A stretch of DNA of 64,000 nucleotides from Fischerella sp. PCC 9605 (GTDB taxonomy: Bacteria > Cyanobacteriota > Cyanobacteriia > Cyanobacteriales > Nostocaceae), in NCBI RefSeq assembly GCF_000517105.1, contig NZ_ALVT01000034.1:365689-429688 (forward strand), written 5' to 3'. A program made the translations under genes and the position numbers. The first letter of the stretch is position 1, and every line of letters starts with the position of its first letter. Below, piece after piece: positions 1-64,000 of the stretch. The notes under the pieces were generated by a model. The model worked only from the letters and a program-made list of their open reading frames with translations. It was not told the DNA's origin and made no database searches.

Positions 1-86
1 GAGACAACAATCTCAATAAACAGTGCTTAATAGTTACTAGGTGATGGGTATTAGTTAGTCGGCGAGAATAAATCAAAAAGTCCTTA

Positions 87-383
87 TTGGAGCGAGTTCA
101 CCGTGATGTAACTGGGATTACCGAGCATCATCGTGATTTGTTTAGCGCATTTTTGAGTAGATACGTTAATCAGGATAAGTTGTCATTGCAGGACGCTTTT
201 AATGAGTATCCAGGGGCGGAACCGCTCTTATTGGAGGCATGGCGACGTCATTTAACTCGCAAGCAAGTAGGCGCGTCTGAAAGCAGGATGTCTGATTCAC
301 CCGATAAGCGAGTCTCCAATCAGCCAATAACCTCTAGTCAGATAGCCAATAAGGGCGAAAAGCTAGACGGGGATGTGGCGTGA
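87..383 (+). CDS. Small hypothetical protein (98 aa)
   Basis: An open frame of 98 codons, begun here at a TTG because in-frame stops lie just upstream; the first in-frame ATG lies much further in. The first ~60 residues look like a compact helical domain (HHRDLFSAFLSRYV, EAWRRHLTRK). The tail is polar and Ser/Thr-rich. No family is recognised. A GC-rich inverted repeat (CCCCG/CGGGG, 386-406) follows the stop codon directly. The weak ribosome site and rare start make the 5' end uncertain. Confidence 0.4.
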   Translation: MERVHRDVTGITEHHRDLFSAFLSRYVNQDKLSLQDAFNEYPGAEPLLLEAWRRHLTRKQVGASESRMSDSPDKRVSNQPITSSQIANKGEKLDGDVA

Positions 384-478
384 ATCCCCGCACCTTCACG
401 TCGGGGAGGGTTCAATACAAACCTTTCATTAATTACGCCGTCCTACTTTGAGGTTGTCACAAACAAGTTTGACTTTTT

Positions 479-907
479 TTATTCAGATAAATAATAACCC
501 GTTGTCTTTTTAATGTGGTTCACAACTTTCTCATAGGACTCTGGGTTACTTACTGGGTTGATAATGATGGGAATAATGCCGTCTGGCAACCAAAAAGTTA
601 TCCTGCCATTCGGCGGTTCAAAACAAAAGGAACTGATGCAGTTGAGATTAATTACGTATTCATTTCTCTCGTAATATATTTTTACCCAGTAGTTATTTTC
701 TAATCCAGCTTCCGTAACATTTTCTATATACTCCAGAATTTTTTGGTAGTCTTGTTGGTTACTTTGAGGATTAACGATAATTGGGATGGCACAATCGGGT
801 AACCAAAACGTTACCCTACCGTTCTGCTCATAACAAAAGGCACTTACACGCTCAAAATTCACAACATATTCTCTCCTCTCGTAACTGATTTTCACCCAGT
901 ACGACAC
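479..907 (-). CDS. Hypothetical protein of two tandem ~65-residue repeats
   Basis: A 142-residue protein with no recognised function. It is an internal duplication: residues ~3-66 and ~73-136 align along their whole length. Each half begins YWVKI-YER-EYV-N, continues with SxFC(Y/F)E, then GR(V/I)TFWLPD and PII(V/I)NP, and ends in a short helix. The WLPD...IPIIxNP pattern suggests a small beta-rich fold. The start is GTG, chosen because a GAGGA ribosome site lies about 7 nt upstream and the first repeat begins right there. It follows pyrG on the same strand after ~130 bp. Confidence 0.65.
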   Translation of the reverse strand: MSYWVKISYERREYVVNFERVSAFCYEQNGRVTFWLPDCAIPIIVNPQSNQQDYQKILEYIENVTEAGLENNYWVKIYYERNEYVINLNCISSFCFEPPNGRITFWLPDGIIPIIINPVSNPESYEKVVNHIKKTTGYYLSE

Positions 908-952
908 AAAATATCCTCACGTCCCATATTTATCAGGAGCATATTACTGTAC

Positions 953-979
953 AGCACTCTCTTAGGAGAGTATAGTGCT
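953..979. other. Imperfect hairpin between pyrG and the duplicated-repeat gene
   Basis: AGCACT...AGTGCT outer arms and CTCT/AGAG inner arms surround a 4-nt loop, with a small bulge. No T-run follows on either strand, so it is not a clear intrinsic terminator. It lies just after the pyrG stop and before the next gene on the minus strand. Confidence 0.3.
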
Positions 980-1039
980 TTAACTACCTGAACGTTTTGC
1001 GTGATTTCTCTAGAATATGGCGATCGCATGTGAAAAAAT

Positions 1040-2689
<1,650 letters not shown>

Positions 2690-2747
2690 TTAGTAACTTC
2701 TCCGAATACACCCCGTCATTCTGACACAGTAATTGTTGTGAATCTTA

Positions 2748-4529
2748 ATGAATTTTGGCGTGAAAACACTTTTAGGAATTTTAATATTATTAGGTTTTCT
2801 AGTCGCTTCCTCCGTAGTAGTTGTGGCACAAGAACAATCTCTCAAGGTTGTTTATCCCCCTCCAAATCACCAAACCACGGCCGATCAAATTTTTTTCATC
2901 GGCACAGCCCCACCAACCGGACAGGTTTTAATCAATGGTAAGCTAATTACCCGCAGTAAGTCTGGTCATTTTGCCCCTAGTATACCTTTGCAGTTGGGAG
3001 AAAATAATTTTACTGTCAACTACCAAAATCAAGCAGTTCAAATTCAGGTGAAAAGGCTTGCCACCGAACCTGAACTACCGCAGGGATTAGCCTTTGCCAA
3101 AGATTCCCTGACTCCAACAGTTGATATTGCCAGACTCCCAGGAGAACTGATTTGTTTTAGTGCGATCGCCCCTCCCTACGCCAGTGTATCTGTGAAGTTG
3201 GGCAATCAAACAATTCCCCTTTCGCCCCAACCCCAGCAAGCACAACTGCCAGGTAACTTGGCAGCGCTGACAGGACGAAATCAACCTACTGCTCATCATA
3301 GTGCTAGCAAGTACGAGGGTTGCACTACTGCGGACGATACTAAAGAAGTGGATTTGGGTAAACCTCAGTTTCAACTTACGCTCAATGACAAGACAATTAC
3401 TCAAGAAGGACAGGGAAAAATCACCATCCTCTCACCTGCAAAACTGCAAGTTGTGGAAGTAACAGCCAACGCTGGTGTTGCCCGCACTGGCCCCAGCACA
3501 GATTATTCTCGACTGACGCCCCTACCCAAAGGTACGCGCGCAGCAGTCACAGCTAGGGAAGGAGAATGGTTGCGCTTGGACTACGGCGGTTGGATTAATA
3601 GTAAAGAAACAACTATTATACCAGGGGCAATTCCCCCACGCTCCATCATTCGCAGTGTTGGTTATCGCCCACTTCCGAACGCGATAGAGATGGTTTTTCC
3701 TCTGCAAGTTCCTGTTCCGGTGAGTGTAAAACAAAGCAATAGCACTTTCACTGTCACTCTCTACAATACCACCGCCCAAACAGATATTATTCGTTTGGAT
3801 GATAACCCCTTGATTTCTCGCCTAGATTGGCAGCAGGTGACACCAGAGCAAGTGCAATACAGCTTTAACCTCAAAAAAGACCAACAGTGGGGATATCATC
3901 TGAAATACAACGGTACAAGCTTGGTTTTGAGTTTGCGTAAACCACCCGTACTTCCGCGTAGCAAACAAAAACCGTTAACTGACATCAAAATCCTTCTCGA
4001 TCCAGGACATGGCGGTAAAGAATCTGGTGCTAGAGGCCCGACTGGATATTTAGAAAAAGATGTCAACTTGAAAGTATCTAAATTAGTGCGGGACGAGTTG
4101 AACAAGCGAGGCGCGACAGTAGTGATGACGCGGGAAGACGATAAAGAAGTATCGCTTCCCGAACGCCAAGCAATCATTGATCGAGAACAACCCGCCATTG
4201 CTATTTCCATCCATTACAACTCCCTCCCCGATGATGGTGATGCTGAAAATACCAAAGGGGTGGGAACGTTTTGGTATCATCCCCAAGCGCACAGCCTAGC
4301 TGTATTTATGCATAACTCTTTGGTGAAAAAGCTCAAACGACCTTCTTATGGGGTGTTTTGGAATAACCTGGCACTGACACGTCCGGCGAGTGCGCCATCA
4401 GTACTGCTGGAGTTGGGTTTTATGATTAACCCAGATGAATTTGAGTGGGTGACGAATGAGAAAGAACAGAAGAAATTAGCAAGGGCGATCGCAGACGGAA
4501 TTGTAGAGTGGTTCAAGAAGGTTCAATAA
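2748..4529 (+). CDS. N-acetylmuramoyl-L-alanine amidase (Amidase_3), exported
   Basis: A periplasmic cell-wall hydrolase that cleaves the bond between N-acetylmuramic acid and L-alanine, used in cell separation and, in filamentous cyanobacteria, in septal remodelling. Residues 1-27 are a signal peptide. Residues ~30-105 form a beta-rich domain. Residues ~225-285 resemble a bacterial SH3 domain (AGVARTGPSTDYSRLTPLPK), and an AMIN-like beta domain follows. The zinc amidase domain starts near residue 415 with ILLDPGHGG. Expected ligands are His421, Glu436 and His489, with catalytic Glu555 in VLLELGF. All are present, so the enzyme should be active. A strong hairpin terminator follows at 4645-4693. 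Confidence 0.93.
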   Translation: MNFGVKTLLGILILLGFLVASSVVVVAQEQSLKVVYPPPNHQTTADQIFFIGTAPPTGQVLINGKLITRSKSGHFAPSIPLQLGENNFTVNYQNQAVQIQVKRLATEPELPQGLAFAKDSLTPTVDIARLPGELICFSAIAPPYASVSVKLGNQTIPLSPQPQQAQLPGNLAALTGRNQPTAHHSASKYEGCTTADDTKEVDLGKPQFQLTLNDKTITQEGQGKITILSPAKLQVVEVTANAGVARTGPSTDYSRLTPLPKGTRAAVTAREGEWLRLDYGGWINSKETTIIPGAIPPRSIIRSVGYRPLPNAIEMVFPLQVPVPVSVKQSNSTFTVTLYNTTAQTDIIRLDDNPLISRLDWQQVTPEQVQYSFNLKKDQQWGYHLKYNGTSLVLSLRKPPVLPRSKQKPLTDIKILLDPGHGGKESGARGPTGYLEKDVNLKVSKLVRDELNKRGATVVMTREDDKEVSLPERQAIIDREQPAIAISIHYNSLPDDGDAENTKGVGTFWYHPQAHSLAVFMHNSLVKKLKRPSYGVFWNNLALTRPASAPSVLLELGFMINPDEFEWVTNEKEQKKLARAIADGIVEWFKKVQ

Positions 4530-4644
4530 ATCATCTTTTCTATCTTGAAAATAGGGGAAAGGGGAAAGGTTAAGGGGGAAAGGAGAGATTTATTTTCATC
4601 CGTTTGGTGTGTGATGAAATCGCATGGGCGTCTGACTTGAAAGT

Positions 4645-4693
4645 AACCTCACCCCGTCCTACCACCGGACACCCCTGGGGGGTGAGGTTTTTT
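4645..4693 (+). terminator. Rho-independent terminator after the amidase gene
   Basis: An 11-bp arm AACCTCACCCC (4645-4655) pairs with GGGGTGAGGTT (4679-4689), running into a run of six T residues (4688-4693). Orientation and position, 115 bp after the amidase stop, fit termination of that gene. On the other strand no T-run follows. Confidence 0.75.
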
Positions 4694-4808
4694 CATCGCG
4701 ACTGCCATCAAAGCAAATTTAGACTCTGGAATTGAAATTAGCGATCGCCTGATTCATTCAGTACATCATTTGCTACACAACCCGCGCAAAGTATTTAAAA
4801 CGACACTA

Positions 4809-5093
4809 TTAACAGCCAATATTCGCGCCTAAAGCACGCCAAGTGTTAATACCGACAATCCCATCCACAACTAGATTATGCTTGCTTTGAAAGTCTTTGA
4901 CTGCTTGTTGAGTTTGAGAACCAAAATTAGCATCAAAAGCTATGTTGTATCCATAACGGAGAATCAAAATCTGTTGTAGAAATCTTACTCCTTCACTTAC
5001 TTGACCTATAGCTAGAGTCGGTAGATTCTGTAAAAGTCTCGTTTCAGTGGGAGCAGCAGCAGCGTCACCTCTAGCTTCAATTTGTTGTGGCAT
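4809..5093 (-). CDS. Peptidoglycan-binding domain protein (PG_binding_1)
   Basis: A 94-residue protein. A short polar, Ala-rich N-terminus (QQIEARGDAAAAP) is followed by one PG_binding_1 domain: a conserved GVRFLQQIL helix, GYNIAFDANFGSQTQQAVKDF and the typical close VVDGIVGINTWRAL. Such domains anchor proteins to the cell wall; no catalytic domain and no signal peptide are present. The ATG at 5093 is preferred over an upstream start because GAGGTG sits 6 nt before it. It lies downstream of the CIS cargo genes on the same strand but behind a ~500-bp gap, so operon membership is uncertain. Confidence 0.8.
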   Translation of the reverse strand: MPQQIEARGDAAAAPTETRLLQNLPTLAIGQVSEGVRFLQQILILRYGYNIAFDANFGSQTQQAVKDFQSKHNLVVDGIVGINTWRALGANIGC

Positions 5094-5596
5094 AGTCTGC
5101 ACCTCTATGACTTTGTTTGAAAGTAAGAACATTCAGTTTGTAACCTAGTTACAACTGTAGTTTTGATGCTAAATAAAATTATTTTCTCCCCTTACAATCT
5201 GGATAATAGAGTCTGGTATTGAAAACTTAACATCGGATTTTAATTGTTGAGCAAAAATTGTGTACCCATGTAGATTATTGGTGAGTACACCGCGATCGCC
5301 AATTATGTTGAATCTACTAGTTTGCCATAAAGATTTTGACAGGTTAATGGGCAATACAGTTGGTGCTAGTACTCTTAGTGTCTTAGTGTCTTGGTGGTTT
5401 CAAGATGATCTTTTTCACCACAAAGACACCAAGACACCAAGACAAACCTATCAAAATCAATTTGGTTGAGTACTACAAGTATAGATGTGCGATCGCCTGC
5501 GTCAGCTAGGGCTTAATCAGTTGAAGGGAGATATAGAAGTAAAACATCGTACTTATCAAACATTACAAAATGTCAGCGATCAAATTACAACATTTA
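5094..5596. other. Intergenic region with repeats and a possible gene scrap
   Basis: About 500 bp between the peptidoglycan-binding gene and the first cargo gene. It holds the inverted repeat at 5373-5443 and, on the minus strand (5169-5354), a protein-like open frame without a good start, ending in RGENNFI. That ending shares 21 identical nucleotides with the start of the 237-aa gene at 10619. No RNA gene or clear terminator was seen. Confidence 0.5.
5373..5443. repeat. Inverted repeat of short GTCTTGGTG-type units
   Basis: CTTAGTGTCTTAGTGTCTTGGTGGTTT is followed after ~15 bp by an imperfect reverse complement built of AAGACACC units. The arms are themselves tandem repeats of ~9 bp. It matches the style of dispersed short repeats common between cyanobacterial genes and could form a long hairpin. 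Confidence 0.6.
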
Positions 5597-7228
5597 TTAA
5601 AAAGGAACAGTTACGCCGAGCGAGAACGTGTGAATTTGGCGTGCTTCAGATGTAAGCGGTTGTGTCAACCGATAACCTGCTTCAATGCTCAGGGGGAAGA
5701 CACCGGGATTGTTGGGGATCAAGAACTCAACGCCACCACCGAGCTGCAAGACATAACTCCCGTAAATGTCGGTCGTTTCGTCTGGTCTTGGTTCGCGAAG
5801 TAAAAAACGCCCTGCACCAAACCCTGTTTCAATGCGCCCGAACAGACCGCCGAATCGCTCCGCCCCAAGGCTACCTCCTAAGGTCGTTCGACCCTGAACC
5901 CCAATCATCGCACTGGCGAATTCGTATGGCTTTGTCCTTGACTGTGGTGACTTTAAATTCACGACCTCAGCTATTGTCCCAGCATAATTCCAATCACCTC
6001 CGGCGGTCAAGCGGAAGTGTCCCGCCGCAAGCTCTGCAAGGATACGGCGATATGTCAAGAACGCCATAAAAGTTTGGTCATTGAACGCATACTGAAATGA
6101 CAACTGGTTGCGCCCCTTTCCCATGCAGTAGGCTGACGCCATTTCCGCACGGTAGTGCGTGTCGTCTCCGGGAATACCGCAATTGTGTCCAAGCTCGTGC
6201 ATTAGCGTCTCAGCGAGCCCACGCGTGCCTTGATTATACCCGGATTGGCTGTAAGCGATGTTTTGACCATTGATATCACCACGAGCAAGCTCGTCACTCG
6301 ACGGATTCATCAGTTTCCATATTTGCGCCCTATTAAAAATTTGTTGTAATATGTTTGGGGATGCGTTAGGGCATCGGCGTTGAAAGAATTCATGGCACGC
6401 CGAAAATTTCTTTGGATTGGTAGCTACTTCCCGCACCATCTCGATCGCTTCGTCAACCCGTGCGACATCTTTAGCCGGAACGACAGCTAGTGTAAAGGTT
6501 CCACCGCCTGGACGATTCCAATCTGTTGGCGGTGTTCCTGAGCCGCGTGCCATACGCTGTATAGCAGGTGTGGGTTGGTGGCTCTGTTGCACTACGTGCG
6601 TTAATTCGTGCGCCAATAGCCTCTGTCCTGTGGGCGTTCCTGGCGCATATTGTCCGGTTCCAAAGACGATATTTTGACCGAGCGTATAGGCTCGAGCATC
6701 CACTGCATGTGCCGATTCTACTGCTTTGGCATCTGTATGTACCCGTACCGAACTGAAGTCATGTCCAAAGCGGGATTCCATGAAGGAACGGGTTTCGGGG
6801 TCGAGGGAATAACCGGGAGAGTAGAGGACTTCGTGCACGATGGGCGGTACTTGAGAAGATTCTTGATTTTGACTTGAAGGGGTAACTGGATTGGCGATCG
6901 CCTTCGTCTGAATCGTCTCCTCTTCTTCCTCAGGTTCAACCTGCCGTTGAATCGCTGGTTCTGGCATCTGCATAACTTCGTCAGCAATGCGATCGGCTTC
7001 CTGCTCATATTGATCTCCCGGTTCGCCGATCTTGAGCTTGGTTTGAATCCCCAGTTCTTCCTTACAACGCGGACAACCTCCACCGCAGGCGCATTGGCGT
7101 TGCAGCAGTGGTATCCCTGTCGAAAGGGGGGAGGGATTGTGCGATCGCAGAGTCGGTGCAGATTTTGCCTTGACGAATTTCTGCTTAGTGGAATTGTTAG
7201 TGGGTTGTTTGGTGCCAAGGGTTCTCAT
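5597..7228 (-). CDS. Candidate CIS cargo: DUF4157 domain, second HELGH domain, barrel-like C-terminus
   Basis: A 543-residue protein and the strongest effector candidate here. Residues 41-110 form the leader shared with its two neighbours: Cys46-x-Cys48-GGG-Cys52-PR-Cys55, IQTKLKIGEPGD, an EQEADRIADEVM helix and an acidic stretch. Residues ~128-225 are a DUF4157 (eCIS-core) domain ending in AHELTHVVQQ (His207, Glu208, His211). A second zinc-protease-like motif, MHELGHNCG (His344, Glu345, His348), lies in a separate domain. Residues ~410-543 are glycine- and aromatic-rich alternating strands ending in VTVPF, as in outer-membrane beta-barrels. DUF4157 proteins are established companions and often cargo of extracellular CIS. 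Function beyond that is inference. Confidence 0.8.
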   Translation of the reverse strand: MRTLGTKQPTNNSTKQKFVKAKSAPTLRSHNPSPLSTGIPLLQRQCACGGGCPRCKEELGIQTKLKIGEPGDQYEQEADRIADEVMQMPEPAIQRQVEPEEEEETIQTKAIANPVTPSSQNQESSQVPPIVHEVLYSPGYSLDPETRSFMESRFGHDFSSVRVHTDAKAVESAHAVDARAYTLGQNIVFGTGQYAPGTPTGQRLLAHELTHVVQQSHQPTPAIQRMARGSGTPPTDWNRPGGGTFTLAVVPAKDVARVDEAIEMVREVATNPKKFSACHEFFQRRCPNASPNILQQIFNRAQIWKLMNPSSDELARGDINGQNIAYSQSGYNQGTRGLAETLMHELGHNCGIPGDDTHYRAEMASAYCMGKGRNQLSFQYAFNDQTFMAFLTYRRILAELAAGHFRLTAGGDWNYAGTIAEVVNLKSPQSRTKPYEFASAMIGVQGRTTLGGSLGAERFGGLFGRIETGFGAGRFLLREPRPDETTDIYGSYVLQLGGGVEFLIPNNPGVFPLSIEAGYRLTQPLTSEARQIHTFSLGVTVPF

Positions 7229-7234
7229 AATTTT

Positions 7235-7378
7235 AACCTACTGGCGTGACTGGGCTAATTTGGTGCATAAATAAACTATTGTGGGGTAGGCTAGACAGCC
7301 CGCCCAGAACAGGCAAGATGCCTGTTTCACAAGAAAACCATAATGCACTTTTTTAAGGCAGTCACGCCACTACAAATG
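7235..7378. repeat. Dispersed repeat with terminal GTGGCGTGA-type inverted ends
   Basis: The gap between the first two cargo genes is filled by a repeat. It has CTGGCGTGAC at one end and GTCACGCCACTACAAA at the other, internal TGCATAA/ATAATGCA boxes, and CTTGTG(A)AACAGGC / GGGTAGGCTAGACAGCCCGCC blocks. The same blocks recur in opposite orientation at 58806-59060. It carries no gene and looks like a non-autonomous mobile repeat. Confidence 0.6.
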
Positions 7379-7393
7379 AGTGATTATTGTGCT

Positions 7394-8395
7394 TTATGGG
7401 TTAGAGGAAGGTACTAACTCTGGACAGAAGTCTGCTTTTGTTCCAACACAATCTCCTTTTTCGATCAAGTATTTTTCTATCTCGGTTTTGTATTGATTTA
7501 TTAAGCTTTTATGCTTGTTTGCCAAGCGTTCAAAATCTGCCAATGGCATACCGACCTTTCCAGTAAATCGAGGCACGGGATGCTCTCTCAAGTACTGAAG
7601 AATATCTAACACATGGCTCCCTTCGTGAAATCCTAGGCTCGTTCTACCGGTTTTTATATCCTCGGCTGTTGTTCCTCTTCCATATGCTGAAGGGGCATCA
7701 GGAGAAGTATCAGGTCTGTAATTTGTTTGAATCCAGACTTCATGCTTGTACTGAAAAGATGCTATCCGACCCCCTTTAGATATCCAAGTGATCTCGTCGG
7801 GCAATTTGTATTTTGTTTTAGCAGCACCTGTTAGTGTTGAGTCTGTTGTATCTGGCTTTATAGTTACGGTTAGAGCGCCAATATTATAAACAAATGGAGG
7901 TGAACCTAGGTTAATGCCTAGGGCAATTTCTAAGCTTGTCTGGTTGGCAAGCAGATTGTTAATATACGCTTTGACCGCTACATCGGCTACGCGATCGCGA
8001 TACTTAATGAGTTGATTTCTGGGCAATGCTTTGAGACGAGCAATAATCTCTGCATCGGATAAATCTCTTTCTGTAATTGTGAAGGTATCAAAACGATAAT
8101 TAGTTTGTCCGATTGTAGAAAATGTGTTGAAGAAGTCCCTTCGTTGAATACGGGGTTCTGGTATCTGCATAATTTGGTCGGCAATGCGATCGCTCGGTTG
8201 GTCGATTTTGAGTTTGGTTTGAATCAGAGAAGATTCTTGGCAACGAGGACAACCGCCGCCACAAGCGCAACTGGATTGGCGCTGCAATGCCATACTGGCT
8301 GAAGACCTAGGTTGATCGGGCATCCGCAGCAGGGGAATAGATTTGGTAGTTTCCCTTTTTCTGTGGGAATCTTGTTTGATTGCAAGCGATCGCAT
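7394..8395 (-). CDS. Candidate CIS cargo: shared Cys leader without the DUF4157 core, HEGSH-containing C-terminus
   Basis: A 333-residue protein. Residues ~38-86 carry the same leader as its neighbours (Cys43-x-Cys45-GGG-Cys49-PR-Cys52, IQTKLKI, SDRIADQIMQIPEP). Where the others have an acidic linker and the DUF4157 domain, this one jumps straight to an unrelated region (~90-333). That region has mixed strands and LGFHEGSHVLDIL, where His257-Glu258-x-x-His261 fits a zinc-protease HExxH. No family is recognised for it. It lies between the two DUF4157 genes, 20 bp downstream of the next cargo gene. An effector role is inferred from the leader and position. Confidence 0.7.
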   Translation of the reverse strand: MRSLAIKQDSHRKRETTKSIPLLRMPDQPRSSASMALQRQSSCACGGGCPRCQESSLIQTKLKIDQPSDRIADQIMQIPEPRIQRRDFFNTFSTIGQTNYRFDTFTITERDLSDAEIIARLKALPRNQLIKYRDRVADVAVKAYINNLLANQTSLEIALGINLGSPPFVYNIGALTVTIKPDTTDSTLTGAAKTKYKLPDEITWISKGGRIASFQYKHEVWIQTNYRPDTSPDAPSAYGRGTTAEDIKTGRTSLGFHEGSHVLDILQYLREHPVPRFTGKVGMPLADFERLANKHKSLINQYKTEIEKYLIEKGDCVGTKADFCPELVPSSNP

Positions 8396-8415
8396 AGTTT
8401 GATTACTCTTGAGGT

Positions 8416-9885
8416 TTACCGAAATGCCTTGTTGAATAGTTCGTCGAGTTTGCCAGGTAAACCTTTGATATTGGCTAAGTCAACGTTGATCATCACCTGG
8501 AAGCCTGGGGCAGTTTCGGCAGGTGTTGTTTTGGGTAAACGAGCTTGAGTAATTGCGAACCCACCTTCAGATGTTGGTGTAACTTCTGGCAACGGACTGA
8601 CGGTTGAAACCGTGCCAGCGCTTAGACTAATTCCCTGGTAGATTTTCAACTTGAACATCCCGCCTGTGGGTTGCAAGTCCTTGGTGGCTAGGTCATACTC
8701 AAACTTCAAATCAAAAGAGGCATCAAGGGGGGGGACTTTTGGATAGCGTTTTCGCAATAATTTTAGGTAGGGTGTCAATGTCAGGGTGGTGCTCAAGTCT
8801 AACGTTTTGTCATCTTTCGCCCCTGCTTCAGGTCGCTTGAATTTGAAACTTGATAAAGGCATGTAGGGAATCCAAGATAGGGGAGGCACTATCAGATTCT
8901 TGCCATCCATGAAATCTACTACCCTCTTTCTGCCTTGTTTATCGGCAGCGAAACCGGCTCCTAGCGTCCCTAAAGTCACCGCGCCAAAACCGATCGAGAC
9001 TCCCTTTTCTGTGGGCGATAGGCTTTGCCATGTGTTCTTTAACTCCTTCGTCACCTGGGTTGTCACTTCTTTCTTGAGTTCCTTAAACTTTGGGTTTTTA
9101 GAGTCAAGACTATCAACGACAATATCTAAACCTTGCTGAAGTACTTTAGCAGCGTCGGTTTCCTCCTGCTTGGGTTGAGCTGCCTTTTCAGGATCTTCCT
9201 GGTTTTCCTCTCGCTGGAGGGTGTGAGGTTCACTTCGCTTGGTTTGCTGGACTGTGTGGACGAGTTCATGGGCTAATAATCTCTTGCCAGATAGTGTTTC
9301 CGGGGTGTATTGTCCCTCATCAAATACCACATTCTGTCCCAAGGTATAGGCTCTTGCATTGAGCATCCGTGCTGAGGCGATCGCAATTGGATCTGTATGT
9401 ACCCGCACTTGGCTGAAATCTTTCCCCAAGCGGGATTCCATGAACAGCCTGGTCTGAGAATCTAGAGGAGATCCGGGCGATCGCAATACTTCATCCACAA
9501 TCGACGGTGCTTGAGAGACTCCTGTTTGATGGGTGGGAGGCGCGATCGCCTGCCTCTGAACCATCTCCTCTTCTTCCTCTTCTTCCTCCTCAGTTTCCAT
9601 CTGACGTTGAATAGTTGGCTCTGGCATTCGCATCACCTCGTCGGCAATGCGATCGGCTTCCTGCTCGTATTCATCTCCCGGTTCGCCGATTTTGAGCTTG
9701 GTTTGAATTGCAGCAGTTTCCTGGCAACGCGGACAACCACCACCGCAGGCACATCTGTTACTACTGCGTTGCAGTGTATTTTCCAAAAGCCCGCTGCGGC
9801 GCTGGATTAAAGGGCGACTAGCATTGTTCAGTCCGATCTTCGCCGCTGACTCTGGTTTGTTCTTTGTACTCAATGCCAAGTTCAT
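8416..9885 (-). CDS. Candidate CIS cargo: DUF4157 domain with unknown C-terminus
   Basis: A 489-residue protein. The leader has Cys45-x-Cys47-GGG-Cys51-PR-Cys54, then IQTKLKIGEPGD, EQEADRIADEVM and a run of glutamates (~99-107). The DUF4157 domain (~125-215) ends in AHELVHTVQQ (His206, Glu207, His210). After a charged linker, residues 294-314 form a hydrophobic glycine/alanine stretch (VSIGFGAVTLGTLGAGFAA) that could insert in a membrane. The remainder is beta-rich with no family recognised. It is the first of the three cargo candidates in transcription order, 20 bp after the 237-aa gene. A toxin or anchoring role is inference. Confidence 0.75.
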   Translation of the reverse strand: MNLALSTKNKPESAAKIGLNNASRPLIQRRSGLLENTLQRSSNRCACGGGCPRCQETAAIQTKLKIGEPGDEYEQEADRIADEVMRMPEPTIQRQMETEEEEEEEEEMVQRQAIAPPTHQTGVSQAPSIVDEVLRSPGSPLDSQTRLFMESRLGKDFSQVRVHTDPIAIASARMLNARAYTLGQNVVFDEGQYTPETLSGKRLLAHELVHTVQQTKRSEPHTLQREENQEDPEKAAQPKQEETDAAKVLQQGLDIVVDSLDSKNPKFKELKKEVTTQVTKELKNTWQSLSPTEKGVSIGFGAVTLGTLGAGFAADKQGRKRVVDFMDGKNLIVPPLSWIPYMPLSSFKFKRPEAGAKDDKTLDLSTTLTLTPYLKLLRKRYPKVPPLDASFDLKFEYDLATKDLQPTGGMFKLKIYQGISLSAGTVSTVSPLPEVTPTSEGGFAITQARLPKTTPAETAPGFQVMINVDLANIKGLPGKLDELFNKAFR

Positions 9886-9905
9886 AGTTACTCTCCTAGC
9901 TGGCT

Positions 9906-10619
9906 CTAGCTGGGATTTTCTGTTTCTGGCGGGGTAGATGTTTGCTCGCTTGCTTCCCGTTGTGAATCACGCGGCGGCTTGCAAGAACTTGCTGCTTCTC
10001 CCAGAATGATGCGGATGTAATCGACTTGCCCCAACTGAGGGCTGATTGGTCGTTTGTCAGCATGAAGGAGGAATCCGCGCCTGTCCAAAACATGAACAAA
10101 CACAAAGTTTTGTTGAGTGCTAGCTGCACCTATAATGTTTGTTAGCTCATTGGCTCTGGCTTCGGAAGCGGTATAACTAAATAAGAAATGACCGTCCCGA
10201 TCGGTACAGGCATAGCCCAATTGTTCAATCCACCTACCCCGCTGGTCATAAACAGCCACGGTTAGATTAGGCACACCCCTGAGTTTGCTATTCAAAACAT
10301 GACCATGCAGAATCCAGGTATTTTCATCTGCTTTGGGAATATCTGTCTTGCTGCGCTGAATCTCTACTGATAAATTGCTCGTCAAGACTCGATTCGCCTC
10401 TATTTGCTGTGATAGCTCTAAAACGCGGGGATGATCTGCACCCAGTTTCTCACTCAGACGCGCCTGTTCCCGTACCAGGCTAGTAGCCTTAATGTTGCGG
10501 ACTCTGTGCAACTGTTCCAAACCTTGAACACGCAAAGGGTCAGCACCGGACACACCTGATTCTAGTACTCGCGATACCTCGTCTAGCGGAATAAAATTAT
10601 TTTCTCCCCTAATTGCCAT
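9906..10619 (-). CDS. CIS-locus protein with carboxypeptidase-regulatory-like domain (237 aa)
   Basis: Residues ~1-85 are helical, with AIRGENNFIPLDEV at the start and a helix-rich SEKLGADHPRVLELSQQI region. Residues ~100-200 look like a CarboxypepD_reg/Ig-like beta domain (TWILHGHVLNSKLRGVPNLT, YACTDRDGHFLFSY). The tail is polar. The ATG at 10619 is preferred to an upstream in-frame start: GGGAGGA lies just before it and the beta-helix gene ends 10 bp upstream, so no overlap is needed. Its position between fibre and cargo genes suggests a cargo adaptor, fibre accessory or baseplate decoration. None of these is proven. Confidence 0.65.
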   Translation of the reverse strand: MAIRGENNFIPLDEVSRVLESGVSGADPLRVQGLEQLHRVRNIKATSLVREQARLSEKLGADHPRVLELSQQIEANRVLTSNLSVEIQRSKTDIPKADENTWILHGHVLNSKLRGVPNLTVAVYDQRGRWIEQLGYACTDRDGHFLFSYTASEARANELTNIIGAASTQQNFVFVHVLDRRGFLLHADKRPISPQLGQVDYIRIILGEAASSCKPPRDSQREASEQTSTPPETENPS

Positions 10620-10629
10620 AAAATCCTCC

Positions 10630-13600
10630 CTAACCTCGTCCAAAGCTACCCAATATGCTGGTGTAGCGTTCACAAATGTCTCTGCTGAAGAGTTCCAACA
10701 ACACCGTGTTAGGTTGGTTCACCACCATATTTCCCCAACCACGGATCAGCAAGCAGTGGGTTGACTGATTATCTGTGGTCATATTCATTATCCCCAATGT
10801 AACCGCAGAGAATAGCGCATTGAGAATGCCTTCCTTAAAACGGTTATCACTAACCCGAACCGAGAACCCAAACAGTATTGCCTGGGACAGCACAAAATCA
10901 TCAAGCAGGCTACAGTCACATTGGTTATTGTGAAAGCCTATATCATCCAAGCTCAAAATCAAGATTGACGATAAGGACAGACTCAAACCCGTCTCCAGCA
11001 AATCCAGGACACACTGATTGTTACTAAACAAAACATTGCCGTTAGCCAGGATTTGACCGAGGCGCAGATCATCCAGTCCCCTTTGAGGCATCATTACGGT
11101 ATTATTACTCACTGTCGGTACATGAGTCATATACCCCAGTTGACCATTTCTGACAGCCAAGAAGGCTAGTAACTGTCCATAAAGCTCGTTGGACAAGCCC
11201 AGATTCAGGATTGCCACAGTAGAAGCGATAAACGACGGCGCTGGAGTTTTGAGAATCACGCCTCGGCTAGTAAATTGATTCCCCACCACTGAAACTGCCC
11301 CCAAAGCAGTGAGGGAAAGTGCCTGTCCCAAGGGTACGCTGACAATATTGTCATGCACTTTGATGGCTGGCATCCCATTCTGACCAGGTAAACCCTGTCG
11401 AAATAGGTCGACAGGAACGGTAGGAACAACACCAAACACAATATTAATCCCGCCGCGCCGTTCATCTTTGGCAGCATTTGCAGGTTGATTGTTCTTAGCA
11501 CCGTTATTTAAAATCCGGTTGCGGGAGATTTCAATACCCTCGCCATGTAGAATAAAAATGCCGCATATCGGCTCCAAATGATTGAGACCGTTGTTTTCAA
11601 TCACGTTATCCCAAATTACGAGGTATGATCCATCGGCTAGAGCAATACCGCCATAGCCCATGCTGTTAATCATGTTTTGGGGGATGTCTTCCAAGTCGCG
11701 GTGCAAGCATTGGCGAATCTCGTTGCCGACGATGGTGAGATAATCAACGGTGATAAACTCATCTTGGGCATCGAGATTGAAAAAATGAATGGCGCTAATG
11801 CCACTCAAGCCCATGTCGAAAATGCGGTTGCCCTCGATGTGGATGTCTCGTAGTGGTGCACCTGCGGAAAATTCGGGAGTGCGATCGCCTCGATCGGGAG
11901 GAATGTAAACGCTACCTGGTCTTTTTGGTCTACAGGGGTCGCCAACATCAATTGCCCAGGCGATAAATACACCGATGTCCTTGCCAGTTTGGTCACGGAT
12001 GACAACGCTACCAAGGCTGATACCATGACCCATACCCCCCTGGATCAGATTATCGATCACCCGCACTCGCTCACTCCCACCGCCCAATTGCAAGCCACCA
12101 AGTCCGGCTGTGGCTTTTAGTGGTGTGCCTGCTACAAATGCTGCTAAAGATGGAGATGAAGTCGTTTGCTGCTCAGGTATAACATGAATCACGTTACCCT
12201 CGATTAACGAATCCTCACCCACGAAAAATATTGCAGGCCAGGAACTGGTAACATCTTTCATTTGAATGCGGCAGTCGCGGATAGTGATTAACTCGCCTAC
12301 GTGGGTTTCAATGGCGCTGCGGGTGACAGCTTGGATGTGCAAATCGGCAAGGGTAATTTCCCGTGAGGGTCGCTGTCTAGGGGCGCTGATATTTGCAATC
12401 GGAACTGGCTCGGTTAAGTTGTTGTCAATTAGGATACCAATACCCGTATCATCGGCGGTAATGGCTAAGGACTCGATGTGGATATTTTGAGAAACTGCGA
12501 TGTGGATTACAGGGTTGGGAGTTGCAGAGGTGATGTGGCTGCGATCGCCACAGCCTCTGATAGTAATATTTTGCTTATCTTTTATCAGTATATTCTCGGT
12601 GTAGACTCCAGGCAAAACGCAAATTTGACCGCCAGCAGCAGGCAAGTGATTCACTGCCTTTTGGATAGAATCAAAATCACCGTGACCTTGCTTACCGACG
12701 CTGTAGGTACAGCAGTTGCCTAGCCGCGTCAGTGGCTGGAAAATCCGCCGACAATCCTCGATTTGACCGTCGGCAAAGGAAATCTTACGGTTAGCATTCC
12801 AACTCAGAATCGCCAACGGCACGCGATGGTAGTGGATACCTTCAGGCGGTTGCTTGTGGATTAAGATTTGTGGATTACCAATTTCCCCCGCCCGGACTGC
12901 AAAAGTCCAATAGTCCCCCGGCATATACTTATCTGGGTCGGCAGAATCAAATGCCAATTCAATCCCATCACCTAAAAGATTCGGGTTAGGTGCAGCAAGA
13001 AAATCGCTAATCTTTTTGATACCGTTCCATAGACGAAAAAATACATAGTTGCCAGCAGCAGGAATTGCACCGAAAATCGGCGCATTAGGTAGTTGCAGTT
13101 CGTTGCCATTCAGCGTCACTGTGGCACCATAGGTTACTTTCCAATACCCTAAACTTTCATCATACTCAATCGCTTCCAGATAGAAGCTACTCCAGCCAGA
13201 GGAGGCGATCGCCGACAAATTGCCAGTAATCCTAACTTTGTTATCCTTAAATTCGCCCCGCCCCACCAGTCCGCCGTTGAACTGAGACCATTTAAACATC
13301 GGTGGCGTATTGCTGTTGACTTGGGCAATCTCGATGCGATACAGGTTATGTTCAAATCCGGTGTATCCTCCCCCAGCAACTACCGGACAATCACCATTCT
13401 TGGAAATCGGAGGTTGTAAGGAAACAGTTAACTTACCTTTGTTGTCAAAGTTGTCTTGGAGTTTATCGCTAATATTGCTACAGGTATCTTGATTATCCAA
13501 CCTCAGCAACTTCAGAGCTATTGCCGTATAAACTCTTTCTGTTGTGTCTGGCCCACCCAATGCCGGTTCGATTAGCCGATCGGGTATTTGAAACCCATTG

Positions 13601-14001
13601 ATGGCTTCCCGCCAGACTTCCAGAATTACTGCATCCCGAATGCCGTCACCTGGAGGTTGAGAAGGCGGTTTTAAGTAGGTAGCTTGCCTGGAAACTTTTG
13701 TTTTTTCGTCCAAATACACCAACCAACCATCTGCCCAGATTCTGCCTGATGCTAAGGTAAGTTGGACTTTGCTATCACTATCAACCCCAGCCTCTAGGAC
13801 TTTAAACGCATCCGGTTGATCGGCGGGAACGGCTGCTACTCCACCACCAATAATGTCTTGACCTGCTGTATCTTGCCAGTTATTTGTTATCCGTGTTTGA
13901 GCATTCCAGTCAGTGTCAAGCAAAACTTTGCCCTGTTGTTGCAGAACTCCATTAAAATTATCTTTTTGCTCAAAATACCAGTTAGAAAAATCGCCATCCA
14001 T
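10630..14001 (-). CDS. DUF6519/right-handed beta-helix protein, putative CIS fibre
   Basis: A 1123-residue protein. The N-terminus (MDGDFSNWYFEQKDNFNGVL, QQGKVLLDTDWNAQ) is the DUF6519 type found with phage-tail-like systems. From ~430 there is a long parallel beta-helix: the start QICVLPGVYTENILIKDKQN is followed by many NNxI and GNxI turns, as in NosD/pectate-lyase-like proteins. Such rods serve as receptor-binding fibres or tailspikes. The C-terminal ~200 residues are hydrophobic and less regular. AGGAGG precedes the ATG. It follows the tail-protein-I-type gene by 16 bp. A fibre role is inferred from fold and context; a beta-helix enzyme is the alternative. Confidence 0.75.
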   Translation of the reverse strand: MDGDFSNWYFEQKDNFNGVLQQQGKVLLDTDWNAQTRITNNWQDTAGQDIIGGGVAAVPADQPDAFKVLEAGVDSDSKVQLTLASGRIWADGWLVYLDEKTKVSRQATYLKPPSQPPGDGIRDAVILEVWREAINGFQIPDRLIEPALGGPDTTERVYTAIALKLLRLDNQDTCSNISDKLQDNFDNKGKLTVSLQPPISKNGDCPVVAGGGYTGFEHNLYRIEIAQVNSNTPPMFKWSQFNGGLVGRGEFKDNKVRITGNLSAIASSGWSSFYLEAIEYDESLGYWKVTYGATVTLNGNELQLPNAPIFGAIPAAGNYVFFRLWNGIKKISDFLAAPNPNLLGDGIELAFDSADPDKYMPGDYWTFAVRAGEIGNPQILIHKQPPEGIHYHRVPLAILSWNANRKISFADGQIEDCRRIFQPLTRLGNCCTYSVGKQGHGDFDSIQKAVNHLPAAGGQICVLPGVYTENILIKDKQNITIRGCGDRSHITSATPNPVIHIAVSQNIHIESLAITADDTGIGILIDNNLTEPVPIANISAPRQRPSREITLADLHIQAVTRSAIETHVGELITIRDCRIQMKDVTSSWPAIFFVGEDSLIEGNVIHVIPEQQTTSSPSLAAFVAGTPLKATAGLGGLQLGGGSERVRVIDNLIQGGMGHGISLGSVVIRDQTGKDIGVFIAWAIDVGDPCRPKRPGSVYIPPDRGDRTPEFSAGAPLRDIHIEGNRIFDMGLSGISAIHFFNLDAQDEFITVDYLTIVGNEIRQCLHRDLEDIPQNMINSMGYGGIALADGSYLVIWDNVIENNGLNHLEPICGIFILHGEGIEISRNRILNNGAKNNQPANAAKDERRGGINIVFGVVPTVPVDLFRQGLPGQNGMPAIKVHDNIVSVPLGQALSLTALGAVSVVGNQFTSRGVILKTPAPSFIASTVAILNLGLSNELYGQLLAFLAVRNGQLGYMTHVPTVSNNTVMMPQRGLDDLRLGQILANGNVLFSNNQCVLDLLETGLSLSLSSILILSLDDIGFHNNQCDCSLLDDFVLSQAILFGFSVRVSDNRFKEGILNALFSAVTLGIMNMTTDNQSTHCLLIRGWGNMVVNQPNTVLLELFSRDICERYTSILGSFGRG

Positions 14002-14017
14002 CTCAACCTTGCCCTCC

Positions 14018-16366
14018 TTAAGTTACCGGGATGAGAATTGGTCTGATCCCGATTGGCATGAATTCGCGGTAGCGAATTTGCAGATTGCGCCATTTATGGG
14101 CTTCTAATAAAAAACCAAAAGCACCCATTGCATCGTTATTTGATCCGCTTTCTCGAATGCGCTCATCAGTAGTATCCGCAAGTTGACCGTAAGCAGACTC
14201 ACCAAAAATTTCACTGACAAATCGCAGACTCGCTTCCGTTCCCTTAACACACCCAATATTTTGCGGCAGGCGATCGCCCTTGCCAGAAAAATAGCTGAAC
14301 TTAATACACCCCTTTTGGTTATTTAAGACTTCCAAAGCGTGAACCCAGATTCCGCCTCTACCACTGATGCTTTCTACCCGCATCCGACCGAAGACTGTGA
14401 TACCGCTGATTGTGGTGGGTGGCCCCCATTTGTTTGCCGGATCGCCAGTGCCGGAAACGGCAAAACCATCACCGAGAGTAACTTGCACACCTTTGCCAGC
14501 ATCAATAATGGAGTCAGTGAGAAACAGTTCGTAGCCAGTATCAATCAATAGCGGACCAGTAATGCTCCGTTGCACAGAAATTTCCGGCGTTTCCTTGAAA
14601 ACAAATTCTTCCTGTGGATTAGCAAATCCATAAGGTTCGCGCAGATTCATCGACGGATAAATCTCAGTGCGCGTGCCTTCTGCTGTACCATCTAGTTTTC
14701 TGCTACCTCCCGGATCGAGGGTGCAATTGATGATTTCCAGCCTGTGCAAAGCGACTCTGGCAATCAGCGGCTCTTTATCCTTCCAAGCATTGCCCCGCGT
14801 GACGTACAACCCTTCCAGACGGACTGTCAGTCGTGAGATTGCCGCATCCAACTGTTTTTGTTCTTCCTCGTTCGCTCCTATCACCTTCTTGGGACGAAAA
14901 CGCAGTGGATGCACCAGCCGAATAATTGGTCGCTGATTACTAGCAGCACGGATAATTAAAGAGCGATTTAAGGGCAGATTCGCACCGCCATCTTCGTCAA
15001 CTGCTCCTGTAATAGCACTGATATCCAGGTCGTAAATCCTACTGTCCATGATTTCAATCATGACGGGCACAGATAAATTTACGGCCTCATTGAGAACAGC
15101 GTGTAAAACATTCTCGGTTTCACGGAACTTAACTTCCCGCCTTTCCACTTGTTCATCCTGCCATTTTTGGGGAGCCGCAGGGCGCGATATGGGATGAGCG
15201 CCGACGGGGCCCAGCGCACCATAGGTATAAGTCAGCAGTAGGCGATTAACTAGAGCATTGGCTTTGGCATTGCTATCAACGCCGATCGCAATCCTGCCAA
15301 TCACAGGATCGATCGCAATTTCAAGATTGTTCAGAGGGGGTTGCAAACCCGCTTCCCAAGCGCACAAGTTAGCACCTCTAAACATCCAATCTTCATGACC
15401 AAATGTCGGTTCTGGTAGGTGCAGTTGCAAACCCGTTGTGGAAATGTTCAAAGTCTCTTCTAAAGTTGGACTGTTGGGGTCATAGGTTTCGACGGTCACG
15501 TATTTGCTAGGAGCGCCTGCGGCGGAATTGGTGGTTAAACGCGGCGTAGGAATAGGACTGGGAGTTTCGTCAATTAAAGACACTACAGGCGGTCTGAGGT
15601 TGGGATCGAAGCGGTTGATGTTGAACAGCCGCACGGGTTGTGCCAGAGGATGGACATAAAAGCTGACAACAAACTTTGCTTCTGCGCCCACCGCTGTAGC
15701 AGTTTTATCAATCACTTCTTTCAATACGGGTTGGGAAACGTCTATGCGGTAAGCTGTCAACCGCCAGAGGAAAATAGCTAAGTTGGGCAAGTTGTATCGA
15801 ATATTGCCTAAAGCTGGCGGTTTGAGGTCAGGGGTGTGGGCAAAGGGGTCAAAAGCTGTGTTTAGCAAACTTAACATTGCCGGATCGCGCAAGGTGATGG
15901 TTCCCCCTCGGATTACCGTGTGCCTGCTTACGGATGCATAAGGTGCTTTACCGCCTGCATCCGGTCGCTGATGGTTGAGGTGTTGGTGCCAGAGCAAATT
16001 TTCTCTTAACTCAACGCAATGTACACCCCAGCGGGTGAGGTCGTAGGTGAGTAATTCAATCGCGCCTAAGGTTCCTTTGCGGCGACGCAGTGCGATCGTA
16101 TCGGCAACATCGGCGCGTAGTGTCCAGGCATCTCCTTGAAGATGACTGGTTCCGAGCAAATCACCGATGTAAGGAATTACCCAGTCATCACAAGTCTCGA
16201 TAAAAAAGTCGTGATAGAGAGACTCGATATTTTCATGAATTGCACCAAACGCCGCTTCGACAAGAGCAAGATAGTTTTTTAGTTGATATTTTGGCTCTTG
16301 CTCCTCATCTTTAATTTTGTAAATCTCTGGCAGGCGATCGTAGAGAGGGACATGCTTGTTGTTCAT
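14018..16366 (-). CDS. Phage tail protein I-type CIS baseplate protein
   Basis: A 782-residue protein whose first ~130 residues match the tail-protein-I (P2 gpI) style: LYDRLPEIYK, LVEAAFGAIHENIESLYHDFF, IPYIGDLLG and then ADVADTIALRRRKGTLGAIE. This part links baseplate wedge to fibre in phage tails. The remaining ~600 residues are beta-rich, contain parallel-strand-like stretches and end with TDSIIDAGKG and related turns. The gene starts one nucleotide after the stop of the upstream baseplate gene, so translation is probably coupled. It is placed just before the beta-helix fibre gene, which fits a wedge-to-fibre connector. Confidence 0.8.
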   Translation of the reverse strand: MNNKHVPLYDRLPEIYKIKDEEQEPKYQLKNYLALVEAAFGAIHENIESLYHDFFIETCDDWVIPYIGDLLGTSHLQGDAWTLRADVADTIALRRRKGTLGAIELLTYDLTRWGVHCVELRENLLWHQHLNHQRPDAGGKAPYASVSRHTVIRGGTITLRDPAMLSLLNTAFDPFAHTPDLKPPALGNIRYNLPNLAIFLWRLTAYRIDVSQPVLKEVIDKTATAVGAEAKFVVSFYVHPLAQPVRLFNINRFDPNLRPPVVSLIDETPSPIPTPRLTTNSAAGAPSKYVTVETYDPNSPTLEETLNISTTGLQLHLPEPTFGHEDWMFRGANLCAWEAGLQPPLNNLEIAIDPVIGRIAIGVDSNAKANALVNRLLLTYTYGALGPVGAHPISRPAAPQKWQDEQVERREVKFRETENVLHAVLNEAVNLSVPVMIEIMDSRIYDLDISAITGAVDEDGGANLPLNRSLIIRAASNQRPIIRLVHPLRFRPKKVIGANEEEQKQLDAAISRLTVRLEGLYVTRGNAWKDKEPLIARVALHRLEIINCTLDPGGSRKLDGTAEGTRTEIYPSMNLREPYGFANPQEEFVFKETPEISVQRSITGPLLIDTGYELFLTDSIIDAGKGVQVTLGDGFAVSGTGDPANKWGPPTTISGITVFGRMRVESISGRGGIWVHALEVLNNQKGCIKFSYFSGKGDRLPQNIGCVKGTEASLRFVSEIFGESAYGQLADTTDERIRESGSNNDAMGAFGFLLEAHKWRNLQIRYREFMPIGIRPILIPVT

Positions 16367-16367
16367 C

Positions 16368-19034
16368 TCAACATACCTCCTTGGATGGAGCTAGGGAAGT
16401 GAGCAGATTGAGATGAGCTTTGTGGAGACTTAGCACTTTATCTTGCTCACAGGTGACGACGCCAGGCGGGTTGAGGACACTAGGAGAGTGCAAAGTTAAG
16501 GGATTCTCTGCGTAACCCAGAGAACTCAGGGCATTGACTTGCGCCCACACCACACCCTCGACATTTTGAATAGTGGCTTCGATGCGGGTGGCGTATTCGT
16601 GCTGTCCGAATTGACGTTGCCGCAGTCCCAACAATCCGGCTGAGCCATCAATGCCGTCGCCTTCTTCGCCAGTAACACCCAGCGCTTGTTTAATCGCTTT
16701 TTTGACTAGTTCCTCACGGAAAGTTGGGTCAATCGAAGTGATCGCATCCAGATAAATGTATTGCAAGTTACCCCGAATTACTTTGATCGGGAAACGCTGC
16801 GCCCCACGACAACGGTTGTAGTGATTGAGGATGCGTTCCACCTCATCGGCTTCTTTTTCTCTGCCTGTTGCCATGAGAATGGTAAGCACAACGCTGGGAA
16901 TATTATCAACCAGTTGCCAAGCGGCGGACACTTTAACAACGCCACCGATGGCGAGAGTCTCACTTTCAAAATCTTGCAGACTCACAAGCCGACCGAGGCT
17001 TTGAATCTTGCCGGGAGCCGCTTGTTTGGCATTTTCCCCGGTTTCTGGCTGGGAGCCGCCGGAAACAACGCCTGGTAGCCAAATTTTCTCCAATCGCTCT
17101 AGTTTGCCTCCTGCTTGCACGGTGGTTTCTTCCTGCAATGCCCCATGCGCCCCTATCCCCGTGCGATATTTGGCAATGACATTTTTTATACCTGAAGGTA
17201 GGCGCGAGCTGGTTTTGCCGTCGCCAAATTGCACCCAGCTTTCGCCATTGGCATCTTCCTGGACAATGTAGATTTCTTCTTGAGAACCGCGATTAAAGAA
17301 GGAAGGAACCCGCCTCCACAGTCGGTCATTGACGTAAATTTGTAATTCGGGAACTTCTGGTGGAGTTTCACCCACCGAATTGAGATAAGTTAATGGTGAC
17401 TTTGGCAGTTTGAAGGTTTGGAAAGCTTGGCGACTATCACCGTTTCCCAGGATAGCTTCTTTTTCAGTGTTGCCTTGAGTCGCCTCGATTAAGTTGCCAT
17501 AGACGGTGACGTTGGGATTTTCTAGAGGAAAATCTTTGAGTTCAAAGACAGACAGAGATGGATTAAGGGTGAGTTTTCGTAAGGTGACGCGGTTTTTATC
17601 GTCGGTGTTGCTGGGGTGAATGGTGATGACGACCTGCTCACTTTGACCATCACGGGTAAGTAAGAGCGATCGCCGATCCAATTTCTTATAGGAATCAGCA
17701 TCACCATCATAGTAAAGTTGAGATTTGTCTGCGGTGTCAACGGCTTTGCGGACAGATTTGAGGATAAATTTCTCGCCAATCACCTCCTGAAATTCCACGC
17801 TGCGAATATCGGTATAAATCAACAACGCGAGGGCAACCTCTTTATCCAGTTCAACTACTGTCGTACCTCCAGTGATAGCACCGAGTTTGCCGCTTGCTGA
17901 ACTCACCTTAGTGATTTTTCTTTCAAAGAAATAGGTTGGTTTCGCTGGTGAATTGTCATCAATGAATTGCAGGCTGACCAGCATAGTTGAGCCGATGGAA
18001 ATATCTGCAACTTCACTGTCTAGGGGAAAAGACTGCAAATTGGGCAATTCTGGCGTATAAACAGCACTAGATAAGATAGTAGAGTTTATTGTGTTGGGTA
18101 AGTAATATATAGGGTGGACAAACGCAACCTGTGGTGAAGATTGATACATAATTTCAGGATATTCTCCGACTCTGCTCCTGAAATCCACATCTTTTTGCAC
18201 AGCTACACTACCCTCAAGCACCGTTTCTTTCGGTGGTGCATTGTAGCCGAAATGCCGAAATGACCTGCCGAGTTTGTAAGCTGTAATCTCATCGTCAATG
18301 TCTCCTCCCTGCCAACTGCCCTCAATGGTAATTTCGGTTTCGCCTAAGAGTTCGCGGGTGTTCTCAACTACCACAATCTGTCTTGCAGTTTGGGGATTTG
18401 TCGAGGACGCTACCAACATCAACCTGTCACCCTCGTTCAGCTTGAGGTTCATATCGCTCAAATCTGAGGTGGCGATCGCAAATTTTTTCGTGCCATTGGT
18501 AATATCTGGATGATAGGAGGGGCGATATAAATAAAATTGCGAGAGTGCTGGTTCAGCGACAAACTCTTGCACCGTTTCAAATTCCGCTGGTTTGTCCAAT
18601 CCCGTCACTTGCGCCTTCACCGGGAAACCCGCCGGCACTACCACTGGTTTGTTTCCCCTAACTCCAAAGGCGAAAGTCGCTTTGCCTCCCACACCTGGCG
18701 AGAGATGGTAGCCAACAAGCCGCACCAAATCTGCAATACTTTCTCGCCATTGGGCTGTTCTCAAAAAAGCTTCATTGGCGTAAATTTCTTGGTAGAAAGT
18801 GAGGATATCACTGAGAATTGCTGCACCTTCTAGTAAGGCGATCGCTGGATCGTCAGGTTCCCTATGCGTCCAAGCTGCCAAAATAGCAACTTTATTTAAG
18901 TTCCGCAACAATGCTTCTCGAAAGTCGGCATAAGTACCAATGCGGTAGTCGATGTGAGACAATCCAGGCCGATTGTAAATTCTCTTGGGAAATAGTAGCG
19001 GCTCTATGCAATCATTGCGACAGTCAGGTTTCAT
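16368..19034 (-). CDS. Putative CIS baseplate assembly protein (second J-type, Afp12-like)
   Basis: An 888-residue baseplate wedge protein. The N-terminal part has the family pattern of putative baseplate assembly proteins: RNLNKVAILAAWTHREPDDP, ALLEGAAILSDILTFYQEIYANEAFLRTA and LVRLVGYHLSPGVGGKATFAF. Later come YTLR-free beta domains, VQFGDGKTSSRLPSG and IKNVIAKYRTGIG, as in gpJ-like wedges. It overlaps the upstream J-type gene by 4 nt (ATGA), showing translational coupling. It presumably forms the outer wedge together with the 939-aa protein. Assignment rests on sequence pattern and order; Afp equivalence is inference. Confidence 0.85.
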   Translation of the reverse strand: MKPDCRNDCIEPLLFPKRIYNRPGLSHIDYRIGTYADFREALLRNLNKVAILAAWTHREPDDPAIALLEGAAILSDILTFYQEIYANEAFLRTAQWRESIADLVRLVGYHLSPGVGGKATFAFGVRGNKPVVVPAGFPVKAQVTGLDKPAEFETVQEFVAEPALSQFYLYRPSYHPDITNGTKKFAIATSDLSDMNLKLNEGDRLMLVASSTNPQTARQIVVVENTRELLGETEITIEGSWQGGDIDDEITAYKLGRSFRHFGYNAPPKETVLEGSVAVQKDVDFRSRVGEYPEIMYQSSPQVAFVHPIYYLPNTINSTILSSAVYTPELPNLQSFPLDSEVADISIGSTMLVSLQFIDDNSPAKPTYFFERKITKVSSASGKLGAITGGTTVVELDKEVALALLIYTDIRSVEFQEVIGEKFILKSVRKAVDTADKSQLYYDGDADSYKKLDRRSLLLTRDGQSEQVVITIHPSNTDDKNRVTLRKLTLNPSLSVFELKDFPLENPNVTVYGNLIEATQGNTEKEAILGNGDSRQAFQTFKLPKSPLTYLNSVGETPPEVPELQIYVNDRLWRRVPSFFNRGSQEEIYIVQEDANGESWVQFGDGKTSSRLPSGIKNVIAKYRTGIGAHGALQEETTVQAGGKLERLEKIWLPGVVSGGSQPETGENAKQAAPGKIQSLGRLVSLQDFESETLAIGGVVKVSAAWQLVDNIPSVVLTILMATGREKEADEVERILNHYNRCRGAQRFPIKVIRGNLQYIYLDAITSIDPTFREELVKKAIKQALGVTGEEGDGIDGSAGLLGLRQRQFGQHEYATRIEATIQNVEGVVWAQVNALSSLGYAENPLTLHSPSVLNPPGVVTCEQDKVLSLHKAHLNLLTSLAPSKEVC

Positions 19035-21850
19035 TGCCGACCTCCTTTGACATCAAATTTGATGAATCCTTCTTCCATATGGTCGGGGTCGTTTTGCACC
19101 CGGATAATTTCATTGGGGCGTAAGTTGGCAATCTTATCCGTCCCTGGTGTCGGTTCATTCCAGCGCCGCATCGTGACTGAAATAACGTGTTCCACTCCTT
19201 CAGTAGACTGCACCCGTCCTTCAATTTGGCTGGCGTGGAGTTCTTGCCCGAACGTCCAGCGGTCAGGATGAAAGAAACCCATTCTGCCATCTGGTGTAAA
19301 GCCGTCGGAAAACTCCTGTTCTAAGACGAATTTGATATCCTCAACCCAGTAATCGGGATGAATGCACACAGAAACATAGATTTCCAACGGTACAAATCGA
19401 GGGGGACGAATTTCTAAGTCTTCACCGATTAATCTGACAGCATCTAAATGTCTGGCAATCTTTTGCCGCAATTCCTCTGTTAACGTAGTCATGCCTACAG
19501 GATCGATGGCAACCTGCACAGTACGCCAACTCCCAGTCCAGGCGTATCTTGCCGCAGCCCTGGAAACCTCTGGAAGTTGTTGGGCGCGGTTAACGTAATC
19601 TGACAGCGTCACTGCCCGCAATTGCTGGAAGCGATAGGCTTCTGGGACACGGCGAATAATCTCGGCTACAGGTTCGGGTGGTCTGCCATTGGTGACATCG
19701 AACGGGTTCCAAACTAATTTCACTGACGCCTTAGCTGGATCGAAGTGGGTGAGGGTATCTGCCCCAACATTGCCCTCAAGTCCTAACCCAACTTGATACT
19801 CACACTCAACCCTAGCTTTTTCCGGAAGCCGCTTGCCATTGACTTCATTACCAAAACGAATTAAGCTGCGTCCTTCTTCATCGGTTTCGACAATAAAGCG
19901 ATCGCCTTGTTCGTCGCTGTCATCACTGTGAATTAAACTGATAACTTCGTCCCAAGGGTCACTACCACCAGCTGTTATCACCGTTACCACCAGTGTTGAT
20001 TTGGGAGGTATTTCGCCCCCAGGGGGAGTATTTTCATAGACCAGCGGTTCGTTATTAGGCAATTTGCAAATTGTCCCCCAGCGCTCAGTCCGTTGATAAT
20101 GGAATTGATTGGCAGCTGTCAGCGGAGTCTGTGGATCTAAAAAAATAGCGGTACGCGGACGACCGTGATAGACTTCCACCAGATTCCCATGAAACAGGGA
20201 GATATTTTCAACTTTGCCCGTGGGACAATCAATAGTGAAGCAGTAATTGGATTTCAGCTTGTCTTGCTCCTCCCACCAAACGCGGACTAACCATTCTTCC
20301 GTCACTGGATCTTGCAGTGCTTCGGCTCCATCCTTACCAGAAAGCAATTTCAGCAGTTGTCGTTTGGCGGGATTTCTGCCAGGTTCTTCTCCAGTCGCTG
20401 GATTTCGCCACTCTTGAATCAATAGATAGCTAATCTTGCGACTGCGAATTAAATTTTGGACAAATTTTGCTGCTGCTTCTCCACCTGTAGTCAGCTTTAA
20501 ATCAGCGGTGGTGCTTCCAACAGCTAGGGACGGAATCGAATCACTCCAGGTATACAGCCGCATTTCGTTGAGCAAATGGTGCATATCTGGGGCGTAAATA
20601 TTGAGTTTCTCTTCCCGGTTTTCCTTAACTTTTTTAACCTTAACTTTTTTAACAAAGAAAACATGTTGGTTATCGTTGTCAGTTATTAGCCATTGCTTGC
20701 CTTGATCTATCACAGAAACATTAACATTAACAGAAAGTGTGAAGCCTTGATTTGCAAATTTGACTCGTAAATTATTCGAGATATTATTGCTGTCTAAATC
20801 AGTATGAAATGCTGACGCAACGCTAAACAGCGATCGCGTTTCCTGGCGAGTCATAAAGACAACCGCAGACGGATTATTAATATCATCTTCCGTCCCCACC
20901 AAAAAGCCTTTGGGCATCACGAATATCGCGCCATCGGCAACTTTTACAGCTAACCAAGTACTTGCCTGATTACCTTGATGAATGTGGTAATCCATCAAAC
21001 GCGCATGACGAGCCAGTGAAACTCGCTGGCGTGCCGTACCAAGATAAGCCTCATTCATGACTCTATCTTGATAATCACTTAATTCATCTGCCGCTGCACT
21101 GAATAACTCCAAAAGCACCTGATCTAAGTCGGCTTCACTGGTTGGTTGCCAACCGGGAACCCGTTTGCTCATGGCAACAATCATCGTGTGCCGAAAAGAA
21201 TCGTAATCTTTGGCGAGGTAATCAATTGCTGGGTTTTCTTGGGGTGCAGATGCTTTTTCCCACTCCGGAGCACAATCAGTATTGAAGCATCCAGGACGGA
21301 ATTTAAAATTGATTTCGCTAAAAATTGGATCTATTTTGGGAAAGATTTGAGTATTGATGCTGAGGGTATAAGTTGAATAATCGCCAATTGGTTTAACAGT
21401 AAGTTTTAAAATAGCTTGGGCTGGTTCTGGATCTACAGCGATCGAAATAACTTGAACTTGTCCTGTTGCTTCACCCGCTAATAGGCGATGACCGCCAAAA
21501 ATGGGGAATTTACGGCTGATAGATGCAGGATTGTTGACGAAATCATCAAAATAGTTTTTGTTATAGAAATACACTTCCAGTAGAGCCAAATCCGCTTGTA
21601 AGCTCACCAATACTAACCTGATGCCATTAGGAAATGCGAGACATTTAATAATCTCAAATTGTAGAGCTTGGGAAATGTTATAAATCGGCTGATTGAGAAC
21701 GTATTTATTGCCCTCTAGTTGATAAAAACTTTTCAAAAAAAGGTTACAAGCTCCGGTAATAGAATCGACTTTTGCTTGAGGAATTTCTGTTGGCACTGTA
21801 TATAATGCTCTGGCTCTTTCTTTCAGTGCTTCTTGATTTTTAATCGCCAT
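19031..21850 (-). CDS. Putative CIS baseplate assembly protein (J-type, Afp11-like)
   Basis: A 939-residue protein. The central and C-terminal parts show the gpJ/TIGR02243 style: IDYLAKDYDSFRHTMI, DQVLLELFSAAADELSDYQD, AYLGTARQRVSLARHARLMD, then RFGNEVNGKRLPEKARVECE and the C-terminal LSDYVNRAQQLPEVSRAAAR and IEGRVQSTEGVEHVISV. These are wedge proteins that join gp25 to the periphery and hold the baseplate closed until firing. It lies 2 bp after the gp25 gene and overlaps the next gene by 4 nt. Duplicated J-type proteins in series are normal for Afp/PVC-like systems. Confidence 0.87.
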   Translation of the reverse strand: MAIKNQEALKERARALYTVPTEIPQAKVDSITGACNLFLKSFYQLEGNKYVLNQPIYNISQALQFEIIKCLAFPNGIRLVLVSLQADLALLEVYFYNKNYFDDFVNNPASISRKFPIFGGHRLLAGEATGQVQVISIAVDPEPAQAILKLTVKPIGDYSTYTLSINTQIFPKIDPIFSEINFKFRPGCFNTDCAPEWEKASAPQENPAIDYLAKDYDSFRHTMIVAMSKRVPGWQPTSEADLDQVLLELFSAAADELSDYQDRVMNEAYLGTARQRVSLARHARLMDYHIHQGNQASTWLAVKVADGAIFVMPKGFLVGTEDDINNPSAVVFMTRQETRSLFSVASAFHTDLDSNNISNNLRVKFANQGFTLSVNVNVSVIDQGKQWLITDNDNQHVFFVKKVKVKKVKENREEKLNIYAPDMHHLLNEMRLYTWSDSIPSLAVGSTTADLKLTTGGEAAAKFVQNLIRSRKISYLLIQEWRNPATGEEPGRNPAKRQLLKLLSGKDGAEALQDPVTEEWLVRVWWEEQDKLKSNYCFTIDCPTGKVENISLFHGNLVEVYHGRPRTAIFLDPQTPLTAANQFHYQRTERWGTICKLPNNEPLVYENTPPGGEIPPKSTLVVTVITAGGSDPWDEVISLIHSDDSDEQGDRFIVETDEEGRSLIRFGNEVNGKRLPEKARVECEYQVGLGLEGNVGADTLTHFDPAKASVKLVWNPFDVTNGRPPEPVAEIIRRVPEAYRFQQLRAVTLSDYVNRAQQLPEVSRAAARYAWTGSWRTVQVAIDPVGMTTLTEELRQKIARHLDAVRLIGEDLEIRPPRFVPLEIYVSVCIHPDYWVEDIKFVLEQEFSDGFTPDGRMGFFHPDRWTFGQELHASQIEGRVQSTEGVEHVISVTMRRWNEPTPGTDKIANLRPNEIIRVQNDPDHMEEGFIKFDVKGGRQ

Positions 21851-21852
21851 TG

Positions 21853-22233
21853 CTATCCCCCATCCCTTTGAAATCTCATAATCCTTGTATCTTCAGTTCC
21901 AGCAATTCGGTATTTAAGCTCTACCTCAATTTTTTCGTTTTCTATATTCACTGTCAGATCTTCTAAAGCGATCCGGGAACCTAGCCAGCGAGAAATTGCT
22001 TGAGTCAGCATTGCTTTTGCCATTACTCCAGTATTTTCACTGGCATTTTCAAATACTAAACGCCTCACACCACCACCAAATTCCGGCAAAAAAGCTCGTT
22101 CACCGAGATTGGTTAAAATCAACTGAATTAACTCATCTTGAACGTGTTCTTCTAGAGAAGAAACTTGAGCCGCCCGTCCGTCATTACCAATGCGAAATGG
22201 AAAAGATAAATGTTTATTATTTGTAAGTTTCAT
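21853..22233 (-). CDS. Baseplate wedge protein, GPW/gp25 family
   Basis: A 126-residue gp25-type protein (Afp9 equivalent) that seeds sheath assembly at the baseplate. Family signatures: SFPFRIGNDGRAAQVSSLEE, IQLILTNLGERAFLPEFGGG, the EFGGGVRRLVFE core, and the C-terminal half ALEDLTVNIENEKIEVELKY. I start at the ATG at 22233 (MKLTNNKHL) rather than the TTG at 22263, because conserved sequence begins here; the ribosome site is weak in both cases. It is separated from the PAAR-like gene by ~90 bp. Confidence 0.9.
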   Translation of the reverse strand: MKLTNNKHLSFPFRIGNDGRAAQVSSLEEHVQDELIQLILTNLGERAFLPEFGGGVRRLVFENASENTGVMAKAMLTQAISRWLGSRIALEDLTVNIENEKIEVELKYRIAGTEDTRIMRFQRDGG

Positions 22234-22321
22234 TATTAAGTTAGTAGTTGCATAGACCCGCAATGTGCATCTGTATATTAGGATTTAGTAGTGATAAAAT
22301 GAGAGTTTTGTCCTCTATTTT

Positions 22322-22654
22322 TTATCGGGAAGATACCTTAATTTGAGTGTTAACGATAGTGGCTATCCCCTGAGTAGCTCCCTCGGCATTAATGCATTTA
22401 CCAATGCTGGTTTTGACCAGTACAGCAGTGCCATTTACTGTTACTTTTTCTCCTCCAGCCGACCATTCAATTCGCACACAAGGAGAGTATTTCGTTCCCA
22501 CGGTAAATGGACAGCCAGCAACAGGATGAATGTCTGTTTCCAACAACACAGGGGTACCATCAGCAAAGACTTTTGTATTCTTTGTAAAGAGTATCGCTTG
22601 CCCGCCGTGAGGACATATAATTTTGCTTTTTATAGTGAGGTTATTTCCTGGCAT
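22322..22654 (-). CDS. PAAR-like spike-tip protein
   Basis: A 110-residue protein that would cap the central spike and sharpen it for membrane piercing. It opens with IKSKIICPHGGQAILFT and has paired small residues and cysteines (HPVAGCPFTVG, YSPCVRIEW), then VTVNGTAVLVKTSIGKCINAEG. This fits PAAR-like (DUF4280-style) tip proteins with Cys/His metal ligands. Its start overlaps the stop of the spike gene by a single base, so the two are probably translated together, as expected for a spike and its tip. Confidence 0.8.
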   Translation of the reverse strand: MPGNNLTIKSKIICPHGGQAILFTKNTKVFADGTPVLLETDIHPVAGCPFTVGTKYSPCVRIEWSAGGEKVTVNGTAVLVKTSIGKCINAEGATQGIATIVNTQIKVSSR

Positions 22655-23190
22655 TAGCCCACCTTCTTGACTTCAAATGCACCATTATTGATATTCACAC
22701 CGCTTTTTGATAGCACAATTTGGGTAGAGCCGATTTTGAGGGTAATGTCATTATCTGTCATAGTGATTTCTGCACCTCCAGAATGAAGAAATTGCAGCTT
22801 TTTATCACCATCATCGAGAATTATTTTGTGTTTCCCTGATGTCGCCAGAACCCTAGTATCTTTATCACCAGGCTGAGGAATTTCTCCTTTTGCCCACCAG
22901 CAACCACTCCAGATGGGACAAGAAGGATTCCCAGCTTCAAATTCGATCCAAACTCCATCACGTTTTTCAGGAAGCATGACAAAGCCGTGATTCTTCCCAG
23001 CAAAAGGGACGGAAGGTAATGCCCACGGTGAATTCTCCTCTCCATAAACAGCGGGAACCTTGGCAATAATTTGACCGAGATGTTCACCTTCACCCACCTC
23101 CTCAACAATGCCGCGATATTTGCCGAAATAACAACAACGTTTGTATTCCGCTAGTTCGACGATGAGTTTTTCTATGTCTGCGTTAACCAT
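22654..23190 (-). CDS. gp5/gpV-type spike protein (Afp8 C-terminal half)
   Basis: A 178-residue spike protein with the OB-fold of phage baseplate protein V/gp5: YFGKYRGIVEEVGEGEHLGQ, IIAKVPAVYGEENSPWALPS, GFVMLPEKRDGVWIEFEAGN and PSCPIWSGCWW. The C-terminal ~50 residues form short repeated strands (GGAEITMTDNDITLKIGSTQ) typical of the trimeric beta-helix needle. The first ATG overlaps the hub gene stop. In Afp/PVC systems hub and spike are one VgrG-like chain; here they are separate genes. Confidence 0.88.
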   Translation of the reverse strand: MVNADIEKLIVELAEYKRCCYFGKYRGIVEEVGEGEHLGQIIAKVPAVYGEENSPWALPSVPFAGKNHGFVMLPEKRDGVWIEFEAGNPSCPIWSGCWWAKGEIPQPGDKDTRVLATSGKHKIILDDGDKKLQFLHSGGAEITMTDNDITLKIGSTQIVLSKSGVNINNGAFEVKKVG

Positions 23191-24314
23191 CAGAATATCG
23201 ACCTCGCTAAATTTGCTATACTGCTGCCAACACCCTGAGAACGGGCATTCCGCTTGAGGGTGAAAGCTTGAGAATAGTTAGAAGCTGTTAATGTATGGGT
23301 AACTTTGCTAATCAGATAATTGCCGCTTGAGCGTTTATTTGCACCCTGCACCGTAACTACGCGATAGGGTATGAGTACGCCTGTGTAACAATCGGTGAGG
23401 ATATTACCTGTACCATCGAAAGCGTAACTCAAACGCTCCGCCTCGGCTTGTACCAATCGATCTAGATCTACAGTATCCTCCTCACAGGAATGCAGGATCT
23501 GGGTTGCTATGTTCGCTGGTTGTTGAAATGCTTGTTCGTCTCCCAGCAAGTCAAGCTTTCCTAAATCAGATGTGCTTTTAGTTATAGTCTTATCCGTGAT
23601 ACTGAGGGCAAATGCCTGTACCCGCGAAGGTTGCTGGGCATTTTTGTGCTCATTAAATGTTTCTACATTGCGTTCTGCTCCTAGTAAAATCAATGGGGGT
23701 AGTTGGTCGGGTTCTGTGGGAAACTTCTTGAAACACCCGATACTCTCACCAGGTTGTTTTCCTGGCAGAACATAGGCGTGCATTCCCTGGCGTCTGGCGA
23801 TCGCTCGCAACAGTTGCATTTTTGTACCCCGTTGTACTACAACTGGCGTTTGACCGCTATTGGATGGGCGAGTTGTTTCAATCTCAGTTGAGGCTATCTG
23901 CTGGACTTGATCAAAGATTTGACTAGCAATCTTGTGGTCTAAAAAATTCTCGAAGCGGAAAATTTCGTCTTCCTGATTCAGGTAAATGCTGTCATCCTGA
24001 ACCGTAAGGGCGATCGCACTCCGCCCCGGTTCTGAACTCATCTGACGCTGGAATCCGACGATCGGCCCGTCAATTAATGGGACAAATTCTGCATCTCCAA
24101 CTTTAATTTCCACTCGAACACGAGCAAAGTCAGCCATGAAAACCTCGTCTTCTCCAGTCCAATTGCCCTTTTCATCAGTGCAAATGGGAATTTGAATACT
24201 GGCTTCCCATGCCATATCAACTTCCTGTTCCACAGTGATATCTTCCACCCGATCCAATTGCTCACGGGTAGCAGGCTTGTTGTCGAAAAACATTCGGTAG
24301 GCAATATCAGGCAT
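23190..24314 (-). CDS. gp27/gpD-type baseplate hub protein (Afp8 N-terminal half)
   Basis: A 374-residue hub with the phage late-control gene D style: a first barrel (YRMFFDNKPATREQLDRVED, MAWEASIQIPI, FVPLIDGPIVGFQRQMSSEP), then SEIFDQV-like helices and a second barrel (SIGCFKKFP, PLILLGAERNVETF). It ends in RVVTVQGANKRSSGNYLISK and VTHTLTASNYSQAFTLKRN, the recurrent hub-protein ending. It bridges the hexameric tube to the trimeric spike. It overlaps both its upstream LysM-like gene and the downstream spike gene by one base, showing tight coupling. Confidence 0.88.
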   Translation of the reverse strand: MPDIAYRMFFDNKPATREQLDRVEDITVEQEVDMAWEASIQIPICTDEKGNWTGEDEVFMADFARVRVEIKVGDAEFVPLIDGPIVGFQRQMSSEPGRSAIALTVQDDSIYLNQEDEIFRFENFLDHKIASQIFDQVQQIASTEIETTRPSNSGQTPVVVQRGTKMQLLRAIARRQGMHAYVLPGKQPGESIGCFKKFPTEPDQLPPLILLGAERNVETFNEHKNAQQPSRVQAFALSITDKTITKSTSDLGKLDLLGDEQAFQQPANIATQILHSCEEDTVDLDRLVQAEAERLSYAFDGTGNILTDCYTGVLIPYRVVTVQGANKRSSGNYLISKVTHTLTASNYSQAFTLKRNARSQGVGSSIANLARSIF

Positions 24315-24586
24315 TATTTCACCGGAACCTTAATTACTCGCAGTGGTTGTTTAACTAATTCATTTGCATCCAACTCAGAATTAGCATCGGCTATATGCCA
24401 AAACATTGTTGGGTTTTGATACTGACGTTGAGCGATGATATCCAGACGGTCATTGCCCTTAATTACGATAGGTTCACCATTCACATCGGCAAGTCTTCTC
24501 AAAGTCAGCGCTTTGACTGTCCGACCGTCTTTGATAACAATATCTACGACTTTTTGACGAAAATATCTTGAGGTTTCTAAAAACAT
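24314..24586 (-). CDS. LysM/tail-X-like tube adaptor (small part of an Afp7-type protein)
   Basis: A 90-residue protein. The C-terminal part is LysM/phage tail X-like: GNDRLDIIAQRQYQNPTMFW, HIADANSE and QPLRVIKVPVK. In CIS this module sits between inner tube and hub. A GGGGGA ribosome site precedes the ATG. In Afp systems the LysM part is usually fused to the tube-adaptor part; here it is a separate short gene, 40 bp after the adaptor and overlapping the hub gene by one base. Confidence 0.82.
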   Translation of the reverse strand: MFLETSRYFRQKVVDIVIKDGRTVKALTLRRLADVNGEPIVIKGNDRLDIIAQRQYQNPTMFWHIADANSELDANELVKQPLRVIKVPVK

Positions 24587-24626
24587 TTATCCCCCTGAAT
24601 ACAATTTTTTTATGAATTTATAATGA

Positions 24627-25292
24627 CTAAAATGGCACTAATTCAATTGCTGCTTGCACAGTGTTCGCTAAATTCAAAGCTGCTTGAGCATCCTTGGCAA
24701 TTTGGGAGTATTTCAGTGCCCCTTTGCCAACTTTATCGTTAGAACACCTGTCGATATGATTAATAGTCTTCAAACTCAGAGAAACTTCTGCTCGAACGGG
24801 ATTCAGTAATTGGTCGTATTGTTGCTCAGTAATGCTCATGGATTGAATGGTTACAGGCAAAACTTTGGTTGCACCCCAAATAAATAGAATCTGTGGATAT
24901 TTTTTTCTAGGAATTGGTTGCTCAGAAGAATCGCCACCAATTCCTAGAGCATCACCAATTGCATCGATTGCTGCACCAATAAAGCCACCATTTTCGCTGG
25001 GATAAACCATTTTTTCTAAGGCTGCTAGTTGCGGGCCAATTCCCAATGTTAACGCCAAGATATTACCTGAATTCAATTGTTCAGCGGCGTCAAATTCAGC
25101 TTTGAACGAGATTGTCTCGGTGGGAATTTCGCCAGCCTGATTCGTCTCCCGCGCCGTTCTACCGCTTGGTCTTTGAGGGATTTGGATGGCACGTGACATT
25201 GTGTCGGGATTGAATTGAAAAATTACAACGTTGGGTATTGGCCCTAGAAAATCTGTACCATATTCAATTAGCGCTCCCCTTAAATAAGGCAT
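24627..25292 (-). CDS. CIS tube-adaptor protein (Afp7 N-terminal type)
   Basis: A 221-residue protein with the pattern of the CIS_tube N-terminal domain: VIFQFNPDTMSRAIQIPQRP, a variable loop, FKAEFDAAEQLNSG, ALEKMVYP, PQILFIWGATKVLPVTIQSM and EQQYDQLLNPVRAEVSLSLK. These proteins form the first ring between hub and inner tube and start tube polymerisation. The C-terminal ~30 residues (ALKYSQIAKDAQAALNLANT) are helical. The LysM part is encoded by the next gene. Confidence 0.88.
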   Translation of the reverse strand: MPYLRGALIEYGTDFLGPIPNVVIFQFNPDTMSRAIQIPQRPSGRTARETNQAGEIPTETISFKAEFDAAEQLNSGNILALTLGIGPQLAALEKMVYPSENGGFIGAAIDAIGDALGIGGDSSEQPIPRKKYPQILFIWGATKVLPVTIQSMSITEQQYDQLLNPVRAEVSLSLKTINHIDRCSNDKVGKGALKYSQIAKDAQAALNLANTVQAAIELVPF

Positions 25293-25336
25293 TGCTTTTA
25301 TCCCCCACCATTCTGATTTTGGATTAATCCGCTTGT

Positions 25337-25612
25337 TTATCTATCTCCAATTTCCTGTACAATTGCCTGAGTTACTGCACTGGTGATCGCACTTTTTAAG
25401 TGATGAGAATTTTGACCATTTGTAGATTTGATGTTACCCAAATTAATAGAGTCGATATTGATAACTTTATCTGGTGTAAAAAGACTTTGGTATTCAGCAA
25501 GTCTTACCAGCAATTCCTCACCCAAACCTGCAACTAAAGTATGGGCTGAATCATCTGTAACTCCTTGAAGGCGAATTGCCAGTCGATCAATAGTAATCTT
25601 TGGACTTTTCAT
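25337..25612 (-). CDS. Small CIS-locus protein of unknown function (91 aa)
   Basis: I start at the ATG at 25612, which has AAGGAA ~7 nt upstream, inside the 3' end of the ATPase gene (26-nt overlap). The N-terminus is basic (MKSPKITIDRLAIRLQG), followed by an amphipathic helix (GLGEELLVRLAEYQ) and a Ser/Asn-rich linker, and it ends in an alanine-rich helix (AITSAVTQAIVQEI). No family is recognised. A short helical protein between the ATPase and the tube adaptor is often seen in CIS clusters; a chaperone or assembly role is inference. Confidence 0.7.
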   Translation of the reverse strand: MKSPKITIDRLAIRLQGVTDDSAHTLVAGLGEELLVRLAEYQSLFTPDKVINIDSINLGNIKSTNGQNSHHLKSAITSAVTQAIVQEIGDR

Positions 25613-27779
25613 TTTCAATTCCTTCGATAATCTTGGCGTAGGAGCCGAATTGCTCCAGACTCACAGAGCGATGTAGTTTGTCATACTCCCGTTTAATTGC
25701 CACAATCACCCGTTCCATAGTTAATAGTGGGGACTGGTTATGATTGGGAGTTTGTAAACAAGCATTGAAAATAATCGAACGGATATGTCCGCCAGCTAGT
25801 TGAAATTGTCTAGCCAGAAAATCAAAATCTAGTTGCGAGGCATCAACTTGATCGGGAATAACTCGCATCCAAATTTGTTTTCTTTCCAGCACATCGGGCA
25901 GTGGAAAATCAACTATGTAACGCAATCTCCTTAAAAAAGCTTCATCCAAATCTTTCTTACGGTTTGTTGCCAAAATTGCCAAACCTTTAAACCGTTCCAT
26001 GCGTTCTAGCAAGTAACTAATTTCTAGATTTGCGTAGCGATCGTGAGCATCTTTTACTTCGGTTCGCCGTCCAAACAAAGCATCAGCTTCATCAAAAAAG
26101 AGAATTGTGTCTGAGATATCTGCTAAATCAAACAGCCTTTTGAGATTTTTCTCGGTTTCGCCGATATATTTGTTGACAACCTGAGACAGGTCGATGCGGT
26201 ACATGGGCAGATTTAGCTTAATCGCCAGAATCTCAGCCGCCATTGTTTTACCTGTACCAGGCGAACCAGCAAACAGCACGGAAATGCCACATTCATTCCA
26301 GGCTCTAGCCGTTCCCCAGCGATAATGAACTTTGGTGAGGGACTTCATCGCCTGATAGATTTCCTCGAATAAAAGTTTTTGTTTGGGAGGCAGCACCAAT
26401 TCTTTTTCTGTAAATCGAGGCGTGACAGACTGAGCTAATTCACCGATATCCAGATCTAACTCGGCTCTGCACGCTGCGATTAAATCGGTTTCTGTAAGTT
26501 GCCCGGTATGTTCTTGCAATCCTGCACAGATTGCCTGAATAGTTTGTTTTTCGTAGCGAAATCGGCGAGAGCATTCGGCAATAGCTTTGTCTAATGCCTG
26601 GTTTGGAGGCGAGAGTGCTTGCTTCCAGCAATTAATGCGATCGCTATAGGATAAGTTTGGTACATCAATTATTGGCAGCAGCAGACTTAAGGGAATTTCG
26701 GCTAGATCCTTGCGTTCGCGAATGCCGAGGAAAATTGTCACCGGAATCGATTGCAGAGACAGCAGGTAGCCATAGGGATGAGATTTTTCGCAGGTTCGAG
26801 TGCAAACAAAATCGTCAGGTATGTATAAATCTACGCCATGCAACCAGCACAGAGTCGCCACAGAACGCAAATAATCGCTGCTGTCGCATAAGGTTGGATT
26901 TCCCTGGAGTTCTACAATCTGTCTTTGGGTGAGTTGAGCTATTCCCTGGATAATTTCGGCGTAATCTGAACCACTTGCACCCCGCACGGGGACGATACGT
27001 AGGGCATCATTGGGTTTGGCATTCAATCGGTTGGCAACTATACGGGTGCTTTCAGGCAGACGGGGACAATCAATAGTCAGAGGCGCTAAAATCTGGGGGA
27101 GTGACGAATGGGGAAACAGCAGGCGGTTGGCAATTAGGGGGGGTGTTGTAATTGGACTGTGCCAATCGATGGCGGCTTGAGCATGGCTGGATTGTTGCAA
27201 CAATCCGTAACGCCATAATGAGTGAGCGGGGTCTGCGATCGCCAGCACCTTTTCTGGCTCATCCCACAGTTGTTGAGCCAGCGCCAAAGTAGGCTGTGTG
27301 GCATTTACATCATTTAGGCAAGCAGCAATGACTTCTCCTACGGCATTATCAAAAGCCACTGCCAGTCCCAAAGCCAAAATAAACGCGGCAGTGTCATCTA
27401 AATTTAAGGTTGCGACTACCCAACCAAAAGACCCCCTTACCACTGGATGCTCAACATGTGGCAAATCTACCCGCAGCTTGTCGGTTAAATATTTGCCAGT
27501 TAGATCGGTTTGGTAGAATTGACATTTTTGTTCCCAGTAGCGACTCATATCGAGACTGGCGGTTAATTTGTCACCGATGTTAGGCAGTGCAGAATTAATT
27601 GATGGAATTAGAGATGGGGAATTTTCCCCCTCTCCCCCTCTTAATTGCCGCCAGCGCCAGCAAATCTCTCGTCGCAATCTAATGGTGACTTGCCGCAGCC
27701 AATAGTTAGCACAGACATCCTCAGCAAGTAGACCAGGCGAAAAGGTAATAAATTCTTTTTGGTTACTGAATGTGTTCAT
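25587..27779 (-). CDS. AAA+ ATPase of the CIS (Afp15 type)
   Basis: A 730-residue protein. Residues ~1-450 are the long N-terminal region typical of Afp15/PVC15 ATPases (helical, with a Cys-rich loop DDFVCTRTCEKSHPYGY). The AAA+ module follows: Walker A GSPGTGKT (505-512), Walker B with Asp563-Glu564 in ILFFDEADALFG, sensor AILATNRKKDLD and arginine residues in AFLRRLRYIVDFP. It should help assemble the particle or load cargo in the cytoplasm. The start overlaps the tube-terminator gene by 4 nt (ATGA). Confidence 0.93.
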   Translation of the reverse strand: MNTFSNQKEFITFSPGLLAEDVCANYWLRQVTIRLRREICWRWRQLRGGEGENSPSLIPSINSALPNIGDKLTASLDMSRYWEQKCQFYQTDLTGKYLTDKLRVDLPHVEHPVVRGSFGWVVATLNLDDTAAFILALGLAVAFDNAVGEVIAACLNDVNATQPTLALAQQLWDEPEKVLAIADPAHSLWRYGLLQQSSHAQAAIDWHSPITTPPLIANRLLFPHSSLPQILAPLTIDCPRLPESTRIVANRLNAKPNDALRIVPVRGASGSDYAEIIQGIAQLTQRQIVELQGNPTLCDSSDYLRSVATLCWLHGVDLYIPDDFVCTRTCEKSHPYGYLLSLQSIPVTIFLGIRERKDLAEIPLSLLLPIIDVPNLSYSDRINCWKQALSPPNQALDKAIAECSRRFRYEKQTIQAICAGLQEHTGQLTETDLIAACRAELDLDIGELAQSVTPRFTEKELVLPPKQKLLFEEIYQAMKSLTKVHYRWGTARAWNECGISVLFAGSPGTGKTMAAEILAIKLNLPMYRIDLSQVVNKYIGETEKNLKRLFDLADISDTILFFDEADALFGRRTEVKDAHDRYANLEISYLLERMERFKGLAILATNRKKDLDEAFLRRLRYIVDFPLPDVLERKQIWMRVIPDQVDASQLDFDFLARQFQLAGGHIRSIIFNACLQTPNHNQSPLLTMERVIVAIKREYDKLHRSVSLEQFGSYAKIIEGIENEKSKDYY

Positions 27780-28975
27780 GGTACTACTAGGTCTACTTCT
27801 GGACTATTTTTTGCTTGCTGACCGTTCACCCTGAGAATCACCCGATACTTGCCTGCGGGTATGGGGTTTTCCTGTTTGATAGGTACGCGCCTGTGAGTTT
27901 GGGGTGTTAATGTTGCTAACTCATCAAACAGCTTCACGACGCTGCCATTTTGATACAGCGCTACAAAAACGTCATCTTCGTCTGTTCCCAGTAACTCACC
28001 CGTCAAGTCAATGTTGCCGTAGATTTTCGATGCTGGATCTCCTGGGTTTACACGAGCAAGGTTATTTGGTACGACGCTAGTCAGCAGTGGTAGGAGGTTG
28101 CCCACCAAAAGATTGCTGGCACGCTTGCGTCCGTTGGGCAAGGTTTGGATTACAGACACTGGATGGCTGCCAGCAGAAATAACATTCCCGCCGCTAATCG
28201 TGCCATTTATCAAGCATTGCAAGGTATCCGATGACTGTCCGGTGATAGGTAGTTCTATAGTGCCCAGACGTACAGACAAATTTGCCAGATTCAGGTCGCT
28301 TCCTCGAAGGGTAATAGTGTCTCCGGGTGTAAATTTTGGAGGAGCGATCGCACTCAGCGTTGGCCCGCCAAAGGGAAACACGGAAATCTGGATTCCCTTT
28401 TCACCGATGACCTCGTTAGCGAGATAATCAATTCCCACCAATAGGGAATAAGACGACGGTTCGCTCGTAGCAATCATTACAGGTCTGATTTGAAAGGCGA
28501 CGGAACAGCGGTATTTCTCCTCCGAACCCTGCATTAATTTCGAGAGCAGATCCGCCGAAGCCTCATCAAAGGTAATCTTTAATACTTCAGGATTATCTTT
28601 AAGGGCGTTGAGTGTAGTTAGAGAACCGCTCAAAGGCAGAAAGGCCAGTTCTTGCAGCGCCCGCATTCCTTCGCCCAAGAATTCATGAGCTTGGATAGTA
28701 TCACTTTCTCCTTGCTCATCAAAAGCAGTCAGCAGATACTTCAACACCAGCCATAATGGTGCAGGTTGTCCCTCATCCAATGATTTATTTCTCAGGCTGG
28801 CGTCTAACTGAATCTCATAAAGAAACAGATTCAGCCTGGGATTAGTCACGTTAGGGGGTGGTTCTGGCTTACCAACGGTGACATCGTTTACTGTCACACC
28901 TGGATGAACGTGCAGGCGATCGCGCAACAAGCGTGTCACTGCACCAATAGCTTTTCCTGTATCTGCAAGTGCCAT
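27776..28975 (-). CDS. DUF4255 (Pvc16 N-terminal) protein with Ig/TIG domains, tube terminator type
   Basis: A 399-residue protein. The first ~190 residues are DUF4255/Pvc16_N: ADTGKAIGAVTRLLRDRL, NLFLYEIQLDASLRNKSL, LVLKYLLTAFDEQ and AHEFLGEGMRALQEL. This family caps the inner tube and ends polymerisation. Residues ~200-390 form two Ig-like/TIG beta domains (SAIAPPKFTPGDTITLRGSD, HPVSVIQTLPNG, IPAGKYRVILRVNGQQ). The ATG at 28975 is preferred to the TTG at 28984. The TIG domains may decorate the distal end of the particle. Confidence 0.88.
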   Translation of the reverse strand: MALADTGKAIGAVTRLLRDRLHVHPGVTVNDVTVGKPEPPPNVTNPRLNLFLYEIQLDASLRNKSLDEGQPAPLWLVLKYLLTAFDEQGESDTIQAHEFLGEGMRALQELAFLPLSGSLTTLNALKDNPEVLKITFDEASADLLSKLMQGSEEKYRCSVAFQIRPVMIATSEPSSYSLLVGIDYLANEVIGEKGIQISVFPFGGPTLSAIAPPKFTPGDTITLRGSDLNLANLSVRLGTIELPITGQSSDTLQCLINGTISGGNVISAGSHPVSVIQTLPNGRKRASNLLVGNLLPLLTSVVPNNLARVNPGDPASKIYGNIDLTGELLGTDEDDVFVALYQNGSVVKLFDELATLTPQTHRRVPIKQENPIPAGKYRVILRVNGQQAKNSPEVDLVVP

Positions 28976-28986
28976 TTTGCACAATC

Positions 28987-29949
28987 CTATCTCAGTCTCA
29001 GATAATGTCGGTTCAGTCTAGAACTTTGAGGTTCTGGCTTGACAAACGGTTCTGATTGTGTATTCAAAGTCATTGGTTTAGGAAGTTCCTTTGGAGGTTC
29101 TTCGATGGTGATACTAATCGTGCCAATCGATAGGCTAAACTCTTGAACTTCCGGGATTGGGAATTGGGGAACTCGGGGCCCCCACGACCGCAGGGAGTGG
29201 GGATTAGGGGCAATGGGGGTTGGGGATTGGGGATTGAGGATTGGGGGTTGGGGATTGGGGGTTGGGGATTGGGAACTGGAAAATATGGAATTTTGAATTT
29301 TCTCCCCCTCTTCCCCTCTTCCCATCTCCCTCTCACCCCTCCCCTCCTCGACTTCTGGCGTTCCCGTCACCCAGTCGCGCACCGCCTGCCAATACACCTG
29401 CTGAATTTCATAGGAGTTAACTTGCTCAGAAATTAAAGGGGATGGGAAATCGGCTTCTGTGCTGTCTGCTTGAGTTTCCTTTGTTAGGGTTTCTACGGTT
29501 GGAGGTGTATCAGTTATACTTCTGCGGCTGCTGTTAGTAGACACTACTTGGTTTATTGATTCTCTGACAACAATGTCCGGCTGTGGACGCAGGTTTTCTG
29601 ATGCAGGTTGACTTTCTTCGACGTTAACAACTGTAAGTTTTGGTAGATCCGAGTGCGGCTGCAACTCTGGTATCCTTTCAGGGGAAAGAATATTAGGTGT
29701 TGGCATTGTCTCGGGTTTTGGGGTATTTGGCGGCAAGCGATTGCTTTCTACCTCTGCTGTCAAATCCTCAGTCATCAGTTCTGGTTGAGCATTAATTACT
29801 ACGTCTTGCTCAATCTGCATAGGCGTGACTGCATCGTTTCCCGCAAAACTCGTAGCCGACGACGGTTGAAGCACTTCCAAAGTACCGTCGCTAGTGCCTG
29901 CGATCGAGATTCCCGTTTGTTGAAGTACTCGCGCAAAGTACCCGCTCAT
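28987..29949 (-). CDS. Pro/Ser-rich low-complexity CIS-locus protein
   Basis: A 320-residue protein of unknown function. The first ~25 residues (MSGYFARVLQQTGISIAG) look structured. The bulk (~40-290) is Pro/Glu/Ser/Thr-rich and probably disordered. A block of 8 heptameric DNA units at 29224-29279 encodes alternating NPQPPIL/NPQSPTP residues, and next to it a purine-rich track encodes GRGEREMGRGEEG. The C-terminus has a short structured stretch (FSLSIGTISITIEEPP). It starts within the T4-baseplate-type gene stop (ATGA overlap). A flexible linker or length-control role is possible, but there is no direct evidence. Confidence 0.6.
   Translation of the reverse strand: MSGYFARVLQQTGISIAGTSDGTLEVLQPSSATSFAGNDAVTPMQIEQDVVINAQPELMTEDLTAEVESNRLPPNTPKPETMPTPNILSPERIPELQPHSDLPKLTVVNVEESQPASENLRPQPDIVVRESINQVVSTNSSRRSITDTPPTVETLTKETQADSTEADFPSPLISEQVNSYEIQQVYWQAVRDWVTGTPEVEEGRGEREMGRGEEGEKIQNSIFSSSQSPTPNPQPPILNPQSPTPIAPNPHSLRSWGPRVPQFPIPEVQEFSLSIGTISITIEEPPKELPKPMTLNTQSEPFVKPEPQSSRLNRHYLRLR
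29224..29279. repeat. Heptameric G-rich tandem repeat inside a coding region
   Basis: Eight consecutive 7-bp units, mostly GGATTGG or GGGTTGG. Three units make 21 bp, so the array keeps frame and produces a 7-residue protein period. The plus strand has G-runs every 7 bp and could form G-quadruplex-type structures. Confidence 0.9.
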
Positions 29950-30827
29950 CGATTCTCCTCCTTCTCAATCAGAGCTAGATATCGAGAACGTCGCCAAGCC
30001 GGAACGGCAAACACCTCTGCTTCACTCCAGTGATAATGTGATGCCAGACGATGCACGCTTCTCAATAGATTTTCTTGAGCGTGGTGCAATCTTTGCAATG
30101 ACAACTCACCTAAATCTAAGCCGTGTTGATTCTGCGTTTCACAGTAAGGACAATTCACCAGCAACGTAAAATTCACCAATGGATCTAAGTCAGCCATTGT
30201 TTCATCAATAGCTTGCACCCACTCGTCCGGTACAATACCTGCTGGCAGGAATCTGGATTTTTCATGCTCTGCAAGCAAATTTTGAATCATCACCTGCACC
30301 GCCGCTTTTTCATCTGTGAACGATTGACTCAGCCATTGCAGTTGCTCGCGTCCCGTTGGTTTTCTGATAGCTACGCTGTCGTTTCCTATCCGCACCCTAA
30401 GTTCCATCTGAGAACTTTGCTGCTGAATCTCAATTAATTCCTCAATTGTTAAATTGATTTCCATCTGCTGGCGACACGCCTGATTTAAGCAGCGAAAGCT
30501 CACAGTTAGTTCAGATGCACCTGCAAGCGTGGCAAGAATTAACAGACATTCAGTGCGTTTGCCAATTTCCAGTTCCCAAAAGAAGTTACGATCTATTCTC
30601 CGGGTAGCACCGAAGGCATCACACCTTTTGCAATTGCTATCTCTGGTACAACACTCTAGAATCTGTGTTTCCAAGTAAGGGCGCAATTTCTGGTTGAAAT
30701 CGATATTTAGATCTTGTTCAAACCAGCCAAAAGGACGGAGAAATAAATTGCTAATAGCAAACTTGTCTTTTATTTCTTCAGGGATTGCTGGAAAGGGGTG
30801 CTGTCTATCTGTGTTGCTGGAAAACAT
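29946..30827 (-). CDS. T4-type baseplate-family protein with cysteine pairs
   Basis: A 293-residue protein. I start at the ATG at 30827 (MFSSNTDRQHPFPAIPEEI) with GGGGAA upstream; the longer frame would overlap the tube gene by >100 bp. It has Cys-rich motifs CCTRDSNCKRC, CLNQACRQQ and CPYC, probably binding zinc. It continues with IRKPTGREQLQWLSQSF, DEWVQAIDETMADLDPLVNF and a tryptophan-rich HYHWSEAEVFAVPAWRRSRY end. This matches a T4 baseplate-like protein family that accompanies many CIS and T4-like prophages. It lies directly after the tube gene. Confidence 0.78.
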   Translation of the reverse strand: MFSSNTDRQHPFPAIPEEIKDKFAISNLFLRPFGWFEQDLNIDFNQKLRPYLETQILECCTRDSNCKRCDAFGATRRIDRNFFWELEIGKRTECLLILATLAGASELTVSFRCLNQACRQQMEINLTIEELIEIQQQSSQMELRVRIGNDSVAIRKPTGREQLQWLSQSFTDEKAAVQVMIQNLLAEHEKSRFLPAGIVPDEWVQAIDETMADLDPLVNFTLLVNCPYCETQNQHGLDLGELSLQRLHHAQENLLRSVHRLASHYHWSEAEVFAVPAWRRSRYLALIEKEENR

Positions 30828-30888
30828 TTGAATTCCCCAAGGGGGTTGACCAATCACAACCAATCTAAAATCCAAAATCCAAAATTGA

Positions 30889-31419
30889 TTAGCTAGCTGC
30901 TGGAACTGGGCTGGCCTCATCCGGTTCTTTTGTATCTGGATCGCGTTCCCAACCTTCAATTTCAATCTTGATGCTCTCAACCGCAATGGCATTTGCACTG
31001 GCATCTAGGACGGGAACCGCTGTGAACTCGCTCACCCAGCATTTATGCAAAAAATAACGCAGGGCGACGTGTCCTTTTTCGTTCATCACCTCCAGGATCA
31101 ACTCTTTTTTGTAATTCACCAAGTCCATCGCCGTGTCACCTGCGTAAGGATGCACCATGTTTGCCCACTTTTCAAATTCCAAATCGTGGGTAATGCCTCT
31201 TTCCATCGTCACGGCGTCGTAGGTAGTGCGCCCTGGCGACTTGGTATCAGTGCTGTTATCACCCCCTGAGCGATAGGTAACAACTTGTGTAGTCCGCTTG
31301 AGGGCGCTGACTTTAGAAACGCCTAAAACAGTTTTGCCATCCACCGCCGAAACGACCCTAAACTTATAATTTTTGTACGGATCTACGCGATGGGCATTCT
31401 TCGGAAATCCTGTAGCCAT
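30889..31419 (-). CDS. CIS inner tube protein (gp19/Hcp-like)
   Basis: A 176-residue tube subunit. Family pattern: YKNYKFRVVSAVDGKTVLGV, KVSALKRTTQVVTYRSGGDN, PGRTTYDAVTMERGITHDLE, FEKWANMV, KKELILEVMNEKGHVALRYF and CWVSEFTAVPVLDASANAIA. It polymerises into the rigid inner tube that is driven into the target. The length equals the typical T4 gp19-like tube protein. Only one tube gene exists here, whereas Afp/PVC clusters have two or more. It follows the sheath gene after 23 bp. Confidence 0.93.
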   Translation of the reverse strand: MATGFPKNAHRVDPYKNYKFRVVSAVDGKTVLGVSKVSALKRTTQVVTYRSGGDNSTDTKSPGRTTYDAVTMERGITHDLEFEKWANMVHPYAGDTAMDLVNYKKELILEVMNEKGHVALRYFLHKCWVSEFTAVPVLDASANAIAVESIKIEIEGWERDPDTKEPDEASPVPAAS

Positions 31420-31442
31420 TAGTTGTCTCCTGAAGTCTTAAA

Positions 31443-33881
31443 TCAGACCAAATCGCCAGCAATTTGCTGGATTTTGATAATCACAAATTCGGCTGGTTTG
31501 AGGGGTGCAAAGCCAACTACAATGTTGACTATGCCAAGGTTGCGGTCATTTTGAGTTGTTGTCTCACCGTCGCATTTGACGAAAAATGCTTTGTCAGGCG
31601 TACTGCCTTGAAATGCACCTTGGCGGAAAAGCCCCATCATAAAAGCGTTGAGATTAAGCCGAATTTTTGCCCATAAGGGTTCGTCGTTCGGTTCAAACAC
31701 GACCCACTTCGTACCGCGATACAGCGATTCTTCAAGGAACAGTGCCAAGCGCCGGATGGGAATGTATTTCCAGTCGGCGATCGCATTATCATCGAAGCCA
31801 GTGCTGGTACGAGCACCCCAATTGACGAAGCCATTGGGAAAGCTACGCAGGCAATTGACACCGAGTTTATTCAAAACGCCGTTTTCTGGATCTGTGAGGT
31901 TGACCTCCAGCCCGACAATGCCACTAATGCTGGCTTCGATGCCGGCTGGTGCTTTCCAAACGCCGCGAGTTGCATCAATGCGAGCCATCAGCCCAGCAAT
32001 GGCTCCCCCCGGGCCAATGGTTTTTACTAAACCGTTGGCGTTGTATTTTAGGCGAGGATAAAAAATTGCTGCGCGATCCTGCACCAATAGCGAACGTAAA
32101 ATGTTTACTAAAGTTGTATTATTTACAACTTCTGGTCTGCTGTTTTTAGTCCAGCTAGCGGGCGCATCAACTAAAAGAAAGGCTCGATGCTGTTTGCAAT
32201 AATTACTTGCTGGCCCTAACAAGCTAGTGTAAGTATCCTCTATAACTTCTTCGTCTCCTGGAATTACCATCAAATTAAACAAATCCACGGAATCTAGGGC
32301 GTGAAAGCCAGTCTGAGCTAAAGGATTGCCCACATATTCGGCTAGTTCAGGAGCTGTCCCATCACTACCATCGTCAGCAGGAGTAGCACTGCTGAAACTG
32401 CCTGTGCCGGAACTTCCCAATGAATATTGACGCACGTTCTTAATCAAGGCACTGTCAATAGCGGCGATGGCTGGCGTTGTCGTTATGCTTGAGGGTTGAT
32501 TGTTATGGGTTCCTCCCTTGGCTATTACAGCCAAGTGATAGCCCCAAACTTCGGCACGCCAAGGCAATTGAGCATCATTGATGGCCTTGGCAATAATTCG
32601 CAGTTTTTCCCGCACACCGTCATTGTTGCCGTTGGGACTGTTGGGGACTGTTGCACTTTGGTACCACCTATCAGTGCCAGCAGGATTGCTAGTGACTAAA
32701 TTTACTGCCACGCTTGCACCATCAATAGCGATCGCTGTCAGTGCATTTTGTTGCAAAGCAGCAATTTGATTGATGCTTGTTAAGTCCCCTGGTGTGTTTA
32801 CAGATCCCAGAATTAAAAATGTCGCATTTGGTGCGGGTCGAAAGTTGCTCCAGCGCACGGCTTCAATGCCACCTTGATCGATACCCAACATCAGTGCTGC
32901 CGAGATGTCGTTGGCAGCAGCCCTACGAACGCGCACGCTGGAAGTATTGCCGGAGTTAGCAGTAATGGTTAGTAAGTGACTAATATCCGTGACATCGACC
33001 AATGTACAGGTAACGCTGTGAGCAGGACTGAAACTGCTCAAAGCGGCATCAATCTTGCCTTTAATGTGAGTTTGGATTGCATCGATATCTGCCGGAATTG
33101 TCCAAGGACTTAAATCTACAACAGCAAACGGTGAATCATTGACGCTGATTTCAAATGCGGACTGGCGAGTATTGGCTCCTCCAGGATTAATCAAATTATT
33201 TAACGTGGTCTGTACCGCATTAGCATTAGCACCTAAAGGTCTGCGTCCTTGAGAGAATCCAGCGAAACTGTTGCCTATAACATTAATATACGAGTTTGGC
33301 AGCAGGCTGCCTGGAGGCGCTGGATTTCGCATATCTGGGTGCAAATCCAGATCGATCAAATCGGAACTTTGGGTCACAAAAGATGGAGCAAAGCGCGGCG
33401 AGGTCGGATTCATCGACAAACCCGTAAAAGGCTCGGTAGCTACCGCTACCCCACCCTCCTCTTGAATGACTCTCAAATTAAAAGTTTCATCTGGGTTGGT
33501 GGTGTTGTAATCAACCTCCATACGTACGGTGTTAGCCCACGTCCCCTCAGCTTTGGCAGTAGCGACCAAGACATTTTCCCCCCTGAGGGACTTTAAGGTG
33601 ACTTTGGCTTTGTTAGCACCTTTTGCCAGCCTAACTACATAACAATCTGTGCCTCCATTCATAAAAAACTGCATGACGCTGGTGGCAAGATCGCTTTTGG
33701 GATGAGGTTCGCCAAACTGCCGCACGTAATCGGAAGGGCTGAGAATTCTGATCGCTTTGTTCATCAGTCCCTTGCTGGCACGACCGAAAAACGCGGCGAT
33801 GGATGTCGCTACACCAGTAATTGTATTTACTCCACTTGGGACTTCCTGAATGTAAACGCCGGGATAACTTACCTGTACCAT
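31443..33881 (-). CDS. CIS contractile sheath protein
   Basis: An 812-residue tail sheath subunit. The N-terminus is VSYPGVYIQEVPSGVNTITG, VATSIAAFFGRASKG, YVRQFGEPH and VMQFFMNGGTDCYVVRLAKG, the classic sheath start. The C-terminal third has LEVNLTDPENGVLNKLGVNC, RTSTGFDDNAIADWKYIPIR, RLALFLEESLYRGTKWVVFE and NDEPLWAKIRLNLNAFM, the core that interlocks subunits. Residues ~130-420 form a large extra beta-rich insertion, exposed outside in other sheaths. Only one sheath gene is present. Confidence 0.95.
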   Translation of the reverse strand: MVQVSYPGVYIQEVPSGVNTITGVATSIAAFFGRASKGLMNKAIRILSPSDYVRQFGEPHPKSDLATSVMQFFMNGGTDCYVVRLAKGANKAKVTLKSLRGENVLVATAKAEGTWANTVRMEVDYNTTNPDETFNLRVIQEEGGVAVATEPFTGLSMNPTSPRFAPSFVTQSSDLIDLDLHPDMRNPAPPGSLLPNSYINVIGNSFAGFSQGRRPLGANANAVQTTLNNLINPGGANTRQSAFEISVNDSPFAVVDLSPWTIPADIDAIQTHIKGKIDAALSSFSPAHSVTCTLVDVTDISHLLTITANSGNTSSVRVRRAAANDISAALMLGIDQGGIEAVRWSNFRPAPNATFLILGSVNTPGDLTSINQIAALQQNALTAIAIDGASVAVNLVTSNPAGTDRWYQSATVPNSPNGNNDGVREKLRIIAKAINDAQLPWRAEVWGYHLAVIAKGGTHNNQPSSITTTPAIAAIDSALIKNVRQYSLGSSGTGSFSSATPADDGSDGTAPELAEYVGNPLAQTGFHALDSVDLFNLMVIPGDEEVIEDTYTSLLGPASNYCKQHRAFLLVDAPASWTKNSRPEVVNNTTLVNILRSLLVQDRAAIFYPRLKYNANGLVKTIGPGGAIAGLMARIDATRGVWKAPAGIEASISGIVGLEVNLTDPENGVLNKLGVNCLRSFPNGFVNWGARTSTGFDDNAIADWKYIPIRRLALFLEESLYRGTKWVVFEPNDEPLWAKIRLNLNAFMMGLFRQGAFQGSTPDKAFFVKCDGETTTQNDRNLGIVNIVVGFAPLKPAEFVIIKIQQIAGDLV

Positions 33882-33945
33882 TACTTATTCCTTATTTAAT
33901 TGCTATAAATCTCTTCAAGTATTAATTTTCAGTGTGGTTGCTAAT

Positions 33946-34365
33946 TCAAGGCACATCAGCCACATCCACCGCGATCAGGTCTTGTAACAGCGTGTAGAAT
34001 TCGGCAAATGGACCGACTTTAGTACCACCTCTGACAGCAACGTGACGGCTGGTACAGGACAATTGAATAGTCACGAACTCTGAAGCAACATCTGGATTAA
34101 TCTTTTGTCCTGTAAACTCTGGGAGTGTCCAGAAGCCTTCGGCACTGGCTAATTGTACTAGTGCTTTCACTGTCAATGGAGAAAGGGGATTGACCCTAAC
34201 GTTCGTACGCCCTTCTGCTGCGATCTGACCGTCCGAAAAAATCATTACAGACTGAGATAAGATATTACCACCCTCAACCCCGAATTCAATCACTGGCCCT
34301 TGCACCTGTGTTAAGTCTGTGCAAGGCTTTGGTGAGTTGATAAGTGAAGACATTGGTTTTTCCAT
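33946..34365 (-). CDS. Hypothetical protein before the sheath gene (139 aa)
   Basis: The first gene of the CIS cluster in transcription order, 64 bp before the sheath gene. It has no recognised family. After a polar start, residues ~25-130 look like one alpha/beta domain: GPVIEFGVEGGNILSQSVMI, FSDGQIAAEGRTNVR, LTVKALVQLASAEGFWTLPE, then a short strand-rich end. No signal peptide or membrane segment is visible. A role in the CIS is inferred only from position; it could also be an unrelated neighbour. Confidence 0.6.
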   Translation of the reverse strand: MEKPMSSLINSPKPCTDLTQVQGPVIEFGVEGGNILSQSVMIFSDGQIAAEGRTNVRVNPLSPLTVKALVQLASAEGFWTLPEFTGQKINPDVASEFVTIQLSCTSRHVAVRGGTKVGPFAEFYTLLQDLIAVDVADVP

Positions 34366-34957
34366 AGTTGCTTTTTCCTACTGGATAGAGGAATGCATTA
34401 TGCTTTGGAACTATGAGTTATAATTGTTATTCGGAGCTAGTTACCAATTGCTTTTTATGGTGAAGTAAATTTGTGGTTGTTAAGATGGTTCTCACTTAAT
34501 TGTGTGATTTGCCAAAGCTCTAATGAAAAATTTTCTGCAAGCGCAAAGAGCCACTTATCACGGAACCTTATAAAGCTGTTATATGAATTTTTTTAACAGA
34601 GCTAAGCGATAGATTTGCTTTGCTGGAGCATTCGTCATTTAGCTTTGAATCGTCTATTTCATAAGTAGCAACAGACTTTATCATGTGTCCATATATAAGA
34701 ACTCACAAGTTTTTCATTAGTTAAGCTCACAAAAGTTCTCATAAATTCAGATTGCAAATATCGAGGTTAGCCTTAAATCATTTTCTGCTTTTGTTTATAG
34801 GTGATTGAGGGGACAGAAGACTTTTGAACTTCAGCAGCAGACACTGAAGATCGTGTAGAAAAAGGCAACGGAACAAAGGTGAGAATTAGAGTATCTCTTT
34901 AGGGTACAACTTTGTGCGGTCAAGTTAGGGAAAAACCCCTTACGCATGAAATGAATC
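34366..34957. other. Divergent intergenic region upstream of the CIS cluster
   Basis: About 590 bp of AT-rich sequence between the CIS cluster (minus) and the NB-ARC gene (plus). Promoters of both must lie here, but I could not pick out boxes with confidence. No repeat, ORF or RNA gene was seen. Confidence 0.5.
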
Positions 34958-36304
34958 ATGGAATTTGAAGAAGTATTCAAAGCTTTAGATGCAATTGTCT
35001 TCGCCAAGGCAAAAAGACATCTAAAGGATGTGGAAAGATTTGTTCTTTGGGGAGCTTGGCTGGGGCAGACCTATGAAGAGATGGCAGGGGCTTCCAATTA
35101 CCGCTATACTCCTAGTTATCTAAAACAGGGTGTGGGTCCTAGATTATGGAGGCTAATTTCAGAAGTGCTAGGGGAAGAGATCTGTAAGACAAATTTCCGG
35201 ACAGCACTAGAGCGACAAACGCAATTAGGAAAAACTTTACAGACCGAAGAGCCTGATTTGGATTTGTTTGAGGAAGAGCATGAGGAACCCACCACCAACA
35301 GAAACCAAGACTGGGGAGAAGCGATTGACGTTTCCGTTTTCTACGGACGTAACGAAGAACTGGTGACGCTAAAGCGATGGATTGTTGAGAAACGCTGTCG
35401 CCTGGTAGCACTGTTGGGTATGGGGGGAATTGGTAAAACTGCTCTGGCGGTAAAGCTAGCAGAACAAGTACGGAGTGAATTTAATTACCTCATTTGGCGA
35501 TCGCTGCGTAATGCTCCATCCATTCAAGTAATACTGACTGAACTGCTTCAATTTCTTTCCCATCAGCAACAAACCTATCTGCCTTCAACCCTAGATGGAA
35601 AGCTAGCCCAATTGATCAATTACCTGCGTCAATATCGTTGTCTGCTAATACTGGATAATGTAGAGACGATTCTGCGTAGTGGCGATCTGGCTGGATACTA
35701 TCTTGAAGGATATGAGGGATATGGTGAGCTACTAAGATGCGTGGGAGAGGTGCGCCATCAAAGCAGCTTAATATTGACGAGTCGTGAAAAACCCAGAGCG
35801 TTGGCATTCCTGGAAGGAGAAACACCTGTTCGCTCCTTAAAACTGATGGGTCTAAAGGAAGCAGAAGGGCGAGAAATCTTTAAAGTCAAGGGTTCTTTTG
35901 CAGGATCGGAAGATGAATGGAAAATCCTCATTCAACATTATGCAGGGAACCCACTAGTATTAAAGATGGTTGCTCCAGCAATACAAGCTTACTTTGATAG
36001 TAGCGTTTCTAAATTTGTTGAGCTTTTAAGCCAAGAGCAATTTGTTTTTGATGACATTCGCAATTTCTTAGAGACACAGTTCAATCGTTTGTCAGATTTA
36101 GAAAAAGAGATTATGTACTGGCTGGCAATTAATCGAGAACCAGTTTCGTTACAAAAATTACAAAATGGATTTTTACCAAAGGTATCTCTGAGCACATTAA
36201 TTGAAAATTTATCATCCTTAGAACGAAGATCTCTGATTGAAAGAAGTTCAATAGGTTTTACCCAACAAACTGTGATTATGGAATACATCTTAGCTGGACT
36301 TTAG
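34958..36304 (+). CDS. NB-ARC STAND ATPase with N-terminal HTH-like domain, no sensor repeats
   Basis: A 448-residue protein. Residues 1-90 are the small helical domain often found before NB-ARC in cyanobacteria (vWA-MoxR-associated type): FVLWGAWLGQTYEEMA, YLKQGVGPRLWRLISEVL. It recurs in the 654-aa gene at 53765. NB-ARC follows from ~125: FYGRNEELVTLKRWI, Walker A MGGIGKTALA, CLLILDNVE (Walker B) and SLILTSREKPRAL, then a winged-helix part with GNPLVLKMVAPAI and VSLSTLIENLSSLERRSLIE. Relatives usually continue into WD40 repeats, which sense signals. Here the chain stops cleanly at LAGL, and only an antisense WD40 scrap follows. Confidence 0.85.
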   Translation: MEFEEVFKALDAIVFAKAKRHLKDVERFVLWGAWLGQTYEEMAGASNYRYTPSYLKQGVGPRLWRLISEVLGEEICKTNFRTALERQTQLGKTLQTEEPDLDLFEEEHEEPTTNRNQDWGEAIDVSVFYGRNEELVTLKRWIVEKRCRLVALLGMGGIGKTALAVKLAEQVRSEFNYLIWRSLRNAPSIQVILTELLQFLSHQQQTYLPSTLDGKLAQLINYLRQYRCLLILDNVETILRSGDLAGYYLEGYEGYGELLRCVGEVRHQSSLILTSREKPRALAFLEGETPVRSLKLMGLKEAEGREIFKVKGSFAGSEDEWKILIQHYAGNPLVLKMVAPAIQAYFDSSVSKFVELLSQEQFVFDDIRNFLETQFNRLSDLEKEIMYWLAINREPVSLQKLQNGFLPKVSLSTLIENLSSLERRSLIERSSIGFTQQTVIMEYILAGL

Positions 36305-36387
36305 AGACTTGCAGTTCTTGGCAGCTTTTGGTGACTGCCACTGGCTAGCGATCGCCCATTGGGACTAAATGCGATCGCGGTAACGGC
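36305..36387 (-). pseudogene. WD40-repeat fragment
   Basis: The minus strand reads AVTAIAFSPNGRSLASGS after a stop, exactly one WD40 blade start, then diverges and stops. It is opposite in direction to the NB-ARC gene that precedes it. Confidence 0.6.
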
Positions 36388-36776
36388 TTAGTCGTGTCTA
36401 GACAGTGTTTATAATACCAATTTGATGAATGCTTACGACAGATCCTCGATCCCCCCTAGCCCACGGCAGTTTTACCCTGCCTTAAGCCGCGCTGCGCGCG
36501 TCTACATGGGGGGCTGCGGAGTCCCCACGCAGTGGGGTTGGGGGGAGAGACCCCCTATAAGTAAGTGCGCGCTGCCTCACCACCGCACTGGCTCCCCAAG
36601 ACCGCGCTGCCTCCCCTTCAAAAGGGGGGAATCCAATCTAATTTGTATTCGAGCGATCGCAACATTGGAAGTTGTTGGTAGTTCTTCTTCAGCTGCTCTA
36701 GCGCTGCTTCTGTTTCAGTTAACAGTTGTCTAATCAATTCTGCAGGCGTTGCTGATTTGAAGTATGAATTTGATTT

Positions 36777-36907
36777 TGTCATGCTGAGTGTAGCGCAGCG
36801 AAACGAAGCATCTGTCAAGATTCTTCGCTCCACAAAGTTCCGCACCCTGCACCGTAGGGCGCAGCCCTTCTCGTAGAGTAGCCGCACCAAGCGTCTACAG
36901 AATGACA
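36777..36907. repeat. MITE-like repeat with TGTCAT ends
   Basis: Begins TGTCATGCTGAG and ends AGAATGACA, with inner AGCGAAACGAAGCATCTG and AAGATTCTTCGCT blocks. Such TCATTCTGAGC...GAATGACA elements are common dispersed repeats in cyanobacteria. Confidence 0.6.
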
Positions 36908-36921
36908 ATTCATATCTTGAT

Positions 36922-37074
36922 TCAGCAACGCCATTCTGCAAAAGCATTGGCGATCGCACTGTAAGGAATATTGCGCACCAATTCCAAAACATCGGTGGTA
37001 GGAAACGGCAATTGTCCGGTGAGTAGTTCGTAGAAACTAACGTCCAATGAATGAAAACCTGTACGATTGTTAAA
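36922..37074 (-). pseudogene. Ser/Thr kinase domain fragment of a multi-sensor kinase
   Basis: One minus-strand frame reads FHSLDVSFYELLTGQLPFPT then TDVLELVRNIPYSAIANAF before a stop. This is the C-lobe segment of the large cyanobacterial Ser/Thr-kinase/ATPase/GAF/histidine-kinase proteins. No start or rest of the domain is present. Confidence 0.6.
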
Positions 37075-37166
37075 CGAACACTATTAATACTTGAGAATAA
37101 TGTCAGTGAGATTATCACCTGCAACAAGTTTTATAATAAGATTTATCCTCTCAAAGTCAGAAATTA

Positions 37167-39878
37167 ATGGTTTGGGCAGTAGGATATAAGTTGCAGGGCG
37201 ATAAGTATATTATCGAACAAGTCCTGGGACAAGGAGGCTTTGGGGTTACTTATAAAGCACGGCATAGGTACTTAAATAATTTAGTAGTGATTAAAACGCC
37301 TAATGAAAGTCTGCGACATGACCCAGAATACCCTAAATATGTAAAGCGATTTCTTGAAGAAGGGCAGCGATTAGAAAAGCTTTGTGAAACTCAACATCCT
37401 AATATAGTGCGTGTCAGGGATTTGTTTGATGAAGGCGGTACATATTGCCTAGTGATGGATTTTGTTCAAGGCGAGAGTTTGTTTAATTTAGTGCAGCGAC
37501 GGGGAGCGTTATCTCCACAAGAAGCAGTCAACTACATAAATCAAATTGGCGAAGCTTTGAAGGTAGTACACCAAGCAGGGTTAGTACATCGCGATGCTCA
37601 TCCTGGTAACATCATGGTGCAGCAGGATGGTAGAGCAGTTTTAATTGATTTTGGCATTGCTGGCGAAACTGTCCCCATCACAGTAAGTTCAAAGTTTTTT
37701 GCCAATGTCGCCTTTGCCCCTTACGAGCAGATCGGAGGCGGTCGCAAGCCTAGCGTCGATGTTTACTCTCTAGCTGCTTCTTTATACTATGCAGTTACAG
37801 GTCAACGCCCGGCAACATCTCTTGACCGCAAACTATACAATACTCCACTCATTCCACCGCAGCAACACGTCTCAAGTATCAGCGATCGCTTGCAGGCAGC
37901 AATTCTCAAGGGGATGGAACTCGAACCCCAAGACCGACCCCAGACCATGCAGGAATGGTTGGAAATGCTAACTCCCATACAGGTTTTAACAGTTTGGTTG
38001 CCAGGGTATCAACTCCAGGGTGGTAAATACATTCTCAACAGAATGATCGCTCAAGGTGGTTTTGGCGTTACCTATTTAGCTAGGAGCGATAAAGGGGAAC
38101 AAGTTGTCATCAAAACTTTGAATGAAACAGTGCAATGCCGGCCTGACTTTGCCAAATTCCAGGAAGATTTTGTCAGAGAGGCACTACGGCTAGCCAAATG
38201 CAGTCACCCTCATATAGTGCGGGTTAACGATGTATTCCAACAAGGGCTGTTGTGGTGTATTGTGATGGAATACATTCAAGGGAAAAATCTTGCAGATATA
38301 GTTGCCAATCGTGGTATTTTGCCAGAAGCTGAGGCAATAGGCTACATCCAGCAAATTGGAGAAGCCTTAACAGTGGTTCACAAACAAGGCTTGTTGCATC
38401 GAGATGTCAAGCCAGCAAATATAATCATACGTGCTAATCAGCCGGAAGCTGTATTAATTGATTTTGGCATTGCACGGGAATTTACGCATGATTTAACACA
38501 ACTGCACACGGCAAACTTATCCGATCGCTTTGCACCGATTGAGCAGTATTTATCAGTAGCGAAACGGGGTGCTTATACTGATGTTTATGCTTTGGCAGCA
38601 ACGTTGTATTTTCTGTTAACAAAAAGACTGCCTCCACCTGCTCCACTCAGGGCTAATGGTACGGAAGTATTAGAGCCACCACAGCAGATTAATCCCAGTA
38701 TTAGCAACAGAGTGAATGAGGCGATTCTCAAAGGAATGGAGTTAAAGGCAAACAACCGTCCGCAATCAATGCAGGAATGGTTGCAATTGTTGAAGGAGCC
38801 TGGTAGCCAAAATCACACTAACCTGTCAAAAACCCCATCTTCGCCACCATCACCAACTGCCTGGTCACGGCGTAGAGTTATTCAAACTACTGGGTTGATA
38901 GCTGCTGGTTTTGCTGCAACAGTAGTAGGTCAAAGAATTTTTTCTAATACTTCTAATCAAACTTCGCGAGAACAACCTACTTCACCAACCCCCACCAGTA
39001 ATACTCCAACATCTTCCCCAACAAATGCAACCGTCAAGGAACAAACCCTACAAACCTTTTATTTTGAAACTGTTAGCGTTGATGTATTGGGAAACATCAC
39101 CAACCGTCAAAACCACCAAGCAAATTATTTTGTAGAAGACTTGGGGAATGGTGTCACCTTGGAGATGGTACAGATACCAGGTGGTAAATTTCTGATGGGT
39201 TCACCGGAAAGAGAACAAGGAAGAAGACCAGACGAAGGGCCGCAACATCAAGTAACAGTTCCTGGGTTTTTCATAGGTAAATATGAAATTACCCAAGCAC
39301 AGTATCAGGCAATTATGGGTAATAATCCTTCAGATTTCCGAGGGGCAAAAAGACCTGTGGAAAGAGTGTCTTGGAATGAAGCTGTAGAATTTTGCAGACG
39401 CTTAAGCCAGAAAACGGGACGCACCTATAGACTACCCAGCGAAGCAGAATGGGAATATGCAGTTCGTGCAGGAACTACTACTGCCTTTTACTTTGGCGAA
39501 ACTATTACGACTAATTTAGTTAATTACGACGGAAACTACACTTACGCTGCTGAACCAAAAGGTCAAGATCGCCAACAAACAACGGATGTAGGAAGTTTTC
39601 CACCTAACGCCTTTGGATTATACGATATGCACGGGAATATGTGGGAATGGTGTGCCGACCATTGGCATGAAAATTATACAGGAGCGCCCACAGACGGCAG
39701 TGCATGGGTAGATGAAAACAATAACGACGGGCGGCTGCGTGTACAGCGCGGTGGTTCGTGGTACGGCAATCCGGAGGTCTGCCGTTCTGCCGTCCGCCTC
39801 TATAATGTCCCAAACAGCAGGCGCTTCGATGATGGGTTTCGGGTGGTGTGTGTTGGCGTTGCGATCGCAAGCAAATAA
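37167..39878 (+). CDS. Double Ser/Thr protein kinase fused to a C-terminal FGE/C-type-lectin-fold domain
   Basis: A 903-residue membrane-linked protein. Kinase 1 (~14-270) has [11 protein letters not shown], Lys43 and DFG at 161-163, but its catalytic loop is HRDAHPGN: the HRD Asp143 is kept and the usual Lys is His145. Kinase 2 (~288-543) is canonical: [10 protein letters not shown], Lys316, HRDVKPAN and DFG at 432-434. RRR568-570 precedes one membrane helix (~571-590), then a Pro/Thr/Ser linker. Residues ~660-897 form an FGE-sulfatase domain: [58 protein letters not shown] and RGGSW...GFRVVC. It probably signals external cues; the last ~35 residues look diversified. Confidence 0.9.
39747..39851 (+). 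other. Candidate DGR variable region at the 3' end of the FGE domain
   Basis: Codons 861-895 ([20 protein letters not shown] to GFRVVC) occupy the place of the variable region in known diversity-generating-retroelement target proteins of this fold. The stretch is GC-rich and poor in adenine compared with the surrounding gene. No reverse transcriptase or template repeat is in the window. Confidence 0.45.
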
Positions 39879-40311
39879 AAAACAACGCTAGACCTATAAA
39901 TTTGGCATTTGTAAGAGGGAACAGGGAATAGGGAATAGGGAACAGTTTGATATCCCATGCTTAAAAGCTCTTGATTTAACTTTGACTTGTAAATTAAGTT
40001 TTTGACTCGTAAATTAAGTTTTTGACTTGTAAATTAAGTTTTTGACTTGTAAATCAAGTTTTTGACTCGTAAATCAAGTTTTTGATTCGTAAATCAAGTT
40101 TTTGATTCGTAAACCTGTTTTTATTAACAAATTTCAGCAATTCTACTCGTATTTATCCTGTCTGCTAATCCTAATACTCCAAAATTTCTGTGGCTTCACT
40201 CAGGCTAGAGCATCCGCTAATTGCGTATTCTGATGATATATAACGAACTCAGTGTGAAACACCATCAGGATTCTCCATTCCTTATTAAATTTATCTAAAA
40301 AGGGAAACTTT
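39879..40311. other. Repeat-bearing intergenic region
   Basis: It holds a heptameric GGGAACA/GGGAATA array (39917-39944) and a seven-unit 20-bp tandem array (39981-40120). The remaining AT-rich ~190 bp must contain the promoter of the next gene. No ORF of note was seen. Confidence 0.6.
39981..40120. repeat. 20-bp tandem repeat array, seven units
   Basis: Units start TTTGACTTGT or TTTGACTCGT and end AAATTAAGTT or AAATCAAGTT. Six are full-length; the seventh is degenerate. There are no spacers between units, and each contains an imperfect ACTT...AAGT palindrome. Confidence 0.9.
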
Positions 40312-40680
40312 ATGGCGCAACGCAAACGAAATTCGAGCGCACTGACCAAAGCTGAACGACGGATTGAAGGATTACAGACGATAAACCCTGATCTAGACTT
40401 TGGCAATGGGTTGTCAATCGCTACTTACAACACTATGGTTAATGAGTTACGAGAGAAACTAGCCGCCTATAATCAAGCACGAACAATGGTGGATAAGACG
40501 CACAATGCCTTAGTAGATGCAGAACGTGCGTTGAATAATTATTCTGAGCATATGCTGCTGAGTGTTGCGTCTCGCTATGGCAAAAATAGTGATGAGTATG
40601 AAATGGCTGGTGGAACACGCAAGTCAGACCGACGAAAAGCACGCCCGGTGGTAAACCAAACGGTAAAGCTTGGGGAGTGA
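40312..40680 (+). CDS. Conserved hypothetical protein (122 aa)
   Basis: A basic, helical protein: MAQRKRNSSALTKAERRIEG, LDFGNGLSIATYNTMVNELR, then a long heptad-like helix (AAYNQARTMVDKTHNALVDA, ERALNNYSEHMLLSVASRYG) and KNSDEYEMAGGTRKSDRRKA. This pattern, particularly YGKNSxEYEMAGGTRKS, is conserved in many short proteins of cyanobacteria and Bacteroidetes with unknown function. The basic ends suggest nucleic-acid binding, which is inference. AAAGGGAAA lies just before the ATG. It stands alone after the tandem repeats. Confidence 0.8.
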   Translation: MAQRKRNSSALTKAERRIEGLQTINPDLDFGNGLSIATYNTMVNELREKLAAYNQARTMVDKTHNALVDAERALNNYSEHMLLSVASRYGKNSDEYEMAGGTRKSDRRKARPVVNQTVKLGE

Positions 40681-40736
40681 TTAGCTGAGTAAACACTGAT
40701 TTGATTCAAAACAAGAAATTTATACGCTCTCATGTA

Positions 40737-40945
40737 GCAGGGCTGTTTCATTCCCTAAAAGGCTCTGATTTACAAGCGTCTAAGTCAAAAAAATCAGGTG
40801 ATGAAAAAATCTGATTGGACAAGAAAATGGCGATCGCACTCAAATTTTCTGGTCTTTGCGGTGATTTTTCGCTCACCAACTTCAGCAAATTTTACAGCGA
40901 GTACTCTTGACAAAATCCTTACCTGCTCGAATGAAACAGCCCTGC
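40737..40945. mobile_element. MITE-like element with 17-bp terminal inverted repeats
   Basis: GCAGGGCTGTTTCATTC at 40737-40753 is repeated exactly as its reverse complement at 40929-40945. The 209-bp element has no ORF of its own. The end sequence resembles ends of known insertion sequences, so a transposase elsewhere may move it. It abuts the broken xylulokinase. No target duplication could be identified. Confidence 0.75.
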
Positions 40946-41537
40946 CTAGTATCGGGATCGAGGTGGGGACTGCGTTCTCCTGAGAGGTGAGGCAGAAATA
41001 GAACACCACGCGCACCGGGAAGTGAACTTTCTGCCATATCCATCAGCTCGGTGTAGGATATCTGCGGTGCAAAAGTATCTCGATACCAACGCAGAGATCC
41101 GCCAGCCGCCAGCGTCACTCCCAAGAGATGATAGCCACCATCGACATGACAGAACAAATGCACCCGACCTTCTGGATCGGGAATTGGGCGATCGCAGGGT
41201 GCAAAAATAACTCCCGAAGTGCCAATACTCAAACTACCTCGATTCAGATTGCTCGATGAGATGCCCAAACCAATCGCTGCTGCTGCATTGTCGCCTCCGC
41301 CTGCAACCACAGGTAATCCGGCAGGTAGTCCCACACGGGCGGCTATTTCGGATTTCAACCGTCCGGCGATCGCGGTAGAATCGACGATCGAGGGGAACAA
41401 TGCTGGGTTAATCAGGCTGTGGGGTAAAAAGGGGATAACTTCTGGTTGTCTGAGCGACAATTTGCCCTTGCAAATCAACCGCGATCGCCCGCACTCCTCC
41501 TGTACCCAGATCTAAGCTTACTACGACGTCAGTCAAT
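40946..41537 (-). pseudogene. xylB: Xylulokinase pseudogene with internal and C-terminal deletions
   Basis: The minus strand starts with a proper FGGY-kinase N-terminus ([38 protein letters not shown]) and then hits a stop. A different frame continues with [72 protein letters not shown] and [17 protein letters not shown]. That part matches the mid and C-lobe of xylulokinase (sugar phosphorylation in the pentose pathway). About 200 codons between the two parts are gone, and the gene is cut after DPDTR exactly at the MITE-like element. It cannot give an active kinase. Confidence 0.9.
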
Positions 41538-41676
41538 TGCTTCTCCCAAATTCTGAGTCCTAGTGGCAATCTTAACGTGAGCTGACAACGAACAGCATTC
41601 GTTATGCCTTAGCCTAATGTTAATGAAACTTCAATACTGGGAATCTTAATAGAAGACTAATCATGACCACAAATCT

Positions 41677-44544
41677 ATGCTAACTACAGAAGGCTCCCAA
41701 TCCCCCCTACAATCGCAGCACCGCGAAGATTTGCTCCATCGGATCGCGTCACGGATTCGCCAGTCGTTGGAGTTGCAGGAAATTTTAGAAACTACTGCGG
41801 CAGAAGTGCGATCGCTGTTGGGAACCGACCGTGTTAAAATATACAGATTTCATGCTGATGGCAGCGGTGAAGTTATTGCCGAATCGATTCACGACAATCG
41901 TCTACCTTCACTGTTGGGGCTAAATTTTCCTGCCGACGATATTCCACCCTACGCCCGCGAACTCTTCATCAAATCGCGCCAGCGCGTTGCTGTGGATGTA
42001 GTTGCCCAAACAACAACTGGTATGAGCCTGATGGAATATCTCGACTCTACACCAGACGAGGCAGAGCTGCAATTGCGCCATCGTCCGGTCGATCCTTGCC
42101 ATGTGGAATATTTAACAGCGATGGGAGTTAAGTCGTCAGTTGTGGTGCCAATTCTGCATGACGATCGCCTCTGGGGTCTGTTGGTGTCGCATCATTCCCA
42201 GCAGCGCCATGTCACCGAAGCTGAGCTGCAATTTATTCAGGCAGTTACCGATCAAGTTGAAGTAGCGATCGCTCAATCAACCTTGCTCAGCCAGATGCGC
42301 GAACAAGCAGAACGGGAAGCCAAAATTAACGAACTCAACACTGTATTGCATCGCTTGCCAACAGTGCAACTTCAAGCTGCCCTGGAAAAAGTAGTTGAAA
42401 TCTTGCAAGCTTCAGGTGGGCGATTATACTTGATGTCTGAAACTGGCGATCAAGTGGATGAATTCTACGTATGCGGGGAACAGCCCACGGAACTAGTCAA
42501 CGGCGGTGGGCGGCAAATTGAGCAACATCTGATGTGGCAGCAATATCTGCGCTCGCCTGGTCAAGATATTTGCAAAGTCGAAGCAACTCAGGATGCGGGG
42601 CAAGAACTTTGGTCAGCACAGCGGATGCACTCAATGTACCTGTCTGGAGGCGAACGTCCCAATCTCAACTGTTGGGCAATCAATGATATCTACCAAGAAC
42701 CCATTTTTCGCACGATTGTCACTTCGTTTCAGCCTACGCAAGTGCGAGGGCTGATGATTATTCCCTTGCGTTACGGTAAGCAAGTAATTGGCTGTCTTAG
42801 TATCTTCCGCAATGAAATTGAAACCGAACGGCTATGGGCAGGGCGCTGCGATCGAGATACCCGTCAAATCGCAGCACAAATCTCATTTGAGACTTGGCGG
42901 GAACTGAGGCGCGGACAGGCAAAACCCTGGACAGAGAACGAGAAGAAACTTGCCGAGACGATCGGCGGACATGTGGTCATGGCGGTGCAGCAATATTACC
43001 TTTACAACCAAGTGCAATCACTTAATGCTAACCTGGAGCGGCAGGTGCAGGAACGGACGGCTGAACTACAATATCTGTTAGAACAACAACAAGCTCTTTC
43101 CAGCGGAATTGCTAAAATTCGCGCTTCGCTCAAGCTAGGTGCAATTTTCCAAACTACGACCGAAGAGGTTTATCGGCTCTTGCGAGTTGATCGCGTGGTC
43201 ATCTATCAGTTCAATCCAGATTGGAGTGGTTGCTTTGTTGCCGAAGCTGTTGGAGAAGGCTGGACTAGCCTCCGGCAAGCCCAAGCCACTGATACAGACA
43301 TCCAAACTTACGTATCACGGAGCGATCGCTGCATTGTCAGTAGCTTTGTGGATGCACCTGTCCCAAACATTGACACCTATCTCCAGGAAACCCAAGGAGG
43401 AGAATTTGCGCGGGGCTGTGCTATCAAGCACGTTGATGATGTCGATACAATGAACTTTCCAGACTGCTATCGAGCTGTGCTGAAACAATTCCAGTGTCAA
43501 GCATACATTATTGTTCCCATCTACCAAGCAGACAAGTTATGGGGGCTGCTAGCAGTTTACCAAAATTCTGGCCCTCGCCAATGGAAAGACTTAGATATTG
43601 CCTTGTTAATGCAAACAGCCGATCAACTGGGTGTTGCCATTCAGCAAGCGGAACTGTTAGAGCAAACTCAACTGCAAACTCAGCAGTTGACTAAAATGCT
43701 GGAAGATCTGAAACAAACACAGACCCAGTTGGTGCAAACTGAAAAAATGTCAAGTCTAGGACAACTCGTAGCTGGTGTTGCCCATGAGATTAACAACCCG
43801 ATCAGCTTCATATATGGCAATGTCATTCACGCTGTAGAATATACCCAGCAATTGCTGGAAGTCGTTCGCCTCTATCAGCAACGCTATCCGGAACCAGATA
43901 GAGAATTACGCGATCGCCTCAAAGAGATTGACCTGGATTTTATCGCTGAGGATTTACCCAATTTGCTGTCGTCCATGCAAATTGGAACTGAACGAATTCA
44001 GGAAATTGTGCAATCTTTGCGTACCTTCTCGCGGCTCGATGAAGCAGAGTTCAAATTTGTGGATATTCACGAAGGTATTGACAGTACCTTGATGATTTTA
44101 GCCCATCGCCTCAAGGCACAACCAGATCGTCCGGCAATTCAAATCATTAAAGATTACGGTCAATTGCCCCTAGTTGAATGTTATCCAGGTCAACTTAATC
44201 AAGTATTTATGAATCTCTTGTCGAATGCAATTGATGCTTTGGAAGAGGGACTAGGGGAAGGTTCAGTCCCTTGTATACGTATTTATACTGTAATCACAGA
44301 TGACGATACAGTAACAATTCGCATTGTTGATAATGGAACTGGCATGAATGAAAAAGTGCGATCGCGGCTATTTAACCCTTTCTTTACGACAAAACCAATT
44401 GGCAAAGGTACGGGCTTGGGTTTATCCATTAGCTACCAAATCATTACTGAAGGGCACAAGGGTAAACTCTCCTGCCAATCTGCTCTAGGACATGGTACAG
44501 AATTTGCGATCGAAATTCCGATTCGGCATCAATGCGAACCATAA
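41677..44544 (+). CDS. GAF-domain sensor histidine kinase with probable bilin-binding GAF
   Basis: A 955-residue soluble kinase. GAF1 (~30-205) is phytochrome/cyanobacteriochrome-like: LLGTDRVKIYRF, FPADDIPPYARELF and RPVDPCHVEYLTAMGVKSSV, where Cys141-His142 occupies the usual bilin-attachment position, then LWGLLVSHH. GAF2 (~220-430) lacks these motifs. GAF3 (~485-660) has VYRLLRVDRVVIYQFN and FPDCYRAVLKQFQ (Cys597, but Tyr instead of His after it). The kinase core has the H-box AGVAHEINNP (His703), LNQVFMNLLSNAIDAL (N), VDNGTGM (G1), FFTTKPIGKGTGLGLSI and GHGTEFAIEIP. A light-sensing role through GAF1 is likely; no response regulator is adjacent. Confidence 0.9.
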   Translation: MLTTEGSQSPLQSQHREDLLHRIASRIRQSLELQEILETTAAEVRSLLGTDRVKIYRFHADGSGEVIAESIHDNRLPSLLGLNFPADDIPPYARELFIKSRQRVAVDVVAQTTTGMSLMEYLDSTPDEAELQLRHRPVDPCHVEYLTAMGVKSSVVVPILHDDRLWGLLVSHHSQQRHVTEAELQFIQAVTDQVEVAIAQSTLLSQMREQAEREAKINELNTVLHRLPTVQLQAALEKVVEILQASGGRLYLMSETGDQVDEFYVCGEQPTELVNGGGRQIEQHLMWQQYLRSPGQDICKVEATQDAGQELWSAQRMHSMYLSGGERPNLNCWAINDIYQEPIFRTIVTSFQPTQVRGLMIIPLRYGKQVIGCLSIFRNEIETERLWAGRCDRDTRQIAAQISFETWRELRRGQAKPWTENEKKLAETIGGHVVMAVQQYYLYNQVQSLNANLERQVQERTAELQYLLEQQQALSSGIAKIRASLKLGAIFQTTTEEVYRLLRVDRVVIYQFNPDWSGCFVAEAVGEGWTSLRQAQATDTDIQTYVSRSDRCIVSSFVDAPVPNIDTYLQETQGGEFARGCAIKHVDDVDTMNFPDCYRAVLKQFQCQAYIIVPIYQADKLWGLLAVYQNSGPRQWKDLDIALLMQTADQLGVAIQQAELLEQTQLQTQQLTKMLEDLKQTQTQLVQTEKMSSLGQLVAGVAHEINNPISFIYGNVIHAVEYTQQLLEVVRLYQQRYPEPDRELRDRLKEIDLDFIAEDLPNLLSSMQIGTERIQEIVQSLRTFSRLDEAEFKFVDIHEGIDSTLMILAHRLKAQPDRPAIQIIKDYGQLPLVECYPGQLNQVFMNLLSNAIDALEEGLGEGSVPCIRIYTVITDDDTVTIRIVDNGTGMNEKVRSRLFNPFFTTKPIGKGTGLGLSISYQIITEGHKGKLSCQSALGHGTEFAIEIPIRHQCEP

Positions 44545-44573
44545 GTATTTGCTGTTATCTTTGTTGTGTCATT

Positions 44574-45293
44574 TTACCAATCAACAGGCAAACCCAATCT
44601 TTCCAAAGTATCGGCATCTTGCAATAATGGTTGAATCTCACTATCTATTTCAATGCGACCTCCAGAAAGCACTAAAGCACGTCGAGTCACTTTGCTTAGC
44701 CAATGCAAATCATGGGAGGCAATTAACATCACTTTTCCCTGCCACTGTAACAACAATTGAGCAAAATGACGCCGCCATGCCGGATCAAGACCGTTCGTCG
44801 GCTCATCCAAAATCAAAATATCAGGTTCTAAAGCTAAAATTGCAGCAAGGGCAGCAAGGCGTCTTTGCCCCCCCGACAGTTCGTGGGCAGAACGGTTGAC
44901 GTAAGCTTCTAAACCAAAATTAGCTAACAAATGTCTTGCTTTGTCAATTGCTATAGCTGGTGATACACCATAGTTACGCGGGCCGAAGGTAACATCTTCG
45001 AGTATAGTTGGCATAAAAAGTTGGTCGTTGGCATCTTGAAAGCCAAAACCGATTTGACGACGCACTTGAGGTAAGGTTTTTGGTTCTAAAGGGATGCCAT
45101 TAATCAAAATTTTCCCGCCTTGAGGTTGTTTTAAGCCAATCAGGTTCTCAAGCAAGGTGCTTTTGCCAGAACCAGTTGGCCCCATTAGCGCTACGCGATC
45201 GCCTGCATTTAAGGTAAAAGAAATTCCTCGTAAAACTGGTTCACCCTGGGAATAGGCATAAACTAGGTTTTGAACCACTACAGCTTGTGACAT
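44574..45293 (-). CDS. cbiO: ECF transporter ATPase (CbiO type), cluster 1
   Basis: The ATPase that powers uptake of Ni2+ or Co2+ through the CbiMQ-type membrane complex. Walker A GPTGSGKST, Q-loop GFGFQDANDQLFMPTILEDV, signature LSGGQRRLAALAAIL, Walker B PDILILDEPTNGLD and switch ASHDLHWL. I start at the ATG at 45293 (MSQAVVVQNLVYAYSQ), because the longer frame overlaps the upstream gene and is built from a heptameric repeat. It is the last gene of the M-Q-O order in this cluster. Confidence 0.93.
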   Translation of the reverse strand: MSQAVVVQNLVYAYSQGEPVLRGISFTLNAGDRVALMGPTGSGKSTLLENLIGLKQPQGGKILINGIPLEPKTLPQVRRQIGFGFQDANDQLFMPTILEDVTFGPRNYGVSPAIAIDKARHLLANFGLEAYVNRSAHELSGGQRRLAALAAILALEPDILILDEPTNGLDPAWRRHFAQLLLQWQGKVMLIASHDLHWLSKVTRRALVLSGGRIEIDSEIQPLLQDADTLERLGLPVDW

Positions 45294-45324
45294 TTTGGTT
45301 GGTTTTTGGTGGTGATTATTCCAA

Positions 45325-45367
45325 ACAACTAACAACTAACAACTAAGAACAAATGACTAATGACTAA
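45325..45367. repeat. Heptameric tandem repeats
   Basis: AACAACT and AATGACT units run over the 3' end of the cluster-1 cbiQ gene and into the gap before cbiO. This is the same heptamer style as at 47251-47292 and 39917-39944. Confidence 0.8.
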
Positions 45368-46024
45368 TCCAAAATCGCTATAAGAAGCCAAGGTTAAACT
45401 AACAGCGATCGCACAAGCTAGCAGAACAACAAAACGCTCTTTGGCTCTTAATGTTGAATCTACTGGTAGTGTTCCTTTATAACCACGAACTACCATTGCT
45501 GCGTAAACTCGTTCTGCCCTTTCTAAACTACGGAGATACAAGCTACCAATCATAGCTGCACTGGCGTAACGCAGCCAAGCTGCTGTGCCATTTAGACCTC
45601 GGAGTTGAGCAGCACGTTGCATTCGCGTTACTTCTGCTAGCAGAATTTCTATATATTGTCCAGTCAATAACAAATTTTCCTTCAATCCGCTTGGAACGGG
45701 TAAACCTTTGAGAGCAATACCAAAACTGTGTGGCGGCAAGGTTAACAAAAAACTATTCATTGTTACCAAACAAATGAGAGAACGAATTAACAGAAAACTA
45801 GCTCGTTCCCATCCTAAGGGTAACGCTACAAATGAAAGGAATAATAATTCTGCACCCAACAATCCCGTGAGTTTGCGAATGGGTACGCGCAAAAGGATAG
45901 CCCAAATTAGTGCGATCGCGCCATATGCAGCTAGCCAATTCCAAGCCTCATACTTTAATAAAGCTGCCCCTACTACAATCACTAGGGATAACTGTAAACG
46001 TAATGGTAGTGAAATTTTAAGCAT
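45329..46024 (-). CDS. cbiQ: ECF transporter transmembrane protein (CbiQ type), cluster 1
   Basis: A 231-residue membrane protein with about five hydrophobic segments and the CbiQ coupling region (LAEVTRMQRAAQLRGL) followed by SLERAERVYAAMVVRGYKG, the pair of short Ala-Arg-Gly helices that touch the ATPase. It couples ATP hydrolysis in CbiO to transport. It overlaps the CbiM stop by 8 nt. The last ~10 residues (SHLFLVVSC) are encoded by a run of CTAACAA/ATGACTA heptamers, so the 3' end may have been changed by repeat growth. Confidence 0.92.
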   Translation of the reverse strand: MLKISLPLRLQLSLVIVVGAALLKYEAWNWLAAYGAIALIWAILLRVPIRKLTGLLGAELLFLSFVALPLGWERASFLLIRSLICLVTMNSFLLTLPPHSFGIALKGLPVPSGLKENLLLTGQYIEILLAEVTRMQRAAQLRGLNGTAAWLRYASAAMIGSLYLRSLERAERVYAAMVVRGYKGTLPVDSTLRAKERFVVLLACAIAVSLTLASYSDFGLVISHLFLVVSC

Positions 46025-46940
46025 TGTTCGGTTTCACCACTTTTGCAATGCCAAAGGCAACACCAAAGCAAACAATAGATCCAAAAATTCCCGCGATACT
46101 CGTGCCAACAGGGCCTAACCCTTCGATTCCGTAGTCAGCTAAGGGTGTTGGGACTGTGACTCGCACTTGTTCTGCCAAGCTTATGAAACCCAGGTCTTCG
46201 GCAACTCTTTCCAAGCCGTCAGGCCATGCAGAGGCTACCAAGGAGAGTAAACCAGAAATCAAAAGAATACTTACTACTGGCACTACCCAGCCTTTGAATT
46301 GCTGCTGCGCCCCTGGTAACAAATCTGGTCGCACTGTGGCCAGGTAAGCTAATACACCCCCAGTAATCAATCCTTCGCCAACACCAATCAGGATATGTAC
46401 ACCAGTCATCGCTGGTAAAACCAGTAGTGGAGGTGCTGTTCCAGAAAGGGCTAATTCAATCGCACAAGCTACAGCCGCTACGACTACACTCACGCCAGCA
46501 GCAATGCCAGCAGCTAGCGGCAAGCGCCCTCTAGATCCTCCAAATAGCCGCTGTAAGGTATGGGTTAAACTCCAGCCAACCCAAACTCCAATCACTGCCA
46601 TGTTAAAAATATTTGCTCCTAAGGCAGTAATGCCCCCATCGGCAAACAGCACGGCTTGAATAATTAGAACTGTGGCAATGCATAGTGTACCCGCCCAAGG
46701 GCTACCGAGAACGATCGCTGCTAAAGTTCCTCCCAATAAGTGACCGCTAGTGCCGCCTGCTACAGGAAAATTAATCATCTGAGCAGCAAATATAAAGGCG
46801 GTAGTTAAGCCGAGAACTGGCGCGCGTCTCACACCAAAAGCATCTTGCGATCGCCCCAAGGCAATACCTACAGCAGCCACACTCGCCACACCGGTAACTG
46901 CCGCCACCGGTAGAGAAACAAAACCATCAGGAATATGCAT
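46017..46940 (-). CDS. cbiM: CbiM/NikM-type metal-binding permease with C-terminal PDGLE domain, cluster 1
   Basis: The substrate-specific subunit of an ECF nickel/cobalt importer. The start ATG at 46940 gives MHIPDGFVS, whose N-terminal Met-His is needed for metal binding; GGGGG lies upstream. Residues ~1-210 are the hydrophobic CbiM part (GRSQDAFGVRRAPVLGLTTA, AAQMINFPVAGGTSGHLLGG, GVGEGLITGGVLAYL). The C-terminal ~90 residues form a PDGLE domain (SAWPDGLERVAEDLGF, then one membrane helix), which replaces the separate CbiN. This M-N fusion form is common among Ni2+ systems, so nickel is the likelier substrate, but this is inference. Confidence 0.93.
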   Translation of the reverse strand: MHIPDGFVSLPVAAVTGVASVAAVGIALGRSQDAFGVRRAPVLGLTTAFIFAAQMINFPVAGGTSGHLLGGTLAAIVLGSPWAGTLCIATVLIIQAVLFADGGITALGANIFNMAVIGVWVGWSLTHTLQRLFGGSRGRLPLAAGIAAGVSVVVAAVACAIELALSGTAPPLLVLPAMTGVHILIGVGEGLITGGVLAYLATVRPDLLPGAQQQFKGWVVPVVSILLISGLLSLVASAWPDGLERVAEDLGFISLAEQVRVTVPTPLADYGIEGLGPVGTSIAGIFGSIVCFGVAFGIAKVVKPNNA

Positions 46941-47292
46941 TATGTGCCCCCGTTTATTTATTTGCACAGAGTAATCATTAAAACTGCGGCATCAAATTCA
47001 TACAAAACAAAATTTACCCCTTATTTGCAATGCCCTCTTGGGGGATTTTATGCTATTCCTTCAGGGTTATTGACAAGAAAATTTGTATAAAATAATTTAC
47101 TTATGCTGTTGATTGTAAAAAAATAATAATTTCCTCTTTAGCATTCACAAACACTGTGTCAAAAAATACCTAAATGCAGTATTATAAATCACACATAAAT
47201 CATTTATTAAAAATAAAACTGCAAATACAAACTTAAAATAATTAATTTGACAAATGACCAATGACAAATGACAAATGACCAATGACTATTGA
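46941..47292. other. Region between the two metal-transport clusters
   Basis: AT-rich region upstream of cluster-1 cbiM. It ends in six heptameric units (CAAATGA/CCAATGA, 47251-47292). I found no B12-riboswitch core and no convincing operator here. The promoter for cluster 1 must lie in it. Confidence 0.5.
47251..47292. repeat. Heptameric tandem repeats (LTRR type)
   Basis: Six 7-bp units (CAAATGA, CCAATGA, CAAATGA, CAAATGA, CCAATGA, CTATTGA) run straight up to the cbiO stop region of cluster 2. Confidence 0.9.
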
Positions 47293-48126
47293 CTAAAACT
47301 CACGAACTACATTTAACATTCGCTGTCGCAAACGTTCTAAAACTGCTCTCTCTTCAGCAAATTCGTCAGCAGCATATAACATTTCATATATTAAAGGTAC
47401 TCCTAACTGTAATTCTTCCAGAATGTCACGCTGAGTAAACACATCCTGGGGTTTTCCCTCCAGTACTAGTCGTCCTCTATCCATCACAAATACCCAATCT
47501 GCCCAGCGATAAACTAAATCTAGGTCATGAGTTGCCATGACTATTGTTGTCCCAGCAGCATGAATATTTTTCAAAGTTGACATCAGGTGACGAGTATGCA
47601 TCCGATCTAGATACGCCGTTGGTTCATCTAACAATAATAATTCCGGTTTTAGTACCATCACATCTGCTATAGAAACTCGCTTTTTTTGACCTAAACTGAG
47701 ATGGTGTACAGGTCTTTGTGCGAGTGATGTTAAATCAAAATCAACTAATGCTTGCTCAATTCGCTGTTGAATTTCTGCTTCAGGCAACCCCAAATTGCAC
47801 AAGCCATAAGAAATATCTTCTTCAACTGTAGAAGCAACTAGTTGTTGCTCTGGGTCTTGAAAAACTACGCCGACTTTCTGGCGTAAATTCATCATGAACT
47901 TTCGGTCATATTGTAGTGGTTGACCTTGCCAATAAATAGTTCCTTTTTGAGGTTTATATAGGCCATTAGCTAATAAAAATAGCGTAGTTTTACCACAACC
48001 ATTTTGACCAATTAATGCACATTTTTTCTTAGCAGGAATTTTTATTGTGAGACCATTCACAGCCGATTGTTTTGCGCCTGAATAAGTGTAATATATCTGT
48101 TCAAATGTGAGTAACCATTCCGGCAT
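47293..48126 (-). CDS. cbiO: ECF transporter ATPase (CbiO type), cluster 2
   Basis: A 277-residue ATPase of the second nickel/cobalt importer. Walker A IGQNGCGKTTL, Q-loop VGVVFQDPEQQLVASTVEED, signature LSLGQKKRVSIADVM (LSLGQ instead of LSGGQ, as in other CbiO proteins), Walker B PELLLLDEPTAYLD and switch MATHDLDLVY. It overlaps the CbiQ gene by 26 nt. It is the last gene of the M-N-Q-O order. Confidence 0.93.
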   Translation of the reverse strand: MPEWLLTFEQIYYTYSGAKQSAVNGLTIKIPAKKKCALIGQNGCGKTTLFLLANGLYKPQKGTIYWQGQPLQYDRKFMMNLRQKVGVVFQDPEQQLVASTVEEDISYGLCNLGLPEAEIQQRIEQALVDFDLTSLAQRPVHHLSLGQKKRVSIADVMVLKPELLLLDEPTAYLDRMHTRHLMSTLKNIHAAGTTIVMATHDLDLVYRWADWVFVMDRGRLVLEGKPQDVFTQRDILEELQLGVPLIYEMLYAADEFAEERAVLERLRQRMLNVVREF

Positions 48127-48913
48127 TCTGCCCCCATTCTAATGCTATTAATAAAGCAAAGCCAAAAATAGCTTCTATGGTATATCGCTTTGATTGATGA
48201 TAGTGATGGGGATGCCAAACCCGCAATTCTCCATTGAAACCCCTTGATTCTAAACTTAAGACAACTTGGCGATAGTTTTCTAAACTGCGTTTGAGTAGTT
48301 GTCCAATTAACAGTGCTAAACTTTTCATACTAGTAGCGAAAGTACGATAGCCTCCACGAGCCTGCTGAGCAGTCCATAATTCCGAAGCTGTGTTTAACAG
48401 CACAAAAATAAAGCGATACATCAGCAATAAAAGCTCAGTTAACAGTGCTGGACAACCAAGACGTCTCAGCGTTTGCAAAAGTTCAGTGAAGGGAATAGTG
48501 AGCATGACAAAATACAAGCAACAAAGAGAAGCTAAAGCTCGCGTTAAAATTGTCAATCCCAGCCCAAGACCATTATGACTGATGTATAGGTAATAACCAC
48601 TAATATTTAATCCCGCGATCGCATCATGTTGTATTAAATCTATGTGAGCTACATCTATACCATTAATAGCTAAAGCTGGCAAGCTGGTTAACCAAAAAAA
48701 AGTTGCCACATAGATCAATTTCAAATATATTTTGCCCGGAATGCCTGCATAGATCACTGTCCAAACACTCATCCAGAGTGCAATCAAAATTTGCACGCTT
48801 GGATGAGCAAAAGCTGTGACGATTAATAAGGCAGTTGCAAACAGCAATTTTTGTTCTGGTGGCAACCATCGCAAGCGATTAGTGTAGGCTAGTGTGTCAA
48901 TCTGAATTTTCAT
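48101..48913 (-). CDS. cbiQ: ECF transporter transmembrane protein (CbiQ type), cluster 2
   Basis: A 270-residue membrane protein. I start at the ATG at 48913 (MKIQIDTLAYTNRLRWLPPE), overlapping the CbiN stop by 17 nt; the upstream in-frame start is TTG and gives an unusual extension. It has about six hydrophobic segments, LIQHDAIAGLNISGYY, then WTAQQARGGYRTFATSMKSL and LSLESRGFNGELRVW, the coupling helices with Ala-Arg-Gly. It pairs with the ATPase encoded just downstream. Confidence 0.9.
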   Translation of the reverse strand: MKIQIDTLAYTNRLRWLPPEQKLLFATALLIVTAFAHPSVQILIALWMSVWTVIYAGIPGKIYLKLIYVATFFWLTSLPALAINGIDVAHIDLIQHDAIAGLNISGYYLYISHNGLGLGLTILTRALASLCCLYFVMLTIPFTELLQTLRRLGCPALLTELLLLMYRFIFVLLNTASELWTAQQARGGYRTFATSMKSLALLIGQLLKRSLENYRQVVLSLESRGFNGELRVWHPHHYHQSKRYTIEAIFGFALLIALEWGQNAGMVTHI

Positions 48914-49214
48914 TATGATGATTTTGACGTTCTGAGCGCCCTTTATATAGTCCAATTACATAGCCAATCACACCAGCACCCGCAGCCGCTTGCACAGCAA
49001 ACAATAAGCTTTGAACTTCTGTGCTAGATATTTGAATCAATGAATTAAACCAAGGTTTATATTCAGGCTGTATCTCTTCAATCGCTTCTTGAGCTTTGCC
49101 ATCTGCACCGCCAAATTCTGCATCTTTGAGTAACACTAGAGGCGTTACAGTTAAAGCCACTACTGCAAGTAGCAATAGCCAGTTATTCCATTTATGATTT
49201 TGAATTTTAGTCAT
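48897..49214 (-). CDS. cbiN: Cobalt transport protein CbiN
   Basis: A 105-residue membrane protein with two hydrophobic helices (WNNWLLLLAVVALTVTPLVL and VQSLLFAVQAAAGAGVIGYV). Between them lies the CbiN signature AEFGGADGKAQEAIEE, QPEYKPWF. CbiN is required, with CbiM, to load the metal ion. It lies 57 bp downstream of CbiM and overlaps CbiQ. A separate CbiN suggests that cobalt is the likely substrate of this cluster. Confidence 0.92.
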   Translation of the reverse strand: MTKIQNHKWNNWLLLLAVVALTVTPLVLLKDAEFGGADGKAQEAIEEIQPEYKPWFNSLIQISSTEVQSLLFAVQAAAGAGVIGYVIGLYKGRSERQNHHNENSD

Positions 49215-49271
49215 TTGTCATTTTTTGTTGTTTGTTGGTTGTTGGTTGGAACAAGTACTAACCACTAACCA

Positions 49272-50039
49272 CTAACCATTCTCTGATTTAATCAGATTCA
49301 ACGTTTCTAGTTCTTGACGGCCATAGTTAGCTAGCCAATTCCACACCAACACTGTTAATAATCCTTCACTAATTGCTAAAGGAACTTGTGTAATGGCAAA
49401 GATCCCCGCAAATTTAGCAAAGGATGCCACAATCCCACCTGTAGTTGCAGGAAATGCCAAAGCTAATTGTACAGAAGTCACAAGATAAGTCATTAAATTT
49501 GCGATCGCTGCGGCTAGAAAAATTGCTAATCTTTGCTTGCCAGTTGGCATGACTAAGCGATATATCCAAAAGGCAACAAAAGGCCCGACTATCGCCATTG
49601 AAAATGCATTGGCTCCCAGTGTAGTTAAACCGCCGTGGGCTAGCAGCAGTGCTTGAAATAGCAGCACTAGACTACCCAGCACTGACATGGCTAAAGGCCC
49701 AAATAGCACTGCTCCTAATCCTGTACCTGTAGGATGGGAACAACTACCTGTAACCGAAGGCATTTTTAATGCCGATAGTACGAAGGTAAAAGCCCCTGCC
49801 AATGCCAAGAGTAATTTTAATTCTGGTTTCGCTTGAGTAATGCGTGTTAGCGATCGCAACCCCAACACAAAAAATGGCAGCGCTACTATCCACCAAAATA
49901 CCGCCCACCCCACAGGTAAAAAACCTTCCATGATGTGCATGGCATAGGCTGGTGCGGCGGCGCTCACTATTTGGTAAAAGCTCAAAATCCCGATGAGGAT
50001 TAGCGATCCACGTTTAGATGTGATAATGATTCTCGGCAC
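49272..50039 (-). CDS. cbiM: CbiM-type metal-binding permease with signal peptide, cluster 2
   Basis: A 255-residue substrate-binding membrane subunit. The start is GTG at 50039 with GAGGAAGAG just upstream. A cleavable signal peptide ([20 protein letters not shown], ending APAYA) is followed by [17 protein letters not shown], so cleavage would expose the Met-His metal site. Further marks are [60 protein letters not shown] and a final [11 protein letters not shown]. It heads the M-N-Q-O operon behind a Fur-box-like sequence. Confidence 0.93.
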
Positions 50040-50096
50040 AAACTCTTCCTCGAAGATGTATAAGGATTCAGTTTATATTGACAGCTTCTCTTCTTC

Positions 50097-50117
50097 AAGT
50101 ATGATTATCATTATCAT
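50097..50117 (-). promoter_or_regulatory. Fur/Zur-box-like operator upstream of the CbiMNQO cluster
   Basis: The minus strand reads ATGATAATGATAATCAT, two-and-a-half GATAAT hexamers close to the classical GATAATGATAATCATTATC Fur box. It lies ~60 bp before the GTG start of CbiM. Which metalloregulator reads it (Fur, Zur or a relative) cannot be told from sequence. Confidence 0.45.
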
Positions 50118-50139
50118 ATAAGTTTTATCGATATTTCAC

Positions 50140-51702
50140 TCAGCACCCACCCGACTCAGATTTTGTATTCGTGGCTTTGCTTTGATACTTAATCTGGGCA
50201 CATTTCACCTGTAATTCAAGGTTCTGAATCTTTTGTAAAAGCGACACTCCCCACGCTAGTGAGATCGCAAACTTAATAGTCATACCTAGCAATAGGAGCG
50301 TGACTATTCTGGCAGCTTTTTTTTGTTGAGCCTCTCTCTTTTGTTGTTCTTGCAGTCGTGCTTCTACTTCTTTGGCGCGTTCCGCCTCCAATGCTTGTTG
50401 CACTTCTTTTCGATCCAATTCTTCACTTTTCGCTAAAAATCGATAATCTAAGTCGCTTAAGCTTTTGCCATGTGCCCAAGTTTGGGCATCAATCAAGGCT
50501 TGTCCACGCAAAAGGCGAGATTTATCTTCTTCGTTAGAGGCTATCCAGGCATTGAAGGCTTGAGAGTAGGGGCGCAAGTAAGCTAATTGTTTTTCAACCC
50601 ATTCGAGGTTGAAAACTTCTTGATAAATTCGGTTTTTTACTTTTATAAAACCCTGCTTTCTTGTCACCAAACCAGACAGCAATAGTTCTACCTGTTCTTG
50701 AGTATCATCCACAGGTACGTCAATCCCTTGGAGAATTTGCTGATAAATTCCTAGCAATCTTCCAGCAGATTGTTCTTTTCTCAAGATGCGATCGCGAATT
50801 GTCCGTAAATGCTCCGGTTCATCTTGTGATTCCCACTTGTCAATTATGCGCGATCGCACAATACTCTCTACCCAGTATGCTTCAGTGCCAGGAAGAATTT
50901 TGAGCTTTCTTGCTACATCATCTAAGGTTGAACTTACAAGTAGCCGACATAGCTTTTGGGTAAGAAAAGGTTGTCCTTCTGTCCAAGCTAATATTTCTTT
51001 AAGAACTATCTGGGGATCGCTACCATTTATTTCCAATCCTTGAGCTAGTGGTTTAGCTTCTGCAAATGTGAAGCCATCTATTTCTATAGCTTTACCAATA
51101 TTAAATGGGGTAGTATGATTTTTATAAGAAATTAAGTCTGAAGGTGTAGCAACGCCAGAAATGGCAAATGTAATTCGATTATATTCGGAAGCAATTGCTC
51201 GTTGATTATATAAAAATCGAATCAAGCTAAAAAAGTCATCAACGGGAAAATCAAGGCTTTTAATACTATCAATTTCATCAATAAAGATAAACAATCTTTC
51301 GTGAGGAAATTGATCTAGTAGTATCTCCGAAATAAATCGACTGAGTTTCTGAAGTAAACAAATATCGCTTTGTTCTTGCCACCAAGCTTTTAAATTGACT
51401 TTTCCTAACAGTTTAAAACCCAACCATAAATCACCTATGACTCCCTTATACCACTGCTGGGGAGTTATATTTTCGCAACCAATATTAGTCATATCAATAG
51501 TGACGCATCGAAAGCCTTCCTGTTGCAGGCGATGCTTGGTTCTAACCATGAGCGAGGATTTGCCCATTTGCCTACAACTAAGGACATAGCAAAACTCTCC
51601 CTGCTTTAAGGCTTCATAGAGTTCCACATCTGCTCGTCGCTCAACATAACTAGGAGCGTCACAGGTCAGTGTGCCGCCAACTTGGTATCGATAATTGCTC
51701 AT
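50140..51702 (-). CDS. AAA_35-type ATPase with C-terminal membrane helix
   Basis: A 520-residue protein. Residues ~1-340 are the AAA-like domain seen in many cyanobacterial signalling proteins: [40 protein letters not shown], Walker [30 protein letters not shown] (Walker B), [15 protein letters not shown] and [17 protein letters not shown] coiled-coil with [21 protein letters not shown] composition and a single membrane helix ([20 protein letters not shown]) close it. Relatives often carry WD40 repeats after the helix; here a short Cys-containing tail follows. No partner gene is adjacent. The function is unknown. Confidence 0.85.
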
Positions 51703-51800
51703 TGAATTTGAAATGTTAATTTGTTTTGCAGATAAATAAAGAAGTTGGTATGAAGATAGTTTAGAAAATCGATAAAGATAGTCCCATTAATAAATCAGTT

Positions 51801-53765
51801 TTAAATTTTTTCATTTAAAACTAAATTAACAATAAAACAATTACGTCCCTTTCTTCTCGCTTGAAATAGTGCTTCTTCAGCAGCAGCAATTAACATCTCA
51901 GCGGAGTTTTCATGGTTTGGTGTTGCTGTTGCAATCCCTAAACTCACAGTCAGAACCGGAGCAGGAAATCCATCAAAGTGAGATTGAGCGTGGGGGATCG
52001 CTAATGCCTTAACCCGATCGCGAATGTTTTCTGCAAGTTCAACAGCAATATCTGTATCAACTTTGGGCAAGATTGCAGCAAACTTTGTCCCTTCATAATG
52101 TGCCAACAGATCGGCTTGATATTTCAGGCAGTCGCATATGACATTAGCGATTTTTTGTAAACTGATATTTCCAGCTACATGCCCATGAGTGTCACAGTAA
52201 AATTTAAAGTAGTCAATTTCACACAAAATCAGAGTTAGCTGTGAACTTTTTTTCAGCCACAATTGCCACTCCATCTCCAGATACTGTTGGAAGTAGTGGA
52301 GATTGACGAACTGAGTTAATGCATCATTTTCATCAATAACAGAGTGTTCTTGTTGTTCTTCTGGCGATAATTTTACAGAAGCATTGACGCTATTTTGCTT
52401 GCCAAGCTGCTGGCTAAAATAAAGGCGATACAATTCACAGCTTGGTTGTGCGCGATCGCCATCTAATTGCACCAAACCCATACTTTCAAGCTTGTAAGCG
52501 GCGATCGCGTCTAGTTGTACTCTCTCATTAGCAGTTACAACCTGTTGCATAGCTGACATCAATCGTGGTTCAGCTTGGAGTAAAGTCAACAGTTCTCTGA
52601 GATGTTGAGCATAAATCCCGGTTGGTGTGGCGGCTGTTCGTAATAACACGTCTAAACTCATTTCTCCCTGACACAGATGATAAAGCGCGAGGTTCACCAG
52701 ATAGGGATGTCCGCCGATCATCGCTTGTAGTGGTGCAAGCCGTTGTGCTTCTTCCTTGTTTGTTGCCCATTCGAGTCCATAGCGCTGTGCTAAATTTTCT
52801 ACCTGCTCTAGGGTAAATGGTGGTAGCGTAATTGTTACCCCAACATTAAAAGGAGATTGATTGAGCTTGAGCTGGATATAAATTTCGGTTGTGTGAACTA
52901 CCACTAACCGCAGTTTTTGCCAAGTCTGATCCTGCTTTGCCTGTTCGTGCCAAAATCGCAGCATTGGCAAGAAGTCGTGGGCAATATTGGGATGTTCAAA
53001 AATCCGATGAACTTCATTCAAAGCCAAGACTACGGGTCTGCTATCAATGTATTGCAGTAGATACCCCTCAAAATAAATTTTGCAGCTCACTTTGCTGCCC
53101 ATCTCAGCATCCCAAAAATCATCTAGACTGGGAAAGAGGTTCAACTGCCTGCTAACGTTGATGCAGAACCAACGCAAAAATTTATCAAGCGAAGCAAAAA
53201 TGCTTTCATCCGCTTCTTGAAAGTCCAAATAGACTGTATGATAACCCTGCTCTCTAGCGTGAGCAATCATCCTGTTGAGCAGCGAACTTTTGCCCATTTT
53301 CCTGGGGGCTTTGATCCGCAGCAAGCAACCAGGCTGCATAATTTCGTTACAAACCAGTTCTTCTAGGGGAGGACGATAAATGTAAATAGGAGAATCTAGT
53401 GGTACAGGACCGCTAGGAAAATCCATTTTGCTGACTAAGACTAAGTTTGAAGAATACTTGGCTGAACTAGAGTTTAATGGCAACTCTTGTTCGGGCTGAT
53501 TCTTTTGCCTGTTTATCCTATTTTGGGGATATTTCCGAAACACTAGATGCAGGTTCTTTTTCGTGACTCTCTCTCCAAGTGCTTCAGAAAGGTCTTGCCA
53601 CAACTGAGAGCCTACTTCCTTAATGTAGTCGCTACCATAGCCGGAACCCTGCGCCATTTCAAAGTAGGTCTTGCCCAACCACGATTGATGGAGCACGAAC
53701 CGCTGAATGGAACTGAGAGGCTTGTCTTGTAGAATTCTTTCTACAGCTTCTAGAAGTTCTTCCAC
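51801..53765 (-). CDS. HTH-like + AAA_35 ATPase + degenerate GGDEF protein
   Basis: A 654-residue fusion. Residues 1-80 match the N-terminal helical domain of the NB-ARC protein at 34958 (FVLHQSWLGKTYFEMAQGSG, SQLWQDLSEALGE). Residues ~115-420 are an AAA_35-type ATPase: Walker A APRKMGKSSLLNRMI, YHTVYLDFQEADE, VVLALNEVHRIFE and GGHPYLVNLALYHL. Residues ~480-650 are a diguanylate-cyclase fold (DALTQFVNLHYFQQYLEMEW, EIDYFKFYCDTHGHVAGNIS), but the active-site loop reads HYEGTKFAAIL instead of GG(D/E)EF. It is probably a GTP/c-di-GMP sensor or inactive. Confidence 0.85.
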   Translation of the reverse strand: MEELLEAVERILQDKPLSSIQRFVLHQSWLGKTYFEMAQGSGYGSDYIKEVGSQLWQDLSEALGERVTKKNLHLVFRKYPQNRINRQKNQPEQELPLNSSSAKYSSNLVLVSKMDFPSGPVPLDSPIYIYRPPLEELVCNEIMQPGCLLRIKAPRKMGKSSLLNRMIAHAREQGYHTVYLDFQEADESIFASLDKFLRWFCINVSRQLNLFPSLDDFWDAEMGSKVSCKIYFEGYLLQYIDSRPVVLALNEVHRIFEHPNIAHDFLPMLRFWHEQAKQDQTWQKLRLVVVHTTEIYIQLKLNQSPFNVGVTITLPPFTLEQVENLAQRYGLEWATNKEEAQRLAPLQAMIGGHPYLVNLALYHLCQGEMSLDVLLRTAATPTGIYAQHLRELLTLLQAEPRLMSAMQQVVTANERVQLDAIAAYKLESMGLVQLDGDRAQPSCELYRLYFSQQLGKQNSVNASVKLSPEEQQEHSVIDENDALTQFVNLHYFQQYLEMEWQLWLKKSSQLTLILCEIDYFKFYCDTHGHVAGNISLQKIANVICDCLKYQADLLAHYEGTKFAAILPKVDTDIAVELAENIRDRVKALAIPHAQSHFDGFPAPVLTVSLGIATATPNHENSAEMLIAAAEEALFQARRKGRNCFIVNLVLNEKI

Positions 53766-54197
53766 GGTTATTCAAGCTTCAACTAATTGTAGATTCACTT
53801 ATGCCTTTTTACTTAGTAATAATATACATCTGAAGATTTATTTGCACCAAGAAAAAATAACTTTATATGTATACAATTTTTGGTGCGATCATTGTACAGC
53901 AAATGTTTTTAAAATTAAATATTTTTTTTAAGATTAGCGTATACGAAGAAAACAGAGAGATTTCTACCCAGGGAATATATCACTTTTTTAGTTTACTGGT
54001 TGATATACATCATATAAATTACTACTTAAGATAGATGTAAATAATATAAAAATTAGTGTAAGTAAGACTTAACCTTTTCATAATATAGGGTCAACCTTGC
54101 TCAACTTCGTTCCACATCGCCATTAGTTGTTTGGCTTGATGATACCACCATAAAATTAAGTTGTTGTGCAGGTGAACTACTTTCGACAAGTGGCAAC
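53766..54197. other. AT-rich intergenic region
   Basis: About 430 bp between the divergent AAA-GGDEF gene and the S4 gene. It is AT-rich up to ~54080. I see no ORF, repeat or RNA gene of note. It holds the promoters of both flanking genes. Confidence 0.5.
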
Positions 54198-54389
54198 ATG
54201 ATTAAACTCGACCAGTTTTTAAAGTTGGTGGGTATAGCTCAAACTGGAGGGCAAGCAAAACTGATGATTAATGATGGTGATGTAAAAGTCAATGGCACAG
54301 TTGAAACCCGACGAGGAAGGAAATTAGTATCAAGCGACCAAGTAACCGTAGGAAGGCAAACTTTTAAGGTTGGGGACGTAATCCAATAA
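54198..54389 (+). CDS. S4 domain RNA-binding protein
   Basis: A 63-residue protein that is one S4 domain: IKLDQFLKLVGIAQTGGQAK, LMINDGDVKVNGTVETRRGR and KLVSSDQVTVGRQTFKV. It matches the YaaA/RqcP-like stand-alone S4 family, which bind structured RNA, some in ribosome quality control. No fusion partner is present. It stands alone on this strand; the ribosome site is poor, but the domain begins with the first residues. Confidence 0.88.
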   Translation: MIKLDQFLKLVGIAQTGGQAKLMINDGDVKVNGTVETRRGRKLVSSDQVTVGRQTFKVGDVIQ

Positions 54390-54713
54390 ATAGTAGCAAT
54401 CCTATACTCCACCGAATACACCTAGGCTAACTTTACATCGTTGATGAGCGCACTCTGTAAGTTAGTCATACAAGCGCGTTAGTAGTTTTCGGAGATGTCT
54501 ATCTAAAGGGTTTTCATGTCCTCGATAAGTTTTTACAACACAACCGTTTAAGGTGATGTTATTACTTGTATTCTCAGTAAGTTGAGACAATAACTGTTAA
54601 GTTGACAATAGCCTCCTCAGCATCTGACATTTTTCTATCATATTCATCTCTCATACTAAAGATCATAAAGAGTTGATACTGAGTACAGCGATCAACTTGG
54701 GGAGTCAAAAAAC
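54390..54713. other. Intergenic region without recognised features
   Basis: About 320 bp between the S4 gene and the small signal-peptide-like ORF. Some direct words (GTTGAT...) occur, but no convincing repeat, terminator or RNA structure was seen. Confidence 0.4.
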
Positions 54714-54803
54714 ATGATTGCAAAGCGATCAAAACTGGCTAGAGGCGCGATCGCGACAATGATTGTTTGCTTGGCTGGCAGGATTGATGACACAACTGTG
54801 TAG
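54714..54803 (+). CDS. Possible 29-aa signal-peptide-like small protein
   Basis: ATG with GGGGAG about 8 nt upstream opens a 29-codon frame: MIAKRSKLARGAIATMIVCL and AGRIDDTTV. It has a basic start, a hydrophobic core and AG at a possible cleavage site, so it looks like an exported protein's first residues. It may be a broken gene start or leader of the DUF6152 gene 67 bp downstream. Evidence is weak. Confidence 0.3.
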   Translation: MIAKRSKLARGAIATMIVCLAGRIDDTTV

Positions 54804-54870
54804 CTGCGATGAAATAACAGTTTCTTTTCATTGATTTATGTTTACTGAACTGTAAAAGGAGATCAAAGCA

Positions 54871-55245
54871 ATGTCCAAAAAAGGATTTGTGCATGCAGCT
54901 GTGACAGCAGCCGCGATCGCAACCTTCCTAAGTGTTGATGCTGATGAAGCAGGAGCACATCACGGTTGGAGTGAGTACAACAACCAGCAACCTTTGAACT
55001 TGACAGGACAGATTCAACAAGTGAGCTATGAGTCTCCTCATGTGATGATTCAGATCAAGTCTGGTAACAAAATTTGGACATCTGTTCTTGCACCACCCTC
55101 TCGCATGCAGCGACGTGGATTGCCGCAGACGGCTCTGCAAGTCGGGCAAACAGTAGGTGTAGTCGGCTATGCTCACCGCAGCGAGTCTAATCAGATGCGG
55201 GCAGAGCGAATCATAGTCGGCGATCGCACAGTGGAGTTGCGTTAA
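54871..55245 (+). CDS. DUF6152-type exported protein
   Basis: A 124-residue periplasmic protein. Signal peptide (KKGFVHAAVTAAAIATFLSV, then cleavage near EAGAHH). The mature part has the family ending AHHGWSEYNNQQPLNLTGQI and YESPHVMIQI, then APPSRMQRRGL and YAHRSESNQMRAERIIVG, a small OB-like beta domain. The function is unknown; relatives are often encoded next to membrane proteins of copper or redox-related loci. AAAGGAGA precedes the ATG. It overlaps the next gene in TAATG, so the two are co-translated. Confidence 0.85.
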   Translation: MSKKGFVHAAVTAAAIATFLSVDADEAGAHHGWSEYNNQQPLNLTGQIQQVSYESPHVMIQIKSGNKIWTSVLAPPSRMQRRGLPQTALQVGQTVGVVGYAHRSESNQMRAERIIVGDRTVELR

Positions 55246-55736
55246 TGGAAAGTGTTGCAGATACCGACTGGTTGTGGCTGGAGAAAAGTGCATTATCCGT
55301 TGCGATTCGCCAGTGGACGTGGGGCTACCCGATCGTTGAGACGGTACACATTTTAGGTCTGGCGATCTTGTTTGGATCGGTTGTCATGTTCGACCTCCGA
55401 TTGCTTGGCTTTTCCCGCCACCTATTGGTGAGCGACATGGCACGGCATCTTTTGCCTTGGGCTTACCTGAGCTTTGCGATCGTTGCTCTCTCCGGCTTCC
55501 TGATGTTTGCCGTTGATGCAAGTGTGATTGCAACAAATCCTGCCTTTCGTCTCAAACTCATACTGATTGCGGCAACTAGCGTGAATGCGGCGGTGTTTCA
55601 TGGCGGGATTTACCGCTCAGTCAAACTCTGGAACCGGGGAGTCAAAGCTCCTGCGACAGCAAGAATTACGGCTATTTTCTCTCTCATTCTTTGGACAGCT
55701 GTAATTGTGTGTGGTCGCCTGATTGCCTATGTTTGA
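55245..55736 (+). CDS. DUF6644-type integral membrane protein
   Basis: A 163-residue membrane protein with four hydrophobic segments (ETVHILGLAILFGSVVMFDL, WAYLSFAIVALSGFLMFAVD, LKLILIAATSVNAAVFHGGI and ITAIFSLILWTAVIVCGRLI). Conserved histidines lie in IVETVHILG and AAVFHG. The family is uncharacterised; the His placement suggests heme or metal contacts. Its ATG overlaps the DUF6152 stop by one base, so they probably work together. Confidence 0.82.
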   Translation: MESVADTDWLWLEKSALSVAIRQWTWGYPIVETVHILGLAILFGSVVMFDLRLLGFSRHLLVSDMARHLLPWAYLSFAIVALSGFLMFAVDASVIATNPAFRLKLILIAATSVNAAVFHGGIYRSVKLWNRGVKAPATARITAIFSLILWTAVIVCGRLIAYV

Positions 55737-55750
55737 ACTCAGACAATCAA

Positions 55751-55799
55751 GAGTTTCCGATCATGTCTCTGCGTCTGGTACTCTCCGCGTCACCGCGTC
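55751..55799. repeat. 49-bp dispersed repeat, copy A
   Basis: It matches the reverse complement of 56697-56745 in 48 of 49 positions. Copy A lies in the gap between the converging DUF6644 and ABC-ATPase genes; copy B lies inside the ABC ATPase gene. Confidence 0.9.
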
Positions 55800-55876
55800 C
55801 CAATGCCCCCGTGTTCTCCTTGTTCTCCTTGTCCTTTTTTTCATTTGAAGATTACTGAATCGGTGTTCTAGCCGAT

Positions 55877-57505
55877 TTATTTATCTGACACAAAGCCATC
55901 TCCTCCCATCCAGCGCCCGATTTGTTCGCGGCTGATGTCTGCAATTGGCACAAAATTAGAAAGCTGTCCTTTATAGATCACCCCAATGCGATCGCACAAT
56001 GCCAACAACTCATCTAAATCTTCAGAAATCACCAGCACTCCACTACCAGTGTTCCGCATTTCCATTAAAGCTTCATGAATAGTTGCAGTAGCATTAACAT
56101 CTACACCCCAAGTTGGATGTGCTGCGATCAACACTGCGTGATTTTGCTGAATTTCCCGCCCCATAATAAACTTTTGCAAGTTACCACCTGATAGACTGCT
56201 GGCGATCGCATCCAACCCTGCTTGTTTAACATTGAAGGCATTGCAAATTCTACTAGTCCAGGCTTTTAACTTGCGTTGTCGAATTATACCGTGCCGCAGC
56301 AACCCTTGACTGTAAGCTGTTAGCAAGGCATTTTCTCGCAAATTCAGATTTGGCACTACACCCACCCCTAGACGTTCTTCTGGGACATATCCCAAACCCA
56401 AGCGACGACGCTTCAGAATATCACAATTACCGATAGGCATCTCTCCCAGCAGAATCATTTCTGCCTTAGGACAAATTACTTCACCACTCAAAGCTGCTAA
56501 GAGTTCGCTTTGTCCATTACCCGCAACACCAGCAATACCGACAATTTCGCCGCTACGAATCTCAAAATTAATGTGTTGCAATGATACACCAAAAGGATGC
56601 TTTGATTCCACGCATAAATCTTTAACTTGCAAGCAAATAGATCCCAGAGATTGGGAAGAAGACGTGGAGAGTTTGGGACGCGGTGACGCCTCCGAAGACG
56701 CGGTGACGCGGAGAGTACCAGACGCAGAGAAATGATCGGAAACTCTCGACCTGTCACTGTGTCCCTGCGTCCCCGTGTTCTTGTAAGCATCTTCACCAAT
56801 CATCATGCGCGCGAGACTCTGAGGAGTTTCTGTCTGGGGATTACACTCAGACACCACTGCACCATTCCGCAATACCGTAGCATGACTGCACAAAGATTGT
56901 ACTTCTTGTAACTTGTGACTGCTGAACAAAATACTGCAACCACCAGAGGCAATTTGCCGCAATGTTGCAAATAGCTTTTCTATTTCTTGAGGAGTGAGAA
57001 CCGCCGTTGGTTCATCCAAAATCAACAACTTGGTAGCAACACAAAGACAACGGATAATTTCTACGCGTTGTTTTTCACTCACTGATAGAGTGTGAACTGG
57101 GCGATCTGGATTTACATCTAAACCGTATTCTTGAGATAGAACGCGGATTTTTCGAGCAACTCGTGATAAGTCCCATTTTTCAGTAGGGGGAAGCGCCAAG
57201 GCAATATTTTCTGTAACAGTAAGGGTTTCAAATAAACAAAAGTGCTGAAACACCATACCAATACCTAGCAGACGCGCCTGCGCCGGACTGGTAATATTAA
57301 CCTGCTGCCCTTCCCAATAAATTTCACCGCGATCGGGACGCACCAAGCCATAGATAATTTTCATCAAGGTACTCTTACCCGCCCCATTTTCTCCCAGCAG
57401 GGCATGAATTTCACCAGGTTGAATCGTCAAATTTACCTGATTATTTGCCAAACAACCAAGATACGACTTGCTAATATTCCTGGCTTGTAAACGGCTTTGG
57501 TTCAT
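55877..57505 (-). CDS. BMP-family ABC transporter ATPase (tandem nucleotide-binding domains)
   Basis: A 542-residue two-domain ATPase of the basic-membrane-protein/nucleoside uptake (NupO/RbsA-like) family. The N-terminal domain is complete: GENGAGKSTLMKIIYGL, VFQHFCLFETLTVTENIALA, LSVSEKQRVEIIRCL, KLLILDEPTAVL and SSHKLQEVQSLC. The C-terminal domain has the usual degenerate P-loop (GVAGNGQSELLAALSG), LSGGNLQKFIMGRE, AAHPTWGVDV and ISEDLDELLALCDRIGVI. Between the domains (~residues 237-288) a repeat-derived stretch (GTLRVTASSEASPRP) has been added. It follows its lipoprotein gene by 19 bp, but no permease genes follow. Confidence 0.92.
   Translation of the reverse strand: MNQSRLQARNISKSYLGCLANNQVNLTIQPGEIHALLGENGAGKSTLMKIIYGLVRPDRGEIYWEGQQVNITSPAQARLLGIGMVFQHFCLFETLTVTENIALALPPTEKWDLSRVARKIRVLSQEYGLDVNPDRPVHTLSVSEKQRVEIIRCLCVATKLLILDEPTAVLTPQEIEKLFATLRQIASGGCSILFSSHKLQEVQSLCSHATVLRNGAVVSECNPQTETPQSLARMMIGEDAYKNTGTQGHSDRSRVSDHFSASGTLRVTASSEASPRPKLSTSSSQSLGSICLQVKDLCVESKHPFGVSLQHINFEIRSGEIVGIAGVAGNGQSELLAALSGEVICPKAEMILLGEMPIGNCDILKRRRLGLGYVPEERLGVGVVPNLNLRENALLTAYSQGLLRHGIIRQRKLKAWTSRICNAFNVKQAGLDAIASSLSGGNLQKFIMGREIQQNHAVLIAAHPTWGVDVNATATIHEALMEMRNTGSGVLVISEDLDELLALCDRIGVIYKGQLSNFVPIADISREQIGRWMGGDGFVSDK
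56697..56745. repeat. 49-bp dispersed repeat, copy B (inside ABC ATPase gene)
   Basis: Inverted copy of 55751-55799 with one mismatch. Surrounding DNA (56655-56790) has the same GACGCGGTGACGC and GTCCCTGCGTCCCCGTG style, so the whole ~130 bp is repeat-derived. Because it stays in frame, it adds a Ser/Arg-rich linker between the two ATPase domains. Confidence 0.9.
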
Positions 57506-57524
57506 GTCAATCTCAAATCCAAAA

Positions 57525-58670
57525 TCATTTAAGACTTCCCTTAGGAAGTGAACCCTCTACTCCTTCAACATACCAATCCATTGCTAACTGTTGTTTATCC
57601 TCCAAAACTTTACCCTGTGGTACTCGCACTACACCCTTTTGGTCTTTCACCGGGCCATTAAAAGGATGGGCACTACCTTTAATAAATTCCTCCCGCTTTG
57701 CCATTACCAATCTCTGCACATCTTGAGGAATTGCTGGATTTAGTGGCGAAATATCAACCATCCCTTGACCAATTCCATACCAAACGTTTTCAGGCTTCCA
57801 CGTACCATTGATAACAGCAAGGGCTTTATCTGTATAAAACTTGCCCCACTTATTAATGGCTGATGTTAAATGTGCCTTCGCACCAAACCGACTCATATCG
57901 GTGTTGTAACCAAAAGCAAAAATACCTTTCTCCTCTGCTAATTGCACAGCAGCAGAAGAGTCAGTGTGTTGTGTCAGCACATCTGCATCTAAATTTACCA
58001 AAGCTTGTGCAGCTTCTCTTTCTTTAGCTGGATCGTACCAACTTTGTACCCACACTACTCTCAGCTTTGCCTTAGGATTTGTCGCCCGCAGTCCCTGTGT
58101 GAAAGCACCTATCCCCCGAATTACTTCTGGAATTGGGTATGCTCCGATAAAACCAATGATATTAGATTTGGTCATCTTGCCAGCAATCATACCAGTTAAG
58201 TAGCGGGGTTCTTCAAAGCGTCCCAAATAAGTGCCGACATTGGCAGCACGTTTGTAACCCGTACAGTGTTCAAAATAAACATCAGGAAAGTCTTTGGCAA
58301 CTTTAATTGTCGGATTCATGTAGCCAAAGGAAGTTGTAAAAATTAATTTGTTGCCATCTAATGCCAGTTGACGAATAACCCTCTCAGCATCAGCACCTTC
58401 ACTGACATTTTCTATAAAAGTAGACCTCACTCTTCCTTGAAGATTCACTTCCATTTCTCTGCGTCCGAGGTCGTGGGCATAAGTCCACCCAAAATCACCT
58501 ACAGGTCCCACATAAACAAAACCCACCTTCAATGGTTCATTAACTGCTATGGGTGATGTCCTTGGTGACACTCCACTCTGTGGATTATTAGATTTTCTTT
58601 CAGTACAGGCAGCAATGGTAAAGCTAGCTCCTGTAAAAGAGGCATATTTGATAAACTTACGACGATCCAT
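57525..58670 (-). CDS. BMP-family substrate-binding lipoprotein
   Basis: A 381-residue periplasmic binding protein. MDRRKFIKYASFTGASFTIA then AC22TERK gives an RR-containing signal peptide with a lipobox. The mature part is typical of the BMP/PnrA-like family: KVGFVYVGPVGDFGWTYAHD, VRSTFIENVSEGADAERVIR, IFTTSFGYMNPTIKVAKDFP, YLTGMIAGKMTKSNIIGFIG and VNLDADVLTQHTDSSAAVQL. Substrates of this family are purine nucleosides or related compounds. It is the first gene of a two-gene operon with the ATPase. Confidence 0.92.
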   Translation of the reverse strand: MDRRKFIKYASFTGASFTIAACTERKSNNPQSGVSPRTSPIAVNEPLKVGFVYVGPVGDFGWTYAHDLGRREMEVNLQGRVRSTFIENVSEGADAERVIRQLALDGNKLIFTTSFGYMNPTIKVAKDFPDVYFEHCTGYKRAANVGTYLGRFEEPRYLTGMIAGKMTKSNIIGFIGAYPIPEVIRGIGAFTQGLRATNPKAKLRVVWVQSWYDPAKEREAAQALVNLDADVLTQHTDSSAAVQLAEEKGIFAFGYNTDMSRFGAKAHLTSAINKWGKFYTDKALAVINGTWKPENVWYGIGQGMVDISPLNPAIPQDVQRLVMAKREEFIKGSAHPFNGPVKDQKGVVRVPQGKVLEDKQQLAMDWYVEGVEGSLPKGSLK

Positions 58671-59189
58671 ATCTATCGCTTAGCTGTACTTAGTTAAAAA
58701 TATCTCTCTGGTTGGTAGCAGATGCAGTTTAAGATTATATATTCGCTAAATTTTAACTTTTTGTTTTTGCCACTAACAGACCATTTATAAAGTAAATCTT
58801 AAGTTTGTAGTGGCGTGTCAAAGCTAAAATGATGCATTATAGCTTTCTTGTGGGATGGGCTTCTAGCCCGCCGATGAGGGATTTCCAAGAAATAAATTAT
58901 CCCGGATTGTGGGGTAGACCGGACAGCCTGCCCCTCAGATGTGACGGGTGAGGACACCCATCCCACAAGAAAATTTGGGATGTTTTTTTATTTGGAAGTT
59001 CCTGAGGACGGTCTAGAAGCCCATCCCACAAGATTTTTCTAATGCACAAAATTAGGGTATCTAAGAGTTTGAAAACACGCCCTAGGGGGAATCAAACAAA
59101 ATATTTGATACTTCTCTAACAATTAAAAAATTTAATCAGTAGGGTGAGTAATACTCTCCCTACAAATAAATTACAATCCTTAAACTTAG
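58671..59189. other. Repeat-filled intergenic region
   Basis: A ~520-bp gap. From 58806 to 59060 it carries the second copy of the dispersed repeat also seen at 7235-7378; the remainder is AT-rich without recognised features. Confidence 0.6.
58806..59060. repeat. Dispersed repeat with exact 20-bp inverted arms
   Basis: CTTGTGGGATGGGCTTCTAG (58847-58866) recurs as its exact reverse complement at 59013-59032, and parts recur a third time near 58955-58970. The outer part TTTGTAGTGGCGTG and the ATGATGCATTAT box match the element at 7235-7378 in opposite orientation. Confidence 0.8.
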
Positions 59190-59561
59190 TTACCTGACAA
59201 ACAAATACCGCAAGCCAATTAGTAATAAAAATATTCCATACAGCTTCTTGATCATTTCACTACTAATAAAAGGCTGATTTGCAAACAAAGCCCCAAACAA
59301 GTTTCCGATTATAAGACCAACTGCGATAATTACGGCATATTTTATATTGAGATTGCCGTTGCGATAGTAAATAATAGCAGCCAAAATTCCTATTGGTAAT
59401 ATTTGAGCGGCAATAGAAGTACCAGTAGCAAACTTTTGATCCAAACCAATTAGCAGCACCATAGCTGGCACCATAATTGCACCGCCGCCGATACCAAACA
59501 TACCGCCAGCTACACCTGCGACAAGACCGATGAGTAATAATTGAAGGAGTATATTAGACAT
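59190..59561 (-). CDS. Half-size TauE/SafE-family membrane protein
   Basis: A 123-residue protein with about four membrane helices and the family repeat GLVAGVAGGMFGIGGGAIMV, then GTSIAAQILPIGILAAIIYY and AVIIAVGLIIGNLFGALFAN. TauE/SafE proteins export sulfur-containing anions and usually have two such halves (~250 residues); single-half forms probably dimerise. It lies 24 bp downstream of the acetamidase gene on the same strand and may be co-transcribed. Confidence 0.88.
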   Translation of the reverse strand: MSNILLQLLLIGLVAGVAGGMFGIGGGAIMVPAMVLLIGLDQKFATGTSIAAQILPIGILAAIIYYRNGNLNIKYAVIIAVGLIIGNLFGALFANQPFISSEMIKKLYGIFLLLIGLRYLFVR

Positions 59562-59585
59562 AAAAAATGATTGTTTGATTGCTAA

Positions 59586-60551
59586 TTATAAATTTATTTC
59601 CGTTGATAAGATAGACTTTGCTAACATTCCATGCACACCTTTTTGCGGAGAATTGACCACCTGAGTGATGCGAAAATTTACCGCCAAACTGCACAATACA
59701 TAAGCATCTTCTGGTGATATTCCTGTTAAGTTTACCAGAAAATCAATCATATTTTTTAAAGCCTGATCTAAGGCTGCATCTAAAGTTTGACCAAATCCCA
59801 TTGTGATGATATCTGTATGAGTTTCAGCCATTGGTGTTGTCAGTTGCAAATCCTTGCGAAGTTTTAATTGAATAGTACCGTTCATGGATGTTTCAATGGC
59901 GGTGACGTTCACTTCACCATCTCCCTGTGCAGAATGTCCATCACCTATAGAAAACAAAGCACCAGGAACGAAAATAGGCAAAAATACTTTTGAACCCGCT
60001 TGTAGTTCACGGTTGTCAATATTACCTCCATAACAACCAGGAGGAATGGAAGAACGTTGCGTTTCTGGAGTGGCGACACCAAGAATGCCAAAAAACGGTT
60101 TCAAAGGAACTTTAATACCACTGTTTACAGGAAATTCAGCAACATTGTTTTCTAAATCAAGGGGAATGAATCTCAAAGCTGGTTGATTGAACTGCTGTGG
60201 TAACGCTCCCCAACCTGTACGAATAGCATTGAAACCAATGAGTAATCTAGGTTTAATGGCTTCTAATTTTACTTCCAAAACATCCCCCGGTTCTGCCTCC
60301 CGCACATAAATTGGCCCTGTCAGCAAATGGGGACCATCTGCAATTTTGCGTTCTGCTGGCAGATTTTGGCAAATATCAATAAATTCTGATGTGATAAATT
60401 CGCTTGGTGCTTTGTCGTAAATATAGTAACCAGTATATGTTTCCACATCTACTGTATCACCGGAGTCAACAATCAGTACTGGTTCTAATAAATTAGAAAA
60501 TCCGCCTAGATGTACTGTATTTTTAGTAGCTTTGAGAATGTGATGAGCCAT
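59586..60551 (-). CDS. Acetamidase/formamidase family protein
   Basis: A 321-residue enzyme of the FmdA/AmdA family, which releases ammonia from formamide, acetamide or related short amides in the cytoplasm. Family marks are EAEPGDVLEVKLEAIKP, FFGILGVATPE, PPGCYGGNIDNRELQAGSKV, PIFVPGALFSIGDGHSAQGD and GEVNVTAIETSMNGTIQLKL. The GDGHSAQGDGE motif holds metal and active-site residues. The length is normal. It may supply nitrogen; no amide transporter is adjacent. Confidence 0.93.
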   Translation of the reverse strand: MAHHILKATKNTVHLGGFSNLLEPVLIVDSGDTVDVETYTGYYIYDKAPSEFITSEFIDICQNLPAERKIADGPHLLTGPIYVREAEPGDVLEVKLEAIKPRLLIGFNAIRTGWGALPQQFNQPALRFIPLDLENNVAEFPVNSGIKVPLKPFFGILGVATPETQRSSIPPGCYGGNIDNRELQAGSKVFLPIFVPGALFSIGDGHSAQGDGEVNVTAIETSMNGTIQLKLRKDLQLTTPMAETHTDIITMGFGQTLDAALDQALKNMIDFLVNLTGISPEDAYVLCSLAVNFRITQVVNSPQKGVHGMLAKSILSTEINL

Positions 60552-61138
60552 TGCCGCTGTTGTAGTTACTTCATAGATATTAAATAAAATTTATACAAAT
60601 CATAGCTACATTACAATCTCTTGAGAGTTTACACTGTTGATATGCTCGAATTATTTATTGAACATACTTAAAATTTCTTAAATTACTTATATCAATTCTC
60701 TGTAAAAATGCGCTTAATATTTATATAGCCCAAACCCTAGAAGGGTTGGCTATAAGAACTAAGCCCGTCTGTGCGGGCTATATTAAGAGCGTTTTCATAG
60801 ATAAATGGTATTAATACAATATTGCATAAATTCCTAACTAATCAAATTTGAAAAGCCTCTGCGCCCCCACCGAAGCTTTGAGCGGAGGTTTCCTCCGCTC
60901 AAAGCTTCTCTCTACCGTTACTCTGCGTTCTTCTACGTTTAAAAAAGCTACGATTTGACACAAACCTGTACTTAGGTTTGCTAAGCTTAAATAATATTTT
61001 TGGTATGCTCGCTAATTGCTTTAAGTATAAATCCTAGTTTTCATTTTGACTGTTATATTTTATCTTGGAAAGGAGCGTAGTAAAAAACACACAATCTTAC
61101 TAAAAAAAATCGTTAAGACGCAATAAGGAATTATAAAT
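60552..61138. other. Intergenic region with two strong hairpins
   Basis: A divergent gap of ~590 bp. It includes a TATAGCCC/GGCTATA repeat with AGCCCGTCTGTGCGGGCT (60725-60785) and the perfect 37-bp palindrome at 60872-60908. The rest is AT-rich. No ORF was recognised. Confidence 0.6.
60872..60908. repeat. Perfect 17-bp inverted repeat with 3-nt loop
   Basis: GAAGCTTTGAGCGGAGG, TTT, CCTCCGCTCAAAGCTTC. The flanks (GCCTCTGCGCCCCCACC and TCTCTACCGTTACTCTGCG) are part of a known-style cyanobacterial repeat. It has no T-run on either side. Confidence 0.9.
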
Positions 61139-61636
61139 ATGAGAAGTACAGGAGTAGCTTATCTGCTTTGGTTAACTTGTCTTCTTGGATTAGCCGGAAC
61201 TCACCGTTTTTATAGTGGTAAGTATGTTACTGGAATAATATGGCTGTTTACATATGGGTTATTTGGTTTTGGTCAACTTATAGATTTGCTTCTCATACCA
61301 GGAATGGTTGAAGAAAAAAATCTCAAATATAAGTTACTTTATGGTAGTCCTAATCAGAATAATACCCCGCATACCCAACAAGTAATTATTAATGTCGCTG
61401 ATTATATAGCTCCAAATGCAAATACTAATAAGTCATTATCTTCCAAGTCTGATATTCAGATAGTTCTGGAATTAGCTAAAAATAATGGTGGAATTATATC
61501 TGTAACAGATTGTGTGATTGCTACTGGTAAACCTATTGTGGAAATAAAGCAGACTATTGATAACCTATGTTCTGAAGGTTTGTTAGAACCAAGTAATCAT
61601 CCAGATACTGGCGCAATAGTTTATAAGCTTATTTAA
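61139..61636 (+). CDS. TM2 domain protein with C-terminal winged-helix-like region
   Basis: A 165-residue protein. The N-terminal TM2 domain has two helices: [40 protein letters not shown], ending [16 protein letters not shown] polar linker follows. Residues ~100-165 look like a winged helix ([40 protein letters not shown] and GAIVYKLI). The pairing suggests a membrane-tethered DNA-binding or protein-binding unit; its role is unknown. Confidence 0.85.
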
Positions 61637-61841
61637 TTTGATTGGAATGAGCAACTGGAGGTTGAAAATTAAAAATTAGGAATTAATCATATTTACTAAA
61701 GTTAATCTTTAAGTTACAATTATTTTCTTTTCTAAATATGTTTCATACCGTCAAGAAATCTAGGTAAGTTTTAATGTAGTGCAAGCTTCTTAATCTATGC
61801 GATAAAAAAACCTGCACCATGCCACCGATTAGCTTCATTGG

Positions 61842-62065
61842 CTAGAGTTGGGTGATATACTCTGTGCAATCTGCCAGAAATCGGCGGATGTGATTGGCGA
61901 TCGCATCTCCCTCTTCTTCTAAGGCAAAATGTCTTGCAGATGAAACTCTATGTTTTTCAAGTCGCGTTGATAGGGATGAGCACCTTTGGCAGGAAAGATG
62001 AAATCATTATCTCCCAGTAAACTTTGTTGTACTGAGAGTCTTCTTACTCCATTTAAGATAGCGAT
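61842..62065 (-). pseudogene. Alpha/beta-hydrolase C-terminal remnant with frameshift
   Basis: The minus strand reads LGDNDFIFPAKGAHPYQRDL, KNIEFHLQD and then, in another frame, HFALEEEGDAIANHIRRFLA to a stop. Together these are the end of a haloalkane-dehalogenase-like alpha/beta hydrolase, broken by a small deletion before the catalytic-histidine region GHFALEE. Confidence 0.7.
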
Positions 62066-62119
62066 CGCCAGATGTCCAAAGGCGATAAAAAATGCGGGCG
62101 CTCTTTATGAGCAGTTATG

Positions 62120-62187
62120 GTGAGCCAATCAATTGGTTATGACGCTGCTAAACATGTGAAGGGACGCAAACGGCATCTGACGGTTAA
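62120..62187 (+). pseudogene. IS5-family-like transposase fragment
   Basis: VSQSIGYDAAKHVKGRKRHL followed by TV matches the DSQS...GYDAGKKVKGRKRH block of IS5-type DDE transposases. Sequence similarity ends after that; no ends of the IS are visible. Confidence 0.65.
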
Positions 62188-62214
62188 AGCTATTTCAACT
62201 CATCTACAACATTT

Positions 62215-63885
62215 ATGGGAATCAAACGGAGTCTATTTGAGCAGAAAATCAAATTGTTGCTGAGACAGGTACGAGCAACAGTACAACGCCATATCAGTAT
62301 CATCATACTTGCAGTATTGTTCTTGGTGACGGCAATATTGCCCAGCACTGCTCATATGGTTACAGGAAATTTGCTCGCTCAAGCTTCGCTGAATGCCGAA
62401 AATTTGGTAGAGCAAGGCAAAGCTTTATATGAAGCTGAAAAGTTTAATGATGCAGTCAAGATTTTGCAACAAGCAGCCGCCGCCTTCGCTGGCAGTGGTG
62501 ATAAATTAGGACAAGCCATGACTTTAAGCAATTTGTCCTTAGCTTATCAACAACTTGGCTTATGGAAAGAGGCAGAAGGTGCGATCGCCCAAAGTCTTAA
62601 CTTATTACAAAATTTGGAGCGATCGCAAGAGCGTGCGGGAATTCTCGCGCAAACTTTAGATGTTCAAGGGCGCTTGCACTTGACACGGGGACAAACCGAA
62701 AATGCTCTCAATAGTTGGCAACAAGCCGCTGATATATATAAAAAATTAGGCGATCGCGTTAAATTAGTTCGCAATCACATTAACTGTGCTCAAGCATTGC
62801 AAGTTTTGGGCTTTTATAATCGGGCTGAAAATATTTTAGATGAGGTAAAGCAAACCCTCCAAAACATTCCAGACGCATCTGTTAGAGTTGAGGGATTCCG
62901 TAGCCTCGGCGACGTTCTCCGATTACTGGGTAAATTACGCGAATCTGAAGAGATATTGAAAGAGAGTTTAAAAGTAGCGAAATCCTTGCGTTCCAATCAA
63001 GTTATTAGTGAAGTTCTAGTTAGTCTAGGTAAGACAGCACGCGCACAAAAAAATCCCCAAGCTGCTTTAAACTTCTTCCAACAGGCAGCTGCCTTATCAC
63101 CTCCCATTAATACGCGTATCGAATTACTGTTAAATCGATTCAGCTTGCTTTTAGAAACACAGCAATTTCGCGCTGCTACAGATTTGTTGCCGCAAACTCA
63201 GTCAGAAATTAATAAATTACCGCCTAGTCGGATGGCAGTTTACGCCCGGATTAACTTAGCTCAGAATCTAGCACGATTAAAAAAAGAGATCAAAAATCAT
63301 AGTAACAAAGATACAAATAACATAAATACTCCCTCATGGTTGGATATTGCCCAACTATTAGCACCAGCAGTCCAACAAGCAAAAAGTCTGCAAGACAAAC
63401 GAGCAGAATCTTATGCAACGGGTACTCTTGGCTCATTGTATGAACAAACTGAGCAGTTATCCCATGCTTTTGACCTGACGGAAAAAGCTTTGTTCACAAC
63501 CCAAGCAATTGACGCACCAGATATTACTTATCAGTGGCAATGGCAGTTAGGACGTTTACTCAAGCAAAAGGGAGATATTAAAGGAGCGATCGCTGCCTAC
63601 CAAGTAGCATTTCGTACTCTCCAATCTCTGCGTAGCGATTTAGTTGCCATCAATCCAGACATTCAGTTTTCCTTCACAGAAAGTGTAGAACCAGTGTATC
63701 GAGAGTTGGTAGATTTGCAATTGCAAAGTAAAGGAAACCTCGAAACCACTTCACAAAATCTCACCCAAGCTCGTGATGTAATTGAATCGTTAAAGCTGGC
63801 AGAACTGAATAACTTCTTTCGGTCTGCCTGTTTGGAACCAATTGTAAAACTTGACGAAGTGTTGTCTCAGGTTATATCTTATTAA
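62215..63885 (+). CDS. TPR protein with signal anchor, truncated before a CHAT domain
   Basis: A 556-residue protein. Residues ~1-25 are basic and 26-48 hydrophobic (SIIILAVLFLVTAILPSTAH), a signal peptide or anchor. Then come ~10 TPR-like helix pairs (ALYEAEKFNDAVKILQQAAA, MTLSNLSLAYQQLGLWKEAE, YATGTLGSLYEQTEQLSHAF, KGDIKGAIAAYQVAFRTLQS). It ends with ARDVIESLKLAELNNFFRSA, CLEPIVKLDEVLSQVISY. In cyanobacterial TPR-CHAT proteases this is where the linker to the CHAT protease domain begins; here the chain stops. No good ribosome site precedes the ATG. Confidence 0.85.
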   Translation: MGIKRSLFEQKIKLLLRQVRATVQRHISIIILAVLFLVTAILPSTAHMVTGNLLAQASLNAENLVEQGKALYEAEKFNDAVKILQQAAAAFAGSGDKLGQAMTLSNLSLAYQQLGLWKEAEGAIAQSLNLLQNLERSQERAGILAQTLDVQGRLHLTRGQTENALNSWQQAADIYKKLGDRVKLVRNHINCAQALQVLGFYNRAENILDEVKQTLQNIPDASVRVEGFRSLGDVLRLLGKLRESEEILKESLKVAKSLRSNQVISEVLVSLGKTARAQKNPQAALNFFQQAAALSPPINTRIELLLNRFSLLLETQQFRAATDLLPQTQSEINKLPPSRMAVYARINLAQNLARLKKEIKNHSNKDTNNINTPSWLDIAQLLAPAVQQAKSLQDKRAESYATGTLGSLYEQTEQLSHAFDLTEKALFTTQAIDAPDITYQWQWQLGRLLKQKGDIKGAIAAYQVAFRTLQSLRSDLVAINPDIQFSFTESVEPVYRELVDLQLQSKGNLETTSQNLTQARDVIESLKLAELNNFFRSACLEPIVKLDEVLSQVISY

Positions 63886-64000
63886 ATTTTAAATAACAAC
63901 AACAACAACAGCGTAGCTGATATTAAGTTTTATCACTACGTTGTTTTTATGTACAAGAACAATAGTAATCTAAGTCTATAACGTAAATAGCGATATTAAG
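63886..64000. other. Window end after the TPR gene
   Basis: 115 bp without an open frame of note. A (CAA)n-type microsatellite (AACAACAACAACAACAGCG) follows the stop codon directly. The missing CHAT sequence is not seen in any frame here. Confidence 0.5.

Follow-up and report, generated by a model that had tools for sequence, protein, structure and literature searches.

Several described systems come close to the one considered here. Candidates A and C (below) resemble the toxins associated with eCISs in having an eCIS_core domain, here above cut-off, a position at the 3′ end of an operon for a contractile injection system (CIS, a phage-tail-like machine) and C-termini that are swapped between proteins; the four-cysteine element reported below goes unmentioned in the available excerpts of PMC8213781 and PMC11297309, and the latter, a 2024 machine-learning study, detected no conserved loading sequence as far as its excerpt extends. 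The loading signal peptides of PVC and Afp, which are read with Pvc15, are likewise N-terminal and basic and belong to CIS operons with an AAA+ ATPase. According to part of PMC11495950, homology among PVC signals is rare and they are grouped by similarity only, whereas the motif described here is fixed, resembles a metal site and recurs across phyla. DUF4157 proteins occur in or with the particles of AlgoCIS (Cgo1 and Cgo2; PMC8894135) and of the Anabaena tCIS (Alr3312 and Alr3311; PMC8894136), again from excerpts of both reports, and are likened to the present proteins by DUF4157, not by N-terminal sequence.

We analysed a window of 64,000 nucleotides from Fischerella sp. PCC 9605 (contig NZ_ALVT01000034.1), in which open reading frames and domains revealed three neighbouring effector candidates on the minus strand, at the 3′ end of a CIS operon (A, 5597-7228, 543 amino acids; B, 7394-8395, 333 amino acids; C, 8416-9885, 489 amino acids). 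Each carries the ten-residue sequence CACGGGCPRC, hereafter the knuckle (7064-7093 in A, 8240-8269 in B and 9724-9753 in C), and when all six frames of the window were scanned for C.C[GSAN]{2,3}.{0,2}C..C, these three matches alone came back. The original prediction that all three share this sequence therefore stands, but not its placement at the very start of the proteins, as the knuckle occupies residues 46-55 of A, 43-52 of B and 45-54 of C; the QRQ/QRS-x lead-in also needs correcting, as the spacing from LQR to the first cysteine is uneven (1, 3 and 4 residues). IQTKLKI follows downstream in all three, as had been claimed, and the acidic helix thereafter has its full length in A and C, while that of B is seven residues shorter (profile matches to the leader, comprising knuckle, linker and helix, at 6938-7105 in A, 8138-8287 in B and 9598-9774 in C). 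Synonymous differences at seven of the ten knuckle codons among A, B and C point to protein-level conservation, not a recent DNA copy, and an identical ten-residue stretch in three adjoining genes is, in our judgement rather than by a shuffle test, far beyond chance.

Behind the leader, the proteins diverge. In A, the N-terminal segment, knuckle and helix are followed by eCIS_core (PF13699, previously called DUF4157; 6575-6805, 122.5 bits) and a C-terminal part with a reprolysin-like match under the Pfam cut-off; C has the same domain (9238-9468, 104.2 bits; cut-off 22) ahead of an unrelated C-terminus; and B, which matched no Pfam family in our search, has a C-terminal domain with an HExxH that is retained among relatives of that domain. 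No further PF13699 match was found in the source genome. Two of the three candidates have the domain and one does not, as anticipated. Judged as eCIS-associated toxins are, by eCIS_core encoded in the gene itself or in one beside it and by location at the 3′ end of a CIS operon, A and C have the domain by Pfam, B has it by neighbourhood and all three have the location; unlike those toxins, B pairs the four-cysteine element with the absence of eCIS_core from the protein itself. The C-termini fell into three distinct BLASTP clusters, in line with their presumed unrelatedness, and the 120 listed leader proteins together with A, B and C formed 74 C-terminal clusters, supporting the proposed layout of a polymorphic effector family.

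The CIS operon, also on the minus strand, has near its end a DUF6519/beta-helix protein (10630-14001), followed at higher coordinates by two TIGR02243-like genes for baseplate assembly (16368-19034, which at 146.5 bits falls slightly short of the cut-off of 155.8; and 19031-21850, which at 187.2 bits exceeds it), spike genes for a Phage_base_V protein (22654-23190) and for a protein named Cis8-like from its position only (23190-24314), a CIS_tube-like protein under the Pfam cut-off (24627-25292), an AAA+ ATPase that is Pvc15-like by position and domain (25587-27779), a Pvc16-type tail terminator with a TIG domain, our lineage marker for the tree (27776-28984), a gp19 tail tube (30889-31419) and a sheath (31443-33881). 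The sheath scored 121.7 bits to Anabaena All3325 versus 236.6 bits to the best-scoring CIS sheath, and the best solved match of the tube was Anabaena All3324 (39.9 bits).

A profile of the whole leader, helix included, was rejected as a survey of the knuckle: most of its hits covered the acidic helix only, so that its 24 of 292 genomes are a count of helices, readable loci outside the window genome had no knuckle, and a supposed second knuckle genome (G127) yielded none to the knuckle profile. Across phyla, strong conservation is limited to CxCGGxCPxC; the idea of the leader as a conserved unit thus survives for the ten-residue knuckle and fails for IQTKLKI and the helix, which are not strongly conserved there. 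In 53 core-bearing frames, the four cysteines and GG were invariant and the proline was present in 94%, with columns beyond the knuckle at or below 1.9 bits. The knuckle usually lies about 45 residues from the protein start, behind a basic stretch (mean charge +2.3 over residues 6-21 of 62 leaders), and upstream of the core in listed leader proteins that have one; in some proteins it follows the helix, contrary to the usual order. It is kept without eCIS_core in 10 of the 120 listed leader proteins and, by manual reading, in 14 further long open reading frames. The common piece proves shorter, more widely distributed and more specific than the original prediction held.

Its distribution follows one lineage of CISs, whose carriers include a non-pathogenic cyanobacterium, Nodosilinea nodulosa PCC 7104 (L091, G372). 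Across 20 lineage effector islands and the window, CxCx3CxxC lay upstream of the core in 53 of 53 eCIS_core frames, which were taken from regions chosen around known hits to the knuckle, with an HMM that had been trained on proteins containing it. The motif was present in 0 of 38 frames that have a core but belong, by genome or by locus, to other lineages; all 38 come from the window's phylum, and many of them share a genome with other CISs without being near these. A tree built from 61 Pvc16 proteins, for which some 'no knuckle' labels were set per genome and not per contig, placed 23 of the 24 knuckle-linked loci in one clade (support 100/99) whose sole other row is unlabelled, and a later search of the genomes labelled in that way found no knuckle. 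An independent draw gave knuckle proteins in four of four new genomes with a lineage Pvc16 and in none of 16 with other Pvc16 proteins, the latter counted whether or not effectors were present. Knuckle proteins were likewise absent from 13 genomes that the lineage profile did not match and from 31 genomes with a CIS in the window's phylum; all 50 Pvc16 places of these 31 lie outside the lineage (20 as placed in the tree, 30 from profile scores of at most 48.9 bits). In one genome with five Pvc16 loci (G355), the lineage locus contributed six core effectors with the knuckle, and three other CISs contributed four without it. Among 75 knuckle hits on 30 contigs with a lineage Pvc16, 72 lay 17-31 kb from Pvc16 (a list compiled by hand from profile hits covering the cysteines, leaving out hits on other contigs and two G360 genes, L097 and L113). 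Parts of the machine are similarly restricted: comparing 23 lineage regions with 37 others, the N-terminal 480 residues of the AAA+ ATPase and the spike gene at 23190-24314 were each found in 23 versus 0, the TIGR02243-like genes at 19031-21850 and 16368-19034 (by tblastn) in 22 versus 2 and 16 versus 0, respectively, and the median scores were 259 versus 69 bits for the tube and 739 versus 171 bits for the sheath.

At the genome level, a Pvc16 match accompanied the motif in 56 of 67 motif genomes, compared with 9 of 41 chance or helicase-match genomes; the suspected tie to CISs is therefore supported, but it is to one lineage and not to CISs generally. For this test, 72 of 78 motif loci were retained (six were dropped because the record or organism was already represented), L052 was left out, L146 was counted as a motif locus despite its 99-residue frame, and L118 and L147 were kept in the chance group though their short frames resemble knuckles. 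The N-terminal element is thus common to one CIS lineage's effectors and absent from those of other lineages, with exceptions. Nine of the 67 motif genomes have Pvc16 of other lineages only, and five, one of them a chromosome-level Phycisphaerales record, have neither a Pvc16 nor a gp19-type tube match; these five bear on what had been named as evidence against the original prediction, the motif being common in genomes without any CIS. In G335 (Nitrospiria), three knuckle effectors adjoin a non-lineage CIS; G345 has three knuckle hits off the lineage locus (two on contig C22, one on C1); G334, G357 and G362 have further hits on other contigs; and L097 lies only about 7 kb from Pvc16. As the lineage and its knuckle share a common ancestry, co-occurrence alone is no proof of recognition.

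The cysteine spacing offers some indication of what the knuckle might bind. Its CxCx3CPxC pattern is identical to that of the MZB domain of MrfA/YprA helicases, including the solved MrfA chain CPCHDGCPSC, and the four-cysteine domain of the MrfA family is described as zinc-binding in the available part of PMC12458937. The MZB domain lies in the C-terminal part of the helicase, unlike the N-terminal knuckle, and the likeness is probably convergent, because the window match to MZB (PF09369) scored only 16.4 bits in C, under the Pfam cut-off of 24.2, with none for A or B among the matches listed. Predicted models are of low confidence at the knuckle, with a pLDDT of about 55 for C and 42 for B. 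In B, pLDDT stays below 50 from residue 1 to 112, and in C from residue 1 to 44 apart from 6-8; judged by pLDDT, B and C thus have a disordered N-terminal segment of about 50 residues, as is the case for PVC-type signal peptides.

Because the motif is present in all 53 lineage core frames examined and in none of the 38 others, it is likely to be a label for cargo loading by that machine, and we lean, by a little over an even judgement, towards the full reading that the knuckle is a zinc-binding loading label read by a lineage-specific part, with the domains behind it swapped. The four cysteines would hold one zinc ion, and the label would be read in the producing cell, during loading, by the AAA+ ATPase, whose N-terminal region is lineage-specific, or by another lineage-specific part, for example, the product of the spike gene at 23190-24314, which by region counts fits the reader role equally well. 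The N-terminal 45 or so residues and the knuckle would be engaged first, the protein would then enter the particle by threading or docking, and its C-terminal domain would act after injection; a leader swap alone would be enough to move a toxin domain between CIS lineages.

Other readings take up the same observations differently. That spike gene is as lineage-specific as the ATPase region, and the tube and sheath of the lineage score well above those of outsiders, so the knuckle might instead dock on the spike, baseplate or tube wall, with cargo carried on or in the particle without reading by the ATPase; we consider this the lesser prospect, perhaps one chance among several, since PVC N-terminal signals work together with Pvc15 (PMC11495950) and AlgoCIS cargo sits in the tube lumen (PMC8894135), in the excerpts of both. 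The knuckle also stands at the end of a low-confidence predicted segment, as might a redox- or zinc-responsive fold that governs unfolding, refolding or trafficking of the effector in the target cell. The CxC and CxxC pairs could form disulfides as well, which would suit such a role. We nevertheless regard a function after injection as unlikely, because the knuckle tracks the CIS lineage of the producer and not the attached C-terminal domain: the toxin-like domain of B has no knuckle ahead of it in 21 of 23 relatives, one of which may be truncated.

Two further readings seem to us quite improbable. As a prodomain or cysteine switch of a peptidase-like eCIS_core, the knuckle would be well placed upstream of the core, in which an HExxH motif is reported (PMC8213781, in excerpt), but it persists in the coreless leader proteins and long frames described above, and all 38 cores of other lineages do without it. 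We doubt equally that the motif is a leftover of shared ancestry, carried along with one lineage's effectors without any part in recognition: the lineage does itself form a clade, yet its genomes, going by record titles, span at least five phyla, and the invariance of the four cysteines and GG contrasts with the weak columns beyond them.

The choice of cargo by CISs becomes directly testable, as one lineage offers a fixed, mutable ten-residue motif, for which a literature search found no earlier description. The knuckle sequence could be used to search for unrecognised effectors without eCIS_core, and the motif could assign effectors among several CISs of the same genome. More tentatively, and with rather less than even confidence, we suggest that every CIS lineage reads its own address label, here a minimal ten-residue zinc knuckle, and that toxin domains switch lineage by exchange of the N-terminal badge only; if true, the choice of cargo by CISs would have its first conserved sequence code.

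The contractile injection system (CIS) operon of the window has genes for sheath, tube, spike, AAA+ ATPase and a Pvc16-type terminator, and two TIGR02243-like baseplate genes, the lower-scoring of which falls just under its cut-off. It is followed by three minus-strand candidate effector ORFs: A (5597–7228) and C (8416–9885), which match eCIS_core (PF13699, formerly DUF4157), and B (7394–8395), which matches no Pfam family. As originally noted, two of the three neighbours continue into DUF4157, and all three carry one four-cysteine motif (the knuckle), CACGGGCPRC, starting at residues 43–46 and followed by IQTKLKI. Seven of the ten knuckle codons differ synonymously among A, B and C, and therefore the knuckle seems to be kept as a peptide rather than as DNA. 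Profile searches of the window's genome found no other PF13699 matches and no knuckles beyond these three. Named relatives of the leader proteins suggest that this genome is cyanobacterial. A 107-aa ORF lies 3′ of effector A (4809–5132, minus strand), with a putative peptidoglycan-binding domain recognized by eye.

Across GTDB genome contigs, a strict degenerate DNA pattern picked out at least 120 stretches, a part of the whole, which together hold 156 matches: 94 in eCIS_core frames (motif at median residue 47.5 among the 94 listed, and within residues 30–65 in 62 of them), 23 in long core-free frames and 39 in short chance-like frames. Read by eye, the 23 core-free frames comprised 14 leader proteins (knuckle, linker and acidic helix), 2 MrfA-type helicases, 4 frames ending at a stretch edge and 3 chance-like frames. 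Pvc16_N (PF14065) was matched in 56 of the 67 genomes with non-chance motif loci (motif genomes; 55 above cut-off), compared with 9 of the 41 chance or MrfA genomes (Fisher P = 1.8 × 10−10). A gp19-type tube gene was present in 6 of the 11 motif genomes lacking a Pvc16_N match, with either marker in 62/67 motif genomes versus 14/41 chance or MrfA genomes. On the original check of whether the motif occurs only beside CIS genes, 62 motif genomes had a CIS marker, and the other five (one of them chromosome-level), where neither Pvc16 nor a gp19-type tube was found, count against an exclusive tie. The chromosome-level Phycisphaerales locus L076 (CP070827) has a knuckle and eCIS_core gene and no Pvc16 or gp19 match. 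Four loci (L154, L156, L157 and L158) are viral contigs, on which a related phage protein carries CACGG[TK]CPVC mid-protein, in frames of 195–261 aa (two reaching the contig end) with no eCIS effector features seen in frame. Similar core-free knuckle proteins occur in several Pseudomonadota (L049, L080 and L095); the two that were scanned scored 30.1 and 28.0 bits against aspzincin (PF14521; cut-off 30).

Where a genome had two or more CISs, its knuckle genes lay in several cases mostly on the contig of one Pvc16 type, and in a tree of 61 Pvc16 proteins 23 of the 24 knuckle-linked loci fell in one 24-row clade (the lineage; support 100/99), the sole exception being L180, from Nitrospiria. The knuckle label changed 3 times on this tree, compared with 19.1 in shuffles. 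Scores against the clade's Pvc16 profile were ≥239 bits for its members and ≤84 bits for the rest; a close version of it found lineage Pvc16 in 47 of the 67 motif genomes (≥217 bits, with the next score at 83.6) and in none of the 9 CIS-bearing chance genomes, the remaining 20 motif genomes having non-lineage Pvc16 only (9) or no Pvc16 (11). Going by their names, the genomes with this lineage come from at least five phyla, with Pseudomonas, Nodosilinea, Mycolicibacterium, Nitrospira and a Bacteroidetes MAG among them. Among 75 knuckle matches listed by hand from 30 contigs with lineage Pvc16 (leaving out other-contig matches in genomes G334, G345, G357 and G362 and two G360 genes), 72 lay 17–31 kb from it (median 20.7 kb), and the window's knuckle genes occupy the same place. 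Those four genomes are fragmented assemblies; G345 has three knuckle matches away from its lineage locus, and at L097 (G360) a knuckle gene lies ~7 kb from Pvc16. One further genome, G342 (Cyanobacteria bacterium UBA8803), has five matches to Pvc16, including one short fragment, and a rich effector set, with 19 leader or helix matches over many contigs.

The same division was seen among effectors. A stop-to-stop frame search for eCIS_core in 20 lineage effector islands and the window found CxCx3CxxC upstream of the core in 53/53 lineage frames and in 0/38 frames from other-lineage genomes or loci of the window's phylum; the lineage islands had been placed on known knuckle matches, knuckle proteins served as training set for the core HMM (it still scored the other-lineage frames at 62–116 bits), and many comparison frames belong to a genome that has other CISs yet do not lie near these. 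Genome G355 shows both states: all six effectors at the lineage locus have the knuckle, and the four at three other CISs lack it. Across the 53 frames the four cysteines and GG were invariant and the proline was conserved at 94%, with columns outside the knuckle reaching at most 1.9 of 4.3 bits. At seven loci (L043, L070, L074, L082, L088, L093 and L113, only the last in a genome with lineage Pvc16) the knuckle follows the acidic helix rather than preceding it. Some CxxC occurs upstream in 9 of the 38 other-lineage frames, and the other-lineage effectors at L004, L030, L011, L032 and L163 have a two-cysteine CxxC near the helix, which may be a half-knuckle.

In an independent draw around two motif-bearing genomes (one order, 250 genomes; one family, 348 genomes), screening for lineage Pvc16 with the knuckle ignored recovered 6 known motif genomes and 4 new ones; 16 others had weaker, non-lineage matches only. 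A knuckle-only profile (7/7 positive controls) matched all 4 new lineage genomes and none of the 16, which were chosen by Pvc16 match whatever their effector content. It also matched none of 13 genomes without a lineage-profile match and none of 31 CIS genomes from the window's phylum, in which all 50 Pvc16 places were non-lineage (20 by tree, 30 by profile at ≤48.9 bits); 2 of the 9 chance genomes matched, in both cases at the short frame for which the genome had been included.

What follows the leader varied widely. With residues 36–95 of C as query, 357 of 370 candidates matched at E ≤ 0.001; among the best 120, all had four cysteines at knuckle spacing (118 fitting the script's pattern, the others being CPCDGGCPLC and CPCDGGCPSC), although leader identity among them is no evidence because leader similarity selected them. 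PF13699 was present in 110 and absent from 10. These 120 and the three window proteins fell into 74 clusters by C-terminus, 51 having a single member, bearing out the predicted polymorphic layout with unrelated C-termini. HExxH was present in the C-terminal domain of all 23 listed relatives of B, and the knuckle only in the two closest; the third has a short, perhaps truncated N-terminus, and the other 20 (Jatrophihabitans and Chitinophaga among their sources) have knuckle-free N-termini, 14 with PF13699. One predicted toxin domain therefore stands behind differing N-termini. AlphaFold2 modelled this domain with mean pLDDT of at least 85 in each ten-residue block of residues 171–320 (residues 1–112, <50), and no clear solved-structure match to it was found.

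The knuckle itself was modelled at low confidence (pLDDT ~42 in B, ~55 in C). Its cysteine spacing is common to MrfA helicases, in whose solved structure the four equivalent cysteines presumably hold metal, and zinc binding by the knuckle is predicted by this analogy. The four-cysteine domain of the MrfA family is described as zinc-binding (PMC12458937). PMC11297309 reports having detected no conserved loading sequence for CIS cargo, and the freely available article texts searched yielded no four-cysteine motif in eCIS effectors; an earlier description is possible.

The knuckle tracks the machine rather than the toxin domain, and some proteins that carry it have no eCIS_core. Tracking of the machine together with core-free occurrence fits the behaviour expected of a cargo label. 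Several results run against this reading: the five motif genomes without a CIS marker, the nine with non-lineage Pvc16 only, the proteins whose knuckle comes after the helix, the three G345 matches away from the lineage locus and the low-confidence models of the knuckle. Common descent of machine and effectors could explain part of the pattern. Known CIS loading signals are N-terminal and work with an AAA+ ATPase, according to PMC11495950, and the N-terminal region of the window's AAA+ ATPase was found in 23/23 lineage regions versus 0/37 others; because a spike gene is equally lineage-specific, the ATPase is a candidate reader only. From sequence, we predict that the knuckle is likely a cargo label, which the lineage-specific N-terminal region of the AAA+ ATPase may read.
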